From Myxosarcina sp. GA_180221_E-2-1-MAG-40_15 (lineage in GTDB: Bacteria; Cyanobacteriota; Cyanobacteriia; Cyanobacteriales; Xenococcaceae), in contig JAIMKV010000006.1 in assembly GCA_020692205.1 (NCBI GenBank), forward strand, positions 12,244 through 76,243: a stretch of DNA of 64,000 nt, read 5' to 3'. The translations under genes were made by a program, and so were the position numbers. Each line of letters opens with the position of its first letter. The stretch's first letter is position 1. Positions 1 through 64,000 of this stretch are shown piece by piece. The notes beneath the pieces are model-generated. The model was not told the DNA's origin, made no database searches, and saw only the letters and a list, made by a program, of their open reading frames with translations.

Positions 1-1
1 T

Positions 2-2182
2 GGCGAATCTCTTTCCTCAAATAGTTTGGAGGTAGACCAAGAAGCAAATCCAGCAGCCAAGATTGCTAGTAGTCAAGTGACTACACCTAATGCTGTAGAC
101 GGAGAAACAACTCCAGCAGCTAAGATTGCTAGTAGTCAAGTGACTACACCTAATGCTGTAGATAGAAAAACAACTCTAGAAGCAGAGAGTGCTATTGGTC
201 AAGCGGCTACACCTAATGCTGTAGACCAAGAAGCAACTCCAGAAGCAGAGAGTGCCGAAACAAGGAGTAGGTGGTGGTGGTGGCTACCTCTAATCATTGG
301 AGTTCCATTGTTAGCAGCGATCGCCGCTTCAATTTCAAGCCGCAAGAGAAGCGATCGCGAACCAGCAATTGACAATATTCCCGATGGTGATTCTCCCAAT
401 GGAGGCACGGGAGGATCGCTTACTCCTGATGGTAATGATCTATCAACGGTAGGTGCGAATGTATCAGGCTTAGGTAATGTTGCTAATAATAATAATAGTG
501 TTAGCAAAGCTTCTGGAATAAACAATGCTGCTATTGCTACAGGAGGTGCTGCCCTAGCAGGAGGTGCTGCCACCAATTTTGTAGGTGGTAGAACTAAAAC
601 TGAAGGCGATCGCGATCTCGATATCAATCTGGAAGAAACCGATCCAGTTACTGAAATACCTTCTAACCCTGTTAGTGAGTTCACTGGTCAAGAAACAACA
701 TTGCAACTTACAGATCAGCCAACCCAACTACAAACTGATGCTGACGACGAGGCAGGAGGTGCGACAGTAGCTTCAGAATTATTTAGCATTCGAGAAACCT
801 CTACAGATGAGATGACAAGCAATCCTGTAGTAGAGAATGACAATATAGCAGACTTTCCAACAGATATAGACGACTTCCCACCGCAGACTAATTCTCAAAC
901 AATAGATCTAGCTGACCAAAATTTGAGCGAAATTGAATCTGATGCAGTTAATGAAGCCGAGCAAGTACCTGAAACCAATATTGTTAGAGAGTTTAGAGGA
1001 GACTTTGTTCTAGATGAAGAAACGACAAGAACACCTTCTGTTGAATCAGAGATAAATACCTTCACTGGTATAGACGTTACTCCTGAAACAGTTTCAGATG
1101 ACATAGACTCAACTAGCCCTGAACTAGACCTTGACCTATTTGATGATGAAGACACGGCTACTGAGGCAGATTTTGGCTCAAACATCGGCGATCGCACTAT
1201 CCAGACAGAAAGTACAGCAGCTTTAGGTGGCGCAGCAGTATCAGGATTTTTTAATCGAGGACAAGACACTGAGCAATCGGACGATTTTTCAGAAGTAGAT
1301 GAGATTAATACTTCTCTAGAAACTACTCGGAATGAGTTTAGTGATCATGTTATCGCTGATGCGGATATTGAGGCTATTTCTGGTAGTCAAGACGACAGTA
1401 CTCTGGAAGAAATTACCTTTGATGATGCAGATAACGCTACAGATTTTGGTTTAGATGAAACTGTTGTTGATGCTGAAACTAGTTCCACAAGCGATTTCAA
1501 TCTAGAACAATTTAGCTTAGATGAGCAAGATAATTCTTTCAACGCCACTCTAGAACAATTTAGCTTAGATGAGCAGGATGATGCCTTCAACGCCACCCTA
1601 GAAGAAATTACCTTTGATGAGCAGGATAACGCTACAGATTTTGGTTTAGATGAAACTGTTGTTGATGCTGAAACTAGTTCCACAAGCGATTTCGATCTAG
1701 AACAATTTACCTTTGATGAGCAGGATAACGCTACAGATTTTGATTTAAACGAAATTACTCTCGATGAGCTTGAAACTAGTTCGACTAATAATTATATTGA
1801 TGATTTGAATACAACAACTCAGGATCAAGATATTGATTTAGATGATTTAGGTTTTGATGAATCAGAATCGGCAGACAGCTTATCGTTTGATCTATTAAGC
1901 AACAGCACGGCTGAGATTACTAGTTTGTCGGACGACAAATCTAATGATATGAATAATATCTCAGAATGGTTAGATAGTTTGGAAACTCCTAATCAAAATC
2001 AAACTACTGACAATATTTCAGAGTGGCTAGACACTCTCAACACTGACAATCTTGACTCGGTTTTAGAAGATAGCAACCAAGAAAGAGCTTCCGAATCAAG
2101 CGAAGAAGGAGATGATATTTCATTTCAATTTCTAGAAGATTTATTGGAACGCGATTCTAACTCCAATCGTGATGAGCCATAA
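2..2182 (+). CDS. Acidic repeat-rich single-pass membrane protein, 5' end outside window
   Basis: The frame is open to the left edge, so the true start lies upstream and the TTG at 26 is only the first in-window start. Visible order: three 21-residue repeats (PAAKIASSQVTTPNAVD-type), a Trp-Trp-Trp-Trp stretch at nt 272-283 leading into one hydrophobic membrane segment, a short basic stop (SSRKR), a Gly/Asn/Ala-rich stretch, then about 500 residues rich in Asp, Glu, Ser and Thr. The acidic part has further internal repeats built around LEEITFDEQDN and LEQFSLDEQDD, and two ISEWLD motifs near the C-terminus. No enzymatic domain is recognised. The architecture suggests a membrane-anchored protein with a long disordered acidic tail; the role is unknown. 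It converges on the DUF3685 gene. Confidence 0.75.
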   Translation, partial: GESLSSNSLEVDQEANPAAKIASSQVTTPNAVDGETTPAAKIASSQVTTPNAVDRKTTLEAESAIGQAATPNAVDQEATPEAESAETRSRWWWWLPLIIGVPLLAAIAASISSRKRSDREPAIDNIPDGDSPNGGTGGSLTPDGNDLSTVGANVSGLGNVANNNNSVSKASGINNAAIATGGAALAGGAATNFVGGRTKTEGDRDLDINLEETDPVTEIPSNPVSEFTGQETTLQLTDQPTQLQTDADDEAGGATVASELFSIRETSTDEMTSNPVVENDNIADFPTDIDDFPPQTNSQTIDLADQNLSEIESDAVNEAEQVPETNIVREFRGDFVLDEETTRTPSVESEINTFTGIDVTPETVSDDIDSTSPELDLDLFDDEDTATEADFGSNIGDRTIQTESTAALGGAAVSGFFNRGQDTEQSDDFSEVDEINTSLETTRNEFSDHVIADADIEAISGSQDDSTLEEITFDDADNATDFGLDETVVDAETSSTSDFNLEQFSLDEQDNSFNATLEQFSLDEQDDAFNATLEEITFDEQDNATDFGLDETVVDAETSSTSDFDLEQFTFDEQDNATDFDLNEITLDELETSSTNNYIDDLNTTTQDQDIDLDDLGFDESESADSLSFDLLSNSTAEITSLSDDKSNDMNNISEWLDSLETPNQNQTTDNISEWLDTLNTDNLDSVLEDSNQERASESSEEGDDISFQFLEDLLERDSNSNRDEP
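50..238 (+). repeat. Three tandem 63-bp coding repeats
   Basis: Units at 50-112, 113-175 and 176-238 each encode 21 residues. The first two are nearly identical at DNA level and the third has diverged, sharing ATPNAVD. A partial unit to the left (VDQEAN) suggests the array continues outside the window. Confidence 0.85.
1431..1693 (+). repeat. 68-bp perfect direct repeat pair inside the acidic tail
   Basis: Positions 1431-1498 and 1626-1693 are identical over 68 bases, offset 195 bp (65 codons). Between them a shorter repeat starting CTAGAACAATTTAGC recurs at 1502 and 1550, offset 48 bp. The high nucleotide identity points to recent in-frame duplication. Confidence 0.85.
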
Positions 2183-2233
2183 TTTTTAGCTACTCTAAGT
2201 TTATTTGAGCAACATCAACTGATTCAACTGTTC

Positions 2234-2276
2234 AAACCCTGTCTCCAGATAGTTGAGATTAGGGTTTTCTTTTGTT
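2234..2276 (+). terminator. Terminator-like hairpin after the acidic protein gene
   Basis: AAACCCT (2234-2240) pairs with AGGGTTT (2261-2267) and is followed by the T-rich TCTTTTG stretch. It overlaps the last codons of the convergent DUF3685 gene. The loop is long (20 nt), so confidence is moderate. Confidence 0.45.
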
Positions 2277-3947
2277 TTTGTTGTAAGGAACATCTTTAAT
2301 CGTGCTACCAATTCCTTGAATGATTCCCTTTCCAACTAACCCCAAACCTTTCCCAACCACCTGAGTCAAAACAAATACTACTCCACTACCAGCTAAGGCA
2401 ATAAATTTGCGTACCAAGGGTGCGATCGCATCACGGGTTTCAATCACTATTGTTGACAGCCAAGGTATACCCGTAAGTTCCTCTAATTCGGCTTTGCGAG
2501 GAGCATACACATACATAGTTCTAACTACACCATTAGTTAAAACAAATAGTCGATGACGGCTTTCAAAAATATTTTGGGGATGGGTAAAATATATTTCCTG
2601 ACGATATTTCCAAGATAGTTGGTTACGAAAACGAGCTAATTCGCGATCGCTTCGATATTCAGATTTATAGAGCTTATATTTGAAGACTTCTAGATCATAA
2701 AAATTATTGAGCATCAGCTGCATTACGCCGTTAGCCAGGTGAATAATCAAATTGTGGAGCAAAAATTCGATCCTGGCGATCGCTTCTGGCTCATCAGACT
2801 GATAAACAATATTGTCTACAGCTAAACCAGGTTTTCCTAATAGGTAGTCAACTAGTTCAGGAATGCCATAAATATAGTTAAAAATATTTTGCTCAACCGC
2901 CGTAAATTCCTGTGCCGATAATGTTGTCAACTGCTGTTCTTCTTCTACAGTTAATTGACCATAATGTTGGGTAAAAAAATAGTTAATACTCCAGGACCAT
3001 AAAGCTGTTAAATAAGCAGTATAATTTTGGTCTAAAGTATCGGCAATGGGAACTTGAGCAACAGTTTCGCTGAGCCGCTTTAAGATCAGATGGCATAAAC
3101 TCTTCTGGATCTGTGGCTGAAGAATGTCGATTTCTAAAGGTATACTGGTTCTGTTAGTTAAACCAAGTTGAATATCTGTTACCACCCGTTCAAATATAGT
3201 CTTATTTGCTGTGTCGGCAAAAACTGGCAGAGAGGCTAATTGTGTAGGCGGAGTGAGTGCTAGTTTACCCCCAGCCTTTGGTTCAATTGTCGATTGCTCC
3301 TCAGTTAAAGTTATTTCCTCGGCAACTAGACGATTAGATAACCAACGAGCAGTTAATAACTCTCGTCTACGCCCCACTAAAAATACTCGTTCCCAATCAG
3401 ATAAATTAGGATTGGCTAGTTGTTCGTCAATGCTTTGTAGCGTTTCTTCTAGCTCTAATCTTCCCGACTTACTAATCCGAGATAGTGCTTTTTGCCAGAG
3501 CTTAGGTGAAGAGTGGTTAATTGGCCAATAAGTATTACCGTAAGCGACAGAATGCAAACCTTCAATGACGGTATTAATACCAGCTCCGCGATCGCAAAAA
3601 CCTCTTATCCCCCAAGACTTGAGCTTGACTAATTGTTTCGCTGAAAAACTAGGAGTCAGCAAAAATAGCGGTAGCTGGGGATATAGCTGTCTTAACTGTT
3701 GGCAAAATTCTAAACTAGAAATTTCTGAATCAGCAGAATAAGAGCTAATCCCAATAACTAAGACATTAAGAATTAAGCCCTGAGTCAGTTCCCGTAAGGT
3801 ATTGTTGCTAATGTTTCCTTCGCCGACAATCTCAAAATCGGCATATTGTGCGATCGCGGTTCGCAAACCCAAACGAAAGATAGAGTCGTGATCGACAATA
3901 AACAGCTTTATCTTGTCTTTGGTCATTTCTAGCCGATAATTTGGCAA
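2259..3947 (-). CDS. DUF3685 (Ycf55-like) protein with degenerate receiver domain
   Basis: 562 residues. The first ~125 residues have the fold pattern of a response-regulator receiver (KIKLFIVDHDSIFRLGLRTA, then strand LNVLVIGIS and strand PLFLLTPS), but the phospho-acceptor Asp expected at the end of the third strand is replaced (VLVIGISS) and the usual Lys near the fifth strand is not seen, so it is probably not phosphorylated. The middle and C-terminal parts resemble the DUF3685 family of cyanobacteria and plastids, ending in a Gly/Val-rich hydrophobic stretch (LVRKFIALAGSGVVFVLTQ) that may associate with membrane. The molecular role of the family is not established. It is divergent from the TPR gene at 4125. 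Confidence 0.75.
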   Translation of the reverse strand: MPNYRLEMTKDKIKLFIVDHDSIFRLGLRTAIAQYADFEIVGEGNISNNTLRELTQGLILNVLVIGISSYSADSEISSLEFCQQLRQLYPQLPLFLLTPSFSAKQLVKLKSWGIRGFCDRGAGINTVIEGLHSVAYGNTYWPINHSSPKLWQKALSRISKSGRLELEETLQSIDEQLANPNLSDWERVFLVGRRRELLTARWLSNRLVAEEITLTEEQSTIEPKAGGKLALTPPTQLASLPVFADTANKTIFERVVTDIQLGLTNRTSIPLEIDILQPQIQKSLCHLILKRLSETVAQVPIADTLDQNYTAYLTALWSWSINYFFTQHYGQLTVEEEQQLTTLSAQEFTAVEQNIFNYIYGIPELVDYLLGKPGLAVDNIVYQSDEPEAIARIEFLLHNLIIHLANGVMQLMLNNFYDLEVFKYKLYKSEYRSDRELARFRNQLSWKYRQEIYFTHPQNIFESRHRLFVLTNGVVRTMYVYAPRKAELEELTGIPWLSTIVIETRDAIAPLVRKFIALAGSGVVFVLTQVVGKGLGLVGKGIIQGIGSTIKDVPYNKNKRKP

Positions 3948-4124
3948 TAACGATCAATTATATGGCTCATCTTGACATTGAACTAGTGTCCTTTAGTTAA
4001 GTGGCAAGCAATCTGTGTCTTTTCTACTTTACCTGGCGATCAAATCTTAGTCCTTGATTACTGTTAATTCAGTGTTGAATCCTAAAAAGGTATAATATTT
4101 TTTTCTCCCAGTAAAATACTCATT

Positions 4125-5951
4125 GTGTCTGAATCATTAAGCGATCGCTACTTTGCCCTCATAGATGAAATCGTTGAGCTTACTCTTCAGGGAAAAATTA
4201 GTTCTGTAGAGCGAGTCTATAGAATACTAGTGGAAAAAGTAGATATTGGCACGGGAGAAATATTAGAACGCTGTCTTAATCAACGCCTTGAAGCAGCTAA
4301 AGCACAGTTAGAAACCAAACTGAAAGCAGCACGAGTTCTAAGAGCGTTACAAACTATCGAAAAGCAGTGGGAGCGTTGGCAAGAAGAAAACCAAGTAGAT
4401 GCCGAGATCTCTGAAACTGCCCAAATTATTTTAGCTGGCGAACCCGAAGACTATTTCTTAAGAACTGTAGACGTGCTAGATCCCAACCAAGACAACCCCT
4501 TGAGCATCGATCAATTAGCTAAATTAGCCCAGGGGTTGAAAACTGCTGCCAAAACTCAACAAAACGCTCAACTAGCCCAAGATTGGCAACAATTAGCTGA
4601 TGGCATTACCGCAGGCTTAAAGTCTTTTACTGCTTTAGAAGAGGATTTAGTCAGTTGGATGTATGGTTCGTCGAGTAATTTCTCGGGTTTTGGTGCTGAA
4701 AAGCCAAATCCTTGGCGTATCTGGGCGCAGAAAGTTCATAGCACCTTGCCCAAACAGCTATTTCAAACCTTAGCTCAACAACAGTCAGCCTTAGCTTTTG
4801 CGAGAATGGCAAACAATTTGGAACTAAGAGCCTGGATTGAGTTAGCAATTCTGCTGCAATATCTTCAGCGAGGTTTGGTCACCTGGTTCGATCAGCAGCC
4901 CTATAACTCTAAGTTTGGCAAAGAATTATCATATAGTACTCTGTTGACTTTTGCCTCTATCTGGTGCGAACTATGGCAAGCATTTGAAAATAGCAAACCT
5001 GCTTTGGCTGATGGTTGTTTTTTACTCATGCTGCAAATTTTACGTACCTTTGCTCAACGAGAAGATTTTCCTCTCTATAGCGGTGTGTTTGCTTCTTTTT
5101 CGGGTGAATATTTGCAAGATACTCTAGATTACTTTGATGAACCTCTCAAACAGGTGGAAGGCACAGAAGAAAAAGCTCGGATCTTAACTTTATTAGGCTA
5201 TTCTCAGCGGACTGCGGGAGCTTATGACAAAGCGATTATATTTCATCAAGAAGCGTTAGAAATTGCGATTGATGCCAATGATTACTATTGCGAGATTGCC
5301 AACCTCAATCATCTCAGTCGTACTAACGTCAACCTAAAAAACTATAGCGAAGCAATAAACTATAGCCAGAGAGCCTTAATTGCTGCCCGTCAGGTAGGCG
5401 ATAAGTTGGGCGAAGCAAACGCTTCGGTCAACTTAGGCTATGCTCAGGTATTTGCAGCCCGCGAGCTAGATAGTATGGCAGCAGAAAGCTATAGTGAAGC
5501 GATCCGTTATCTTGAACAAGGAGTTGAGCTGGCGAAGAAGCAAGGAGATTCTCAGAGTCAATCTTTTGGCTACAGCAGTTTGGGTATTGCTTATGTGATC
5601 TTAGAACAGCCTACTGCTGCGATCGCTTCTTTGACTAAAGGGGCAGAATTAGCCCAGTATTCTAGAGATGTCTATCTTCAAGGATTGAGCTTTTCTTATC
5701 TAGCAGAAGCCTATTACAGCATTGAAGATCGAGCCGCAGCCATTACTTACGGCAGTTTAGGAATGTATCTACTAAATCAAATTAATTCTATTGAGTGGCG
5801 ACAGGTAGCAGGTTTACTCTCAATTATTCAAGGGCAGATCGGCACTGAATTTAACAAGATCTTGGGACAACAGCGATCGCAAATTATCGCTCTAATTGGC
5901 GTTGATGGCTATGATTATCTACCACAATTGTTAGAAGATTATCGCTCCTGA
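4125..5951 (+). CDS. TPR-repeat protein
   Basis: 608 residues starting at a GTG; a -10-like TATAAT lies at 4091-4096, which would give a short leader. The N-terminal ~330 residues are helical, with a charged amphipathic stretch rich in Leu, Glu, Gln and Lys, and no recognised domain. From about residue 350 to 575 there are tetratricopeptide repeats (for example LLGYSQRTAGAYDKAIIFHQ and later copies with A-x-x-x-x-x-x-A-L spacing). No signal peptide or membrane segment is seen, so it is probably cytoplasmic. Such proteins usually act as protein-protein scaffolds; the partner is unknown. It is convergent with the MFS gene. Confidence 0.7.
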   Translation: MSESLSDRYFALIDEIVELTLQGKISSVERVYRILVEKVDIGTGEILERCLNQRLEAAKAQLETKLKAARVLRALQTIEKQWERWQEENQVDAEISETAQIILAGEPEDYFLRTVDVLDPNQDNPLSIDQLAKLAQGLKTAAKTQQNAQLAQDWQQLADGITAGLKSFTALEEDLVSWMYGSSSNFSGFGAEKPNPWRIWAQKVHSTLPKQLFQTLAQQQSALAFARMANNLELRAWIELAILLQYLQRGLVTWFDQQPYNSKFGKELSYSTLLTFASIWCELWQAFENSKPALADGCFLLMLQILRTFAQREDFPLYSGVFASFSGEYLQDTLDYFDEPLKQVEGTEEKARILTLLGYSQRTAGAYDKAIIFHQEALEIAIDANDYYCEIANLNHLSRTNVNLKNYSEAINYSQRALIAARQVGDKLGEANASVNLGYAQVFAARELDSMAAESYSEAIRYLEQGVELAKKQGDSQSQSFGYSSLGIAYVILEQPTAAIASLTKGAELAQYSRDVYLQGLSFSYLAEAYYSIEDRAAAITYGSLGMYLLNQINSIEWRQVAGLLSIIQGQIGTEFNKILGQQRSQIIALIGVDGYDYLPQLLEDYRS

Positions 5952-6042
5952 GCCAAATTAATTTGGGATAAATATCCCATCTAAATTAAACTCTTGATCT
6001 TTCTAAGCTAGAAGAGGGGACTTTGACCCAAAAGCTAATAAC

Positions 6043-6059
6043 TAACCGCGAAGCGGTTA
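6043..6059. terminator. Short hairpin between convergent genes
   Basis: TAACCGC (6043-6049), loop GAA, GCGGTTA (6053-6059): a perfect 7-bp stem located between the stop codons of the TPR gene and the MFS gene. A second weaker stem (GGGAT/ATCCC) lies just upstream near 5967-5980. Confidence 0.5.
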
Positions 6060-6066
6060 AAGTGTT

Positions 6067-7392
6067 TTAAGCCGTGGTAGTTTCAATCTGCTTCAACTTA
6101 TTGCGATCGGGTAATTCCTGTTCTAGATAGCGCAGACGTGGTTCGCGATAGGCGATCGCCACTACCATCAAATTAATTATGCCTAATAAAACCAGCAACA
6201 AAGTAACGCCTTGCCCCATACCTGTATTAATAATCTTGCCAATCATTTGAGCCATGATGCCACCTTCAGCCATCAGTGGGTTTAAAACGTTATCTACCAC
6301 AGGCCCTGCCAGTAAGTAAGCACAAATAGCCAGCGATCGCTCTAGGGTTTGCTGGAGGGCAAATACTCTTCCCTGAAGACGACTGGGAACTTTACTCTGC
6401 CAAATTGCTTGATTGCAGCTAACAATAATCGGTTGAGAGAACAGATAGCCAAAAATACCAACTGCTAAAATAACTGGGGAAATTTTTAAACCGCCGATCA
6501 ACACAATTAACCCCTGAAACCCAACAAAACCAATAATTGCTTTAACTCGGTTATGCGGTCCTGACCACAGGCTCATCAAGACGCTACCGAGAAGCATTCC
6601 ACAACCACCCACCGACAGAATCAAGCCTAACTGCTCAGTTGAGCCTGGTTGATATAGCAAAGGCCATAAAACAACCTCTAGCATGCCCATAGTAAAGTAA
6701 CTAATGGCTATAAAACAGACTAAACGGATCAACCCAGGTCTGAGTACAATATAATTCCAGCCAGCAATTGCATCTGTAACTACTTGATTAACAACTTTTC
6801 TTTTGGCTCTGGTGTATCGTTTAAAGTCGGGAAACTTAACGCTAATTAAGGTAATAATGGCAATGATAAAGGTAGTAATATCAATCAATAAAATTGCTCG
6901 CAACCCAAAATGATTTAAAAGCAACCCCGCAATCGCTGGAGCGGCGATTTTGGCGATCGCAAAAGAAGCTTGCACCATACCATTTGCTCGACTCAAATTA
7001 TTAAGCGGCACTAATTGAGCGACTGCTGCGGTATAGGCTGGCTGTTGAAAAGCATTCAGGCTTGATGAAGCGATGAGAGCCAAATATATATGCCAAATTG
7101 CTAAGTTATTAGACCACACTAAAGCAAAAATTGTTAAGGTAACCATCCCCGTTCCTAAATCGCTCATAATCATTGCTGAGCGGCGATTCCAGCGATCTAT
7201 CAATACTCCAGCAATCGGAGAAATGATCACCTTAGGGAGATACATAAACAAGATAGTCAGGGCAAATTGAGTAATTGTTCCCGTATCTTGATAAGTCTGG
7301 TCTAAAATCCAAAATCCTAAAGCGAACTCGGTTAGTTTACTGCCTAGTAAAGAAACAACCTGTCCAATCCAGACAATTAAAAAAGTTTGCAT
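6067..7392 (-). CDS. MFS transporter, multidrug/macrolide efflux type
   Basis: 441 residues with about 12 hydrophobic segments and no soluble domain. The loop between helices 2 and 3 reads GVLIDRWNRRSAMIMSDLG, the major-facilitator signature (G-x-x-x-D-R-x-x-R-R). The overall pattern (WIGQVVSLLGSKLTEFALGFW at the start, QGRVFALQQTLE in the second half) is that of the MFS_3/EntS-like efflux branch, proton-driven exporters of the inner membrane. The substrate cannot be inferred. The gene stands alone, preceded by 400 bp of non-coding DNA. Confidence 0.8.
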   Translation of the reverse strand: MQTFLIVWIGQVVSLLGSKLTEFALGFWILDQTYQDTGTITQFALTILFMYLPKVIISPIAGVLIDRWNRRSAMIMSDLGTGMVTLTIFALVWSNNLAIWHIYLALIASSSLNAFQQPAYTAAVAQLVPLNNLSRANGMVQASFAIAKIAAPAIAGLLLNHFGLRAILLIDITTFIIAIITLISVKFPDFKRYTRAKRKVVNQVVTDAIAGWNYIVLRPGLIRLVCFIAISYFTMGMLEVVLWPLLYQPGSTEQLGLILSVGGCGMLLGSVLMSLWSGPHNRVKAIIGFVGFQGLIVLIGGLKISPVILAVGIFGYLFSQPIIVSCNQAIWQSKVPSRLQGRVFALQQTLERSLAICAYLLAGPVVDNVLNPLMAEGGIMAQMIGKIINTGMGQGVTLLLVLLGIINLMVVAIAYREPRLRYLEQELPDRNKLKQIETTTA

Positions 7393-7800
7393 ATAGCATT
7401 AAATATATAGTTTAGAGAAATTAGCTAATAGTAAATACGTAAATATTTTGATTTTGAGCGAGCTGCCTTGGCTATAACCACTATCAGCGTTCAACTACCA
7501 TATCTATAAAACAGAGCCTCAATAGTATACTCTAGCGATTTCCGTGTGACCAAATCTCAGCAGATAGCTTCAATTAAACGTTTGGGAGTATACATTGATT
7601 TTTATACTTTATCTGTATTTACACTTAATATTTTAAAGAACATATTGGTAGTATGCAATGTTTTTTTAAACCTTGTTTCAAACTAGTTCTGCTAGATATT
7701 TTTTTGACCGCGGAAGGCGGTGCCTAGGCTGACTGAAAATACCTTTGACGCTGTGTCATAAACTATAATCATGGGCGATAAGAGAAAATAGTATAAATCA
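7393..7800. other. 408-bp divergent intergenic region
   Basis: AT-rich spacer between the divergent MFS and J-domain genes, presumably holding both promoters. It contains a short GC-rich patch (CGCGGAAGGCGGTGCCTAGG, about 7711-7730) similar to the short dispersed repeats seen elsewhere in the window. No ORF, tRNA or clear operator was found. Confidence 0.5.
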
Positions 7801-9129
7801 ATGGCAAGGGCGGAGAATTACGCGGAAAATTATTATTTAATTTTGGGTGTACCCCAAAACGCAAGTGGAAAAGAAATTAAGTTGGCTTTTCGTCGTTTAG
7901 CACGTCAATATCATCCTGACTTAAATCCTAATGATCCAATTTCGGCGGAAAGATTCAAACAAATTTCTCAGGCTTATGATGTCTTATCTGACACCATTAA
8001 ACGTCGTCGTTATGATCGTCGTATTCCTCTGCAACAACCTGGATCGAAAGCAAGTTCTACCCAATACAATGCTTCAAGAGCTACGGCTACTCCTAAAACA
8101 GCACAGGACTTCTATAATCGAGGTATACTACGCGCCCAAACCAAAGAATATCGACAGGCGATTGATGATTATAGCGAGGCAATTAAGCTTAATCCCAAGT
8201 TTGTCGATGCTTATTTGAAAAGATGCGAAATGCGCTACAAAATGGGAGATAATCAGGGCGTATTAAATGATTGCTATGAAGTATTTGCGATCGACCCTAC
8301 CGTAGCAAAAGCTCATTATTATCAGGGCAGAGCGCGCTACAGTCTTGGTTATACTCAGCCAGCAATTGACTCTTATAATTTGGCGATCGCTCAAGACAAA
8401 AATTATCCTCAAGCACATTATTATCGCGGACTAGCCTACAAAGAATTACAGAGCATGGCTTCGGCTGTAGATGATTTAACTAGGGCAGCAGAACTTTTTC
8501 GGCGACAAAAAAACTTTGATGCTTATCGTCGAACTAAGAAAACAGTCAGTGAGTTAACTAAGAATAAATTTATCAGACACAAAGGCAATGTCGTCTATGA
8601 TTTTTTGACGACATTAGGTCTTTCTTTTTTTAATCCTGGAGGCGGTCTGTTACCAGCCTTTTCTCGTTTAGAAAATCAACAGTTAACCGAGGTGGGATTG
8701 ATTTATGGTCTGGTTTCCAGTCTTTGTTTTGCATCGGGTTACATCATGACTGGCTTGCCATTATCCTTGCCCGTATGGCAGTTGTTCTTAATTGGCTTGA
8801 TTCCGTTTATAACTTTGATTTTTATCGCCATTATAGCGCGTTGCCTCTGGCATTATCGAGGAAATTTAGCAGTTGATATTTTTATCGCTGGGGTGGCGAT
8901 CGCTCCTTGGGCGTTTTCGGCTGTGTTAATTGGATTTATTCCCAGGTCAGCTTTGTCATTAATGATTCCCCTAGTACTTTTGGGATGCTCTTATAGCACC
9001 ATGACTTTACAAGCTAGCTATACTCAAATACTGAATATAACTGAAGCTAAAGCTGCCTTAACCGTAGCTCTGGTGCTAATCATTAGTATTTCTATCTCCT
9101 ATTCGGCAATATCTTACTTAATTGCCTAA
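7801..9129 (+). CDS. J-domain protein with TPRs and C-terminal membrane domain
   Basis: 442 residues. Residues ~9-73 are a DnaJ J domain with the HPD triad at 38-40 ([11 protein letters not shown]) and a following YDVLSD helix, so it should stimulate an Hsp70 (DnaK). Residues ~100-240 hold three to four TPR units ([20 protein letters not shown] and copies). Residues ~285-440 contain about five hydrophobic segments resembling a Yip1-like membrane domain. There is no Gly/Phe region or zinc centre, so this is not a canonical DnaJ. It likely recruits DnaK to a membrane site through its C-terminal anchor, with the TPRs choosing the client. It appears monocistronic. Confidence 0.8.
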
Positions 9130-9276
9130 ACTGTTGGTGTTTAGAACCCTCTAGATCTGAGCCAGAAACTAGCGCGATCACTAATAAGAGAACGCGCTCT
9201 AAGCATTATGTAATCCTCAACGACATCAAATCCAATAGAATCTAGAAGTATAAATAAATTTAGACCAAAATGATTT

Positions 9277-9579
9277 TTAGCTAGTAGCTATCGTTTCAGC
9301 GTCTACATCAACGGTTTCACTACTAGGGTTTTCTGTAGCGACATTTTTGTTTTCTTGGCGAGTTTGTAGCTTAGCAATCATCATTTGCGACAATTCTGTA
9401 AATAGCAAGCCTGCCAACATCACGTCATCAATCTGACCGATAATCGGGATAAAATCAGGTGCAATATCAATAGGACTAATAAGATAGATTATTGTCCCTA
9501 GGATTACCCACCAGCGATATTTAGGATGGCGAATTGCGTTGCGATACCAATTATACAGGGAAGAAAGAGAAAAATTCAT
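9277..9579 (-). CDS. DUF1232 (YkvA-type) small membrane protein
   Basis: 100 residues. The core YRWWVILGTIIYLISPIDIA, followed by PDFIPIIGQIDD, is the signature of DUF1232: a short membrane segment ending in the conserved SPID-x-x-PDFIP-x-x-G-x-x-DD motif. One or two membrane helices, with a charged tail rich in Glu, Asn and Thr. The function of the family is unknown. The gene is short but matches the family's usual length, so it is very likely real. Confidence 0.85.
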   Translation of the reverse strand: MNFSLSSLYNWYRNAIRHPKYRWWVILGTIIYLISPIDIAPDFIPIIGQIDDVMLAGLLFTELSQMMIAKLQTRQENKNVATENPSSETVDVDAETIATS

Positions 9580-10059
9580 CTGTTAGTTTCCAAATTGAAT
9601 TAATTGATTGATTTTATTTTGACAGACTTTAGCTTGAATATTGAGTGTGGACAACCAGATCTAAATATTTCGGTAAGCACTATCTATAAGGATTCGCTTC
9701 GCATCACACTGGCTTCCCGTGCATGACTAGCTTTCCTAAAGGATGTTATACCCTTGTGGTACTAACTTCGTGTCGCGCGTCGCGCGTCTTCCTTTAGGAC
9801 GGCTAGCTGTGCGATCGCCTTCAATCTATGAGTAATGCTATCCTAAATAATATATTGACTAACTTAATTGCGATGCCTAGGGCTACGCGCAGCGTAATCG
9901 CAACTACTCAATTCAAACACTACATTATTTATTGAGATGCCAACCCTACGGCTAATTTTTGATGCGATTATTTTTTTAGGTGATGCGATCGCTGTCACAA
10001 TGCAATTGCATTACTTATTGAGCTAAAATTGATTTAGTTCTGAAAAAATAAAATAGACC
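9580..10059. other. 480-bp spacer with dispersed GC-rich repeat modules
   Basis: Holds a patch at about 9690-9820 built from short modules also found elsewhere in the window: GCTTCGCATC, CTTTCCTAAAGGA, the tandem GTCGCGC GTCGCGC at 9772-9785 and CTTCCTTTAGGAC. A second patch at 9871-9905 contains GGCTACGCGCAGCG. Two HIP1-containing sites follow. No gene is seen. Such modules are common short interspersed repeats of cyanobacterial genomes. Confidence 0.55.
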
Positions 10060-10440
10060 ATGAGTGAAATATTGCAAGCAGAATCTAGTCTAACTGATAG
10101 ATAACAAACCACCATTCCAGATATAGTCAGAAAAACTTTAGGTTTAAGCAAGAAAGATAAAATTGCTTACGTTATTAACTCGGATGGAACAGTAACTATT
10201 ACCCGCAGCGAAGTATTCGAGGAAGATCCAGTATTAAGCAAATTTCTCGATTTTCTCGCTCAAGACATGGAAAAAAATTCACAACAAATACAACCCATTG
10301 CGACACAAACTTTAGAAAGAGTTCAATCTTTAGTTGCCGATCTCGATATAGATCTCGATGCACCTTTATCTGATTTTGTAATTTTCGACTTTACTTTTTT
10401 TGAACTCTTTATTTTTAGTTTCTTACAGAGTTTGCTTTAA
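10060..10440 (+). pseudogene. prlF: Broken PrlF-family antitoxin (AbrB-type) with in-frame stop
   Basis: From ATG 10060 the frame encodes 14 residues, then a TAA at 10102-10104, then continues open as QTTIPDIVRKTLGLSKKDKI and onward to TAA 10438-10440. The QTTIP-x-x-VR-x-x-L-x-L-x-x-x-D-x-I swapped-hairpin motif and the later stretch (FLDFLAQDMEKN, then VADLDIDLDAPLSD) are those of PrlF/SohA antitoxins, which pair with YhaV RNase toxins. The stop falls where the family normally has a Gly just before QTTIP. The last ~22 residues are Phe-rich and hydrophobic, unlike the short acidic end of the family, so the 3' end is also altered. No YhaV-like gene follows. No ATG lies soon after the stop to restart translation. 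Confidence 0.8.
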
Positions 10441-10583
10441 GCCTTGAATATGTTTGATTTCTGAAATTTAAATGCGTTTGTCCTACGTTCATGACGACTT
10501 GCTTAGATCGCGTTTTTATAGGTAACTTTAATTGTTTTAAGTAATAGGGAACACTATGTAAAGAAGAGTTAAATTAAATTAGC

Positions 10584-11084
10584 ATGAGCCATATTGAAGC
10601 AAAAGAACTTTACAAAATAGCAATTGAGACTCGAAACTTTGAAATTAAATTATTTTGGCAAAGGTCAAATTACTTTCTTGTATTAAATACAGCTATTGCA
10701 GTTGGAACATTTTCAAAAATATCTACAGATTTCCGAATACCTTTTGCAGCTTTGAGAATAGTTATCTCGTATTTATGGGTCTGTGTAAATTTAGGTAGTA
10801 AATATTGGCAATCCAGATGGGAAAATAAAGTAGCTCAGTTAGAAAAAGAAATCAGCCAGGAAATTGATTTATTTTCGGCTGATAGAAAAATGACTTACTT
10901 TGCCGTTAAACAATCACTTTCAGATTATGGTCAAAGTCGGCTGGGAGTTCATGACTATCTGGTTTTAGAGAAACCATCTGTTAGTAAGATGATGAGTTAT
11001 CTTTCAGCTTCTTTTGTTATTTTTTGGATGGCAATTTTATTTTTAATGGTGATGGGATATCCCTGCACATTACTATTTAACTAA
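10584..11084 (+). CDS. Small membrane protein, possibly RipA-like
   Basis: 166 residues, three likely membrane segments: two close together at ~28-43 and ~52-70 and one near the C-terminus (ASFVIFWMAILFLMVMGY). Between them is a charged helix beginning GSKYWQSRWENKVAQLEKEI. The pattern ETRNFEIKLFWQRSNYFLVL with later NLGSKYWQSRWE resembles a widespread family that I recall being named RipA-like octameric membrane proteins, but this is from memory. It lies in an AT-rich stretch without HIP1 sites, next to a broken antitoxin gene. Function unknown. Confidence 0.65.
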   Translation: MSHIEAKELYKIAIETRNFEIKLFWQRSNYFLVLNTAIAVGTFSKISTDFRIPFAALRIVISYLWVCVNLGSKYWQSRWENKVAQLEKEISQEIDLFSADRKMTYFAVKQSLSDYGQSRLGVHDYLVLEKPSVSKMMSYLSASFVIFWMAILFLMVMGYPCTLLFN

Positions 11085-11116
11085 ATAAATAGACAATCAA
11101 AAAGACTTCAGAGAAA

Positions 11117-11917
11117 TTAGTTTCCTAAAGATAATGATACATTCCATCTTTTCTTTGTCATTTCATCAAATGAAAAATGCAACTTGCCTCTTTGTTCCCC
11201 AATTACTTCAATAGTGTAAAAATCGCTTTTTGGTATGCCACCTACCTCGAATTCAAAAACACAAGCAGATGAGTAGACGCTATACAAACCACTTTCACTT
11301 TGTCCTGTTGCCAAAATCTTGCCAGATCCATCTTTAATAGTGATAGGTAAATTTCCTCTTACATCATCATATCCACCTGTCCCATGACAACTCTTACCCG
11401 ATGATAGTTGAACTCTTTCTGAATCAGTAAGAGCAAAACTACCTTTAATAGAGTAAACAGGTGCTTTAGCAACAACTAATTTCACAACGCTACCTTTATT
11501 TAGAGTTGTGCCAGGATTAGGATATTGTTTTATGATTTTTCCAGAAGCTAGATTTTCTTCTAACTTTTCAGAAACTATAACTTTAAATCCTTGAGCAACA
11601 AGGATTTCTCTGACAGATTCAACATTCTGTCCTTTAAAATCGACTAATACACTTTCAGATAATATTTCACTTGAATTATTTATTTCAAGTTCTGAAGGTT
11701 CTAATTTTGGAGTAACGTGATTAGATTCATCGAAATTTCCAAAACATTCTGTTATCCCTGTATTAGGATTAATCCAATAATTATAGCAGTTTTTTGGTTG
11801 GCTAAAAACAGGATAAATAGCAAAACAATTTATCAATCCTGCAATAGAAATAGTTGTGAAATAGCCATGTTTATAGTAATTTTTTTTATTATTAATCATA
11901 GTATATATAAAAATCAT
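11117..11917 (-). CDS. Secreted PASTA-domain protein
   Basis: 266 residues. The N-terminus has a basic stretch then a hydrophobic segment (TTISIAGLINCFAIYPVFSQ), consistent with a signal peptide cut near FSQ. Residues ~91-150 form a PASTA domain (VDFKGQNVESVREILVAQGF, then IIKQYPNPGTTLNKGSVVKL). The C-terminal ~115 residues have no recognised domain but read like a beta-rich extracellular module. PASTA domains bind peptidoglycan or muropeptides, usually on Ser/Thr kinases or PBPs; neither is attached here. An internal ATG at 11899 is an equally plausible start. The gene lies in the AT-rich, HIP1-free patch and is convergent with the 10584 gene. Confidence 0.7.
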   Translation of the reverse strand: MIFIYTMINNKKNYYKHGYFTTISIAGLINCFAIYPVFSQPKNCYNYWINPNTGITECFGNFDESNHVTPKLEPSELEINNSSEILSESVLVDFKGQNVESVREILVAQGFKVIVSEKLEENLASGKIIKQYPNPGTTLNKGSVVKLVVAKAPVYSIKGSFALTDSERVQLSSGKSCHGTGGYDDVRGNLPITIKDGSGKILATGQSESGLYSVYSSACVFEFEVGGIPKSDFYTIEVIGEQRGKLHFSFDEMTKKRWNVSLSLGN

Positions 11918-12217
11918 GATTTACGTTTTTATACTATTATTAATTTTATGATTATGAAATGATTTAAATCACAGATTATTCAAAGATAAGCTTTCTCTAA
12001 GATCGTGATTGCACAATTATCAACTAATTTTTTATACTGTTAGTGTAAATATTTTTTGTATAACTGTTCAGATGAGCAAGCATATAAAATGAGAGATCGC
12101 AGTAAAATTAAGCTAACTCAATAACTCCTACAATAAAAAATTACTAGGTAAATTAGTGCGATCGCTAGAAAAAACCTGATTGCTGATCTCGTAAGATATT
12201 TGACTTATAGAACTGGT
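11918..12217. other. 300-bp AT-rich spacer
   Basis: Upstream of the PASTA gene and downstream of the P450 gene. AT-rich with one HIP1 site (near 12159). No ORF, RNA gene or hairpin of note was found. Confidence 0.4.
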
Positions 12218-13546
12218 TTATCGGCAACTAAAATTAACCTTTAAACCATCGCGGGGATGGGGAGTAGGGACAGTAACTAAACCTAAGTTTTGCTTTGGCA
12301 ATAGTTCCCATTGATAATTTTGCAATAGCTTAGAAGCAAACAGGCGCATTTCTAAACGGGCAAACTCTTTACCGATACATTCCCGCAAGCCGCCACCAAA
12401 GGGAATATAACCAAAGCTGGCTTGCTTATCTGCTGGTCGATCTGGAGCAAATCTGTCTGGATCGAAGCGATCGCTTTTGGGATAAAGTTCCTCATCTTGA
12501 TGAGTTTGAGCAATTTGATATTGAATATTCCATCCCTTGGGAATACGATAGCCAGCAAATTCAAAAGTTTCTACCGCTTCCCTAAAGCCACCACCCACGG
12601 GGGGAATTAGGCGCATGACTTCTTTCAATACCTGTTCGAGATAGATCATGTTTTTTAGATCTTCTAGAGTAGGAGTATTAGTTATATTTAAGCGATCTTG
12701 TTCTTCTCTTAAACGCTGCATGACATCGGGATGCTGTGCGGTTAAAAGACAAAAAGAGGCGATCGCACTAGTTAAGGTTTCGTGTCCTGCAAACAACAGT
12801 AACAATATCTGATCTTTTAATTCTTCTAAACTAAGACTATTCCCATCTTCATCTTCAGCTTGAATCAACAACCCCAAAGCATCTTCTCCAGGATTGTCAG
12901 CCTGCTGACGTTTAAGAATAATCTGTTCTAGATGTTCTAATAACTGCCGACGCGCTTTTAACGCCTTGCCAAATTTAGTCCAGGGTAAGTCAATGGGAAT
13001 CGTAAACAAACCCCCGCACCAAACTTCAAAATAGTGTCCGATAGAAGTTTGTGAACCACCATCGTTACTGACAAATAAATTACTGGCAATATCAAAGGTA
13101 TAGTTCCGTAATTGTGGATACCAAGTCAGCATACCTGTCTTTTCCCACTGGTGCAGATAATTATTTGTAATCTGTTCCATTGTGGGAATATAGCTAGCTA
13201 AAGCTCTAGGCTGAAAGGCATTATACAGTAGCTTCCGTCGCGAAGTATGAAAGCTGCCATTGTTAACTGCTAAAGAGTTTTTACCTAATAAAATCCTGGT
13301 ACTTTTAGGCCAAGTAGAAACTACATATTTATTCTCATGGCGGAATAAAAAAGTATTAGCTTCTGAACCGATCATTATCACCGTGGGACTACCAAAGATG
13401 CTAGTTTGATAAACCTTACCGTATTTAGTATTCCGTTTCTGATTAAAATCTGGATCAGTTAAAAAAGCGATCGTCTCGCCAATAAAAGGTAATCCCTGCT
13501 CACCAGGAGGTTCGGGTAAAGAATTCAACTTGTCACCTGTAATCAT
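12218..13546 (-). CDS. Cytochrome P450, CYP120 family
   Basis: 442 residues, full length for a bacterial P450. The I-helix motif FAGHETLTSA, the K-helix ExxR (EVMRLIPPVGGG) and the heme-binding loop FGGGLRECIGKEFARLE (Cys390 as thiolate ligand) are all present. The sequence follows Synechocystis CYP120A1 closely from the N-terminus (LPEPPGEQGLPFIGET) to the end as I remember it. CYP120A1 hydroxylates retinoic acid, so a retinoid or apocarotenoid substrate is a reasonable guess. It is soluble or peripherally bound, with no anchor seen. It lies downstream of proC on the same strand after 68 bp and may share its transcript; no redox partner is nearby. Confidence 0.9.
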   Translation of the reverse strand: MITGDKLNSLPEPPGEQGLPFIGETIAFLTDPDFNQKRNTKYGKVYQTSIFGSPTVIMIGSEANTFLFRHENKYVVSTWPKSTRILLGKNSLAVNNGSFHTSRRKLLYNAFQPRALASYIPTMEQITNNYLHQWEKTGMLTWYPQLRNYTFDIASNLFVSNDGGSQTSIGHYFEVWCGGLFTIPIDLPWTKFGKALKARRQLLEHLEQIILKRQQADNPGEDALGLLIQAEDEDGNSLSLEELKDQILLLLFAGHETLTSAIASFCLLTAQHPDVMQRLREEQDRLNITNTPTLEDLKNMIYLEQVLKEVMRLIPPVGGGFREAVETFEFAGYRIPKGWNIQYQIAQTHQDEELYPKSDRFDPDRFAPDRPADKQASFGYIPFGGGLRECIGKEFARLEMRLFASKLLQNYQWELLPKQNLGLVTVPTPHPRDGLKVNFSCR

Positions 13547-13614
13547 GTTTAATCCTCAATCACCAAATATTTTCCCCAGTAACTTACTTTGTTGCTTATT
13601 ACCAATTACTCTAT

Positions 13615-14424
13615 CTAATTACCTAGTTCCTTAGCTCTTGCCGTAGCAGTTTTGACCGCCTCAATTAACGCCGAGCGAAATCCTGCACTTTCTAATTTAG
13701 CAACTCCGGCGATCGTTGTTCCACCAGGACTTGTCACCCGATCTTTAAGAACTCCTGGGTGTATTTGAGTTTCTTTAATTAAGATTGCTGTGCCTAATAC
13801 TGTTTGGGTTGCTAGCTGAAGTGCGATCGCTCTGGGTAATCCTGAAGCTACACCACCATCTGCCAACGCCTCAATTGCCAGTGCCACAAAAGCAGGCCCC
13901 GAGCCTGATAATCCCGTAACGGCATCGATAGAAGATTCTGGGACTTCTACTACTTCCCCAACAACGGCAAAGATAGATTTAGCTTGTTCAAGGTGTTGCT
14001 CTTTAGCGTATGTTCCTAAGGCGATCGCGCTCATCCCTGCACCTACTGTAGCGGGAGTATTGGGCATAACGCGAATTACTGGCTGCTGCGGAAAAGCTGC
14101 TTCTAGTTTATCTATAGTTACTCCTGCCAAAATCGAAATAACGGTGCTGTTAATCTTGGGAGTAATGTCAGCGACTACTGAATTAAATTCTTGAGGCTTA
14201 ACTGCAAGTAATAGTATTTCCGCAGCAGATATGGCAGTCTGATTGTCTGCCGTAACTTCAACTTGATATTTTTGGGCTAAAAAATCTCTTCTTTCTGCTC
14301 TAGGTTCGCTAACCAATACGGTATTAGCAGCAAAAATTTGTTGCTGTAAAAGGCGGGATACGATAGCTTCTGCCATTATCCCGCCACCAATGATACTGAG
14401 ACAAATACTATTAGATTTCATCAT
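13615..14424 (-). CDS. proC: Pyrroline-5-carboxylate reductase
   Basis: 269 residues. Catalyses the last step of proline synthesis, NAD(P)H reduction of 1-pyrroline-5-carboxylate. The Rossmann motif is near the start (SIIGGGIMAEAIVSRLL), and the C-terminal dimerisation domain carries the family signature (LKDRVTSPGGTTIAGVAKLE). It follows sepF by 26 bp, as expected for the cyanobacterial pipX-pipY-sepF-proC neighbourhood. Confidence 0.95.
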   Translation of the reverse strand: MMKSNSICLSIIGGGIMAEAIVSRLLQQQIFAANTVLVSEPRAERRDFLAQKYQVEVTADNQTAISAAEILLLAVKPQEFNSVVADITPKINSTVISILAGVTIDKLEAAFPQQPVIRVMPNTPATVGAGMSAIALGTYAKEQHLEQAKSIFAVVGEVVEVPESSIDAVTGLSGSGPAFVALAIEALADGGVASGLPRAIALQLATQTVLGTAILIKETQIHPGVLKDRVTSPGGTTIAGVAKLESAGFRSALIEAVKTATARAKELGN

Positions 14425-14450
14425 CTAATAATACTACTGATTCATTGAAC

Positions 14451-15041
14451 TTACTGAGCTGCTACGTTGGGCTGTTGTCCCCAAGCATCGGGAGCAGGCA
14501 TAGATCGACGCACATGAGTTTCTGGAGTGTGTACATCTTTCAAAATTCCTGAAAGACTACTAACTTTAACCGAGCTGGGAGTAAACAAAAAGATGCTTTC
14601 ACCAACTCTCTCCTGATGACCATCCATGGCATAAGTACCACCAGCAATAAAATCAACGGCTCTTTGAGCTTCTTCTGGGTTCATGACATTCAGGTTCAAT
14701 ACTACTGACTTACGTTCGCGTAACGCTAGAATAACCTGAGGCATCTCTTCAAAAGAATGGGGTTCGATAACTACTACTTCTGAGTTTCCGTTGGCTAATC
14801 CTGGCATACCGATCACATTATTTAGCTTCATTTCTTTGCGGTTAGTTTTCTGATTGCTGGAAGATGATACTTGAGTAAGTTCTGGTTGACTGTGAGCTGT
14901 CGGCGAATTAAGAAAGGCTTGAGCATCCATTTCTTCCTGAGCTGGATCGTATTCTACGTAATCGGGATCTCCGTTCTCGTATTCAGGCTCAATTCCAAAA
15001 AATTCTTTTATTGTATCAAACATATTGCTGGCAATTCCCAT
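14451..15041 (-). CDS. sepF: Cell division protein SepF
   Basis: 196 residues. SepF polymerises on the membrane and bundles FtsZ at the division site (Cdv2/YlmF in cyanobacteria). The N-terminus [13 protein letters not shown] is the amphipathic membrane-binding helix, followed by an acidic linker ([13 protein letters not shown]). The folded SepF domain spans ~85-175, with [20 protein letters not shown], then [19 protein letters not shown] and GGTYAMDG. The ATG at 15023 puts the helix at the extreme N-terminus and may be the true start. A 540-bp gap separates it from pipY; it probably has its own promoter and is cotranscribed with proC. Confidence 0.93.
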
Positions 15042-15583
15042 TAATTTACGACTTTAATTAGCTAGTACCATATTTCTTTAAATTACTGTTTAGTTAGGAC
15101 TCGCGCCTTCCTTTAGGTGCAGATGCGGCTAAAGCTTTTCTGACTAAGCAAGGTCACTTGTTAATCTAATAAAAAACTATTTTTTTGAGACAACTTGTTT
15201 TTATGAGTTATCTTTTGTTAGTCCTAAGTTTTAAATATTAGCTCAACTATTCAGTTTCATTCTCAAAATTTAGTGAGAAAGTGGCTGTATTCAAAGAATT
15301 ATTTTGTTTGGCGACTTAATTCTACTCTACATAACCCCAAATGGCAGGTTCGGTAAAATGTATTTATTGATTTATCTTTGCTTATCTTTATTTTTATTTG
15401 AAATTCTTTACAATACTGCTCAAAATAGTTTTAGGTAATTCTCAGGGAAAAAAGTACCTAGAGCAGGAACTCAAGAGAGATTAGCAGTTTGGCAAATGAA
15501 TTGTGAAACAGATAGAAAAGAAAGCGATCGCACCTACTAGGATTAAGTTAATCAGACTCAATTCATGGCAATTTTTTCTAGAC
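15042..15583. other. 542-bp spacer between pipY and sepF
   Basis: AT-rich, presumably carrying the sepF promoter. A short GC-rich module (GGACTCGCGCCTTCCTTTAG, 15095-15114) matches the dispersed repeats near 9.7 kb and 27.4 kb. A 26-codon hydrophobic frame at 15358-15438 is present but not convincing. No RNA gene was recognised. Confidence 0.45.
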
Positions 15584-16255
15584 TTATAGTTCTCGTTCGC
15601 CAAAAATAATTCTACCCAGGCGGATCATGGTAGCACCTGCTTTGATTGCCAGTTGGTAATCACCAGACATCCCCATGGATAAGTGTTCCATGCTTAAGTT
15701 GGAGTAGTTTTTCTGTTTGATTATTGTTGCTAATTCCTGAATTTCTTGAAATGCACTTAGAGTCTGTGCGGCAGATAATCCTAAAGGCAAAATTGTCATC
15801 AAACCCTGAATTTTGAGATATTGATCTTGATTCAATTGCTCTAAATCTTGTAACAACTCAGCAACTTGCCAGCCATACTTATTCGGGTCTGATAAAATCT
15901 TTGTCTGTAAAAAAACTTTAGGTATGCGGTTTAATTCTTCCGCCAGCTTGTTTAATCTTTGCGCCAAAGCCAGATTATCTACTGAATGAATCCAGTCAAA
16001 ATTTTCAATGATTTTTCTCGCTTTGTTTTTTTGAATATGTCCAATAAAATGCCAGCTAATATCCGTTAAATCTTGTAGTTGTTCTTGTTTGATTAAAGCT
16101 TCTTGCAGGCGATTTTCCCCAAAGTTTTTGATTCCTGCTGCATAAGCTTCTCGCATTGCTTCAATGCCAACTTGTTTAGTAATTGCGATTAACTCAACAT
16201 TTTGGGGGATTTGCTGCTTAATTGTGTTAATTTGCTGCGTAATATAGCCTGCCAT
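15584..16255 (-). CDS. pipY: PLP homeostasis protein PipY (YggS/PLPBP family)
   Basis: 223 residues. A single-domain PLP-binding TIM barrel without known catalysis that buffers pyridoxal phosphate. The expected Schiff-base Lys is K27 (LIAITKQVG), followed by the family signature KNFGENRLQEALIK, the WHFIGHIQKNK motif and the C-terminal SMGMSGDYQLAIKAGATMIR phosphate-binding region. It sits 29 bp downstream of pipX on the same strand, the conserved pipXY operon of cyanobacteria, where the two are functionally linked. Confidence 0.95.
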   Translation of the reverse strand: MAGYITQQINTIKQQIPQNVELIAITKQVGIEAMREAYAAGIKNFGENRLQEALIKQEQLQDLTDISWHFIGHIQKNKARKIIENFDWIHSVDNLALAQRLNKLAEELNRIPKVFLQTKILSDPNKYGWQVAELLQDLEQLNQDQYLKIQGLMTILPLGLSAAQTLSAFQEIQELATIIKQKNYSNLSMEHLSMGMSGDYQLAIKAGATMIRLGRIIFGEREL

Positions 16256-16284
16256 TAAGTTAATCTTTGAATTGGAGATAGAAA

Positions 16285-16563
16285 CTAGAGAAAAGTACGT
16301 TGATAAATAGCCTGTAGTTGTCGATGTTTTTCTGCTTCTCGATCTAATAATAATCTTCGTAGCAAACTTTCCACTAACATACGAGCATCTGTCCTGCTAA
16401 TAGGTTCAAAAGAAAAAGACTCGCTACTAGTAGTTACGGTAAAAAACAGACGTTGGGCGTACAGGGTAGTAAATAATTCTTGATTATCTTTTAATAGACA
16501 TATTCTGTAGAGAAGTCCGAAAGTAGGGTGATTTAGATAAACTTCATTGGGTTGATTATTCAC
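16285..16563 (-). CDS. pipX: PII-interacting protein X, NtcA coactivator
   Basis: 92 residues, the typical length. PipX binds NtcA when 2-oxoglutarate is high and PII when it is low, so it relays nitrogen status to transcription. The N-terminal Tudor-like part (YLNHPTFGLLYRICLL, then LYAQRLFFTV) and the C-terminal helices (DARMLVESLLRRLLLDREAE) match the family well. First gene of the pipXY unit and divergent from nrdA across 307 bp. No perfect NtcA box (GTA-N8-TAC) was seen upstream. Confidence 0.95.
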   Translation of the reverse strand: MNNQPNEVYLNHPTFGLLYRICLLKDNQELFTTLYAQRLFFTVTTSSESFSFEPISRTDARMLVESLLRRLLLDREAEKHRQLQAIYQRTFL

Positions 16564-16760
16564 TCTGTAATTAATTAATTTTTGCTATGTGCCAAGAATA
16601 TTCTAAAAATTATACTATTCACTCTTCACCAGTGGAAATTCAAAATTACAGATAACTTAGTGTAAATCAGGCTCATCATCTTGGATGACCGTTAATTATG
16701 GCTCAGTTGTGATAGCATCTTCGGAGCGAAAACCATTTCGTTCTCCTGATAAAGTAAAAA

Positions 16761-16814
16761 ACCACATATAGAGTAATACGAGCTAAGGTTCGTTTATAAA
16801 ACGCTATATGTGGT
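16761..16814. promoter_or_regulatory. Paired NrdR-box-like sites upstream of nrdA
   Basis: ACCACATATAGAGT (16761-16774) and ACGCTATATGTGGT (16801-16814) are spaced 40 bp apart, about four helical turns, and share the perfect inverted 10-mer CCACATATAG/CTATATGTGG. The right copy matches the NrdR-box pattern ACACWATATATWGT at 11 of 14 positions by my alignment, the left copy at about 9. A -10-like TATAAA (16795-16800) lies between them, and nrdA starts 57 bp downstream. Tandem boxes over the promoter of a ribonucleotide reductase gene are the known layout for the repressor NrdR. The assignment is inference. Confidence 0.55.
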
Positions 16815-16870
16815 AAAAGTTGAGCTATAGTAGACAGACTAGTAAAAAAAACTTTTCAGCCTGAGAGTAT

Positions 16871-19225
16871 ATGCAGCCAACCTTCCCGTTAACCAGCAGC
16901 TCAACAGCCAATTCCGAGCCAAAAGCTTCAACTGGACTTAACCAGCAGCCGATCGCTAATCCTAATAGTTTAGGTAGCGTATTGCCTCAACTTGGTTCTT
17001 CATCGGCAATGATCCAGGTAGTCAGACGAGATGGTTCACTCACCCCCCTCAATATAACCAAAATTCGGTCTGTAGTTGAATGGGCCTGTAGCGAACAAAA
17101 TGTTAATCCAATTACCCTAGAAGCTGGTTTAACCACTAGGTTACGCAATGGTGTCACCACTAGAGATATTCAGGATAATTTAATCGACTGTGCTTTGGGA
17201 ATGTGTAGCCCTGATGAACCAGCGTGGCGTTATGTAGCGGGAAGACTACATATCTGGAATCTGTGGAAAGATACTCAGGTAAGTCGGGGATTTGGCTATG
17301 GAAACTACCCCGCAGCAGTGAAATTTCAGATCAATGCCCAACGTTACGATCGCCATATTTTAAAATACTCTAGGGCTGAACTAACTGAAGCAGGAACCTG
17401 GATTAATGCTGATTGGGATAAAGATTATGATTACGCTGGGGCGGTACTGTTAACTAAGCGTTATTTGTTAACCGATGAACTGCCTCAAGAGGCTTATCTC
17501 ACCTGTGCTTTGTTGCTTGCTGCTAATGAAAAGCCTGAAGTTAGGTTGAATGTAGCTAGATCTTTTTATGAAGCGATCGCACAACGAAAAATTTCTTTAG
17601 CCACGCCGATTTTGGCTAACTTAAGAGTGCCAAACGGCTCTTTAAGTAGCTGTTTTATTATTGGCATGGACGATAATTTAGAAAGCATTTTTGCCGAAAT
17701 TACCAATGCCGCCAGAATTTCTAAGAATGGTGGTGGCGTTGGCGTAAACGTAAGCCGAATCCGTGCTACTGGTAGTTGGGTAATGGGCAAAGATAATGCT
17801 TCTGGCGGCGTTATTCCCTGGATCAAGTTGCTGAATGATACGGCGATCGCCGTTAATCAAGGTGGACGTAGGGCTGGGGCAGTGACGGTTGGTTTAGATA
17901 TTTGGCATCTCGATGTACCTGAGTTTTTGGAGATGCAGGCAGAAAATGGCGATCGCCGTCGCAAAGCCTATGATGTCTTTCCTCAATTAGTAATCGTCGA
18001 CGAATTTATGCGTCGAGTCGAGCGATGCGAAAAGTGGACGTTGATAGATCCCTATGAAGTAAAAGAAAAACTTGGTATTGAGTTAGCAGAACTTTGGGGC
18101 GAAAACTTTGAAGCTGCTTATGCTCAAATTGAAGCCGAGATGGGTAATAAAATTACTCTCTACAAGCAGGTAGATGCTCGCGAATTGTTTAAACACATTA
18201 TGCGGAGTCAGGTAGAGACAGGAATGCCCTATCTGGCGTTTAAGGATACAATCAATCGGGCAAATCCCAACAAGCATGAAGGTTATATCCCTGGGGTAAA
18301 TCTCTGTTGTGAGAGCTTTAGCAACGTTAAGCCAGGGTTAGAGGCGCACTGCTGTAATTTAGTCTCGCTCAATTTAGCTAACCTGGAAAAGTCGGAAATA
18401 GCTAATGTTGCCCAATTAGCCGTGAGAATTCTGGATAATACGATTGAGATAACTAAGCCTCCCTTTGCCGATAGCAAAACCCATAACGATAAGTACCGCA
18501 CAATCGGCGTAGGCTGTATGGGTTTAGCTGACTGGCTGGCAAAACGCCATTTAACTTATGAAAGCCTAGGGGAAATTAGTCATCTGTTTGAAGAAGTTGG
18601 CTACTGGTGTACCGCCGCCTCGATGGAATTAGCCAAAGAACGTGGTACTTATGCTGCCTTTGCTGGTAGTGAATGGAGTCAAGGCAAACTACTAGGTTCT
18701 AAGTCTTTAGATGAGATTTTGGCACTTGCTCAAGACAAAGAGCGCTGGGTACAGTTAGCCGAAGATGTTCAAACCTACGGGATTCGTAACTCACATATTA
18801 CTGCGATCGCGCCTAATACTTCTTCTTCTCTGGTACAGGGTTGTACCGCAAGTATCCTACCTGCATACAGTAAGTTTTTCTACGACAAGTGGGCTAAAGG
18901 CACTGTACCTATTGCTCCACCCTTTATCGAAGATTGTTTTTGGTTCTATCGCGAAAATAAAAGTCTCGATCAGAAAATTGTCGTTAAAGCCGTTGCTACC
19001 ATGCAGCAGTGGATTGATACAGGCATTTCCATGGAATTATTGTTTAACCTTAATCAAGGAGTATATTTTCCCGATCAACCAGAAAGAGCAGTCAAAGCCA
19101 AAGATATTTTTGAAACCTTAATCATGGCATGGAAAGAAGGCTGTAAAGCAGTTTATTATATTCGCACTGTCCAAAAAGATGACTTCAAAGAATCTAGTGA
19201 AGCCTGTGTAGCCTGTGCCAATTAG
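16871..19225 (+). CDS. nrdA: Class I ribonucleoside-diphosphate reductase, alpha subunit
   Basis: 784 residues. Reduces NDPs to dNDPs in the cytosol together with a NrdB radical subunit. An ATP-cone allosteric domain spans ~48-140 (IQVVRRDGSLTPLNITKIRS). The active site shows N477-C479-E481 (GVNLCCESF, like NLC-x-E of E. coli), an upstream redox Cys (GSLSSCFIIGM) and the tandem radical-transfer Tyr762-Tyr763 (AVYYIRT) that marks class I. The C-terminal tail ends CVACAN, the thioredoxin-reactive CxxC. No nrdB lies nearby, so the two subunits are unlinked. It has ~50 poorly conserved residues before the cone. Likely NrdR-regulated (see the paired sites upstream). Confidence 0.93.
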   Translation: MQPTFPLTSSSTANSEPKASTGLNQQPIANPNSLGSVLPQLGSSSAMIQVVRRDGSLTPLNITKIRSVVEWACSEQNVNPITLEAGLTTRLRNGVTTRDIQDNLIDCALGMCSPDEPAWRYVAGRLHIWNLWKDTQVSRGFGYGNYPAAVKFQINAQRYDRHILKYSRAELTEAGTWINADWDKDYDYAGAVLLTKRYLLTDELPQEAYLTCALLLAANEKPEVRLNVARSFYEAIAQRKISLATPILANLRVPNGSLSSCFIIGMDDNLESIFAEITNAARISKNGGGVGVNVSRIRATGSWVMGKDNASGGVIPWIKLLNDTAIAVNQGGRRAGAVTVGLDIWHLDVPEFLEMQAENGDRRRKAYDVFPQLVIVDEFMRRVERCEKWTLIDPYEVKEKLGIELAELWGENFEAAYAQIEAEMGNKITLYKQVDARELFKHIMRSQVETGMPYLAFKDTINRANPNKHEGYIPGVNLCCESFSNVKPGLEAHCCNLVSLNLANLEKSEIANVAQLAVRILDNTIEITKPPFADSKTHNDKYRTIGVGCMGLADWLAKRHLTYESLGEISHLFEEVGYWCTAASMELAKERGTYAAFAGSEWSQGKLLGSKSLDEILALAQDKERWVQLAEDVQTYGIRNSHITAIAPNTSSSLVQGCTASILPAYSKFFYDKWAKGTVPIAPPFIEDCFWFYRENKSLDQKIVVKAVATMQQWIDTGISMELLFNLNQGVYFPDQPERAVKAKDIFETLIMAWKEGCKAVYYIRTVQKDDFKESSEACVACAN

Positions 19226-19297
19226 TTTTAGTATTCTTTAAATCGCTAAAGCTGCTTCTTTAGTCTGTTGGATTAGTGATCAAAAAAATCTAGTTGA

Positions 19298-20404
<1,107 letters not shown>

Positions 20405-20482
20405 TGGATCGATCTAGTTGAGCTATTAGGCGATCGCTCTTAAAGATTATATATTTAACTAAGGCGATCGCTGTACATTAAA

Positions 20483-22639
20483 TTAGGCACAGATAATTTT
20501 CTGGCGATCGACTCCTTGTAACACCCCGACTCCTCCTAAACGCTGAACCAATTTTGCCATTCTATCGGCAAAATGAATAACGCAAGGAAGACGACTATAA
20601 GCATATGCACTTGCCGGGTTTAACATAGATAATCTATCAATTTGACGAGCTAAAATTTCTAAAGGCGCATCTCCATAATCTCTAACTACTTGCAAAGGAC
20701 GCGCGCTTCCTCCCGCCTTGGCTTCAGAAGTAACAATACGAAAAGTATCTCCATCAGCTGATAAGATCGCTGTTCCAGATGATGCGTCTGTTAAAAATTC
20801 TGACTGATCAGGTAATATTGCCATTCTTCCTGCACCACTTTTTCTTACTCCCAAAACATCGACAGCAATATTTGCTTTATCTAACTCTGCAACTGTTTCT
20901 AAAAATTCGTCAGCTTGTACAAGACCATCTCGTAGAAGTAGTACACGTTTCGGCATTTTATTTTCTTGAGCCTGAAATCTAGTAATAATATTACTTACAG
21001 TACGCCAGACTGCTTGACCACTTATTGTTTCTCCTCGTTGCGCTTCAGGAATTTCCCAACCTAAATTTTGTCCGTTGGCTAAAACAGCAAACGCACTTGT
21101 ACCGTAATACATTTGTCTATTTGTTCCCGCATCAAAACCAATCACTACTTCTGCTGCGTATCGATCTTGAATTGGTTCTAATCCAACTGGCTGCCATTTT
21201 GCTTTCAGTAATAAACCTAGAACAATGTTAGCAATGCGATAATCTTCGTCTTTGAACATAGGCTGCATAAATTGAAGTGCAATATTAGCTTCTAAAGCTT
21301 CTCTTTGAAATTGAGCTTTTACCGTATTTTCTAACCAGGGGGTGACAACCAAAATAGTTTGAGTACCTTGATTTGCCCAACTCTGCCAGAATTGTTTACG
21401 TGCTAACGAACCATTTGGTAAATCCTGTTTATTTTTTGCAGATTCTAGAAAAATATTTACATCACTTTTCTTGGCTACACTTTCTAGCTTATTGCTAATA
21501 AATTTTGTCCAGCCACCGCTGTTTGTTAAATCCAAGCAACCAAACTGTTTTTCCCCAACACTATAACAGCCTACATCTAGACTCTTGTTCGGACGATTAA
21601 CCTTTGATGATTTAGTTAATAGTATAGGGGATTTACTCCTTAGAATAATGCCTTTTGCTTTTTGAGGTTGTATCCTAGTATCAATTATTGTTTGCTCAAC
21701 ATCGTAAATTTTTTGAGCCAACCATTTAGCTGTATTCTCCCCTTTTTTAAAGCGATTTTTAATAGATTGACGAGTTTGAGAAAAAACTTTAGCAGCTTCG
21801 TTTGAACCTCTCTCTTTTAAAATGCTTAAAATTTCCATTGTTATACTAGGTCTTAATCTAGTAGAAAGATGTGGTATTTCTTGATTTTTGCTATCTAAAT
21901 AAACAACCCTCGCATCCTTAATTTCAGTTTCTGTTGCAGGTATGTTTAATTTTCGATGATAATCTGCTAAACTCGCTCCTGTTGATAATATTACTTGCTC
22001 AGGGTTTTCATTACTAGTGCGAACTAGTTGCCAAGAAAGAAAATTATAGGTATTTCGTACCCACTTAATTGGAATATCAGAATAAGTTTGTAACCATTGT
22101 TCTAATGTCCAAGGAGAGTAAAAACGATGATGAGTATCAAGTTCAACTAATACCATGCCTGAAGAGTGAAGCTCTAAATCTAAACGAACCCCTGTGTGAA
22201 CCTCCCAACCTAAATCTTTGAGAATAACTTTATCGGCATTCCACCAAATAAATCCTCCTTCTGAAGCATTTTCCACTTGATTTTTTTTAGATCTTTGTCG
22301 AATTTCTTTACCTAACCAACGTCTTTCTAATCTTTCTAGAGCCTGTTTTTCAACTAAATTTTCTGGATTTAAAAGCTTAGTTTCTTGATGTCGCAAAGTC
22401 CAATCTTTATTACTTAAGTATCTGTCAGATATTTTTTCTTTAGTAATAATAGTTGAACCAAATTTTACTCCTGATGTATATCCAATTTTATAAGGAATAC
22501 TGTTGATTGCAGAATATTCTTTACCTAGTTCAGGAGATGACTCAAAATTGCATTTATAGATTTGAACAGTTTTATCCACCTCAGTTAATTTTTTAAGTGG
22601 AAAGCGATTTAAATAGACTTTAACGTCGGCTTGATTCAT
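20483..22639 (-). CDS. ago: Prokaryotic Argonaute, catalytically intact, stand-alone
   Basis: 718 residues, long-type pAgo. The N-terminal domain starts with a typical VYLNRFPLKKL, and a PAZ-like region includes TGASLADYHRKLNIP (~220-235). The MID domain is ~340-490. The PIWI domain from ~495 carries the full RNase H-like tetrad: D503 (VIGFDAGTN), E537 (AQRGETIS), D571 (LLLRDGL) and D692 (VIHFADRMAKL). It should be a guide-directed DNA or RNA nuclease. No nuclease, helicase or Sir2 partner is adjacent; ilvC is convergent and ndhB upstream is closed by a terminator, so it is monocistronic. Unlike its neighbours the gene contains no HIP1 octamer over 2.1 kb, suggesting acquisition. Closest known type is probably the SeAgo-like cyanobacterial group. 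Confidence 0.93.
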   Translation of the reverse strand: MNQADVKVYLNRFPLKKLTEVDKTVQIYKCNFESSPELGKEYSAINSIPYKIGYTSGVKFGSTIITKEKISDRYLSNKDWTLRHQETKLLNPENLVEKQALERLERRWLGKEIRQRSKKNQVENASEGGFIWWNADKVILKDLGWEVHTGVRLDLELHSSGMVLVELDTHHRFYSPWTLEQWLQTYSDIPIKWVRNTYNFLSWQLVRTSNENPEQVILSTGASLADYHRKLNIPATETEIKDARVVYLDSKNQEIPHLSTRLRPSITMEILSILKERGSNEAAKVFSQTRQSIKNRFKKGENTAKWLAQKIYDVEQTIIDTRIQPQKAKGIILRSKSPILLTKSSKVNRPNKSLDVGCYSVGEKQFGCLDLTNSGGWTKFISNKLESVAKKSDVNIFLESAKNKQDLPNGSLARKQFWQSWANQGTQTILVVTPWLENTVKAQFQREALEANIALQFMQPMFKDEDYRIANIVLGLLLKAKWQPVGLEPIQDRYAAEVVIGFDAGTNRQMYYGTSAFAVLANGQNLGWEIPEAQRGETISGQAVWRTVSNIITRFQAQENKMPKRVLLLRDGLVQADEFLETVAELDKANIAVDVLGVRKSGAGRMAILPDQSEFLTDASSGTAILSADGDTFRIVTSEAKAGGSARPLQVVRDYGDAPLEILARQIDRLSMLNPASAYAYSRLPCVIHFADRMAKLVQRLGGVGVLQGVDRQKIICA

Positions 22640-22693
22640 TCACGTAAGTTTGTTTAGTTTTTGATTCGTGCAAATAATTGAGATTGTATCTCC

Positions 22694-22721
22694 TAAAAAA
22701 ATAGCCTGCAAAAGCAGACTA
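22694..22721 (-). terminator. Rho-independent terminator of ndhB
   Basis: On the minus strand: TAGTCTGC, loop TTTT, GCAGGCTA, then TTTTTTT. This is a stem with one mismatch and a clean T-run, placed 24 bp after the ndhB stop and before the Argonaute start. Confidence 0.75.
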
Positions 22722-22744
22722 AAGGTAAGTATTATTTGACTGAA

Positions 22745-24340
22745 TTAATTAGTTAATTGTCGATCAATTAAATCATCTACTTTAGAGATTTGAACTTTGC
22801 TTGGAGGTATTTGTATTTCTTGAGTAATAATCGCCGATCGCAAAATTGGCGTAGTCGCAACAGAATTACTGCTGAGGGTAAACAAAGGATTAGATAAAAT
22901 TCCCGCTAAGGAAGTAATAATTGCTGAAGCTACAATACCTACTTGTAAAGGTCGCATACCTGGAAGCTTCCAGTTGATCGTCGGGTAGTTTTTCACCGAG
23001 TCGGACATTTCTTGAGGTTCTTTTACTACCATCATTTTGACGACGCGGATGTAGTAGTAAATCGAGATAACGCTGGTGATTAGACCAAGTAAGACTAAGC
23101 CATAAAGCCCAGCCTGCCAACCTGCCCAGAAAAGGTAAATCTTGCCAAAGAAGCCCGCCATTGGCGGAATACCGCCCAAGGAAAGTAAGCAGATACTCAA
23201 GCACAGAGTCAGCAAAGGATCTTTTTGATATAAACCTGCATACTCACTAATTTGGTCAGTACCTGTACGCAGCGAGAAAAGGATAATACAGGTAAAAGCC
23301 CCCAAATTCATAAATAAATAGATAAATAAATAAAAGATCATGCTGGAATAGCCATTATCTGTCCCAGCAATCAAACCAATCATCACAAAGCCAGCTTGGG
23401 CGATGGATGAATAGGCCAACATCCGCTTGATGCTAGTTTGTGCTAGGGCCACCACATTACCCAGTACCATACTGAGAATTGCCAGGGCGGTAAAGATAAA
23501 ATGCCATTGTTCGGTTAATGAACCAAAGGCTGTGACTAAAAGACGAATAGCTAGGGCAAAACCCGCTGCTTTTGAACCAACAGACAAAAAAGCTACCACA
23601 GGAGTAGGTGAACCTTCATAAACGTCTGGTGTCCACTGGTGGAAAGGGACTGCCGAGATTTTAAACGCAATACCCGCAATGACAAATACTAGAGAAATCG
23701 CTAACCCCAAAGACTGTAGCCCGTTGATGGCTGTGACGCTACTGGCGATCGCATTAAGATTTGTTTCTCCCCCAGACAAGCCATAAAGCAACGACATTCC
23801 ATAAAGAAAAATTGCCGAACTAGCTGCACCGATCAGCAGGTACTTCAGCGCAGCTTCGTTAGAACGAGGATCGCGCTTCATGTAGCCCGTCATCAGGTAA
23901 GAAGAGATACTCAACATCTCTAGAGAGATAAACACCATCGTTAGCTCATTTGCCCCACAGAGGAACATGCCCCCGAGAGTGGCTGTAAGCATAATCGCCA
24001 TGAATTCTGCCAAAGATGTTCCTGATTGCTGAATATAGCGAATAGACATCGGGATCGTAACCATTGCCGAGAGGGCGACAATCCCTCGAAAGACAATGCT
24101 AAGATTGTCACCACTAAATGAGCCGAGAAAAGCGATCGCATTGGGGTTGTTCCATTGAAAGAAGAGAGCCACAAGACTGCTAAACAAGCCAGCGATTGCC
24201 AGGTACGGCAACCAACGAGAGGAACTACGACCAAAGATTATATCGCCTACTAAAACAGCCATGATCGTGACGATGACAATGCCCTCAGGCAAAATTGTCG
24301 CTGCATGAAGCTGAGAGGCTACACTGCTAGAAAAATCCAT
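22745..24340 (-). CDS. ndhB: NAD(P)H-quinone oxidoreductase subunit 2 (NdhB)
   Basis: Membrane subunit of the NDH-1 complex, an antiporter-like proton-pumping protein used in respiration, cyclic electron flow and CO2 uptake. About 14 hydrophobic helices, with the conserved stretch [20 protein letters not shown], then [16 protein letters not shown] and [18 protein letters not shown]-like [15 protein letters not shown] place the start at the ATG of [11 protein letters not shown] (24340), which matches cyanobacterial NdhB; a 10-residue upstream extension to 24370 is possible. A strong terminator follows. Confidence 0.95.
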
Positions 24341-24622
24341 AGATTTAGGTATTGTCAGATATAGATACAATTGAAAAATTGCTGTAAGAGCTATACAAAG
24401 GATTGTAACTCTCGATCTTTATTCTGTTTCAGCTTATTATGTTTTGGCTTTTTAATAAACTTAAGCATCAACTTTTAGCAAATCTTGGTTATGGTGAAAA
24501 CAACACCTAAACAACCTAAACAAAAAAGATGTTTGTCGTTTGAGGGATTATAACTATAGATTAGAAAATAAATCTCTATTAAAATCAAACCCTGCTATTA
24601 AACTTTCGTTAACTTCATCTCT

Positions 24623-27325
<2,703 letters not shown>

Positions 27326-27338
27326 GAAGTCAGGAGTC

Positions 27339-27413
27339 GTAGGGGCGAACGCCCTAAAGGATTAGCTTCCCTAAAGGACTCGCTTCGCATCGCGCGTCGC
27401 CGTTCGCCCCTAC
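27339..27413. repeat. Interspersed inverted repeat after topA
   Basis: GTAGGGGCGAACG (27339-27351) and CGTTCGCCCCTAC (27401-27413) form a perfect 13-bp stem around a 49-base interior made of the modules CCTAAAGGA, GCTTCGCATC and GCGCGTCGC. The same interior modules occur near 9.7 kb. It probably also ends topA transcription. Confidence 0.75.
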
Positions 27414-27445
27414 AGAAGTCATAAGTTGAGAGGAATAATAACAAT

Positions 27446-28045
27446 ATGTCCTTAAAAATCACGGCAAAAATTCTTAGAGCGATCGCGCAGTTAGCCGCAG
27501 GCATCGCAGGTATAGAAATAGCCATGCTGGTGGCATTAACTCCTGCCATAGCGCAAAATTACGCTTCTAGATCGACTGAATCTATCTCTGCCGCCGAGAA
27601 ACTGTCTCATCAAGGAAAAGCGAAAGCCGAGATCCAAGACTATCGAGGCGCGATCGCCGATCTTAGTCAAGCTATACAGCTTAATCCTAACGAAGCAGAT
27701 TTCTATTATCAGCGCGGTTTAATCCTCGCTAGCCTATCAGACAGACAAGCTGCGGTTCGAGACTTTGATGATGCAATTCTACGGAATCCCAACCATGCCT
27801 GGGCGTATCTACATCGAGGAGGAATATCTTTAAATTTCGGTTCCAGCTATCAAATCACTGATTATCGAGGTTTCAATTACCGACTTGACAACATTGTCGG
27901 CGATCAAAGAGGAGATGCTAGAGCCATGTTAGATCTGCGCACAGCCAGAGATTTGTTTGCTCAACAGGGCGATCGCGCAGGATATCAAACAGCAGACAAA
28001 CTAATTCATCACTTTAGCAGAGATGTGGAACAAAGAGCCAGTTAA
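27446..28045 (+). CDS. Secreted TPR-repeat protein
   Basis: 199 residues. An N-terminal hydrophobic segment (IAMLVALTPAIAQNY) after a basic start looks like a signal peptide with cleavage near AIAQ. Three TPR-like units follow: AEIQDYRGAIADLSQAIQLN, then the unit with RQAAVRDFDDAILRNP, then a degenerate unit with SSYQITDYRGF inserted, and a C-terminal TARDLFAQQGDRAGYQTADK. Likely periplasmic or lumenal scaffold of unknown partner. It lies on the same strand as the DUF1400 hydrolase 96 bp downstream. Confidence 0.7.
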   Translation: MSLKITAKILRAIAQLAAGIAGIEIAMLVALTPAIAQNYASRSTESISAAEKLSHQGKAKAEIQDYRGAIADLSQAIQLNPNEADFYYQRGLILASLSDRQAAVRDFDDAILRNPNHAWAYLHRGGISLNFGSSYQITDYRGFNYRLDNIVGDQRGDARAMLDLRTARDLFAQQGDRAGYQTADKLIHHFSRDVEQRAS

Positions 28046-28141
28046 AATTTTTGGTGGCAACTAAACATTAACCACCAACTACTAACTACTAATAATTCTC
28101 TAAACTAAAAGATAGTCCTGTTAGATAAATCATTAAATTCG

Positions 28142-29767
28142 GTGGTGATTGCGCAAAATATTAGGTCTGGTCTTATTTCTTTGATTTTAGGTGTTTCTTC
28201 TGTCTTATTTTCCTTTTCAGTTACAGCAGCAGAAAGAATTACGTTTAATTATCCGCCCTTTGGTCAGTTTGATATTAAAGTCGCAGATCTCGAAGCTTTT
28301 GCTACTAAAGGGGAAATAACTGCCGAACTTGCCTACTATCTTGACCGCTTGCCACCACAGCAGCTAGCAAGACTGCCAGAGATCTTGTCTACTCCTCTAG
28401 AATTTGATCCTCTAACTATCGCTAAATTTAGCAATTCAAGTGTTGGAGAAGTGGTACTCGAGAATTTTGGCAAAGGTATTAGAGGCGATGTAAAACGCAA
28501 TGGTTTTTATGCCTTAAGAGGAGCAATTATTGCTGCTGCTTTCGATGATCAAGGATTAACCGTAATCAATTTATTACGTCAATTTCCTTTGTCAACAGTT
28601 TATCTGGATTTAAAGGTATTGACTCGGTATATTCAACGAGGAACAGCACTTTCTAAAAACCGTGCCGCAATTAACCAGGCTTGGTTTGCCGATAATGAGT
28701 ATCAACAAGGTACAAATAACCCCAATAACGATCATACTAAACTTGAGCGACTACCAGAGCTGAAAATTCAAGGCAAATACACTTGGCACAAACAAACCAT
28801 TGCTTACCATAATCCTCGTCGCCCCAATCCAGGATACTTGGATCTTTATCAGCCATCAACAGAACAACCTGTTCCTTTAATTGTTATTTCTCATGGTGTG
28901 GCTTCTAGCCGCCTCACCTTTGCTTATTTAGCCAAACATCTAGTTTCTCATGGTTTTGCTGTAGCTGTAATTGAACATAATGATATTAGTCTGAATAAGT
29001 TTGATCGATTTTTGACAGGACAGGAGCGATTTCCTGAACCAAATAATTTAATCGATCAGCCTTTAGATGTAAAATACGTCCTTGACCAATTAGAATCAAA
29101 ATCTAAGATTAATCTGCAACAGGTAGGAATAATTGGTCAGTCTTTTGGCGGTTATACCTCTTTAGCTTTAGCAGGAGGAGAACTAATTGCTGACCAAACA
29201 GCTACAGAGTGTGACCCAGAAAATTATCGAGATGTCGTCTTAGATTTATCTTCTTTGGCCAAATGTACTTTAAATGAATTAAATCAACCTCGCATCCAGT
29301 TGAAAGATCCACGAATTAAGGCGGCGATCGCCATCAATCCGATGGGAAAAATTTTTGGTCAAGCTGGAATGAGTTCGATCCAAGTACCCACGATGCTGAT
29401 TGGGGGGACAAATGATTTAATCATGCCTCCTGTCATCGAACAAATTAGACCCTTTAGCTGGTTAGATCAAGATTTGGATAAATATCTGGTGTTGTTTAAA
29501 CCAGGAACACACTTTAGTTTTTTGCAAGAGGGTTTAGGGGTTTTACCCGTACCCGATACAGTTGTCGGGCCTAGTCCAACTTCGGCCTATCCTGCTTTAA
29601 AAACTTTAAGCACCGCTTTTTTTAAAGTTTATCTTGCTCAACAACCAGAATATCAAACCTATTTACAAAGCGATCGCTCGAATCAAATCAGCAACAATGC
29701 CTTTGAATTGTCGATTATTCGTTCCCTAACTACAACACAACTGGAAGAAATAGTTAACAATAACTAG
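28142..29767 (+). CDS. Secreted alpha/beta hydrolase with DUF1400 domain
   Basis: 541 residues from a GTG start. The signal peptide is ISLILGVSSVLFSFSVTAAE. Residues ~30-115 form the DUF1400 domain common before cyanobacterial hydrolases (ITFNYPPFGQFDIKVADLEA, then LPPQQLARLPEIL). The hydrolase domain begins near 215 and has the oxyanion region VISHGVASSRLTFAYLA, the nucleophile elbow GQSFGGYTS, the acid region GGTNDLIMPP and a catalytic His candidate in KPGTHFSFL. Probably an exported esterase or lipase; the substrate is unknown. Confidence 0.82.
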   Translation: MVIAQNIRSGLISLILGVSSVLFSFSVTAAERITFNYPPFGQFDIKVADLEAFATKGEITAELAYYLDRLPPQQLARLPEILSTPLEFDPLTIAKFSNSSVGEVVLENFGKGIRGDVKRNGFYALRGAIIAAAFDDQGLTVINLLRQFPLSTVYLDLKVLTRYIQRGTALSKNRAAINQAWFADNEYQQGTNNPNNDHTKLERLPELKIQGKYTWHKQTIAYHNPRRPNPGYLDLYQPSTEQPVPLIVISHGVASSRLTFAYLAKHLVSHGFAVAVIEHNDISLNKFDRFLTGQERFPEPNNLIDQPLDVKYVLDQLESKSKINLQQVGIIGQSFGGYTSLALAGGELIADQTATECDPENYRDVVLDLSSLAKCTLNELNQPRIQLKDPRIKAAIAINPMGKIFGQAGMSSIQVPTMLIGGTNDLIMPPVIEQIRPFSWLDQDLDKYLVLFKPGTHFSFLQEGLGVLPVPDTVVGPSPTSAYPALKTLSTAFFKVYLAQQPEYQTYLQSDRSNQISNNAFELSIIRSLTTTQLEEIVNNN

Positions 29768-29867
29768 ACGAACAAGATCTCAGCATTTCTGATTGAGCAA
29801 AAAAAGATGCCCTGTTTAGGACATCTGCTTTAATTGATTTAATCTATAATTCCCTGAGCAATTGAGC

Positions 29868-29901
29868 AAATAAAGTTAACTGCTTGCGGTTAACTTTATT
29901 T
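29868..29901. terminator. Perfect 13-bp hairpin between esterase and glgP
   Basis: AAATAAAGTTAAC (29868-29880), loop of 8 nt, GTTAACTTTATTT (29889-29901). It starts 4 bp beyond the glgP stop codon and is A-rich on one arm and T-rich on the other, so it can serve both convergent genes. Confidence 0.75.
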
Positions 29902-29905
29902 AGTG

Positions 29906-32449
29906 CTAGTTATTGTAGGCATCTAAATTAATTTGAACTGGTTTGACATCCCAAATTTGCTCGCAGTATTCTTTAATCGTGCGATCGCTCGAAAATTTAC
30001 CCATCCTGGCCGAGTTAAGAATCGACATTTTAGTCCATTTATCTTGATCTTTGTAAGTCTCGGAAACTTGCTCCTGACAGTCGATGTAGTCTTGATAATC
30101 TGCCAGCAACATATAGGGATCATCATAGAGTAAAGAGTCAACAATCGGCTTAAATAGCTTGCTATCACCGTGACTGAAGTAGCCGTTAGCAACGCGCTCA
30201 ATTACTGCCTTTAATTCCTCGTTACTATTGTAATAAGACATTGGATCGTAACCATCTGCCTTCATTTGATAAACTTCCTCGGCTGTCAAACCAAACAAAA
30301 AGAAGTTTTCTGCACCAGCTTCTTCACGAATTTCAATATTAGCCCCATCTAGAGTACCAATAGTTAGTGCGCCATTCATGGCAAACTTCATGTTTCCCGT
30401 ACCCGAAGCCTCTTTGCCAGCGGTTGAAACTTGCTCAGATAAGTCCGCAGCTGGATAGATTTTTTGACCTAGAGAGACATTAAAGTTGGCCAAAAAAACT
30501 ACTTTTAAACGTCCTCGGACATCGGGATCTTTGTTGACTACTTCTCCTACCGCGTTAGCAAATTTGATAATTAGCTTGGCCATAAAATAACCAGGGGCAG
30601 CTTTCCCACCAAAGATAAAAGTACGAGGCACAATATCAATATTGGGGTTTTGTTTGATGCGGTTATAAAGAGTGATAATATGCAGCACCATCAAATGCTG
30701 ACGTTTGTATTCGTGAATTCGCTTGACTAAAACATCAAAGATAGAATCAACGTTAACGTCAATATTTTTAGTTTTTTGAATTTGCGCTGCTAGGGTCATT
30801 TTATTTTGACGCTTAATCTCTCGCCATTGCTGGCAAAATTCGGGATCGTCAATGAATTTTTCTAATACCCGCATCTCGTCTAGGTTTTTCAACCAAGAAT
30901 CACTCTGAGTTTTTTCCGTAACTAGCTTGGCTAGTCGAGGATTGCTGAGTAAGATCCAGCGACGAGGAGTAACTCCGTTAGTTTTATTAAAGAATTTTTC
31001 AGGCCACAATTTAGCGAAACCCTGAAGCGTATATTTTTGCAGGAGCTTGGTGTGAAGAGCTGCAACGCCGTTAATGGCATGACTACCAACGCAGGCGAGG
31101 TTTGCCATCCGCACTTTTTTGTCTACTCCTTCTTCGATAATCGACAACTCTGAGGCTAAATCTTCATCATCAGGAAACCAAGTACGAATATCTTCTAGAA
31201 AACGGTGATTAATTTCGTAGATAATCTCAATGTGTCTTGGCAACATTCGACCAAATAAACTGACGGACCATCTTTCTAACGCTTCTGGTAGTAGAGTATG
31301 GTTAGTGTATGCCAAGGTTTTTTGAGTAATGTCCCAAGCCTGTTCCCAGTCCATACCGTGTTCATCGACAAAAAGGCGCATTAATTCTGCTACTGCTACT
31401 GCGGGATGAGTATCATTGAGTTGAATTGCCGCCCGTTCGTGGAAGTTACTCAGATCGGGGTAAACGTTCAGATGAATACGAATCAAATCATAAAGAGAAG
31501 CAGAAACAAAGAAATATTGCTGCGCTAGGCGTAGCTCTTTACCTTGGGGAGTATTATCGTTAGGATACAGTACTTTAGAAATAGTTTCCGAACTCATTTT
31601 TTCGGCGACGGCGCGGTCGTAGTTACCAGCGTTAAACGCCTCAAAATTAAACTGTTCACTAGCTTCAGCTTTCCAGAGGCGTAGGGAGTTGACGGTATTA
31701 GTGCGATATCCTGGCACAGGTGTATCATAAGGAACGGCTTTTACCTTGCGATCGCAAATCCAGCTGACGCGGTTATTTCCTTGCTCATCACGATAGCTTT
31801 CGGTGTGTCCTCCTAGCTTAATCTCTACTGAATCTTCGGGACGAGCTATTTCCCAAGGATTTTTAAACATCAGCCAGTTATCGGGAATTTCTGCCTGCCA
31901 GCCGTCTCTTAAAGCCTGATGAAAAATGCCAAATTCGTAGCGAATACCATAACCAATAGCGGGAATTTCTAAGTTAGCCAAAGAATCGAGGAAACAAGCC
32001 GCAAGTCTACCTAAACCGCCGTTACCTAGACCTGGATCTGGTTCTTCCTCGACTAAATCTTCGATATCTAAGTTGAATTCTTCTACTACCTGGCGCATTT
32101 TTTCGTAGATCCCCAGAGAAATTAAGTTGTTTTCTAAATGGCGACCCATTAAAAACTCGGCGGAGAGATAAGAAACTACCTTAACGTCTTCTGTATAGTA
32201 AGTGCGTCCAGTCTTGATAAAACGATGGAGTAGACGATCTCTAACTGTGTAGGCTAATGCTTGATAGTAATCATGAAGTGTAGCCGTAGATTCGTCTTTT
32301 CCCTGAACATAAAATAAGTTGTCAGCAAAGGCTCTTTTGAGAGTCTCCATGCTCATTCCCGTGCGATCGTCTTCTACCTGAATCCCAGGATTAGCCAAAT
32401 TACTACCACTAAGGTTTTGACCAAGCTTTTGAGAAGTTTTTGTGTCCAT
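29906..32449 (-). CDS. glgP: Glycogen phosphorylase
   Basis: 847 residues, normal length. Releases glucose-1-phosphate from glycogen. The PLP lysine is K688 in EASGTGNMKFAMNGALTIGT. The N-terminal region shows the family pattern YYLSAEFLMGR-like (VVSYLSAEFLMGRHLENN) and NGGLGRLAACFLDS. It is first in a same-strand series with eno and gap1 further upstream, but gaps of about 230 bp and 75 bp suggest separate promoters for at least glgP. Terminated by the hairpin just after its stop. Confidence 0.96.
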   Translation of the reverse strand: MDTKTSQKLGQNLSGSNLANPGIQVEDDRTGMSMETLKRAFADNLFYVQGKDESTATLHDYYQALAYTVRDRLLHRFIKTGRTYYTEDVKVVSYLSAEFLMGRHLENNLISLGIYEKMRQVVEEFNLDIEDLVEEEPDPGLGNGGLGRLAACFLDSLANLEIPAIGYGIRYEFGIFHQALRDGWQAEIPDNWLMFKNPWEIARPEDSVEIKLGGHTESYRDEQGNNRVSWICDRKVKAVPYDTPVPGYRTNTVNSLRLWKAEASEQFNFEAFNAGNYDRAVAEKMSSETISKVLYPNDNTPQGKELRLAQQYFFVSASLYDLIRIHLNVYPDLSNFHERAAIQLNDTHPAVAVAELMRLFVDEHGMDWEQAWDITQKTLAYTNHTLLPEALERWSVSLFGRMLPRHIEIIYEINHRFLEDIRTWFPDDEDLASELSIIEEGVDKKVRMANLACVGSHAINGVAALHTKLLQKYTLQGFAKLWPEKFFNKTNGVTPRRWILLSNPRLAKLVTEKTQSDSWLKNLDEMRVLEKFIDDPEFCQQWREIKRQNKMTLAAQIQKTKNIDVNVDSIFDVLVKRIHEYKRQHLMVLHIITLYNRIKQNPNIDIVPRTFIFGGKAAPGYFMAKLIIKFANAVGEVVNKDPDVRGRLKVVFLANFNVSLGQKIYPAADLSEQVSTAGKEASGTGNMKFAMNGALTIGTLDGANIEIREEAGAENFFLFGLTAEEVYQMKADGYDPMSYYNSNEELKAVIERVANGYFSHGDSKLFKPIVDSLLYDDPYMLLADYQDYIDCQEQVSETYKDQDKWTKMSILNSARMGKFSSDRTIKEYCEQIWDVKPVQINLDAYNN

Positions 32450-32677
32450 ATTTCCCTAAATGATGATGTTTGGATAAATAATTGCTTGTGGCACAGACAG
32501 GCAATATGGTCATAAAAATTGCAGTGGGGCAAACGCTGTCTAAGTCCAATTTTGTATAACTCACTTCTATATTGCCATGTCTAATTTAATCTAGCTGTTT
32601 ATAGGTTACAACTAGAATGCACCTTAGAGGCTGAGAAATATCCAAGCCTTAAGCTTTGGTTTAGATAAGCAATTAAT

Positions 32678-33982
<1,305 letters not shown>

Positions 33983-34047
33983 TTAAAACTGATAAATTAT
34001 TTGCTCGAGATCTAGGCGAAAATTAATATATCCTTAATAATTTAAGC

Positions 34048-35740
<1,693 letters not shown>

Positions 35741-36538
35741 ATGAATACCGAATCTAAAGATAATTTCGATTTTCAAAAAACAGTGGTTAATAAAGCTGCT
35801 GAAGCGGCGATTGCCGCTTCAATAGAATCAGCTAAAAATATTGACGTTGAGGTAGATAGCGCAACGTCACAAATCATTCAGGGAGAAGTAAACTCGCTCA
35901 AAATTAGCGGCGAAAAGATTATTGCGGCCAAAGATATTCAGCTAGAGCAAATAGATATTAGTAGTGACAATTTGTCACTTAATTTAGCTCAAGCTATCCT
36001 CGGCAAAATTTCTTTTGAGCAGCCAGGTAACTTTAAGGTCAAAATCATTTTTACTGAATCAGATTGCGATCGCCTGTTAAATTCTGAATATGTCAAAATT
36101 CTCTTACAAAACCTATCCTTAGAAATTACTCCGCCGTCAGCAAATTTTTATATCAAACAAGCCAAGTGTTATCTAAAAGAAGATGGTAATCTATCTTTAG
36201 TCGCTACTATTGTTTTCAATCGAGAACCAGAGATTAAAACAGCCAGATTTGAAATTGCGCTCCAGGTTTACCAAGATGGCACAGCAATCAAGTTTAATGG
36301 TGGTCGGTATTTAGAAGAGCAGAACTTAGATTTAGATGAGACGGTGGCAATGATGAGCAAAGTTAGTGCTTTACTTTATCTGCGTCACTTTACTAATGCT
36401 GATTTATCTTTTAATATAACCAACGTTGAGGTTAAAGCTCAAAAACTTATGGTACAGGCTAATGCTCAGATAAAAAGACTACCCGATTCCCTAGTCCAAT
36501 CGATTGAATCTGTCGCCTCAAAAATAAACCATAATTAA
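35741..36538 (+). CDS. DUF2993 (LmeA-like) protein
   Basis: About 265 residues from the ATG at 35741; a TTG two codons upstream is less likely. The pattern SATSQIIQGEVNSLKISGEK followed by EQIDISSDNLSLNLAQAI, then IIFTESDCDRLLNSEYVK, is that of DUF2993, whose actinobacterial member LmeA binds phospholipid. No clear signal peptide is seen here, so it may act on the cytoplasmic face of a membrane. Possibly monocistronic. Confidence 0.8.
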   Translation: MNTESKDNFDFQKTVVNKAAEAAIAASIESAKNIDVEVDSATSQIIQGEVNSLKISGEKIIAAKDIQLEQIDISSDNLSLNLAQAILGKISFEQPGNFKVKIIFTESDCDRLLNSEYVKILLQNLSLEITPPSANFYIKQAKCYLKEDGNLSLVATIVFNREPEIKTARFEIALQVYQDGTAIKFNGGRYLEEQNLDLDETVAMMSKVSALLYLRHFTNADLSFNITNVEVKAQKLMVQANAQIKRLPDSLVQSIESVASKINHN

Positions 36539-36662
36539 TTGCTATCTATATAGAGGTAACAAGTAACTGGTCACTAGTTATTGTTGACGGCTAAACTTAT
36601 GCTTCTAAGGTTTTAAAATAATTTAAAAGACTACTGGAAGATCAAATCAGGAGTATAAGCAA

Positions 36663-37166
36663 TTGACAGATCGAGAAAAGCAACCTCCTCAATTACCAAA
36701 ATTACCAACCTCGGCGATTGAGACAGATCCAGGTTTACAGGCGAAAACTCAAAGATGGTTTGAGTATCCAGTCAAAGCTCAACCGCATCATACAGACTAT
36801 GCAGGCATTGTTTGGCACGGCACATATCTAACCTGGATGGAAGAAGCAAGAGTGGAATACTTGCGCTCGATTGGGATTGAATTTGCTGACTTAGTTGCCA
36901 TGGGTTGTGATTTACCAGTAGTAGAGCTTTCTTTGCGCTATCATTTACCAATTCATCTGGGAGTATCGGCAATAGTTAAAGCACGTCTGGTAGAAAGTAA
37001 TGGAGTCCGCATCAACTGGGATTATGAAATCTGCTCTTGCGATCAACAAGAATTATTTTTAACTGGAAAAGTTGTTTTAGTCGGAGTAGATCGAGAACAA
37101 GGTAAAATTATGCGTCAACTACCATCTCAGGTTCAAGATGCACTAGTCAAACATATTACAGCCTAA
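36663..37166 (+). CDS. Hot-dog acyl-CoA thioesterase (4HBT family)
   Basis: 167 residues from a TTG start with AGGAG ten bases upstream. After a Pro-rich N-terminal tail of ~30 residues comes a 4HBT hot-dog fold with the catalytic motif HHTDYAGIVWHGTYLTWMEE (Asp45) followed by RVEYLRSIGI. The family hydrolyses acyl-CoA or acyl-ACP thioesters. It could be the DHNA-CoA thioesterase of phylloquinone synthesis, but the cyanobacterial enzyme I remember is shorter and different in detail, so I leave the substrate open. Its last 11 bases overlap the end of surE. Confidence 0.8.
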   Translation: MTDREKQPPQLPKLPTSAIETDPGLQAKTQRWFEYPVKAQPHHTDYAGIVWHGTYLTWMEEARVEYLRSIGIEFADLVAMGCDLPVVELSLRYHLPIHLGVSAIVKARLVESNGVRINWDYEICSCDQQELFLTGKVVLVGVDREQGKIMRQLPSQVQDALVKHITA

Positions 37167-37848
37167 TTAGAGTTACGGCGATATTGCCACCAAAACAAAT
37201 ATCTACATCTGTCCCAGGATGGCGATCGCGCTTGGCATATTCTCCCTGATAATGATAAGTATCTCCTTCAATTCGATAATCTACGGGTAGAGGCGCGGTA
37301 CTTGCTTCACACAAAATAATTTTTGGTTCTGGTCGATCTAATTCCAGGTGGGGTAAGTTGACGTTCCAAAAGCTCCCTGGTGGCAAAGGGCGAGGCAGTA
37401 AATCTTCTAAAACCCGACTAGTCCAACGAGTTGCTACCTCCCAATCAACGAGCAAAGGACTTTTGATCCAATGAGAGATGGCCACGCCAGGAATACCATG
37501 AATAGCAGCTTCTCTTACCGCAGCTACTGTACCAGAAATATAAACGTCTGTGCCTAAGTTTCCTCCTGCATTGATCCCCGATAAAACTAGCTTAGTGTTG
37601 GTGGCGATCTGAGTGATAGCAAGACGAGTACAATCAACAGGAGTACCATCCACAGCATATTCCCTAGCCGACTTTTTTTCTAGCTTGATGCCTCGATTAG
37701 TTGTCACCTGATGTCCACAGCCAGAAGCTGGTTGTTTGGGAGCGACAATGGTAATTTCTCCTGTCATGGTCACAGCCTGTTGCAAAGCGCGAATCCCAGG
37801 AGCATCAATGCCATCGTCGTTAGTGAGGATAATTGTCATTGGTTTCAA
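37156..37848 (-). CDS. surE: 5'/3'-nucleotidase SurE
   Basis: 230 residues; the internal ATG at 37839 (MTIILTNDDGIDAPGI) is the usual family start and gives 227. SurE dephosphorylates nucleoside monophosphates using a divalent metal held by the DD of TNDDG, the Ser of PASGCGH-like KQPASGCGHQVT and the Asn of LSGINAGGNLG. All are present. Convergent with the thioesterase gene, with an 11-bp tail-to-tail overlap. Confidence 0.94.
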   Translation of the reverse strand: MKPMTIILTNDDGIDAPGIRALQQAVTMTGEITIVAPKQPASGCGHQVTTNRGIKLEKKSAREYAVDGTPVDCTRLAITQIATNTKLVLSGINAGGNLGTDVYISGTVAAVREAAIHGIPGVAISHWIKSPLLVDWEVATRWTSRVLEDLLPRPLPPGSFWNVNLPHLELDRPEPKIILCEASTAPLPVDYRIEGDTYHYQGEYAKRDRHPGTDVDICFGGNIAVTLIRL

Positions 37849-37880
37849 GGAATTCTAGTAAATAAAAATACATCATCTTG

Positions 37881-38093
37881 CTAAAACTTTAGCTGAAACT
37901 TTGATGTTTGCTTTATTTGGGTCAAAAGAGCTTCAACTATTTTAAGCGAGCTTACCCAACCAGGATGGCGCAAATTAAGCAGTATATTTTCAAATTTTCC
38001 TAATTCTTCATAATTTAAGTCATTATTAACCAATCCCAAAAGCGAAGTACAATTGTTTAGATCTTGATTGTAGAGCAAGGCTTTAATCATCAT
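37881..38093 (-). CDS. Small hypothetical protein coupled to DUF2079 gene
   Basis: 70 residues, no recognised domain, moderately hydrophobic helices and a basic C-terminus. Its ATG overlaps the TGA of the upstream DUF2079 gene (ATGA, 38090-38093), the classic sign of translational coupling, and it ends 32 bp before surE. That context is the main argument that it is real. It could also be a chance frame. Confidence 0.45.
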   Translation of the reverse strand: MMIKALLYNQDLNNCTSLLGLVNNDLNYEELGKFENILLNLRHPGWVSSLKIVEALLTQIKQTSKFQLKF

Positions 38094-39526
38094 TTTTGCA
38101 GGAGAAAAACATCCTGTTGATGGTAAACCAAGTTAAACCCAGAGGATTCTAACAAGTCTTTAATTGTTTGGTTAGCTGCTTGCTGCGAAATATCAAGTCC
38201 TAAATGTTGTTTAGCAATCAATACTGTATCAAGATCATGTTCGATTATTTTTTCCCGATTAGCATCGTTACCTAATAACATAATTGTGGAGCGTTGGCTG
38301 AGATGAGGCGCAATGTAGCCAGAAGTTAAAACCTTGGCATCAGGTTGGATCAAGTTGACCGCCCCTTGAACCGCAGCCACGTTAGAAAATAAAGGAGCGT
38401 AGCGAGTCCAAAAATAGCCATATTTAGCCAAAGCCAGCCAAGCCATAATCGACCAAATAATTAATAAACGTCTTGATAGCCATCGTCGCTGACGATATTT
38501 AGTCACATAAGCTAAAGACGCAATGAGCCAGACAAACAAAAAAGGAATAATTGGCAAAGAATACTGATGAATTAAATCTCGCTGTCGGGGAAAGTCAGCC
38601 AAAATGTTTAACCCCAGCATTGGTAATGCAGGTATAATTGCCGAGATCTGACGCCAGTGTAAACCAAGTAAAATCGGCAAAATTAACAGTAAATAGTAGA
38701 AGAGGCGATCGCCAGCCAAAGCCCGACTCAAAAAAATTTGAGGGTTAGTCAGTACCCTGACTGCAATTTCTGTTAAAGAAGTTCCTAAAGATTCATAATG
38801 CCAAGTCCCCGCCATTTGATTCCCACCCCGAAAAGTAGGAATCAGATAAACCGCAGCGAAACTAAACCAGACTACCCCAGCCACAATACAGCTCAAGCCA
38901 TAGATTAAGCGTCGCTGAAAGATTGCCAGCCACAACCCCAACCCGATTATAGTTAGGCTCATTGCTTCTTTGCAACTCAGTACAAGAACAATAGCGATCG
39001 CTAATTGACCAGAAGCTTTTTTCGTCGCTGCCAAAACTGCCCAAAGTAACGCAGGTACGGCAATGGTTTCTGGTCGAAACTCGGTATAAAAATTGATGTT
39101 AAATAGCGCAGGATAGAGAACATAACACAAAGCAACCGCTCTGGCATATCCTACTGACAAACCACTTTCGCGACTTAAAGCATAAGTCAAAATCGCACCA
39201 CTCGCTAGGGCGATCGCCTGTACGGCTAATAACCAATAGACACTAGGATAAATAAGATATAGCAGTGCCAAAGGATAAAGAATAATCGCCCCGTGATCAC
39301 CAATTAAATGCACTCCTTCTAAGAGAGTCGAAACAGGAGTTTGTCCTCGACTTAGCAAATAAACTAACTGATCGAAGAAGCCAAGATCGTTCCCAGCACG
39401 AAATATCCACAGCTGTAAACTACTAAAACTCAATAAAATTGCCGAGGCGATCGCCACCAACCCAGCTAGGAATAACGTCGATGATTGATGTCGATTTTGC
39501 ACTATCTCAAGATGATCAATTCTCAC
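38090..39526 (-). CDS. DUF2079 polytopic membrane protein
   Basis: 478 residues with about ten hydrophobic helices. The signature after the first helix (GNDLGFFDQLVYLLSRGQTP, then EGVHLIGDHGAIILYPLALL) is that of DUF2079, a family placed near GT-C-type lipid-linked glycosyltransferases; the Asp/His of the first loop may be catalytic. The C-terminal ~110 residues are soluble (TSGYIAPHLSQRSTIMLLGN). Donor and acceptor are unknown. It may be in one unit with the 39567 ABC gene, which lies 40 bp upstream, and the coupled small ORF downstream. Confidence 0.82.
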   Translation of the reverse strand: MRIDHLEIVQNRHQSSTLFLAGLVAIASAILLSFSSLQLWIFRAGNDLGFFDQLVYLLSRGQTPVSTLLEGVHLIGDHGAIILYPLALLYLIYPSVYWLLAVQAIALASGAILTYALSRESGLSVGYARAVALCYVLYPALFNINFYTEFRPETIAVPALLWAVLAATKKASGQLAIAIVLVLSCKEAMSLTIIGLGLWLAIFQRRLIYGLSCIVAGVVWFSFAAVYLIPTFRGGNQMAGTWHYESLGTSLTEIAVRVLTNPQIFLSRALAGDRLFYYLLLILPILLGLHWRQISAIIPALPMLGLNILADFPRQRDLIHQYSLPIIPFLFVWLIASLAYVTKYRQRRWLSRRLLIIWSIMAWLALAKYGYFWTRYAPLFSNVAAVQGAVNLIQPDAKVLTSGYIAPHLSQRSTIMLLGNDANREKIIEHDLDTVLIAKQHLGLDISQQAANQTIKDLLESSGFNLVYHQQDVFLLQK

Positions 39527-39566
39527 TAATGACTAATTAACCCGTAACATAATGAGTAACCAACAA

Positions 39567-40343
39567 TTACTGACCTAAATACGCTTCTAAGACCAACTTA
39601 TTCTGCTGAATTTCTTCTGGTGTACCATCTGCCAAGTTAGTGCCTTCGGCTAATACCCAAACGCGATCGCACAAGCTCATAATTACATCCATGTTATGTT
39701 CGATCACTAAAAAAGAAATTCCCTGTTGGTTCCAGCTAACAATATGCTCGCAAATCTGATTGATTAAGGTTGGATTAACTCCCGCTGCTGGTTCATCTAA
39801 TAAGATTAGCTTCGGATTAGTCATGAGAGTACGAGCCATCTCTAATAGTTTTCTTTGTCCACCAGACAAAGCTCCTGCATAATCATGAGCCTTGGCTGCC
39901 AACCCTACCGACTCCAAAATGTCCATTGCTCGTTGCTTATTTTCTCGTTCTTCTGCTCTTAGTTTTGCTTGTTGAAACCAAACCTGAAAAAAGTTTTCCC
40001 CCGTCTGATTTGGCGTTGCTAGCAGCATATTGTCCAAGACGGATAGGCGAGACAGCACTCTAGCTACCTGAAAAGTACGGATAAAACCTAGAGTCGCAAT
40101 TTTATGACAGGGTAAATTGTGGATTGGCTGGTGGTCAAATAAAATTTTGCCGCGATCAGGTTTAATAAAATTAGACAGCAAATTAAATAAAGTTGTTTTT
40201 CCTGCCCCATTAGGTCCAATTAAGCCCGTAATACTGCCTCGATTAACTTCAAGACGAGCATTATTTACCGCTTTAATCCCGCCAAAACTTTTAGCTAAAT
40301 CTGTAGCCAGGAGAAGAGGATCGCTTAACAAATCTTGTTGCAC
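39567..40343 (-). CDS. ABC transporter ATPase, LivG/NatA type
   Basis: 258 residues. Walker A GPNGAGKTT, signature LSGGQRKLLEMART, Walker B LILLDEPAAGV and the switch His in VIEHNMDVIM are all intact. The long insertion after the Q-loop and the ENKQRAMDILESVGL stretch mark the LivG branch, which drives branched-chain or neutral amino-acid uptake (NatA in Synechocystis). No permease, LivF-type partner or binding protein is nearby, so the other subunits must be encoded elsewhere. Confidence 0.88.
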   Translation of the reverse strand: MQQDLLSDPLLLATDLAKSFGGIKAVNNARLEVNRGSITGLIGPNGAGKTTLFNLLSNFIKPDRGKILFDHQPIHNLPCHKIATLGFIRTFQVARVLSRLSVLDNMLLATPNQTGENFFQVWFQQAKLRAEERENKQRAMDILESVGLAAKAHDYAGALSGGQRKLLEMARTLMTNPKLILLDEPAAGVNPTLINQICEHIVSWNQQGISFLVIEHNMDVIMSLCDRVWVLAEGTNLADGTPEEIQQNKLVLEAYLGQ

Positions 40344-40519
40344 TATATTTATAACTATTATTTATTGAACAATTTATCTAAAGTACCAAAAAAATTTCTA
40401 ACTAGCTTTAAAGGCCTGCTAAACATGATGACAACTCAGTAAGTGTCCAGTATTCAATACACATTTGATTCAAAAAAAATTAAGGTAGTAAGTAGAATGG
40501 AGCAAATCTTAGTTCGTTA

Positions 40520-41227
40520 ATGAGCCAGTTAAAACCGCAGCAGAATTCAACTAGTTTAAATTCAAAATCTGATGAATTAAATTCTCGTATATCTCCTTGG
40601 ATGGCTAAAATATTATATCCGGTGGGATGCTATATAGTTTTACCTCTTTTCTTTAGCAAAATTCAAATTAACGGGCAGAAAAATATTCCTCTACATGGTC
40701 CTGTAATTGTTGCCCCAACTCACCGCTCTCGTTGGGATGCCTTGATTGTACCCTATGCTATAGGAAGGTTAGTCAGTGGCAAAGACTTGCGCTTTATGGT
40801 TTCTGCCAACGAAGTCAAAGGATTTCAAGGCTGGGTTATTCGTCGCATGGGAGGGTTTCCTGTAGATACAGATCATCCTCAACTCAGTAGCGTACGCCAT
40901 AGCATTGAATTACTCAAGCAAGATGGGGAAATGTTAGTAATTTTTCCTGAAGGCGGCATTTTTAATGATTACAAAATTCATCCTCTCAAAAGAGGAGTAG
41001 CCTCGATCGCTTTACAGGCAGAAACAGACCAATCAAATCGAAGGGTTAAAATATTACCGATGGCAATTCGCTATAGCCAGCCTTACCCAAGCTGGGGAAC
41101 AGAGGTTAAAGTAGATATCGGTGCGCCTTTGACTGTCAATGAGTATCTCGGCAAATCACTGCGCCAAAGCTCTCAAAAGCTAACCATTGCTTTAGAAGAG
41201 AGTTTAAAGCAGCTGTATGAGCAATAA
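40520..41227 (+). CDS. Lysophospholipid acyltransferase (PlsC-like)
   Basis: 235 residues. The H-x4-D catalytic motif is H68-D73 (PTHRSRWDAL), and the substrate-binding motif is FPEGG at 142-146. A hydrophobic stretch at ~31-45 (LYPVGCYIVLPLFF) may sit in the membrane interface. Likely a 1-acylglycerol-3-phosphate acyltransferase or a related glycerolipid acyltransferase. It stands alone, divergent from the ABC ATPase gene. Confidence 0.88.
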   Translation: MSQLKPQQNSTSLNSKSDELNSRISPWMAKILYPVGCYIVLPLFFSKIQINGQKNIPLHGPVIVAPTHRSRWDALIVPYAIGRLVSGKDLRFMVSANEVKGFQGWVIRRMGGFPVDTDHPQLSSVRHSIELLKQDGEMLVIFPEGGIFNDYKIHPLKRGVASIALQAETDQSNRRVKILPMAIRYSQPYPSWGTEVKVDIGAPLTVNEYLGKSLRQSSQKLTIALEESLKQLYEQ

Positions 41228-41531
41228 GCTCGTTTAGCACTAAGTAAAATTGCTATAGAAACCAACATAAATGTAATTTCTAATTTACTATGGAGAAATC
41301 TTAAATACGATGAGATTTAACCACATAAATTGATTGGTAAGTTTATAATATCAGCCTAAGAGTTAATGAGTACTCCGTCTTTGTGTGGCAGAGCCTTCAC
41401 TAACCTTTGGTTAATCAACGTCAAACCGATGGAGTCGCTTATTTATTATCTAAATTTTAGAGTGACTTTCTCCAGCTAGAAGTAATTCCAGCTCCGCTTG
41501 ATCGGAGTATGCTCAATAGTTTAAAACATCC
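41228..41531. other. 304-bp spacer with small hairpins
   Basis: Contains TAACC TTT GGTTA (41401-41413) and CTCCG/CGGAG (41492-41507) 25 bp before the PP2C start codon, which may be a leader hairpin. No ORF or tRNA was found. Confidence 0.4.
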
Positions 41532-43424
41532 ATGTCACACCCTGAGCCTAGAATTCAATGTTCGAGTCCTCATTGCGCAGTATCTAACTTACTAGAAGCT
41601 CGTATTTGTGAACGATGTGGTACTCCAACAATTAAACGCTATTTGTGGAGCAATCAAATAGCGATCGCTCCAGAGCAACAACAAACCCTAGTTAGCGGTA
41701 GATACTTTGCAGTGAGCGAGCGGATATTTTTAGACACTCAACCCAATCAGCCTCCAGCCAGCTCAGAAGAAGTTCCCCCAGAAATCGTTGTTTATCTCCA
41801 GCTTTTTGCTTGTTATCCTCATATTCCGCAAGCTTATGGTTTGTTAGATGCTACAAATGCTTGGCTGTTTGATTATGGTACTGTGCCAATTGATGCTAGC
41901 ACGGGAAAACTAGTCACTCCACAACTTATTCCCCAAATCAAAGATTTATGGATTGAGGCAACACCTCTACAACAACTTAATTGGCTGTGGCAAATCGCCA
42001 AATTATGGAATCCTTTATTGAGTAAAAATGTAGCTTCTACTTTACTTAATCCTGATCTAATTAGAATTAATGGACAGCTAGTACAACTATTACAGCTACA
42101 GCCCGATGACGAACATCAACCTAGTTTTAGAGATTTAGGCGACTTATGGTCACGGTGGGCGGAAAATGCTCATCCTAGTATACAAGATGTCATCGATCAG
42201 CTTGCAGCTCGTTTAGAAACAGGCATAATCGATCAAGCAAGTCAGGTGATCGCCGTTTTAGATCGTGCGATTAACCTTAGTCGAAAAGCCAAGCAATATT
42301 CTTATCATATATATGCTCTTAGTGATTCTGGACCTAGCCGAACCAATAATGAAGATGCTGCTTACCCAGTTCATCCTGATGAAATTTCAGGTTCAGAAAA
42401 TGCCTTAGCGATTGTTTGTGATGGTGTAGGAGGTCATGATGGAGGAGAGATTGCCTCTGAAGAAACAATTAAATATTTACGGAGTAAGATTGCCAAACTA
42501 TCTTCAGCAGAGCAATACAGTTCCAGTGAAATGTTGGGCAAATTAGCCGAGTACATTAATGGGGCTAATGACATTATTAGCAAGCGCAATGATAGCGAAC
42601 AGCGTCAGGAAAGACAGCGCATGGGTACAACCTTGGTAATGGCTCTTTCTTACGCCCAAGAGATGTTTCTAGCGCACGTTGGTGATTCCCGAATTTATTG
42701 GATTACCCCTAATAGCTGTCACCAAATGACCGTTGACGATGATCTTGCTTCACGGGAGGTTCGATTGGGGTATGCTTTGTATCGAGATTCTCTACAATAT
42801 CCTTCTGCTGGAGCATTAATTCAGGCGATAGGAATGCGAGATTCGGCGGCACTTCATCCTAATCTACAACGCTACATGATTGACGATGACTGCATTTTTT
42901 TGCTTTGTACCGACGGCTTGAGTGATTTTGATCGTGTAGAACAGCAGTGGCGAGATCATGTCTTACCCGTACTAGAAGGCAAACAAGATCTTGCCAACGC
43001 TGTTAAAGATTTAATTACCCTTGCCAACGAGAAAAACGGTCATGATAATGTCACCATAGCCCTAGTTCACTGTAAAGTACAGCCATCAACTAAGGTTAGT
43101 GACGTATCAGTTTCTTGGTCTGATGTCGAATTTGTACTTAATGAATCAACACTGTGGTCTGATACTAATATGGCTGATTCTGTGTTGCCAGACTCAACTA
43201 CTGTTGAGAGTGCATCAACCAAAACGGAAATTCCTCAACCGCAAATTGAGCAAATTGGAGAACCATTGCTGGCTAAAAAACAGCCAAAATGGCGTAAGCC
43301 ACTAATTTTACTGCTGCTGGTTTCCACTATCGTTGGATTACTAGCTTATTATTTGTTGCAGGGCAATACAAAAGACCAAGATAATCGGCAACTTGAAGGT
43401 CAAGACACGGAAATAAATCAGTAA
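41532..43424 (+). CDS. PP2C-family Ser/Thr phosphatase with zinc ribbon and C-terminal membrane anchor
   Basis: 630 residues. A four-Cys zinc ribbon is at the N-terminus (C10, C15, C26, C29), then a ~220-residue region without a recognised fold. The PP2C catalytic domain spans ~258-510, with SGPSRTNNEDAAYP, CDGVGGHDGGEIAS (metal Asp and Gly), FLAHVGDSRIYW, LLCTDGLSDF and GHDNVTIAL. A Glu/Thr/Pro-rich linker leads to one membrane helix near 590-610 and a short charged tail. Should be a metal-dependent phosphatase acting on phosphoproteins at the membrane; the partner kinase is not in the window. Confidence 0.88.
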   Translation: MSHPEPRIQCSSPHCAVSNLLEARICERCGTPTIKRYLWSNQIAIAPEQQQTLVSGRYFAVSERIFLDTQPNQPPASSEEVPPEIVVYLQLFACYPHIPQAYGLLDATNAWLFDYGTVPIDASTGKLVTPQLIPQIKDLWIEATPLQQLNWLWQIAKLWNPLLSKNVASTLLNPDLIRINGQLVQLLQLQPDDEHQPSFRDLGDLWSRWAENAHPSIQDVIDQLAARLETGIIDQASQVIAVLDRAINLSRKAKQYSYHIYALSDSGPSRTNNEDAAYPVHPDEISGSENALAIVCDGVGGHDGGEIASEETIKYLRSKIAKLSSAEQYSSSEMLGKLAEYINGANDIISKRNDSEQRQERQRMGTTLVMALSYAQEMFLAHVGDSRIYWITPNSCHQMTVDDDLASREVRLGYALYRDSLQYPSAGALIQAIGMRDSAALHPNLQRYMIDDDCIFLLCTDGLSDFDRVEQQWRDHVLPVLEGKQDLANAVKDLITLANEKNGHDNVTIALVHCKVQPSTKVSDVSVSWSDVEFVLNESTLWSDTNMADSVLPDSTTVESASTKTEIPQPQIEQIGEPLLAKKQPKWRKPLILLLLVSTIVGLLAYYLLQGNTKDQDNRQLEGQDTEINQ

Positions 43425-43518
43425 TTTCTTAGTAGTTTGTGTATTTAAAACCAGGCTAAAGAATTAGAAAATATGAAAATTTTCTTGATAAATATTTAAG
43501 TAAATAAATAGTTGCGAT

Positions 43519-44307
43519 ATGTTTTGGTATGATGGCAAATTAATTAATTCTGAGCAAATTCAGCTCGATATTAATGAGCCAGGATTGTGCTACGGAGCGA
43601 CAGCTTTCACCACCATGAGGGTATATAATAACTCTCTTGATCATACTTTAAGCTGTTGGCAAGCTCATTGCGATCGCCTTAATCTTACCATTCAAGCATT
43701 TAATTGGCGACAACCAAATTGGCAGAAACTAAAACAAGGGGCAAAAATACTGCTACAGCATTTTCCAGTTCTTCGTTTAGCGATATTTCCTAGTGGTAAA
43801 GAATGGATCACGGGACGTAGTTTACCGCCTGAACTTAAACAACGCCAAATCAAAGGTATTACAGCCTGGGTTGCCAAAGAGCCTATATTTAGAAGAGATT
43901 TAGCCAAATATAAAACTGGTAATTATTTATTTGCTTACCTAGCTCGCGATCAAGCATTGAATTTAAATGCTCAAGAAGCGATCTTAATTGATGCTCAGGG
44001 TAATTGGTTAGAAACCAGTACTGGTAATCTTTGGGGGTGGAGAGATGGCTGTTGGTACACTCCTTGTCTAAATTCTGGCATCTTACCAGGTATTGCGCGA
44101 TCGCGCTGGCTCACTTTTCTGCGAGAAAATCAGATTGAAGTCAGCGAAAATATCTGGACTCCCGAATTTAGTCAAACTTTAGAAGCTTTAGCCTATAGCA
44201 ACTGTGTAGTAGACTGGATGCCAATCACCACAGTTAACAATTCAAACTACCAAGTACATTATCCACGTAAACTACCTTTAGACTTTGAAACTTTTAACAT
44301 TAGCTGA
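43519..44307 (+). CDS. Class IV aminotransferase / aminodeoxychorismate lyase-like
   Basis: 262 residues, fold type IV PLP enzyme. The PLP lysine is likely K132 (LAKYKTGNYLFAYLAR), with the later ETSTGNLWGW and SGILPGIARSRW motifs. Length and sequence favour 4-amino-4-deoxychorismate lyase (PabC, p-aminobenzoate for folate), but D-amino-acid or branched-chain aminotransferases share these motifs. It is 95 bp after the PP2C gene, same strand, and convergent with hmpF. Confidence 0.78.
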   Translation: MFWYDGKLINSEQIQLDINEPGLCYGATAFTTMRVYNNSLDHTLSCWQAHCDRLNLTIQAFNWRQPNWQKLKQGAKILLQHFPVLRLAIFPSGKEWITGRSLPPELKQRQIKGITAWVAKEPIFRRDLAKYKTGNYLFAYLARDQALNLNAQEAILIDAQGNWLETSTGNLWGWRDGCWYTPCLNSGILPGIARSRWLTFLRENQIEVSENIWTPEFSQTLEALAYSNCVVDWMPITTVNNSNYQVHYPRKLPLDFETFNIS

Positions 44308-44318
44308 GCAAAATAGGA

Positions 44319-46040
44319 TCACGCAACCGTTAATTCATTGATGATTTGCTCAATTTTAGCCAAAGCGTTATGAGGATTATTTTCAGCGTAAGTTATCATC
44401 GACTGCTCTATTGCCAAAACGTGATCGCTCACAGCATCTAAAGCATCCTGTAAAGGTTGTAGCTGCTGTTGATAAAAATCAATTTGAGATTGTATTTGAA
44501 CAATGTTCAGGTTTAATTCATGCCAACTATTTTGTTGTCGCTCTATTTCTGACTCTAATTGGCTTTTCTGAGCTTTTTGTTGGGCTAACTTAGTTTCTAA
44601 CCCCTCAATACTATCCTCTATTTGTGCCACCTCTACTGCTAGCTCTTGTTGTTGTTGTTGCAGTTTTTGCTGTTGTTTTTCTAACCCTTCTTTAATGGGA
44701 GCTAAATCTATATCTTGAATCTCAGACTCAAAATCAAAGTCAATTATTCCTTCACGGCGTTTCAAGACTCTAGAGTGTTGCAGCAATACATTGTGCCTTT
44801 CTTTGAGAGAGCGGCGCTGACCAACCAAAGTCTGATCCAACATCTTTTTGGCTTCTCTTTCATCAGCTAACTCTTGTTCTAAAGTCAGACGCTCAAAATC
44901 TCTGGCTTCAGCAATCTTAGCTTCAAGTTCTTCTACGGCTTTGCACTGCCAACCCAACTCTTCCTCTTGGTCATTGACAAATTTGGCTACCTTTTCTAAG
45001 TCTTGCTTCAAATTCTCAACCGTGGCTTTTAAATTTGGTAAAGGCATATTTTCCAGCTCGTTGAGATTAATCTTTGATCCTCCATCAGCATCAAACTCAG
45101 AACCAGACAGCATTTGTAGCATACTCTTTTGAGCGTCTGATTGCAGGTTGAGAAACTGAGTTAATTCTTGCTTAACCTCCCAAGACTTTTGTTCTATGCT
45201 TAGCTGTTGTTCCGCTTCGGCAATATATTCTTCTAAAGACTTTACCTGCTGTTTTTTGGCTGTTAATCCCGCTGCTAAATCAACTAAATTTTGACGTTTA
45301 GTTTGAACATCCTCAGTGCTTTGCGTCAAGTTTTGCCAATGGGGCTGTAAAATTTGTTGTTGCTGTTTGACCGCTTCGACGGTCAAATTCAACTGATCTT
45401 GAAGCGAACTAGCAGAATCATTGGCAGCAGCTATTACTGCTAATTGTGTTTTGATTTGATTGGCTTGAGCCTCGTCTAAAGCTTTAGCTTGTTTGAGCTG
45501 CTCTTCTAAATTCTGTTGTTGACCCCGTAATTGTTCCCAAGCACCCTGTAACTCAGTACTTCTAGCTTCAAATTCAGCTTTAATCTTTTCAGTTTCTGAT
45601 TTGGCGATCGCAATTTCTGAACGCTGTTGTTCAAACTGTTTGAACTCCTCTTCCATCTGCTCTACCTGTTCTAGGCGAGTTTCCATCTCTATCTGACGTC
45701 GGCTTAATTCTTCACTTTGAATCGCCAACGATTCTTTCCACTGGTCAATTTCTTGTTCTTGATCCTGGGTTTTTTCCAAAAGACGAGAAAAATTTTTGAG
45801 GATGCTAATAATTTTTTGTGAGGCTGATTCTATTTTTCCCTGTATTTGGCGGTTGACACCCAAGTTAACCACAACCATGGCTCCATCACCAAAGTCGTTA
45901 GCTTCTTCAGCAGTAACTGATTCATTATTAATCATGCTCCAGCTTTGATCGTTTCGCTGACAGGCTATGAGTTTGAGCCTAGTCTCTACGCCACCCATAA
46001 AACCTTTACTCTGTTTTTGTATTTCCGCCAGATATAGCAC
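44319..46040 (-). CDS. hmpF: Pilus motility taxis protein HmpF
   Basis: 573 residues. The N-terminal start MLYLAEIQKQSKGFMGGVET and SWSMINNESVTAEEANDFGD match HmpF, which in filamentous cyanobacteria is needed for type IV pilus gliding and localises with the pilus motors. From about residue 60 to 550 the protein is nearly all coiled coil, rich in Gln, Glu, Leu and Lys (for example LEKQQQKLQQQQQELAVEVA). No membrane segment is seen. It is divergent from the pilH-pilI-pilJ genes across 890 bp, as in other cyanobacterial hmp loci. Confidence 0.85.
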   Translation of the reverse strand: MLYLAEIQKQSKGFMGGVETRLKLIACQRNDQSWSMINNESVTAEEANDFGDGAMVVVNLGVNRQIQGKIESASQKIISILKNFSRLLEKTQDQEQEIDQWKESLAIQSEELSRRQIEMETRLEQVEQMEEEFKQFEQQRSEIAIAKSETEKIKAEFEARSTELQGAWEQLRGQQQNLEEQLKQAKALDEAQANQIKTQLAVIAAANDSASSLQDQLNLTVEAVKQQQQILQPHWQNLTQSTEDVQTKRQNLVDLAAGLTAKKQQVKSLEEYIAEAEQQLSIEQKSWEVKQELTQFLNLQSDAQKSMLQMLSGSEFDADGGSKINLNELENMPLPNLKATVENLKQDLEKVAKFVNDQEEELGWQCKAVEELEAKIAEARDFERLTLEQELADEREAKKMLDQTLVGQRRSLKERHNVLLQHSRVLKRREGIIDFDFESEIQDIDLAPIKEGLEKQQQKLQQQQQELAVEVAQIEDSIEGLETKLAQQKAQKSQLESEIERQQNSWHELNLNIVQIQSQIDFYQQQLQPLQDALDAVSDHVLAIEQSMITYAENNPHNALAKIEQIINELTVA

Positions 46041-46154
46041 TATGCGCCTTCCTCTTGATTTCTTCTGCGCAGGAACTCAGAAAAATTAAGCTTTTCCAGT
46101 TTACTGCCGATTTACTAAAATAACCAGATTAAATTAAATTCAAATAAATTTAAA

Positions 46155-46435
46155 CCTGACACGCAATTGGTGGACGGTGCAAGTCGGCGAAGCCTGTGTT
46201 CACAAGGGGAGGACGTTGAAGCGTAGCGATCCGCAAGTCGTTTAGACTCGGTTGCCTCGCCTCTTTATCGTCCGTGCTGTGGTCGTACAGCGGATGAGTG
46301 AGTAAGAGTATTCTTACTCAACAAGTCGATTCCATGGATCTGCGGAAACCGCAGCATGGCTCGACTTCAAAACGCGCTTTAGTTTTGCTGCGACCTTTAA
46401 AAGCCCCGTCGCCTTCAGCGGTCAATTAATTAAAT
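46155..46435 (+). mobile_element. Structured GC-rich element, probable IS200/IS605 right-end remnant (omega-RNA-like)
   Basis: A sharply GC-richer island in an AT-rich spacer. Stems: TGAGTAAGA/TCTTACTCA (46299-46307, 46312-46320); a three-tier hairpin at 46323-46367 (AAGTCGA/TCGACTT, CCATG/CATGG, CTGCGG/CCGCAG); GCTGT/ACAGC (46276-46291); GGACG/CGTCC (46211-46215, 46269-46273). The 3' end AAGCCCCGTCGCCTTCAGCG resembles the right-end hairpin of IS605-family tnpB elements. One frame near 46165-46220 reads DGASRRSLCSQGEDVEA, weakly like TnpB C-termini. No tnpB or tnpA is present. Alternatively a free-standing structured RNA. Confidence 0.45.
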
Positions 46436-46930
46436 TGAATGTTTTGAGCCTAACCAGTAACATAATCGGTTGCCAAGATTTTTTAATCAACTAATTTTTG
46501 ATTGAATCAAATGGCATCAGCAATAATAAGTTTTGAATAGTAAGATTGCTGTCAAGCTTCTATTATTTATACTAAGCATCAATAAGAGTTGAATATTCAA
46601 ATTTAACTTAATCAAAGCTCAATCTTAATCGATAAACTAGCTGAATAAATCAGTAAATAACACATTTACAGATTTGTTAGGTTATCAGGTAGTCAAGATC
46701 CAATTAAATTGAGCAGTAAATAATTTAACTAAAAAATAAATTTGGCTCGAATTATGTTGATCGTGACGTGGCGATTGCTCAGAAAGTAGAGTATATTCTG
46801 AAGCGGATAGGTTACTAATTAAATAAATTTATTAATAATAAGCGAATTTAAGTAGAGGTTGAATTTTCATTAGTTTAATGATTTGCCAAGTAGACTTAAG
46901 TTAAGTATGACTTTTCGTAGATAGCGTGTT
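46436..46930. other. AT-rich spacer upstream of the pil/hmp genes
   Basis: Nearly 500 bp, very AT-rich, directly before pilH. It should hold the promoter of the taxis operon. No ORF or hairpin of note. Confidence 0.45.
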
Positions 46931-47296
46931 ATGAGCAAAGTTCTAATCGTAGAAGATAGTCTGGCGCAAAGACAAATGATTTCTGATCTCCTCAAAGGTA
47001 GTGGTCTTAAAGTGACCGTTGCTTGTGATGGAGTTGAGGCTTTAGAGCATCTAGAAACACTAAATCCTGACATAGTGGTTATGGATATTGTCATGCCCAG
47101 AATGAATGGCTATGAATTGTGTCGTCGCCTAAAATCAGATCCTAAAACTCAAAATGTTCCAGTTGTTATGTGTTCTTCCAAAGGAGAGGAATTTGATCGC
47201 TATTGGGGAATGAAACAGGGTGCGGATGCTTACATTGCCAAACCTTTTCAACCAGTAGAATTAATCGGCACTGTCAAACAATTGCTTCGAGCCTGA
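46931..47296 (+). CDS. pilH: CheY-like response regulator of pilus taxis (PilH/HmpB type)
   Basis: 121 residues, a single receiver domain. Acidic pocket E8-D9 (VLIVEDSLAQRQ), phospho-acceptor D52 (VVMDIVMPRMNG) and the conserved Lys in AYIAKPFQPVEL are all intact. No output domain. Order with CheW and MCP genes downstream fits PilH-PilI-PilJ (HmpB-C-D) of the cyanobacterial type IV pilus taxis system. The PatA-type regulator PilG/HmpA that usually precedes it is absent. Confidence 0.88.
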   Translation: MSKVLIVEDSLAQRQMISDLLKGSGLKVTVACDGVEALEHLETLNPDIVVMDIVMPRMNGYELCRRLKSDPKTQNVPVVMCSSKGEEFDRYWGMKQGADAYIAKPFQPVELIGTVKQLLRA

Positions 47297-47356
47297 ATCA
47301 CAATTATTTCTGATGATACAGTTAGCAGTCTTAGATAGTATATTACAAGAAATCTT

Positions 47357-47887
47357 ATGGTTACTAATCCAGAACTGTATACCGAAAGTGGTCTAGATTT
47401 ATCTCTAGACATTAAGCCGTTAGAAAATCCTGATGGCGAACTTCATCTGCGCTTTTATTTACCATCAGGAAAGGCTTGCGCTTTTCCTGCCACAGGTATA
47501 GCGGAAGTAATGCAACAAACGCCCGATCAGATTGCCCCGATTCCGAATGCTTCTCCTCTACTATTGGGCACAATAAACTTACGGGGAAGAGTAATTTGGG
47601 TTGCAGATCTTGGTCAGTTTTTGGGGGATAGTATCGCTTTAAAAACTGACCGTCCCACAATTCCTGTAATTGCTATTGAAGATCGAGAGCAAATTATCGG
47701 TTTGGCAATCAGCAGTCTTGGCGATATGGATTGGTTAAATGTAGAGCAATTAAAAATCGATCAACCTGTGGCAGACAGTATGGCTCCTTTTGTTCAAGCT
47801 CAATGGCAGCCCGAAAATGAAAGTGATTTAATTGTCAATTTGTTAGATCCAGGAAAAATTTTATGGTCTGCACGATGGGCAACCTAA
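47357..47887 (+). CDS. pilI: CheW-type coupling protein (PilI/HmpC type)
   Basis: 176 residues. A CheW SH3-like domain spans ~25-170, with the pattern IAEVMQQTPDQIAPIPNASP, LLGTINLRGRVIWVADLGQF and IGLAISSLGDMDWL. It should bridge the MCP PilJ to a CheA kinase encoded elsewhere. Lies 60 bp after pilH and 200 bp before pilJ, same strand. Confidence 0.88.
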   Translation: MVTNPELYTESGLDLSLDIKPLENPDGELHLRFYLPSGKACAFPATGIAEVMQQTPDQIAPIPNASPLLLGTINLRGRVIWVADLGQFLGDSIALKTDRPTIPVIAIEDREQIIGLAISSLGDMDWLNVEQLKIDQPVADSMAPFVQAQWQPENESDLIVNLLDPGKILWSARWAT

Positions 47888-48088
47888 ATATACTCAAGGG
47901 TTAGGCAATTAATTAACGCTTAAGTTAAAACTTACTTTCTGATTGAGTAAGATTACAGAAAATATCATTATTACCTTAGTTTTTTTATTTCCTAATATAA
48001 ACTTACGGTCGTCATAGAGTCAAAGCATAGAGTAACTATCACTCGTCAACGCAAGCAACTAAAATTTAGATTATATTTGGCAAGAAGC

Positions 48089-50560
48089 ATGGCATCAGGA
48101 ACTAACTATTCACAGGAATACGGGCAAGCAGAGAAAGCCTATTTGGAAAGTAATTTTGCTCAAGCAGCAGAAATAATCGATCATTTAGCCGACGAATTTC
48201 CCAATGATCCGAATGTCTTGTTGTTGAGGGGTCATATTTATTGTTATGGATTCCAAAACTATGACCTAGCAAAACACCAGTATGAAAGCGTTTTAAATCT
48301 TAGTGAAGAGCAAGATTTACTCGATTTTGCTCATAGTGGTATTGAACAGGTAGAGCAACTTCAACAACAGTCAGAATCAGCCTTAGCTATGGATGAGGAG
48401 GGGTTAGAACTGACAGAAATGAGTGACGGTGAAGATGTTGATGAGGCTGAAGATTCAATTGGCATTGATTTTCCTGACGAAGACGTAATCGATGAAGATT
48501 TTCAGCGCGGGGGAGAAGACTCCGAAGATATAGAAGATGTCAAGCTCGAAAATATAGCTCCTATCGATGAAAGCGATCGCTCTGGAGATCCTTTTGCTCA
48601 GTTTGACTCTAAATCATCTTCAATGTCCGCAGAATTGCCAGTAGGAGAGTCTAGAGGAGTTTATACTAATTCTACCTTAACCGATGATGATGATGACCTA
48701 CCCGATTATACCGCTGAAGACTTTGTCATTCATCGCAGCGAGTATGAAGACGATTATGATGATAGTTCCGAGCTGGAAATTGATACAGTTCTAACCGAAC
48801 CATTTTCCCTGGAAAATTCTCGAAACTATAGCATGGAAGATCTTCCCGAACAAGAGGGTTTAGATTATCAGGATGAACTTGAATTTGATGAAATTGACAG
48901 CAGCTTCTTTGATTTGGAAGAACTTGAGCAAGGCCTTCCAGATACTGGATTATTTAACGTAGCTGAAGAACCTATTAGTGCTAGTTTAAACATTAGTAAT
49001 GATTTCGCTTTAGAATCAAGTCCGATTCCATCTGAAGAAGTTGTTGTTAGTGAAGTGAGTTCAGGTGCAACAACATTTGTTAAAGGAAAAGAACCGCCAA
49101 AGATAGAAGTCAAGCAAGGAATCTTAGCTGACTTTATCAATGCTCCGATTCCCAAAAAACAGCTAATTACTGCGGGAATGACTGGGCTGGTTTCGGCAAT
49201 CTCTGTTTTAATTATTGGTTTAATTGGCTCTAATATTACTGCGGGTCAAAATTCAAACCCTAACATCACCCAAAGAGTCCAAAATAGCTTTTTACTCGCT
49301 TTGGTGGCTGGATTATCTAGCACGGGAACAACAGCAGCATTAGGTAGCATTACCGCCAAACATATCACCAAAGCCAGTCAGGATTTACAAAATCAGTTTG
49401 ATGATGTTTATCAGGGTAATCTTAACGCTAAAGCAACCGTATATTCCCAAGATGAATTTGGTCAATTAGCTTCTGGCTTTAATCGCATGACTAGGGTAAT
49501 TCTGACTACTACTCAGGAAGCTCAAAGAAGAGCCGAGGAAACTGAACAGGCAAAAGAAGATCTTCAACGTCAGGTAATCCGTTTACTAGATGATGTAGAG
49601 GGTGCAGCTAGAGGAGATTTAACGGTTCAGGCAACCGTAACCGCCGACGTACTAGGAGCTGTTGCCGATGCCTTCAACTTAACGATTCAGAGTCTGCGCG
49701 AGATTGTCCGTCAAGTAAAAGAGGCTGCCGAACAGGTAAACCAAAGCTCTACCGATAGTGAGTTATTTGCTCGTAACCAGTCTAGTGAAGCCTTACGGAT
49801 GGCAGAAGAATTGGCAGTAACTTTAAATTCGGTACAGATGATGACCGAATCGATCGAAAGGGTAGCAGACAATGCTCGTGAAGCAGAGGAAGTTGCTCGT
49901 TCGTCTTCAGTCACTGCTCTCAAAGGCGGTAAGGCAGTAGAACGAACCGTGTCGGGAATCTTCCAGATTAGGGAAACGGTATCAGAAACAGCCCGTAAAG
50001 TAAAACGATTAGCCGAAGCTTCTCAAGAAATCTCGAAAATTGTGCTTTTAATCTCGCAAATTGCCGAAAGAACCAATCAGCTGGCTCTTAATGCTTCAAT
50101 TCAGGCGGCTAAAGCGGGTGAGGCTGGTCGGGGTTTTGCCGTAGTTGCCGATGAAGTCAGACAGCTAGCGGATAGATCTGGTAAATCTTTAAAAGAAATT
50201 GAGCAAATTGTACTCCAGATTCAAAGTGAAACTGGCTCGGTTATGACCGCTATGGAAGAAGGTATCCAGGAAGTAATCGACGTAACCGAAAGAGCAGAAC
50301 AAGCTAAAACTGCTCTAGAAGATATTATTCAGGTATCTAATCGGATTGATGTCCTAGTGCGTTCAATTACTGCCGATACCGTCGAACAAAGAGAAAACTC
50401 TCGTGCAGTAGCTCAGGTAATGCAGTCGGTAGAGTTAACTGCTCAAGCCACATCTCAAGAATCACAACGGGTTGGTGGTGCGCTGCAAAGCCTAGTGGGA
50501 ATTGCTCGTGGTTTGCTTTCTTCAGTCGAAAGATTCCGTATTGATCAAGGCGAAGAATAG
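48089..50560 (+). CDS. pilJ: Methyl-accepting chemotaxis protein (PilJ/HmpD type)
   Basis: About 823 residues from the ATG at 48089 (a TTG at 48077 would add four). The N-terminus is TPR-like ([20 protein letters not shown]), followed by ~200 very acidic residues, then two close membrane helices near 360-385 and 400-425. HAMP-like segments follow, and the cytoplasmic signalling hairpin near 660-710 ([20 protein letters not shown], then [19 protein letters not shown]) is highly conserved. There is almost no periplasmic loop, so it is unlikely to sense an outside ligand directly; the long cytoplasmic N-terminal part may read a cytoplasmic or pilus-motor signal. No cheA follows. Confidence 0.88.
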
Positions 50561-50675
50561 AACAATTATCAAATTTTGAGATTTAATCCTTTTGAGCAGT
50601 ATGTCAAGCTCCTCTTTCGCCCACTGAAATTTTATGATTCAATAGAGTTTTGCGCCTTTATTTGTAAACTGCTCT

Positions 50676-51707
50676 ATGTGTGCCGAAAGAACCTTACCAA
50701 AATTTGATTCTAGCTCTGTCAAGATTACTCAGGAAGAGGGATTAATTCTGTATGAGGATATGGTTTTAGGACGCTTATTTGAAGATAAGTGTGCTGAAAT
50801 GTATTATCGAGGCAAGATGTTTGGCTTTGTCCATCTTTACAATGGTCAAGAAGCTGTTTCTTCAGGTATTGTCAAAGCATTGCGAAGCAAAGGAGATTAT
50901 GTCTGTAGCACATATCGCGATCATGTTCATGCTTTGAGTGCTGGAGTACCAGCCAAAGAAGTAATGGCAGAACTATTTGGTAAAGAGACTGGATGCAGTA
51001 AAGGTCGTGGCGGTTCGATGCACATGTTTTCTGCCGAGCATGGGCTTTTAGGAGGTTATGCTTTTGTAGCAGAAGGTATTCCTGTTGCCACTGGTGCAGC
51101 TTTTCAAAGTAAGTATCGACGTGAAGCGATGGGAGATGCTAATTCTGACAATATTGCAGTTTGCTTTTTTGGTGATGGAGCAAGCAATAATGGTCAGTTT
51201 TTTGAGTGTTTGAACATGGCAGCTCTTTGGAAATTACCGATTATTTATGTAGTAGAAAATAACAAATGGGCAATCGGCATGGCTCATGCTCGCGCCACTT
51301 CTCAGCCCGAAATTTATCAAAAAGCCAGCGTATTTAATATGCCAGGTTATGAAGTTGACGGAATGGATGTCTTAGCCGTTAATACTTTAGCTAAAGAAGC
51401 TGTAGCCCGCGCCCGCGCTGGAGAAGGCCCGACTTTGATTGAGGCTTTGACTTATCGCTTCCGAGGTCATTCCTTAGCTGATCCAGACGAGCTTCGAGAT
51501 CCTCAAGAAAAAGAATTTTGGGGTAAGCGCGATCCAATTAAGAAATTTGCCGCTTATTTGATCGAGCAAAATTTAGCAACGGCAGAAGAGCTTAAAGAAA
51601 TTAATCGTCAAGTTTCAGCTACTATAGATGAGGCAGTTAAATTCGCTGAAAGTAGCCCTGAACCAAGTCCTAATGATCTGCACCGCTATATTTTTGCCGA
51701 GGATTGA
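50676..51707 (+). CDS. pdhA: Pyruvate dehydrogenase E1 component, alpha subunit
   Basis: 343 residues. Decarboxylates pyruvate with thiamine diphosphate as part of the PDH complex. The ThDP motif is [20 protein letters not shown] from residue 166, ending in [10 protein letters not shown], and a phosphorylation-loop-like region [13 protein letters not shown] follows. No pdhB, E2 or lpd gene is adjacent, as is common in cyanobacteria where these genes are scattered. Confidence 0.94.
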
Positions 51708-52398
51708 ATACAGCTTAGATTAATCGTGCATATTTCAAGCAAGGGCAAATGACGATGTGCTTTGATTGCGAACTGTTAAAAGCGATCGCTGAATTTTGAT
51801 TAATTTTGATTAATTATCTATCAGGCAGCGTTAGGCGATCGCCCATCTAATTATTTTTTGATGATCAAGTGTTCTTATTGCTGGAAAACAGACAGTTTTA
51901 AAGCTCTGTAGCTTGGCAAATTGAAGCATCGTTTAAACTTTAATTTGCTATGAGTCTTTATTAAATACATTTGCTCATTTTGAATCGCTTAAAAGTGAGT
52001 TTTACGAAAACTACAAAGCATAAAAATATGCTCCATAGGATAAATCTCGGCAAATACAACTACAAGCGCCAAGAATGATCGCTAAGCTCTAAAATTACGA
52101 GCAAGAGTAATTGGTTTGCTTCAAAGCATTAAATAACCATATTTGGATTAATTTATTAATGATTGTCGTGTTATTTCTGGTAACTCGGCTAATCAGTAAT
52201 TTTTTCTTTAATTTGCTTACTTACTTACTCTTTAGACAGCTTGATGTATAGTTCATTTGAATGAATATCTATAATTAACTAAAAACATTTAGTCAAAAAA
52301 AATGCAACATTAGCATTGATCACAACTAAGGGTTGATAACCTATACGCTAAAAATGCCAGAATAAATTAATACATGAATTGCATCTATCTAGACTATT
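51708..52398. other. 691-bp intergenic region between pdhA and alaS
   Basis: AT-rich, with two HIP1-containing sites near 51780-51842 and a TTTTGATTAA direct repeat near 51796-51815. No ORF of convincing length, tRNA or T-box-like structure was recognised. Presumably contains the alaS promoter. Confidence 0.4.
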
Positions 52399-55068
52399 AT
52401 GGCAGATCTTCCACACCTAAGCGGCAGTGACATCCGCAACCAGTTCTTAAAATTCTATGAGTCTAAACAACACAAAATATTGCCTAGTGCATCCTTAATT
52501 CCTGAAGATCCGACGGTAATGCTGACCATTGCTGGGATGCTGCCGTTTAAGCCGATTTTTTTAGGACAGCGCCAAGCACCTCAACTCCGCGCTGCTACTT
52601 CTCAAAAATGTATTCGGACTAACGATATTGAGAATGTAGGGCGTACTGCCAGACATCATACCTTCTTTGAGATGTTGGGTAATTTTAGCTTTGGTGATTA
52701 TTTTAAAGAACAGGCGATCGCTTGGGCGTGGGAACTTTCAACCAAGGTATATAAGTTACCAGCAGGCAGAATTGTGCCTAGTGTGTTTGAGGAAGATGAT
52801 GAAGCTTTTGCAATTTGGCGCGACAAAATTGGGATTGCTGAACATCGTATTCAACGGATGGGAGAGAAGGATAATTTTTGGCAATCAGGCATAACTGGCC
52901 CTTGTGGACCTTGTTCGGAACTATACTATGATTTTCATCCAGAATTAGGCGATGAGAATATTGATTTAGAAGACGATAGCAGATTTATTGAGTTTTACAA
53001 CTTGGTATTTATGCAATACAACCGCGATGCTGAAGGAAATCTAACGCCGTTAGAGAAGCAAAATATTGATACGGGTTTGGGTTTGGAAAGAATGGCGCAA
53101 ATCCTGCAACAAGTACCTAATAACTATGAAACCGATTTGATCTTCCCGATTATCAAAACTGCTGCTGAGATTGCAGCAATAGATTACAGCCAAGCCGATG
53201 AAAAAACTAAGATATCTTTCAAGGTAATTGGCGATCACGTTCGGGCAGTAGTTCATATGATTGCAGATGGAGTAACAGCTTCTAATACTGATCGCGGCTA
53301 TATTTTGCGTCGCCTGATTCGTCGGGTAATTCGCCACGGCAGATTAATTGGGATTGAGGAGAATTTTATTACCCAGGTAGCAGAAACGGCGATCGCTCTT
53401 GCTGAATCAGTTTATCCTAATGTTAGGGAACGGCAAGAATTTATTCAAAGTCAGTTACAAAGGGAAGAATCGCAATTCCTCAAGACATTAGCCAGGGGAG
53501 AAAAGTTACTGGCCGAGATGATTGCTGATGCTGCTAATTTGTCAGCCAAACAAATATCAGGTAAAGATGCTTTTGAACTTTATGATACTTATGGTTTTCC
53601 TCTAGAACTCACTCAAGAAATCGCTGAAGAACAAGGTTTAATCGTCGATTTAGAAGGCTTTGAACAAGAAATGAAGTTGCAAAAAACTCGTTCTAAAGAT
53701 TCTTATGAGGCGATCGACCTAACGATTCAAAATGCTTTGGGTGAGGTAGTTACAGGCAGTCACGAAACTAGCTTTTTAGGTTATAGCCAATTAACCGCAC
53801 AATCTCAGGTTATGGGAATTGTGGTTAATCATGATGATGGCGAAGGCAAAAGTATATCGCGAAACGCCCCTTTAGCCAGCGCGGGTGATCATGTACAAAT
53901 TATTCTCGATCAAACACCTTTCTATGGGGAGTCTGGAGGACAAATAGGCGATCGCGGTTATCTATCTGGGGATGATGTCCTAGTTCGTATTCAAGATGTC
54001 CAAAAAGAAGGCAATATTTTGGTTCATCAGGGTAAAGTTGAGCGCGGGACGCTTAACTTAGGAGATATAGTCAACGCCACGATTGATCGGGCTTGTCGTC
54101 GTCGAGTGCAGGCAAATCACACCGCAACTCACCTGCTACAGGCTGCATTGAAGCAAGTAGTTGATGATTCTGTGTCTCAGGCTGGTTCGTTGGTCAACTT
54201 TGATCGCCTGCGGTTTGACTTTAATTCTCCTCGCGCTTTGACTCCAGAAGATGTTCAGCAGGTAGAAGAACAAGTTAACACCTGGATCAGTGAAGCCCAC
54301 GAAGCGGATGTAAATATTATGCCGTTAGCAGAAGCTAAAGCCAAAGGTGCAACGGCAATGTTTGGGGAAAAGTATGCCGATGATGTGCGGGTAATTGATT
54401 TTCCTGGAGTCTCGATGGAACTTTGTGGGGGAACTCATGTTACCAATACAGCGGAAATTGGCGTATTTAAAATTATCTCCGAAACTGGTATTGCTTCAGG
54501 AGTCAGAAGGATCGAAGCCGTAGCAGGGGCTGCTATTTTAGATTATTTGAAGGTGCGGGATCAAATAGTGAAAGAATTGAGCAGTACTTTCAAAGTTAAG
54601 CCCGAAGAAATTAGCGATCGCGTCAATAGCTTACAGGCAGAACTTAAAGCGACGCAAAAAGAACTAGAAGCAGCTAAACAAGAACTGGCGCTATTCAAAT
54701 CAGACAGTTTATTATCCCAGGCAGAAACTGTCGGAAAATACAAAATTCTGGTGGCTAATCTGGGCGAAATGGATGCTAGATCATTACAGTCTGCTGGTTC
54801 AAGATTGCAGCAAAAATTAGGTGAGTCTGCTGTAGTAATTGCTTCGATTCCCAGTGAGGGAAAAGTAAGTCTAGTTGCAGCCTTTAGTCAGAAAGTTATC
54901 CAAGAAAAGCAACTACAAGCTGGTAAATTCATCGGCGGTATTGCCCAAATCTGCGGTGGTGGAGGCGGTGGTAGACCAAATCTGGCTCAAGCTGGCGGAA
55001 AAGATCCTGGTAAGCTAGATGAAGCTTTGGATCTAGCAAAAAAAGAGTTGATGCAAAAGTTAGGCTGA
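52399..55068 (+). CDS. alaS: Alanyl-tRNA synthetase
   Basis: 889 residues, normal. Charges tRNA-Ala. Class II motif region near the N-terminus ([20 protein letters not shown]), editing-domain zinc ligands H574 and H578 (ANHTATHLL) with C676 and H680 ([10 protein letters not shown]), and the C-terminal Gly-rich tail [18 protein letters not shown]. Coiled coil near 750-770. Convergent with cphA. Confidence 0.97.
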
Positions 55069-55076
55069 TTTCGATG

Positions 55077-55095
55077 AGGTGGGTCAATCCCACCT
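55077..55095. terminator. Hairpin between alaS and cphA
   Basis: AGGTGGG (55077-55083), loop TCAAT, CCCACCT (55089-55095). Lies between convergent stop codons and can serve both directions, though a long T-run is missing. Confidence 0.5.
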
Positions 55096-55122
55096 TGTAG
55101 GCATGCTTTACCTATTTATAGT

Positions 55123-57774
55123 CTAGGAAGGTCGTGGTAGAGCAATCTTAAGTTGCTCACTTTCCATAATTTGTTTAATTAAACTAATTGCCAGCTCAAC
55201 TTTTTCGGGAAATACAACCACCAAACTTTCGGCTTGAGCCTGATTTAAAGCAATGTTGATTGCATTAGTTTCATCGAGCATAATTTCGTAAGTAGCGTTG
55301 GGATTTGCCTGACAAATTCCTTTGACGATTATATCGGCAACTTCTCCTGGTTCTCTACCTCTGGGATCTTGATCTTCTTTAACAATAATTCGGTCAAAAA
55401 TTTGGGCAGAAATATTACCCAATAAAATCAAATCTTCATCGCGGCGATCGCCTGGTCCGCCAACTACACCAGTTTTTACTCCCTGCCAATTGCGCACAAA
55501 ATCGCCAACTGCCTTAAATCCATGAGGATTATGAGCGTAATCTAGCAACACATGGTAGTCTTTAACCTCAAACAAGTTCATTCTTCCTGGAGTTTGTTCG
55601 GCTGAGGTGGTAAAGGTGCGTACGCCTTGACGAATCAGCTCAATATCCACACCTTGAGCAAAGGTAGCCAGACAGCTAGCCAAAGCATTAGCAATCATAA
55701 AGGGAGCCATTCCCCCCATGGTCATGGGAATATTAACTGCCTTTTCTACCCTTAAAGTCCATGTACCTTCCAAGATTGAGAGATAACCATCTTCATAAAT
55801 CGCGGCTAACCCATTACGGCGACTATGTTCGATAATGATGGGATTATCAGGGTTCATCGAGAAATACGCTACCTTGCAGTTTAACTTTTCTGCCATCGCT
55901 GCTACTAAAGGGTCATCGGCATTCAAGATGGCGTAGCCTTCTGGTTTAACTGTTTCAGCTACCACAGCTTTGACCTGCGCCATTTGTTCGATCGTATCAA
56001 TACCGCCTAAACCTAGATGATCAGCAGCAACGTTTAAGACCACTCCAATATCACAGCTATCAAAAGCTAAACCAGAGCGCAAGATACCGCCGCGAGCTGT
56101 TTCTAATACAGCTACTTCGACGGTAGGATCTTTAAGAATTGCTCCTGCACTATAAGGCCCAGTATTATCTCCTTGTTCGACTAAATACTCTTGGATATAA
56201 ATACCGTCAGTGGCGGTAAAACCGACTACTTTATCCGTTTGGCGATAGATATGGGCAGTTAGCCTAGTAGTGGTGGTTTTACCATTGGTTCCCGTAATTG
56301 CCACGATGGGAATACGGGTAGGAGCCTGTTCGGGGAACAGCATTTCTAAGACAGATGCACCAACGTTACGAGGCAGCCCATGACTGGGTGCGGCATGCAT
56401 TCTAAATCCAGGAGCGGCATTAACTTCAACTACTACTCCTTTGGTTTCTCGCAGGGGCTTACTAATGTCTGGGGTGACAACATCAATTCCGGCAATGTCT
56501 AGACCAATTATTTTGGCTACTCTTTGAGCGAGCCAGATGTTTTCAGGATGAATCTCGTCGGTGCGATCAACTGCAATTCCTCCTGTACTTAGATTAGCTG
56601 TAGCACGCAGGTAGGCAGTTTTTTGGTCTGGCAAGACGGAATCCAAGCTATATCCCTGTTTAGCTAATACAGCTTGAGACGTTTGATCAATAACGATTTT
56701 GGTCAGAACATTATCATGTCCGTTGCCGCGCCTGGGGTCTTGATTAGTAATATCGATCAGCTGTTGAATCGTATATTTGCCGTTACCAACTACATGAGCA
56801 GGAATTCTTTCTGCCACAGCTACGACTTTGCCGTCAATGACCAAAATGCGATGGTCGTTGCCTGAATAATATCGCTCGACAATTACAGAACGAGTTTTAG
56901 AAGCTTTACTAGCCATCTCATAAGCTGCTTCGGCTTCTGAGTGCTGATTAATATTAATGGTAATACCCCGACCATGATTGCCATCCAAAGGTTTGATGAC
57001 AATCGGAAATCCACCGACATCGGCGATCGCCTGAGACAATTCATCTAAATACTCAATTACCGTACCTTGAGGAACAGGTACTCCCGCACTACCGAGAATA
57101 TTTTTTGTTCCTTCTTTGTCGCAAGCAAGCTCTACCGCCAAAATACTAGTGTCGTTACTCAAAGTAGCTTGAATCCGTTTTTGTCTTGCTCCATAACCAA
57201 GCTGTAACATCGCTCTGGCGCTGAGCCACATCCAGGGAATTTTTCGCGCGTCAGCTTCTTTAATAATTGTTTCTGTGGAAGGGCCAAGAGCTGTATTAGC
57301 ATGAAGTTCTTGAAGATCCGCTAGGTCTTGTTTTAACTCTCCACTAGGATAAGTACCCGTTTCGACGATCAATTTGCACAACCGAACCGCGGCTCTTCCT
57401 GCATAACGTCCCGCTTGTTCTTCAACATACTCAAAGACAACATTGAATACCCCTGGGGTTGAGGTTTCTCTGGTGCGACCAAATCCTACGGGCATCCCTG
57501 CCAATTCTTGTAGCTCTAAGGCGATATGTTCAATAATATGACCCATCAAAGTGCCTTCTTTAATTCTTTCGAGAAACCCACCGCGATGCCCGCGGGAACA
57601 ATGATGTTCGATCAAGCTAGGTAATACTTCAATTACACCATCATAAAACCCAGGAATCTCATTGGATGTCTTTTCGGTTAATTCTTCTAGATCTAGCTGC
57701 ATGACAATCAGCTTACTGCGCCGAATACTCCAATAGTTAGGACCACGTAGGGTTTGAGTCTTAAGAATTCTCAT
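55123..57774 (-). CDS. cphA: Cyanophycin synthetase
   Basis: 883 residues, standard for CphA1. Polymerises L-Asp and L-Arg into cyanophycin, the nitrogen store, using ATP. The N-terminal start MRILKTQTLRGPNYWSIRR is typical. An ATP-grasp domain spans ~210-470 (KPLDGNHGRGITININ, VVEVNAAPGFRMHAAPSHGL) and adds Asp/Arg. The Mur-ligase-like domain begins with the P-loop ITGTNGKTTTTRL near 491 and carries VLLDYAHNPHGFKAVGDF. Transcribed after cphB on the same strand with 146 bp between, a conserved cphBA pair. Confidence 0.96.
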   Translation of the reverse strand: MRILKTQTLRGPNYWSIRRSKLIVMQLDLEELTEKTSNEIPGFYDGVIEVLPSLIEHHCSRGHRGGFLERIKEGTLMGHIIEHIALELQELAGMPVGFGRTRETSTPGVFNVVFEYVEEQAGRYAGRAAVRLCKLIVETGTYPSGELKQDLADLQELHANTALGPSTETIIKEADARKIPWMWLSARAMLQLGYGARQKRIQATLSNDTSILAVELACDKEGTKNILGSAGVPVPQGTVIEYLDELSQAIADVGGFPIVIKPLDGNHGRGITININQHSEAEAAYEMASKASKTRSVIVERYYSGNDHRILVIDGKVVAVAERIPAHVVGNGKYTIQQLIDITNQDPRRGNGHDNVLTKIVIDQTSQAVLAKQGYSLDSVLPDQKTAYLRATANLSTGGIAVDRTDEIHPENIWLAQRVAKIIGLDIAGIDVVTPDISKPLRETKGVVVEVNAAPGFRMHAAPSHGLPRNVGASVLEMLFPEQAPTRIPIVAITGTNGKTTTTRLTAHIYRQTDKVVGFTATDGIYIQEYLVEQGDNTGPYSAGAILKDPTVEVAVLETARGGILRSGLAFDSCDIGVVLNVAADHLGLGGIDTIEQMAQVKAVVAETVKPEGYAILNADDPLVAAMAEKLNCKVAYFSMNPDNPIIIEHSRRNGLAAIYEDGYLSILEGTWTLRVEKAVNIPMTMGGMAPFMIANALASCLATFAQGVDIELIRQGVRTFTTSAEQTPGRMNLFEVKDYHVLLDYAHNPHGFKAVGDFVRNWQGVKTGVVGGPGDRRDEDLILLGNISAQIFDRIIVKEDQDPRGREPGEVADIIVKGICQANPNATYEIMLDETNAINIALNQAQAESLVVVFPEKVELAISLIKQIMESEQLKIALPRPS

Positions 57775-57920
57775 TATGTTTGCTGTTTTATGTTTTGGGG
57801 CAGCATCAAGCGGTGACTAAATAACTAGCTCATCATCTCGTTTTAACGATCTAGCAAACTGTTCTTGATGAACATTTTATCAACCATTTCACAACTTTCT
57901 GTCCAGATTTAGTCGGCTAA

Positions 57921-58763
57921 TTAGTTTAAAGGAAGATGGCGATGTAGATCATAGCGATCGCCATAGCCTAAAATATGTAGCTTCAGATTATGCATACTTA
58001 ACGGCTCGTTTCCGTTAACTTGTGTCTGATTGGAGTGAGACATTTCTCTCGCATCAACAATGGTTACAGCTCCTTTGCCAATTACCTGAATTACGCCGTC
58101 ACTTTCAAACATAGCGCAAGTATCCTCATCAATACCAATGCCGAGTAGTTCAGGATGACTCGAAATTGCGCTTAAAAGTCGTGCTAAACGATTACGGTTA
58201 TAAAAATGCTGGTCAATTAATACTTGAGGAATAATATTTAACCCTTTTGCCATATCTACCAGAGAGCGATTAGGTGGCTCGGCACTACTGCCCCCCGAAA
58301 TCATGTGATGACCCATCACTGCTGCCCCAGCACTAGTTCCCGCTAAACTAATTTCTCGTTTTTGCGCTCTTTCGACAATCCGATTCATTAAAGCAGTATC
58401 TGCCAGCAAACCACATAGACGAAGCTGATCGCCACCAGTCAAGAAAATTCCCGTGCAGCCTTCGACAAAACTACGATACACTAGATCATCTGCACTAGGG
58501 CGATCGCGTATATCCAAAACTTTAATCTCTTTTGCTCCCATGTCATTAAAGAGACGATAATATCGTTCTCCAATTAGGCTCGGTTCTCTAGATGCACAGG
58601 GAACAATCCCAATTAAGGCATCAGTCCCTCCCGAACGTTGGAAGAAAGTTTGCAATATTTCCTTGCCATGTACTTTATCTTCAGCACCACCAATAACTAA
58701 AATGGCGTTTTTGGTAGATTGTGAGGAGTATGTGGTTTGATTGTTAACTTCGGTATTGATCAT
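57921..58763 (-). CDS. cphB: Cyanophycinase
   Basis: 280 residues. Serine exopeptidase (S51 family) that cleaves cyanophycin to beta-Asp-Arg dipeptides. The nucleophile is Ser144 (LAGTSAGAAVMGHH), with the further family motifs GIFLTGGDQLRLCG and LIDQHFYNRNRLARLLSAI. No signal peptide, so it is the intracellular form. Upstream partner of cphA. Confidence 0.95.
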   Translation of the reverse strand: MINTEVNNQTTYSSQSTKNAILVIGGAEDKVHGKEILQTFFQRSGGTDALIGIVPCASREPSLIGERYYRLFNDMGAKEIKVLDIRDRPSADDLVYRSFVEGCTGIFLTGGDQLRLCGLLADTALMNRIVERAQKREISLAGTSAGAAVMGHHMISGGSSAEPPNRSLVDMAKGLNIIPQVLIDQHFYNRNRLARLLSAISSHPELLGIGIDEDTCAMFESDGVIQVIGKGAVTIVDAREMSHSNQTQVNGNEPLSMHNLKLHILGYGDRYDLHRHLPLN

Positions 58764-58912
58764 AATTGAGTTTGCGGGCAGGAGACCGATCTCTGACTAG
58801 TAGTGATCGTAGCGATTGTTGCTATTCATCTGCTGTGTCAGAGACTACTTAAGTTTCAGATTCAGCTAAACTGATGTTGATTTTCCTGAGTAACTTTGCA
58901 AAATTATTAATC

Positions 58913-59611
58913 GTGCGTTTTGATATTATCACTCTTTTCCCCGACTTTTTTACCTCTCCGCTTAATTGCAGCTTGTTAGGTAAAGCGATCGCGCTTGAAA
59001 TTGCCACTGTAAATTTAGTAAACCCCCGCGACTTTACCATTGACAAGCACCGTAAGGTAGATGACATAACCTACGGTGGTGGTGTGGGAATGTTGCTTAA
59101 GCCTGAGCCGATGTTTGCTGCGGTGGAATCTTTGCCGATTTTGCCTCAGCGAGAAATTATTTTAATGACTCCCCAAGGACAACCATTAGATCAGCCTTTA
59201 CTTAAAGATTTAGCCACTAATTATCAGCAGCTAGTAGTAATCTGCGGTCATTATGAAGGAGTAGATGAAAGAATACGGCAGCATCTGGTCACCAAAGAAA
59301 TATCTCTAGGTGATTTTGTCTTAACCTGTGGTGAAATTCCTGCTCTGACGCTGATCAATGGCGTAACTAGACTCTTACCTGGAACGGTAGGCAAAGCTGA
59401 ATCTTTAAAAGCAGAAAGTTTTGAAACGGATTTACTTGATTATCCTCAATATACTAGACCCGCCGAATATCGCGGTTGGCAAGTCCCTGAAGTATTGCGA
59501 TCGGGTAATCATAAGTTAATTGATGAGTGGCGTAAACAGGAACAGATGAAGAGGACACGCGATCGCCGTCCTGATTTGTGGGAGAAATGGCGATCTATAA
59601 ACAATACTTAA
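58913..59611 (+). CDS. trmD: tRNA (guanine-37-N1)-methyltransferase
   Basis: About 232 residues from the GTG at 58913, which gives the usual start (V)RFDIITLFPDFF; a longer frame to 58874 lacks family support. TrmD uses SAM to methylate G37. The trefoil-knot motifs are present: VVICGHYEGVDERI, SLGDFVLTCGEIPAL and LPGTVG. The C-terminal stretch ending in RDRRPDLWEKW is normal for the family. Its last ~75 bases have two degenerate copies downstream. Confidence 0.95.
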   Translation: MRFDIITLFPDFFTSPLNCSLLGKAIALEIATVNLVNPRDFTIDKHRKVDDITYGGGVGMLLKPEPMFAAVESLPILPQREIILMTPQGQPLDQPLLKDLATNYQQLVVICGHYEGVDERIRQHLVTKEISLGDFVLTCGEIPALTLINGVTRLLPGTVGKAESLKAESFETDLLDYPQYTRPAEYRGWQVPEVLRSGNHKLIDEWRKQEQMKRTRDRRPDLWEKWRSINNT

Positions 59612-59805
59612 AAGGATCTTAAATTTATTTAACAATGCTTATCCCCAATGCTGAAAATGCGGTTGTCGATATTCGTAAGCTACACAGTTGATGGTGTTGC
59701 GCTTCGAGCCTGCTTATCCTAATTCTCAGCCTAAGATGATTACAGCTTAGAGCTAACAAAATTATGATGAACACAATTTAGGATAGCAACAGATTGAGCA
59801 AACTG

Positions 59806-59881
59806 GCGATCGCCGTCCCAATCTCTAGAAAAAATGGCGCTCAATTAACAATACTTGAAAAGATTTTAAATTTATCTGATG
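59806..59881 (+). repeat. Degenerate copy of the trmD 3' end (copy B)
   Basis: Runs parallel to 59559-59634 (copy A, the end of trmD): both share GCGATCGCCGTC, AAATGGCG, TTAACAATACTT or AAACAATACTT, and TTAAATTTAT. By eye roughly three-quarters of bases agree over ~75 bp. It is in non-coding DNA. Confidence 0.7.
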
Positions 59882-60046
59882 TCAAGGGGTTGACTTGGAA
59901 TTATCTAAAACCTCAATTTTGGCTTGATATACTCTATGAGTTGCAAATACAACATCATGACCGCGCTGGCGTAATTCAAGGGCGATCGCGATCTTGGGAT
60001 GTATATCTCCTAAACTTCCAATTGTAGTGACAACAATTCGACTCAT
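59882..60046 (-). pseudogene. Truncated UGT/MGT-type glycosyltransferase, N-terminal fragment
   Basis: From the minus-strand ATG at 60046: 54 residues starting MSRIVVTTIGSLGDIHPKIA, then IALELRQRGHDVVFATHR, then a stop at 59882. This is the N-terminal nucleotide-sugar-transferase fold of the UGT/MGT (sterol glucosyltransferase-like) family, which normally runs past 400 residues. The rest of the gene is missing; it is cut exactly where the trmD-tail copy begins. Confidence 0.75.
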
Positions 60047-60145
60047 GATTTTGCGTCTCGTTAGCTAATTATAAAAAATATTTTTAATTTAGCTCGTTTA
60101 TAGTCGCTGAAACTCTGCTTCATCTTCTTCCAAAATATTAATTTT

Positions 60146-60574
60146 TTAATCGGGAAACCAATCTTCATCTAAAACTTGTGTTAAAGTCAGTTCGATTGTT
60201 TCTGGTATATCAAATAATTTGCTGATTGATCGCTTTGAATCAGGTAAAGTCTCTATATACATTTCAGCCAAATTTGCTTTTAAACTAGGGGATTCCTTCA
60301 GCCTTTTACGGAGCAAGACCCGAAAGTTAACTACTTCTGATTGCCAATGCTTTTTGTTTCTTTCTTTCTCTACTTCCCAATACTTGAGTTTCAATAGATG
60401 TTCAGTCAAACGCAGCAATAAACTTTCTACAGCCCGCTTTTGACTTTTGCCCATATCATCAATTTCTTCAATTAGGTTATCCCAATCTACCTTTAAATAA
60501 TCTTTATTTTTGAGATTCTTAACCATTGTTTGAGTCCACAAATAATAATCTTCTTCATATTTCACTTTAGTCAT
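60146..60574 (-). CDS. DUF29 family protein
   Basis: 142 residues, the usual length. The pattern YEEDYYLWTQTMVKNLKNKD, then DNLIEEIDDMGKSQKRAVES with LLLRLTEHLLKLKYW, is DUF29, a helical family very frequent and multicopy in cyanobacteria. The function is unknown. No partner gene beside it. It lies between two trmD-tail-like sequences, suggesting it entered as part of a small insert. Confidence 0.88.
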   Translation of the reverse strand: MTKVKYEEDYYLWTQTMVKNLKNKDYLKVDWDNLIEEIDDMGKSQKRAVESLLLRLTEHLLKLKYWEVEKERNKKHWQSEVVNFRVLLRKRLKESPSLKANLAEMYIETLPDSKRSISKLFDIPETIELTLTQVLDEDWFPD

Positions 60575-60616
60575 TTGCTTTTAAGAAATTGTTTGAATTT
60601 TAATAATATTTTAAAT

Positions 60617-60660
60617 GCGATCGCCGTCTTGATCTATGGTCAAAATGGCAAGGTAACAAT
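60617..60660 (+). repeat. Degenerate copy of the trmD 3' end (copy C)
   Basis: GCGATCGCCGTC (60617-60628), then TTGATCTATGG and AAAATGGC: matches the trmD tail at 59559 onward, where the order is the same. It is shorter and weaker than copy B. Confidence 0.55.
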
Positions 60661-60683
60661 GGACAAGAAACAATTATTTAGAT

Positions 60684-60851
60684 TTAGTTACTTAATATTG
60701 ATAGTTTGCTTTTAATAGATATTTTTATGTGTTCGAGATCTTGGATTTTTTGCTTGATCTGCAATAGTTTCCCATGAAGTATCTTTATTTGATCTTGAGT
60801 TGATAATTCCCCAGAGTGGAGTGTACTAAAATTAAAAATCCTGTAAGTCAT
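60684..60851 (-). pseudogene. Possible MerR-type regulator C-terminal remnant
   Basis: A 55-residue frame from ATG 60851 whose last ~40 residues (STQDQIKILHGKLLQIKQKI, then QDLEHIKISIKSKL) have the length and heptad pattern of the C-terminal coiled coil of MerR regulators. The DNA-binding part is missing. It overlaps nothing but abuts the SDR start. MerR genes often stand divergent to SDR or oxidoreductase genes. It may equally be a chance frame. Confidence 0.3.
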
Positions 60852-60860
60852 ATATTTACC

Positions 60861-61697
60861 ATGAATAATCAAAATACAAACACGCCGAAAGTGGCATTGG
60901 TAACTGGTGCATCTTCAGGTATGGGAAAAGCGATCGCTAAACAGCTAATCAGCGATGGTTTGATTGTCTATGTAGCTGCCAGACGAGTGGAAAAAATGCG
61001 CGATTTAGAAGAGCTAGGAGCGATCGCCTTAAAAATGGATATTACTCTAGAAGAAGATATTCAAAATGTTGTCGAACAAATTGAGCAAGAGCATAACGGC
61101 GTAGATATTTTAGTAAATAACGCAGGATACGCTGTTTTAGGAGCGATGGAAGACACTACTATCGAGGATGCTCGCAGACAGTTTGAAGTTAACCTATTTG
61201 GTTTGGCAAGTTTAACTAAATCGGTTTTACCCTCCATGAGAACCAAGAAGTTCGGCAAGATCATCAATATTTCGTCAGTAAATGGAAAAACATATAGTCC
61301 ACTTGGTTCTTGGTATTATGCCGCTAAACACGCCTTGGAAGGATGGTCAGACTGTCTAAGACTTGAGCTAACACCTTTCAATATTGACGTAGTAATTATC
61401 GAACCAGGAGTAATTAAAACTAACTTTGGCGATGTGACATTACCACCAATGATGGAACGTTCTGGTAATTCAGCTTATTCGGCAATGGCAAAGAAAATTG
61501 AGAAAATGATTAAAAGTTATAACGACCCAGGAAATGCTTCCGACCCTTCTGTAATAGCAAAAGTAGTGTCTCAAGCTATTAAAGTCAAAAAACCTAAAAC
61601 TCGTTATCCTGCGGGTAAATTAGCTAAACCATTAATCTTTATGAGAAAGTGGCTTGGCGATCGCATTTTTGACAAAATTATTATGAGTGGAGGATAG
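60861..61697 (+). CDS. Short-chain dehydrogenase/reductase
   Basis: 278 residues from the ATG at 60861; the longer frame from 60816 is unlikely because this ATG gives the standard short lead into the fold. Cofactor motif TGASSGMGKAIAKQL, NNAGYAVLGAMED, the catalytic Ser of INISSVNGK and the Y-x-x-x-K of WYYAAKHALEGW are intact, so it is active. The arginine in AARRVEKM after the second strand favours NADPH. The substrate is unknown. Convergent with lhgO, stop codons only 3 bp apart. Confidence 0.9.
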   Translation: MNNQNTNTPKVALVTGASSGMGKAIAKQLISDGLIVYVAARRVEKMRDLEELGAIALKMDITLEEDIQNVVEQIEQEHNGVDILVNNAGYAVLGAMEDTTIEDARRQFEVNLFGLASLTKSVLPSMRTKKFGKIINISSVNGKTYSPLGSWYYAAKHALEGWSDCLRLELTPFNIDVVIIEPGVIKTNFGDVTLPPMMERSGNSAYSAMAKKIEKMIKSYNDPGNASDPSVIAKVVSQAIKVKKPKTRYPAGKLAKPLIFMRKWLGDRIFDKIIMSGG

Positions 61698-61700
61698 ACA

Positions 61701-62891
61701 TTAGACAGGAGCAGATATTTGTGCCACAATTTGTTTACCAATTTCAATCGAAGCAGTAGCAGCAGGGGAAGGGGCATTACAGACGTGCAGTGCTTTTTCG
61801 CCATTAACAATCAAAAAGTCTTCAACCATCTTGCCATCATTTTTTAAAGCTTGCGCTCTTACCCCCGCAGGAGTGACAACAACATCATCAGCTTGCACTT
61901 CAGGAATTAATCTTTGTAGGCTACGAACAAAAATAGTCTTGCTGTAGGAGCGAATCATTTCCTGTAAACCTTCGTTGGAATACTTAGCTACTAGCTTCCA
62001 AAAGCCAGGATAGGTCATGGTATCCAAAAAGTCTTTTAGATCGAAATCAAACTTCTTATAAGCCTCTCGTTTAAAGCCCAGAACTGCATTTGGGCCTGCG
62101 TGGACACTGCCATCGATTCCAGGAGTAAAATGGACTCCTAGAAAGGGAAAATTAGGATTAGGAACAGGATAGATAGCTCCGTTGACCAAATAGCGTTTTT
62201 CAGGTGTTAATTCGTAATATTCTCCTCTAAACGGAATAATTTTAGCTGGTGGCTGCTCATTAGCTAGTTTGGTAAGGCGATCGCTATATAATCCCCCACA
62301 GTTAATTAAAAACTCTGTCTGATATTCTCCTTGATTTGTGGCAATTAAATGACCTTTCAATCCAGATTTAAGCCCCGTGACGCAAGTATTGAGGAATAGA
62401 TCTACGCCCTGTTCTTTGGCGATCGCTACATATTGTTGGCAAACCTGTTTATAATCAACTATTCCTGTCGATTTGACCCAAATTCCTGCCAAACAATTAA
62501 CATGAGGTTCTATTTCTTGTACTTGCTCTTTACTAATCTTGCTAATGTCAAGATTGTTAGCCATTCCTCTATCATAGAGATTATCTAACAGAGGTAATTC
62601 ATCTTCTTCTGTCGCCACGATAACTTTGCCACATATCTTATAATCGATATTGTATTGCTCGCAAAAAGCTACCATAGACTGATTACCATCACGACAAAGT
62701 TTGGCTTTATAACTCCCTGGTTTGTAGTAAATGCCCGAATGAATTACACCACTATTGTGTCCTGTCTGATGAGCAGCCCATGATGCTTCTTTTTCTAATA
62801 AAGCTATCTTAGCAGCAGGAAAACGTTTACTAAGAGCCATTGCCGTAGACAACCCAACAATTCCACCACCGATAATAGTATAGTTATACAT
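61701..62891 (-). CDS. lhgO: L-2-hydroxyglutarate oxidase
   Basis: 396 residues, FAD-dependent DAO-family oxidase. The FAD motif is IIGGGIVGLSTAMALSKR at the N-terminus, followed by HQTGHNSGVIHSGIYYKPGS, which is characteristic of LhgO, and the C-terminal LIVNGEKALHVCNAPSPAAT. It oxidises L-2-hydroxyglutarate to 2-oxoglutarate, a metabolite-repair role; electron acceptor not determined. No membrane helix. Confidence 0.9.
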   Translation of the reverse strand: MYNYTIIGGGIVGLSTAMALSKRFPAAKIALLEKEASWAAHQTGHNSGVIHSGIYYKPGSYKAKLCRDGNQSMVAFCEQYNIDYKICGKVIVATEEDELPLLDNLYDRGMANNLDISKISKEQVQEIEPHVNCLAGIWVKSTGIVDYKQVCQQYVAIAKEQGVDLFLNTCVTGLKSGLKGHLIATNQGEYQTEFLINCGGLYSDRLTKLANEQPPAKIIPFRGEYYELTPEKRYLVNGAIYPVPNPNFPFLGVHFTPGIDGSVHAGPNAVLGFKREAYKKFDFDLKDFLDTMTYPGFWKLVAKYSNEGLQEMIRSYSKTIFVRSLQRLIPEVQADDVVVTPAGVRAQALKNDGKMVEDFLIVNGEKALHVCNAPSPAATASIEIGKQIVAQISAPV

Positions 62892-62954
62892 ATATGACTA
62901 ATTATTAATAATTAAGCTACGTTCAATCAATCCAAGCTTTAAACAAAACAATAA

Positions 62955-62990
62955 ATAAGGGATGAAGATTAATTCCTCCTCATCCCTTAT
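62955..62990 (-). terminator. Terminator downstream of the methyltransferase gene
   Basis: ATAAGGGATGA (62955-62965), loop of 14, TCATCCCTTAT (62980-62990): perfect 11-bp stem. On the minus strand it is followed by TTATTGTTTTGTTT. It lies 18 bp after the methyltransferase stop. Confidence 0.7.
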
Positions 62991-63008
62991 CTTTAACTTT
63001 ATATCTGG

Positions 63009-64000
63009 TTACAGTGCCACAACTTCGGTCGTCACACCCATATTTTTCAGCATTTCGCTAATTTCTGGGGTATAAATGGCATTCATTACAATGACTTTAT
63101 CTGGTTGATAAGATTTGAGAAATTCTGGGGACATAATTTCTTTGCCCACCCCCGGAATATATTTGCCGTGGCGGTGAGGGTTAATATCGACAGCATATTC
63201 AATCTTGTCAATGGTTTTAAGGGTAGTTAAGAAAGCCACGCACTTAGAACCAGAACCCCAAACTACAACCTTCTCTTGTTTAGCGTGAGCATCATCTAAA
63301 TACTTTTTCCAGTATTCTAACTTTCCTGTAATTTTGTCAGTAAATAGCTGCACATCTTGAGCAACATCTGAGACAGTTTCTTCAAAAGGATGAATCTTAT
63401 CTGAAGGCATGGCAACAGGTTTAGCTTCAATCAAAAGATACTGATCGCCATAGTCACAGTAGAGATCGGTTACTTCAAAGCCACTATTGCGGAATAAACG
63501 CGCTAAGGTACCAGGACTAAAGTAAGAGCAGTGTTCGTAATAAATGTCTTCAAAAGCTTGCTCTTTTAAAACTCTTGTATTATCAGGAATTTCAAATACC
63601 ACTACGGTATCGCGATCGCCGATAGATTTGCGAACTGTTTTGATAAACTCAGAGGTAGGCTGAATATGCTCTAGGGTATGACGACAGCAAATAAAGTCTC
63701 CAACATATTCAGCGTGTTTTTCCGAGTAATAATCTTGAATAAAGGTCACGCGGTTGGCTGCTTCGCTTTCTACTCTGCCAGGAACAACACTAGGGTCGAT
63801 ACCCACACCACGGTTGTTGCCTAATTCACAGAGTAAGAGTAAAAAATCTCCTTTACTACAGCCAATTTCGATAATGTCTTTATCATGCAGATCGTATTTA
63901 TCGATTAGATGATTAGCTAGCTTCAGGGAAAACTTATTAAATGTGGGAGAATAGCTTTGTTGATCTTCGTAGTTTGGTGCATAGGATGACCATTGGGCAT
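63009..64000 (-). CDS. SAM-dependent C-methyltransferase-like protein, 5' end outside window
   Basis: The frame continues to the right edge without a stop, so the GTG at 63806 is internal and the N-terminus is missing. The visible part begins AQWSSYAPNYEDQQSYSPTF, then motif I DIIEIGCSKGDFLLLLCELG with GVGIDP, and CRHTLEHI. The C-terminal half (VVVWGSGSKCVAFLTTLKTI, then YAVDINPHRHGKYIPG) has the second Rossmann-like domain of C-methyltransferases acting on NDP-sugars. The missing N-terminus would be the zinc-binding domain. A sugar or surface-polysaccharide role is likely. Confidence 0.85.
   Translation of the reverse strand, partial: AQWSSYAPNYEDQQSYSPTFNKFSLKLANHLIDKYDLHDKDIIEIGCSKGDFLLLLCELGNNRGVGIDPSVVPGRVESEAANRVTFIQDYYSEKHAEYVGDFICCRHTLEHIQPTSEFIKTVRKSIGDRDTVVVFEIPDNTRVLKEQAFEDIYYEHCSYFSPGTLARLFRNSGFEVTDLYCDYGDQYLLIEAKPVAMPSDKIHPFEETVSDVAQDVQLFTDKITGKLEYWKKYLDDAHAKQEKVVVWGSGSKCVAFLTTLKTIDKIEYAVDINPHRHGKYIPGVGKEIMSPEFLKSYQPDKVIVMNAIYTPEISEMLKNMGVTTEVVAL

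What the first reader, a model, noticed from the sequence alone, without database searches (positions are those of the whole stretch)
20483..22639. Stand-alone catalytic Argonaute in an otherwise core region
Full-length pAgo with the DEDD tetrad D503-E537-D571-D692 and PAZ-like and MID regions. It has no associated nuclease or helicase gene, sits between ilvC and ndhB behind a strong terminator, and lacks HIP1 octamers across 2.1 kb although both neighbours carry them. This suggests a recently acquired guide-dependent nuclease for plasmid or phage defence, or a role in chromosome decatenation like some pAgos.
Basis: partly seen in the sequence, partly recalled or inferred. Interest (0 to 1): 0.72.

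Follow-up and report, generated by a model that had tools for sequence, protein, structure and literature searches.

The report
Cyanobacterial Argonaute with altered guide pocket
This cyanobacterium carries one complete gene for a DNA-cutting Argonaute protein of a kind already known to keep out foreign DNA; the gene is not a newcomer, is broken in the nearest relative, and has an unusual change in the pocket that should hold the guide's end.

Summary
The gene is real: window 20483-22639 (-) encodes a 718-aa long-A prokaryotic Argonaute with PAZ, MID and PIWI matches and the tetrad D503/E537/D571/D692, aligned to TtAgo. It belongs to the TtAgo/SeAgo branch. Predicted active members from Pleurocapsa and Stanieria are already in print. 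Most likely it is a guide-dependent DNA nuclease that limits foreign DNA; this is inferred from relatives, no activity was shown.

"Recently acquired" is not supported. GC3 is below the neighbours' mean in 13 of 13 ago copies measured, and HIP1 is scarce in the nine family copies, including pairs diverging at species-typical synonymous rates, so these traits do not date the gene. It lies between ilvC and ndhB only in this species and its closest relative, where two blocks meet that lie apart in the other genus members examined. In that relative it is a pseudogene. Of 27 family genomes, 10 hold this type: 6 open, 4 broken or remnant. Older transfer stays possible.

New detail: the second residue of the guide 5'-phosphate pocket (K422 in TtAgo) is Gln or Glu in 8 of 10 copies of this clade, but Arg in 11 of 11 sister-clade copies. 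A basic neighbour (446) is present in all 10. This noncanonical pocket can be tested.

The parts
20483..22639 (-). ago: long-A prokaryotic Argonaute, 718 aa (N, PAZ, MID, PIWI)
21848..22099 (-). PAZ domain match (residues 181-264; Pfam PAZ_3)
   Evidence: coordinates computed from the residue range
21203..21319 (-). MID guide-5'-end pocket region: K441, Q445 (noncanonical; K in TtAgo, R in sister-clade copies), R446, Q456, K479
   Evidence: coordinates computed from residues 441-479
20543..21253 (-). PIWI domain match (residues 463-699) with tetrad D503, E537, D571, D692
   Evidence: coordinates computed from residues
22702..22721 (-). hairpin plus T run, likely terminator of ndhB that separates it from ago
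22683..22712 (-). weak promoter-like match (9 of 12) upstream of ago, overlaps the hairpin; not above chance
   Evidence: 8 promoter-like sites found, 13.6 expected
19406..20404 (+). ilvC, convergent neighbour: end of one syntenic block (ribonucleotide reductase gene - ilvC)
22745..24370 (-). ndhB, upstream co-directional neighbour: end of the other block (ndhB-topA)

Best explanation
It is a chromosomal, stand-alone, catalytically complete long-A Argonaute of the TtAgo/SeAgo branch. It probably takes up short DNA guides made by host nucleases from plasmid, phage or replicating DNA and cuts complementary DNA, so acting as a dispensable barrier to incoming DNA. Shown here: the domain make-up, the tetrad, the kinship, purifying selection on intact copies, and repeated loss in relatives. 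Inferred: guide type, target type, cutting, the source of guides and the defence role. The guide pocket has lost the basic residue at its second position while the adjacent residue is basic throughout the clade, so 5'-phosphate binding is expected to be kept through R446 or to be loosened.
For: PADLOC 893.6 bits, TtAgo 260 bits, tetrad. Sister clade at 42-45% identity. SeAgo reduces transformation and blocks RSF1010 replicons, and selection for such a plasmid gave ago mutations in 8 of 8 strains (PMC10653904, abstract and section 9). Intact pairs evolve under constraint: omega 0.14-0.28 in 8 pairs, against 0.03-0.08 for topA in 6 pairs. Loss is repeated: 4 of 10 family copies broken or remnant, two of these by one frame break only, which could be assembly errors. 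A hairpin with T run sets the gene apart from ndhB. A Cas4-like gene, whose homologue also hinders RSF1010 in S. elongatus (PMC10653904 passages), is present elsewhere in the genome.
Against: No activity, guide or expression was measured. Patchy presence and loss also fit a gene of little use. The MID motif departs from the canonical set, so guide use may differ from SeAgo. The AlphaFold model was useless (mean pLDDT 34.4), so the fold rests on sequence alone. SeAgo carries guides without obvious target specificity in its native host (PMC10269773 introduction).
Confidence: 0.72

Rival explanations
1. [quoted passage not shown]
For: TtAgo does so in T. thermophilus; SeAgo and LrAgo help E. coli under gyrase inhibition and load guides from the terminus (PMC10269773 abstract and first part of the discussion). 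In two relatives (G006, G007) ago lies beside the repair translocase gene mfd (TRCF domains).
Against: SeAgo does not protect its own host from ciprofloxacin (PMC10269773 abstract). An open copy was found in only 6 of 27 family genomes, some of which are incomplete, which is odd for housekeeping. The mfd link is absent beside the window's copy.
Confidence: 0.12
2. Recent horizontal acquisition: the gene entered this lineage shortly ago and has not ameliorated.
For: GC3 z -2.7 and no HIP1. Site shared only with G009 among the copies examined, at the join of two blocks. Ago distance to genus-mate G006 (0.58) is as large as to another genus (G097, G079: 0.54), while topA path lengths, summed by hand from the tree, are about 0.11-0.12 (G007, G002) and 0.46 (G079). 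One other family (f8) holds copies of both clades. Window-G009 ago dS (0.199) is lower than in 9 of 9 neighbours (0.256-0.531).
Against: Low GC3 recurs in all 13 cyanobacterial copies measured and scarce HIP1 in the nine family copies. Window-G002 ago dS fits core genes, near saturation. Genus monophyly is not rejected. The copy was at this site before the G000-G009 split.
Confidence: 0.15
3. A gene on its way out: intact here by chance, drifting without function.
For: Pseudogene in the nearest relative; only the last 318 bases found in G005; omega 3.5 to 9 times that of topA in the six pairs with both.
Against: The reading frame is complete. Tetrad residues are kept in the family copies that reach them; G242's last D falls outside the piece aligned. 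Omega 0.14-0.28 is far below 1, and is not outside the range of nine neighbours in the window-G009 pair (ago 0.22, neighbours 0.04-0.32). Three intact control pairs show no frame breaks.
Confidence: 0.08

Closest known systems
SeAgo (Synechococcus elongatus PCC 7942) and its cyanobacterial sister clade
   Same: Long-A with PAZ, MID and a complete DEDD tetrad; same TtAgo-related cluster as described in PMC10653904 section 5.
   Different: 42-45% identity to the clade taken here to hold SeAgo (genomes unnamed, so SeAgo itself was not identified). Pocket KQQK here, KRQK there in 11 of 11.
TtAgo (Thermus thermophilus)
   Same: Match over residues 85-716, 260 bits; same tetrad; pocket positions fall in the same columns in three multiple alignments.
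   Different: 32% identity. TtAgo pocket R418-K422-Q433-K457, here K441-Q445-Q456-K479. In strain HB8 the gene lies on plasmid pTT27.
pAgos with noncanonical MID* pockets, including MpAgo (MID-OH) and PliAgo (RHSY)
   Same: The key basic residue at pocket position 2 is lost while the tetrad is kept (PMC6299218 and PMC9360449, passages).
   Different: Only position 2 has changed here (also the last K in G007); no CRISPR genes adjacent as in MpAgo, and the aligned positions keep K, Q and K rather than PliAgo's neutral residues.
Predicted active pAgos of Pleurocapsa and Stanieria
   Same: Reported in PMC10653904 section 5; one relative of the window's copy is Pleurocapsales cyanobacterium LEGE 06147.
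   Different: Probably the same clade (inference, no sequences compared). Section 5 of that paper says nothing on the pocket residues or on broken copies.

Membership tests
Long-A prokaryotic Argonaute | N-PAZ-MID-PIWI architecture, full length | tested here: met
   PAZ_3, Piwi; Ago_Mid below its cut-off; pAgo model over residues 6-717
Long-A prokaryotic Argonaute | Catalytic DEDX tetrad | tested here: met
   residues D503/E537/D571/D692
Long-A prokaryotic Argonaute | Canonical 5'-end pocket (second residue K, R or Y) | tested here: not met
   Position 2 is Q445. PMC6299218 (passages) classes such proteins as MID*, still long pAgos, so this bars the canonical subtype, not the family. The first residue K is outside that paper's Y/H/R list too, but the paper names KR as a known long-A variant
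Long-A prokaryotic Argonaute | Guide-directed cleavage | not testable with these tools
   needs biochemistry
TtAgo/SeAgo branch | Closest to TtAgo-type rather than other pAgo groups | tested here: met
   TtAgo 260 bits, next CpAgo 52; PDLC02387 893.6 and PprPIWI 607 bits, next pAgo model 143.7. The trees hold only this branch and TtAgo, so they do not test it
TtAgo/SeAgo branch | PIWI fold in a structure model | tested here: inconclusive
   two-sequence model, mean pLDDT 34.4, not usable
MID-OH (MpAgo-like) pAgo | Hydrophobic pocket and Cas1/Cas2 neighbours | tested here: not met
   pocket stays polar or basic; neighbours ilvC and ndhB
pAgo with partner effector (SPARTA, SPARSA, PLD- or Cas4-linked) | Effector gene adjacent | tested here: not met
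   adjacent genes are metabolic and give no PADLOC match; Cas4-like gene on another contig

The most novel reading that the evidence does not exclude
The clade has rebuilt its guide-anchoring pocket. A basic residue appeared at 446 first (K-R-R state, kept in G157 and G601), then the conserved basic residue at 445 was lost to Gln or Glu. If so, these active Argonautes would accept guides with other 5' ends (5'-OH, or any end), which would change how guides are made and which DNA is targeted.
Probability: 0.25. Interest if true: 0.5.

Novelty: new member of a known kind. Interest (0 to 1): 0.32.

Why it matters
pAgos with noncanonical MID* pockets were described in 2018 as a class with no characterised member apart from the MID-OH group (PMC6299218, passages). 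This clade gives a natural series at residues 445-446 (RR, QR, QK, EK) for testing how an Argonaute can lose a conserved 5'-phosphate contact. The closely related intact and broken genes at one site also fit pAgo being a dispensable barrier whose loss can be selected when a plasmid must be kept, as seen in S. elongatus (PMC10653904 section 9).

Tried and rejected
HIP1 absence as proof of recent gain: rejected, because the nine family copies share it. Structure model: two-sequence alignment, mean pLDDT 34.4, not used further; no fold search was run on it. Phage or viral origin: the one viral-contig scan gave no relative; phage records gave one distant match, 21% identity. Plasmid origin: the listed plasmid matches that cover most of the query are Thermus, 30-33% identity (30 of 40 records listed). 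Conserved operon partner: neighbours differ between sites; mfd (G006, G007) and a Y1-type transposase gene after a magnesium-chelatase gene (G079, G242, and by clustering G097, where it is broken into two ORFs and the piece tested gave no Pfam match) are local links only. phmmer's pairwise alignment places K441 under TtAgo K422; the multiple alignments in three modes place Q445 there, with no gap between this clade and its sister, and I prefer these; this leaves some doubt about the exact TtAgo equivalence, none about the difference from the sister clade. In one of the three modes (localpair) the first pocket column of most distant pAgos is misplaced. The topA tree holds a false long branch for G006, because two pieces of a split hit were put together in the script; G006 is not used from it. 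G003's match (29%, E 2.7e-5) is another kind of pAgo and is left out of the family count of 10. Left out of trees: TtAgo, G111 and G058; these three and G369 (G111, TtAgo and G369 as long branches, G058 as a fragment); G005's remnant is in no tree. GC3 of the broken copies comes from one piece each. G005 and G058 were not measured there. Of the 12 other genus genomes, G003, G008 and G010 were not examined for synteny.

Papers: PMC10653904 abstract, sections 5 and 9 and passages; PMC10269773 abstract, introduction and the first of two parts of the discussion; PMC6299218 and PMC9360449 passages; PMC11817465 abstract and passages; PMC3497702 abstract; others only in search listings.

Full report
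What is there. The window's minus strand at 20483-22639 encodes a 718-aa protein. It matches Pfam PAZ_3 (1.7e-22) and Piwi (3e-08), and Ago_Mid below its cut-off; PADLOC's pAgo model PDLC02387 matches residues 6-717 with 893.6 bits. TtAgo is the best solved relative (260 bits; the next, CpAgo, has 52). All 34 rows aligned keep the tetrad, except that the piece used for G242 stops before the last D. The search of the own genome found no second copy.

Surroundings. ilvC ends convergently 78 bases away. ndhB lies upstream on the same strand, with a hairpin and T run between it and ago; hairpin and spacer are conserved in G009, the nearest relative. Terminator-like and promoter-like matches in the region are not above shuffles, so the terminator rests on its form and its conservation. 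PADLOC was run on all 40 window ORFs of 150 aa or more, ago included, and on one shorter one. Apart from ago, five gave a match: a TPR protein (4125-5948), topA to DpdF, an ATPase at 39570-40343 to many ATPase models (best mad3, 92.5 bits), and weak ones for a PASTA-domain protein (11120-11917) and a 573-aa protein (44322-46040). I read these as shared domains, not as a defence island.

Site history. In the genus, ndhB stands beside topA in 8 of 8 further regions examined, while ilvC is away from ndhB in 7 of 7 and beside the ribonucleotide reductase gene only in G007. In three genomes that have both genes on one contig (G003, G004, G012) they lie about 4.4, 0.25 and 1.2 Mb apart. Only the window genome and G009 join the two blocks, and ago sits at the join. 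Window 19245-27343 aligns with G009 in one piece at 91.5%.

Decay in relatives. In G009 the gene carries two single-base deletions and one nonsense codon, plus two in-frame deletions, one of them next to the catalytic Glu. The same procedure finds no frame break in 3 of 3 intact control pairs. In G005 only the last 318 bases were found. G157 and G242 each have one frame break, which could be an assembly error. Of 27 family genomes, 11 give a match, one of them (G003) of another kind; of the remaining 10, six are open (G000, G002, G006, G007, G079, G097) and four broken or remnant. Five of the 27 genomes are under 90% complete or over 5% contaminated (22 of 27 pass), so absence is not certain in all. 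In a draw of 388 genomes of the order, 17 match at E 1e-40 or better; in a draw of 386 of the phylum, 14 match at 1e-3, of which 8 are strong (E below 1e-100). In two Thermus plasmid records the ago match comes in two pieces, with a transposase gene among the annotated features under it.

Is it a recent arrival? The composition is unusual: GC3 0.208 against 0.334, second lowest of 40 ORFs; no HIP1 where 2.75 are expected, P 0.064. Its codons are the most one-sided of the 40, but towards the window's common codons, not rare ones. GC3 is below the neighbours' mean in 13 of 13 ago copies measured (z from -0.7 to -4.0, neighbours 5 to 39), and the nine family copies hold 4 HIP1 where about 23 are expected (sum; the copies are not independent). 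In the four copies from other families HIP1 is 0, 1, 2 and 0 where 2.84, 1.23, 1.95 and 0 are expected, so scarcity is a family trait rather than a phylum-wide one. The family copies include G097-G079, whose ago dS (0.275) equals that of topA (0.245) and the chelatase gene (0.308), and G002-G006 (0.416 against 0.436 for ndhB and 0.382 for ilvC). So low GC3 and scarce HIP1 are lasting traits of this gene in the family and do not date it. Window against G002 gives ago dS 1.14, with ndhB 1.07, ilvC 1.06 and topA 1.62, all near saturation. A tree with all genus copies together is not rejected (p-AU 0.224). Against simple descent: the window copy is as far from genus-mate G006 (0.58) as from another genus (0.54), although topA path lengths are about 0.11-0.12 within the genus and 0.46 to G079 (summed by hand, a tree with a false long branch for G006); ago dS between G002 and G079 (0.77) is well below topA's (2.13); family f8 holds members of both ago clades; and window-G009 ago dS (0.199) is below all nine neighbours tested (0.256-0.531). 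Older exchange within and between families is therefore likely, but a recent gain by this species is not shown.

Selection. Intact pairs give omega 0.14-0.28 (8 pairs), against 0.03-0.08 for topA (6 pairs). That is constraint with fast change, as expected of defence genes (inference). Window-G009 gives 0.22, within the range of nine neighbours (0.04-0.32), so the G009 lesions are probably young (inference).

The pocket. The guide 5'-phosphate pocket of TtAgo is R418-K422-Q433-K457 (PMC9360449, passages). Three MAFFT modes place window K441, Q445, Q456 and K479 at these positions, and two of the three also give clean pocket types for the 14 distant cyanobacterial pAgos (YK 6, YY 6, YT 2). A pairwise alignment differs: phmmer puts K441 under K422. 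Position 2 in this clade of 10: Q in 6 (window, G007, G009, G079, G097, G242), E in 2 (G002, G006), R in 2 (G157, G601). In the sister clade it is R in 11 of 11, in TtAgo K. The next residue, 446, is R or K in 10 of 10 against 2 of 11. G007 has also lost the last K. PMC6299218 lists YK, KR, RK, HK, YY and YR among long-A pAgos and calls the rest MID*, with none characterised at that date apart from the MID-OH group (passages). KQ and KE are thus noncanonical. The K-R-R state in G157 and G601 suggests that the second basic residue came first (inference; the order of branches in the clade is unresolved).

What it most likely does. SeAgo reduces natural transformation and RSF1010 upkeep in its own host, and selection for an RSF1010 plasmid yielded ago mutations in 8 of 8 strains (PMC10653904). 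The repeated loss seen here fits such a dispensable barrier. Decatenation is the main rival and is weaker, because SeAgo does not help its own host against ciprofloxacin (PMC10269773 abstract). Nothing here measures activity.

Novelty. [quoted passage not shown] thermophilus (PMC10653904 section 5), so this is a new member of a known kind. I saw no paper on a KQ/KE pocket or on broken copies in this family in the listings (20 of 82; 15 of 27; 10 of 65); none of these searches named the residues, so this is weak evidence of absence.

Noticed in passing
L036 5147-11028; L035 8691-15131: In G007 and G006 ago lies downstream of mfd (transcription-repair coupling factor domains) on the same strand.
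   Followed up: partly
L041 11073-11660, L042 4933-5577, L040 8181-8752: In three genomes of two other genera a gene of one cluster, Y1-type (IS200-like) transposase in two of them by Pfam, lies directly upstream of ago, after a magnesium-chelatase-type gene.
   Followed up: partly
G553:C10:18386-20530 and 32150-34294 (L078, L088): Two ago copies with the same score on one contig, 13.8 kb apart; duplication or assembly effect.
   Followed up: no
L027, L030: Distant cyanobacterial pAgos with a YT pocket (position 2 is Thr in all three alignments) and a complete tetrad, another noncanonical pocket.
   Followed up: no
NZ_CP144688.1 and NZ_CP144686.1 (hits H16, H17): In two Thermus thermophilus plasmid records the ago match comes in two pieces, with a transposase gene among the annotated features under it.
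   Followed up: no
window 45604-51782: Two HIP1 gaps of about 3 kb (one HIP1 between them), so long HIP1-free stretches are not rare here.
   Followed up: partly
window 11120-11917: Low-GC gene (GC3 0.177, the lowest of 40) for a PASTA-domain protein with a weak PADLOC PD-T4-6 match.
   Followed up: partly
window 39570-40343: 258-aa ATPase with matches to 21 PADLOC models (best mad3, 92.5 bits over residues 115-233); probably an ordinary ABC-type ATPase, not checked in Pfam.
   Followed up: no
window 20483-22639 against L038: ago dS to G009 (0.199) is lower than in nine neighbours (0.256-0.531); unexplained.
   Followed up: partly
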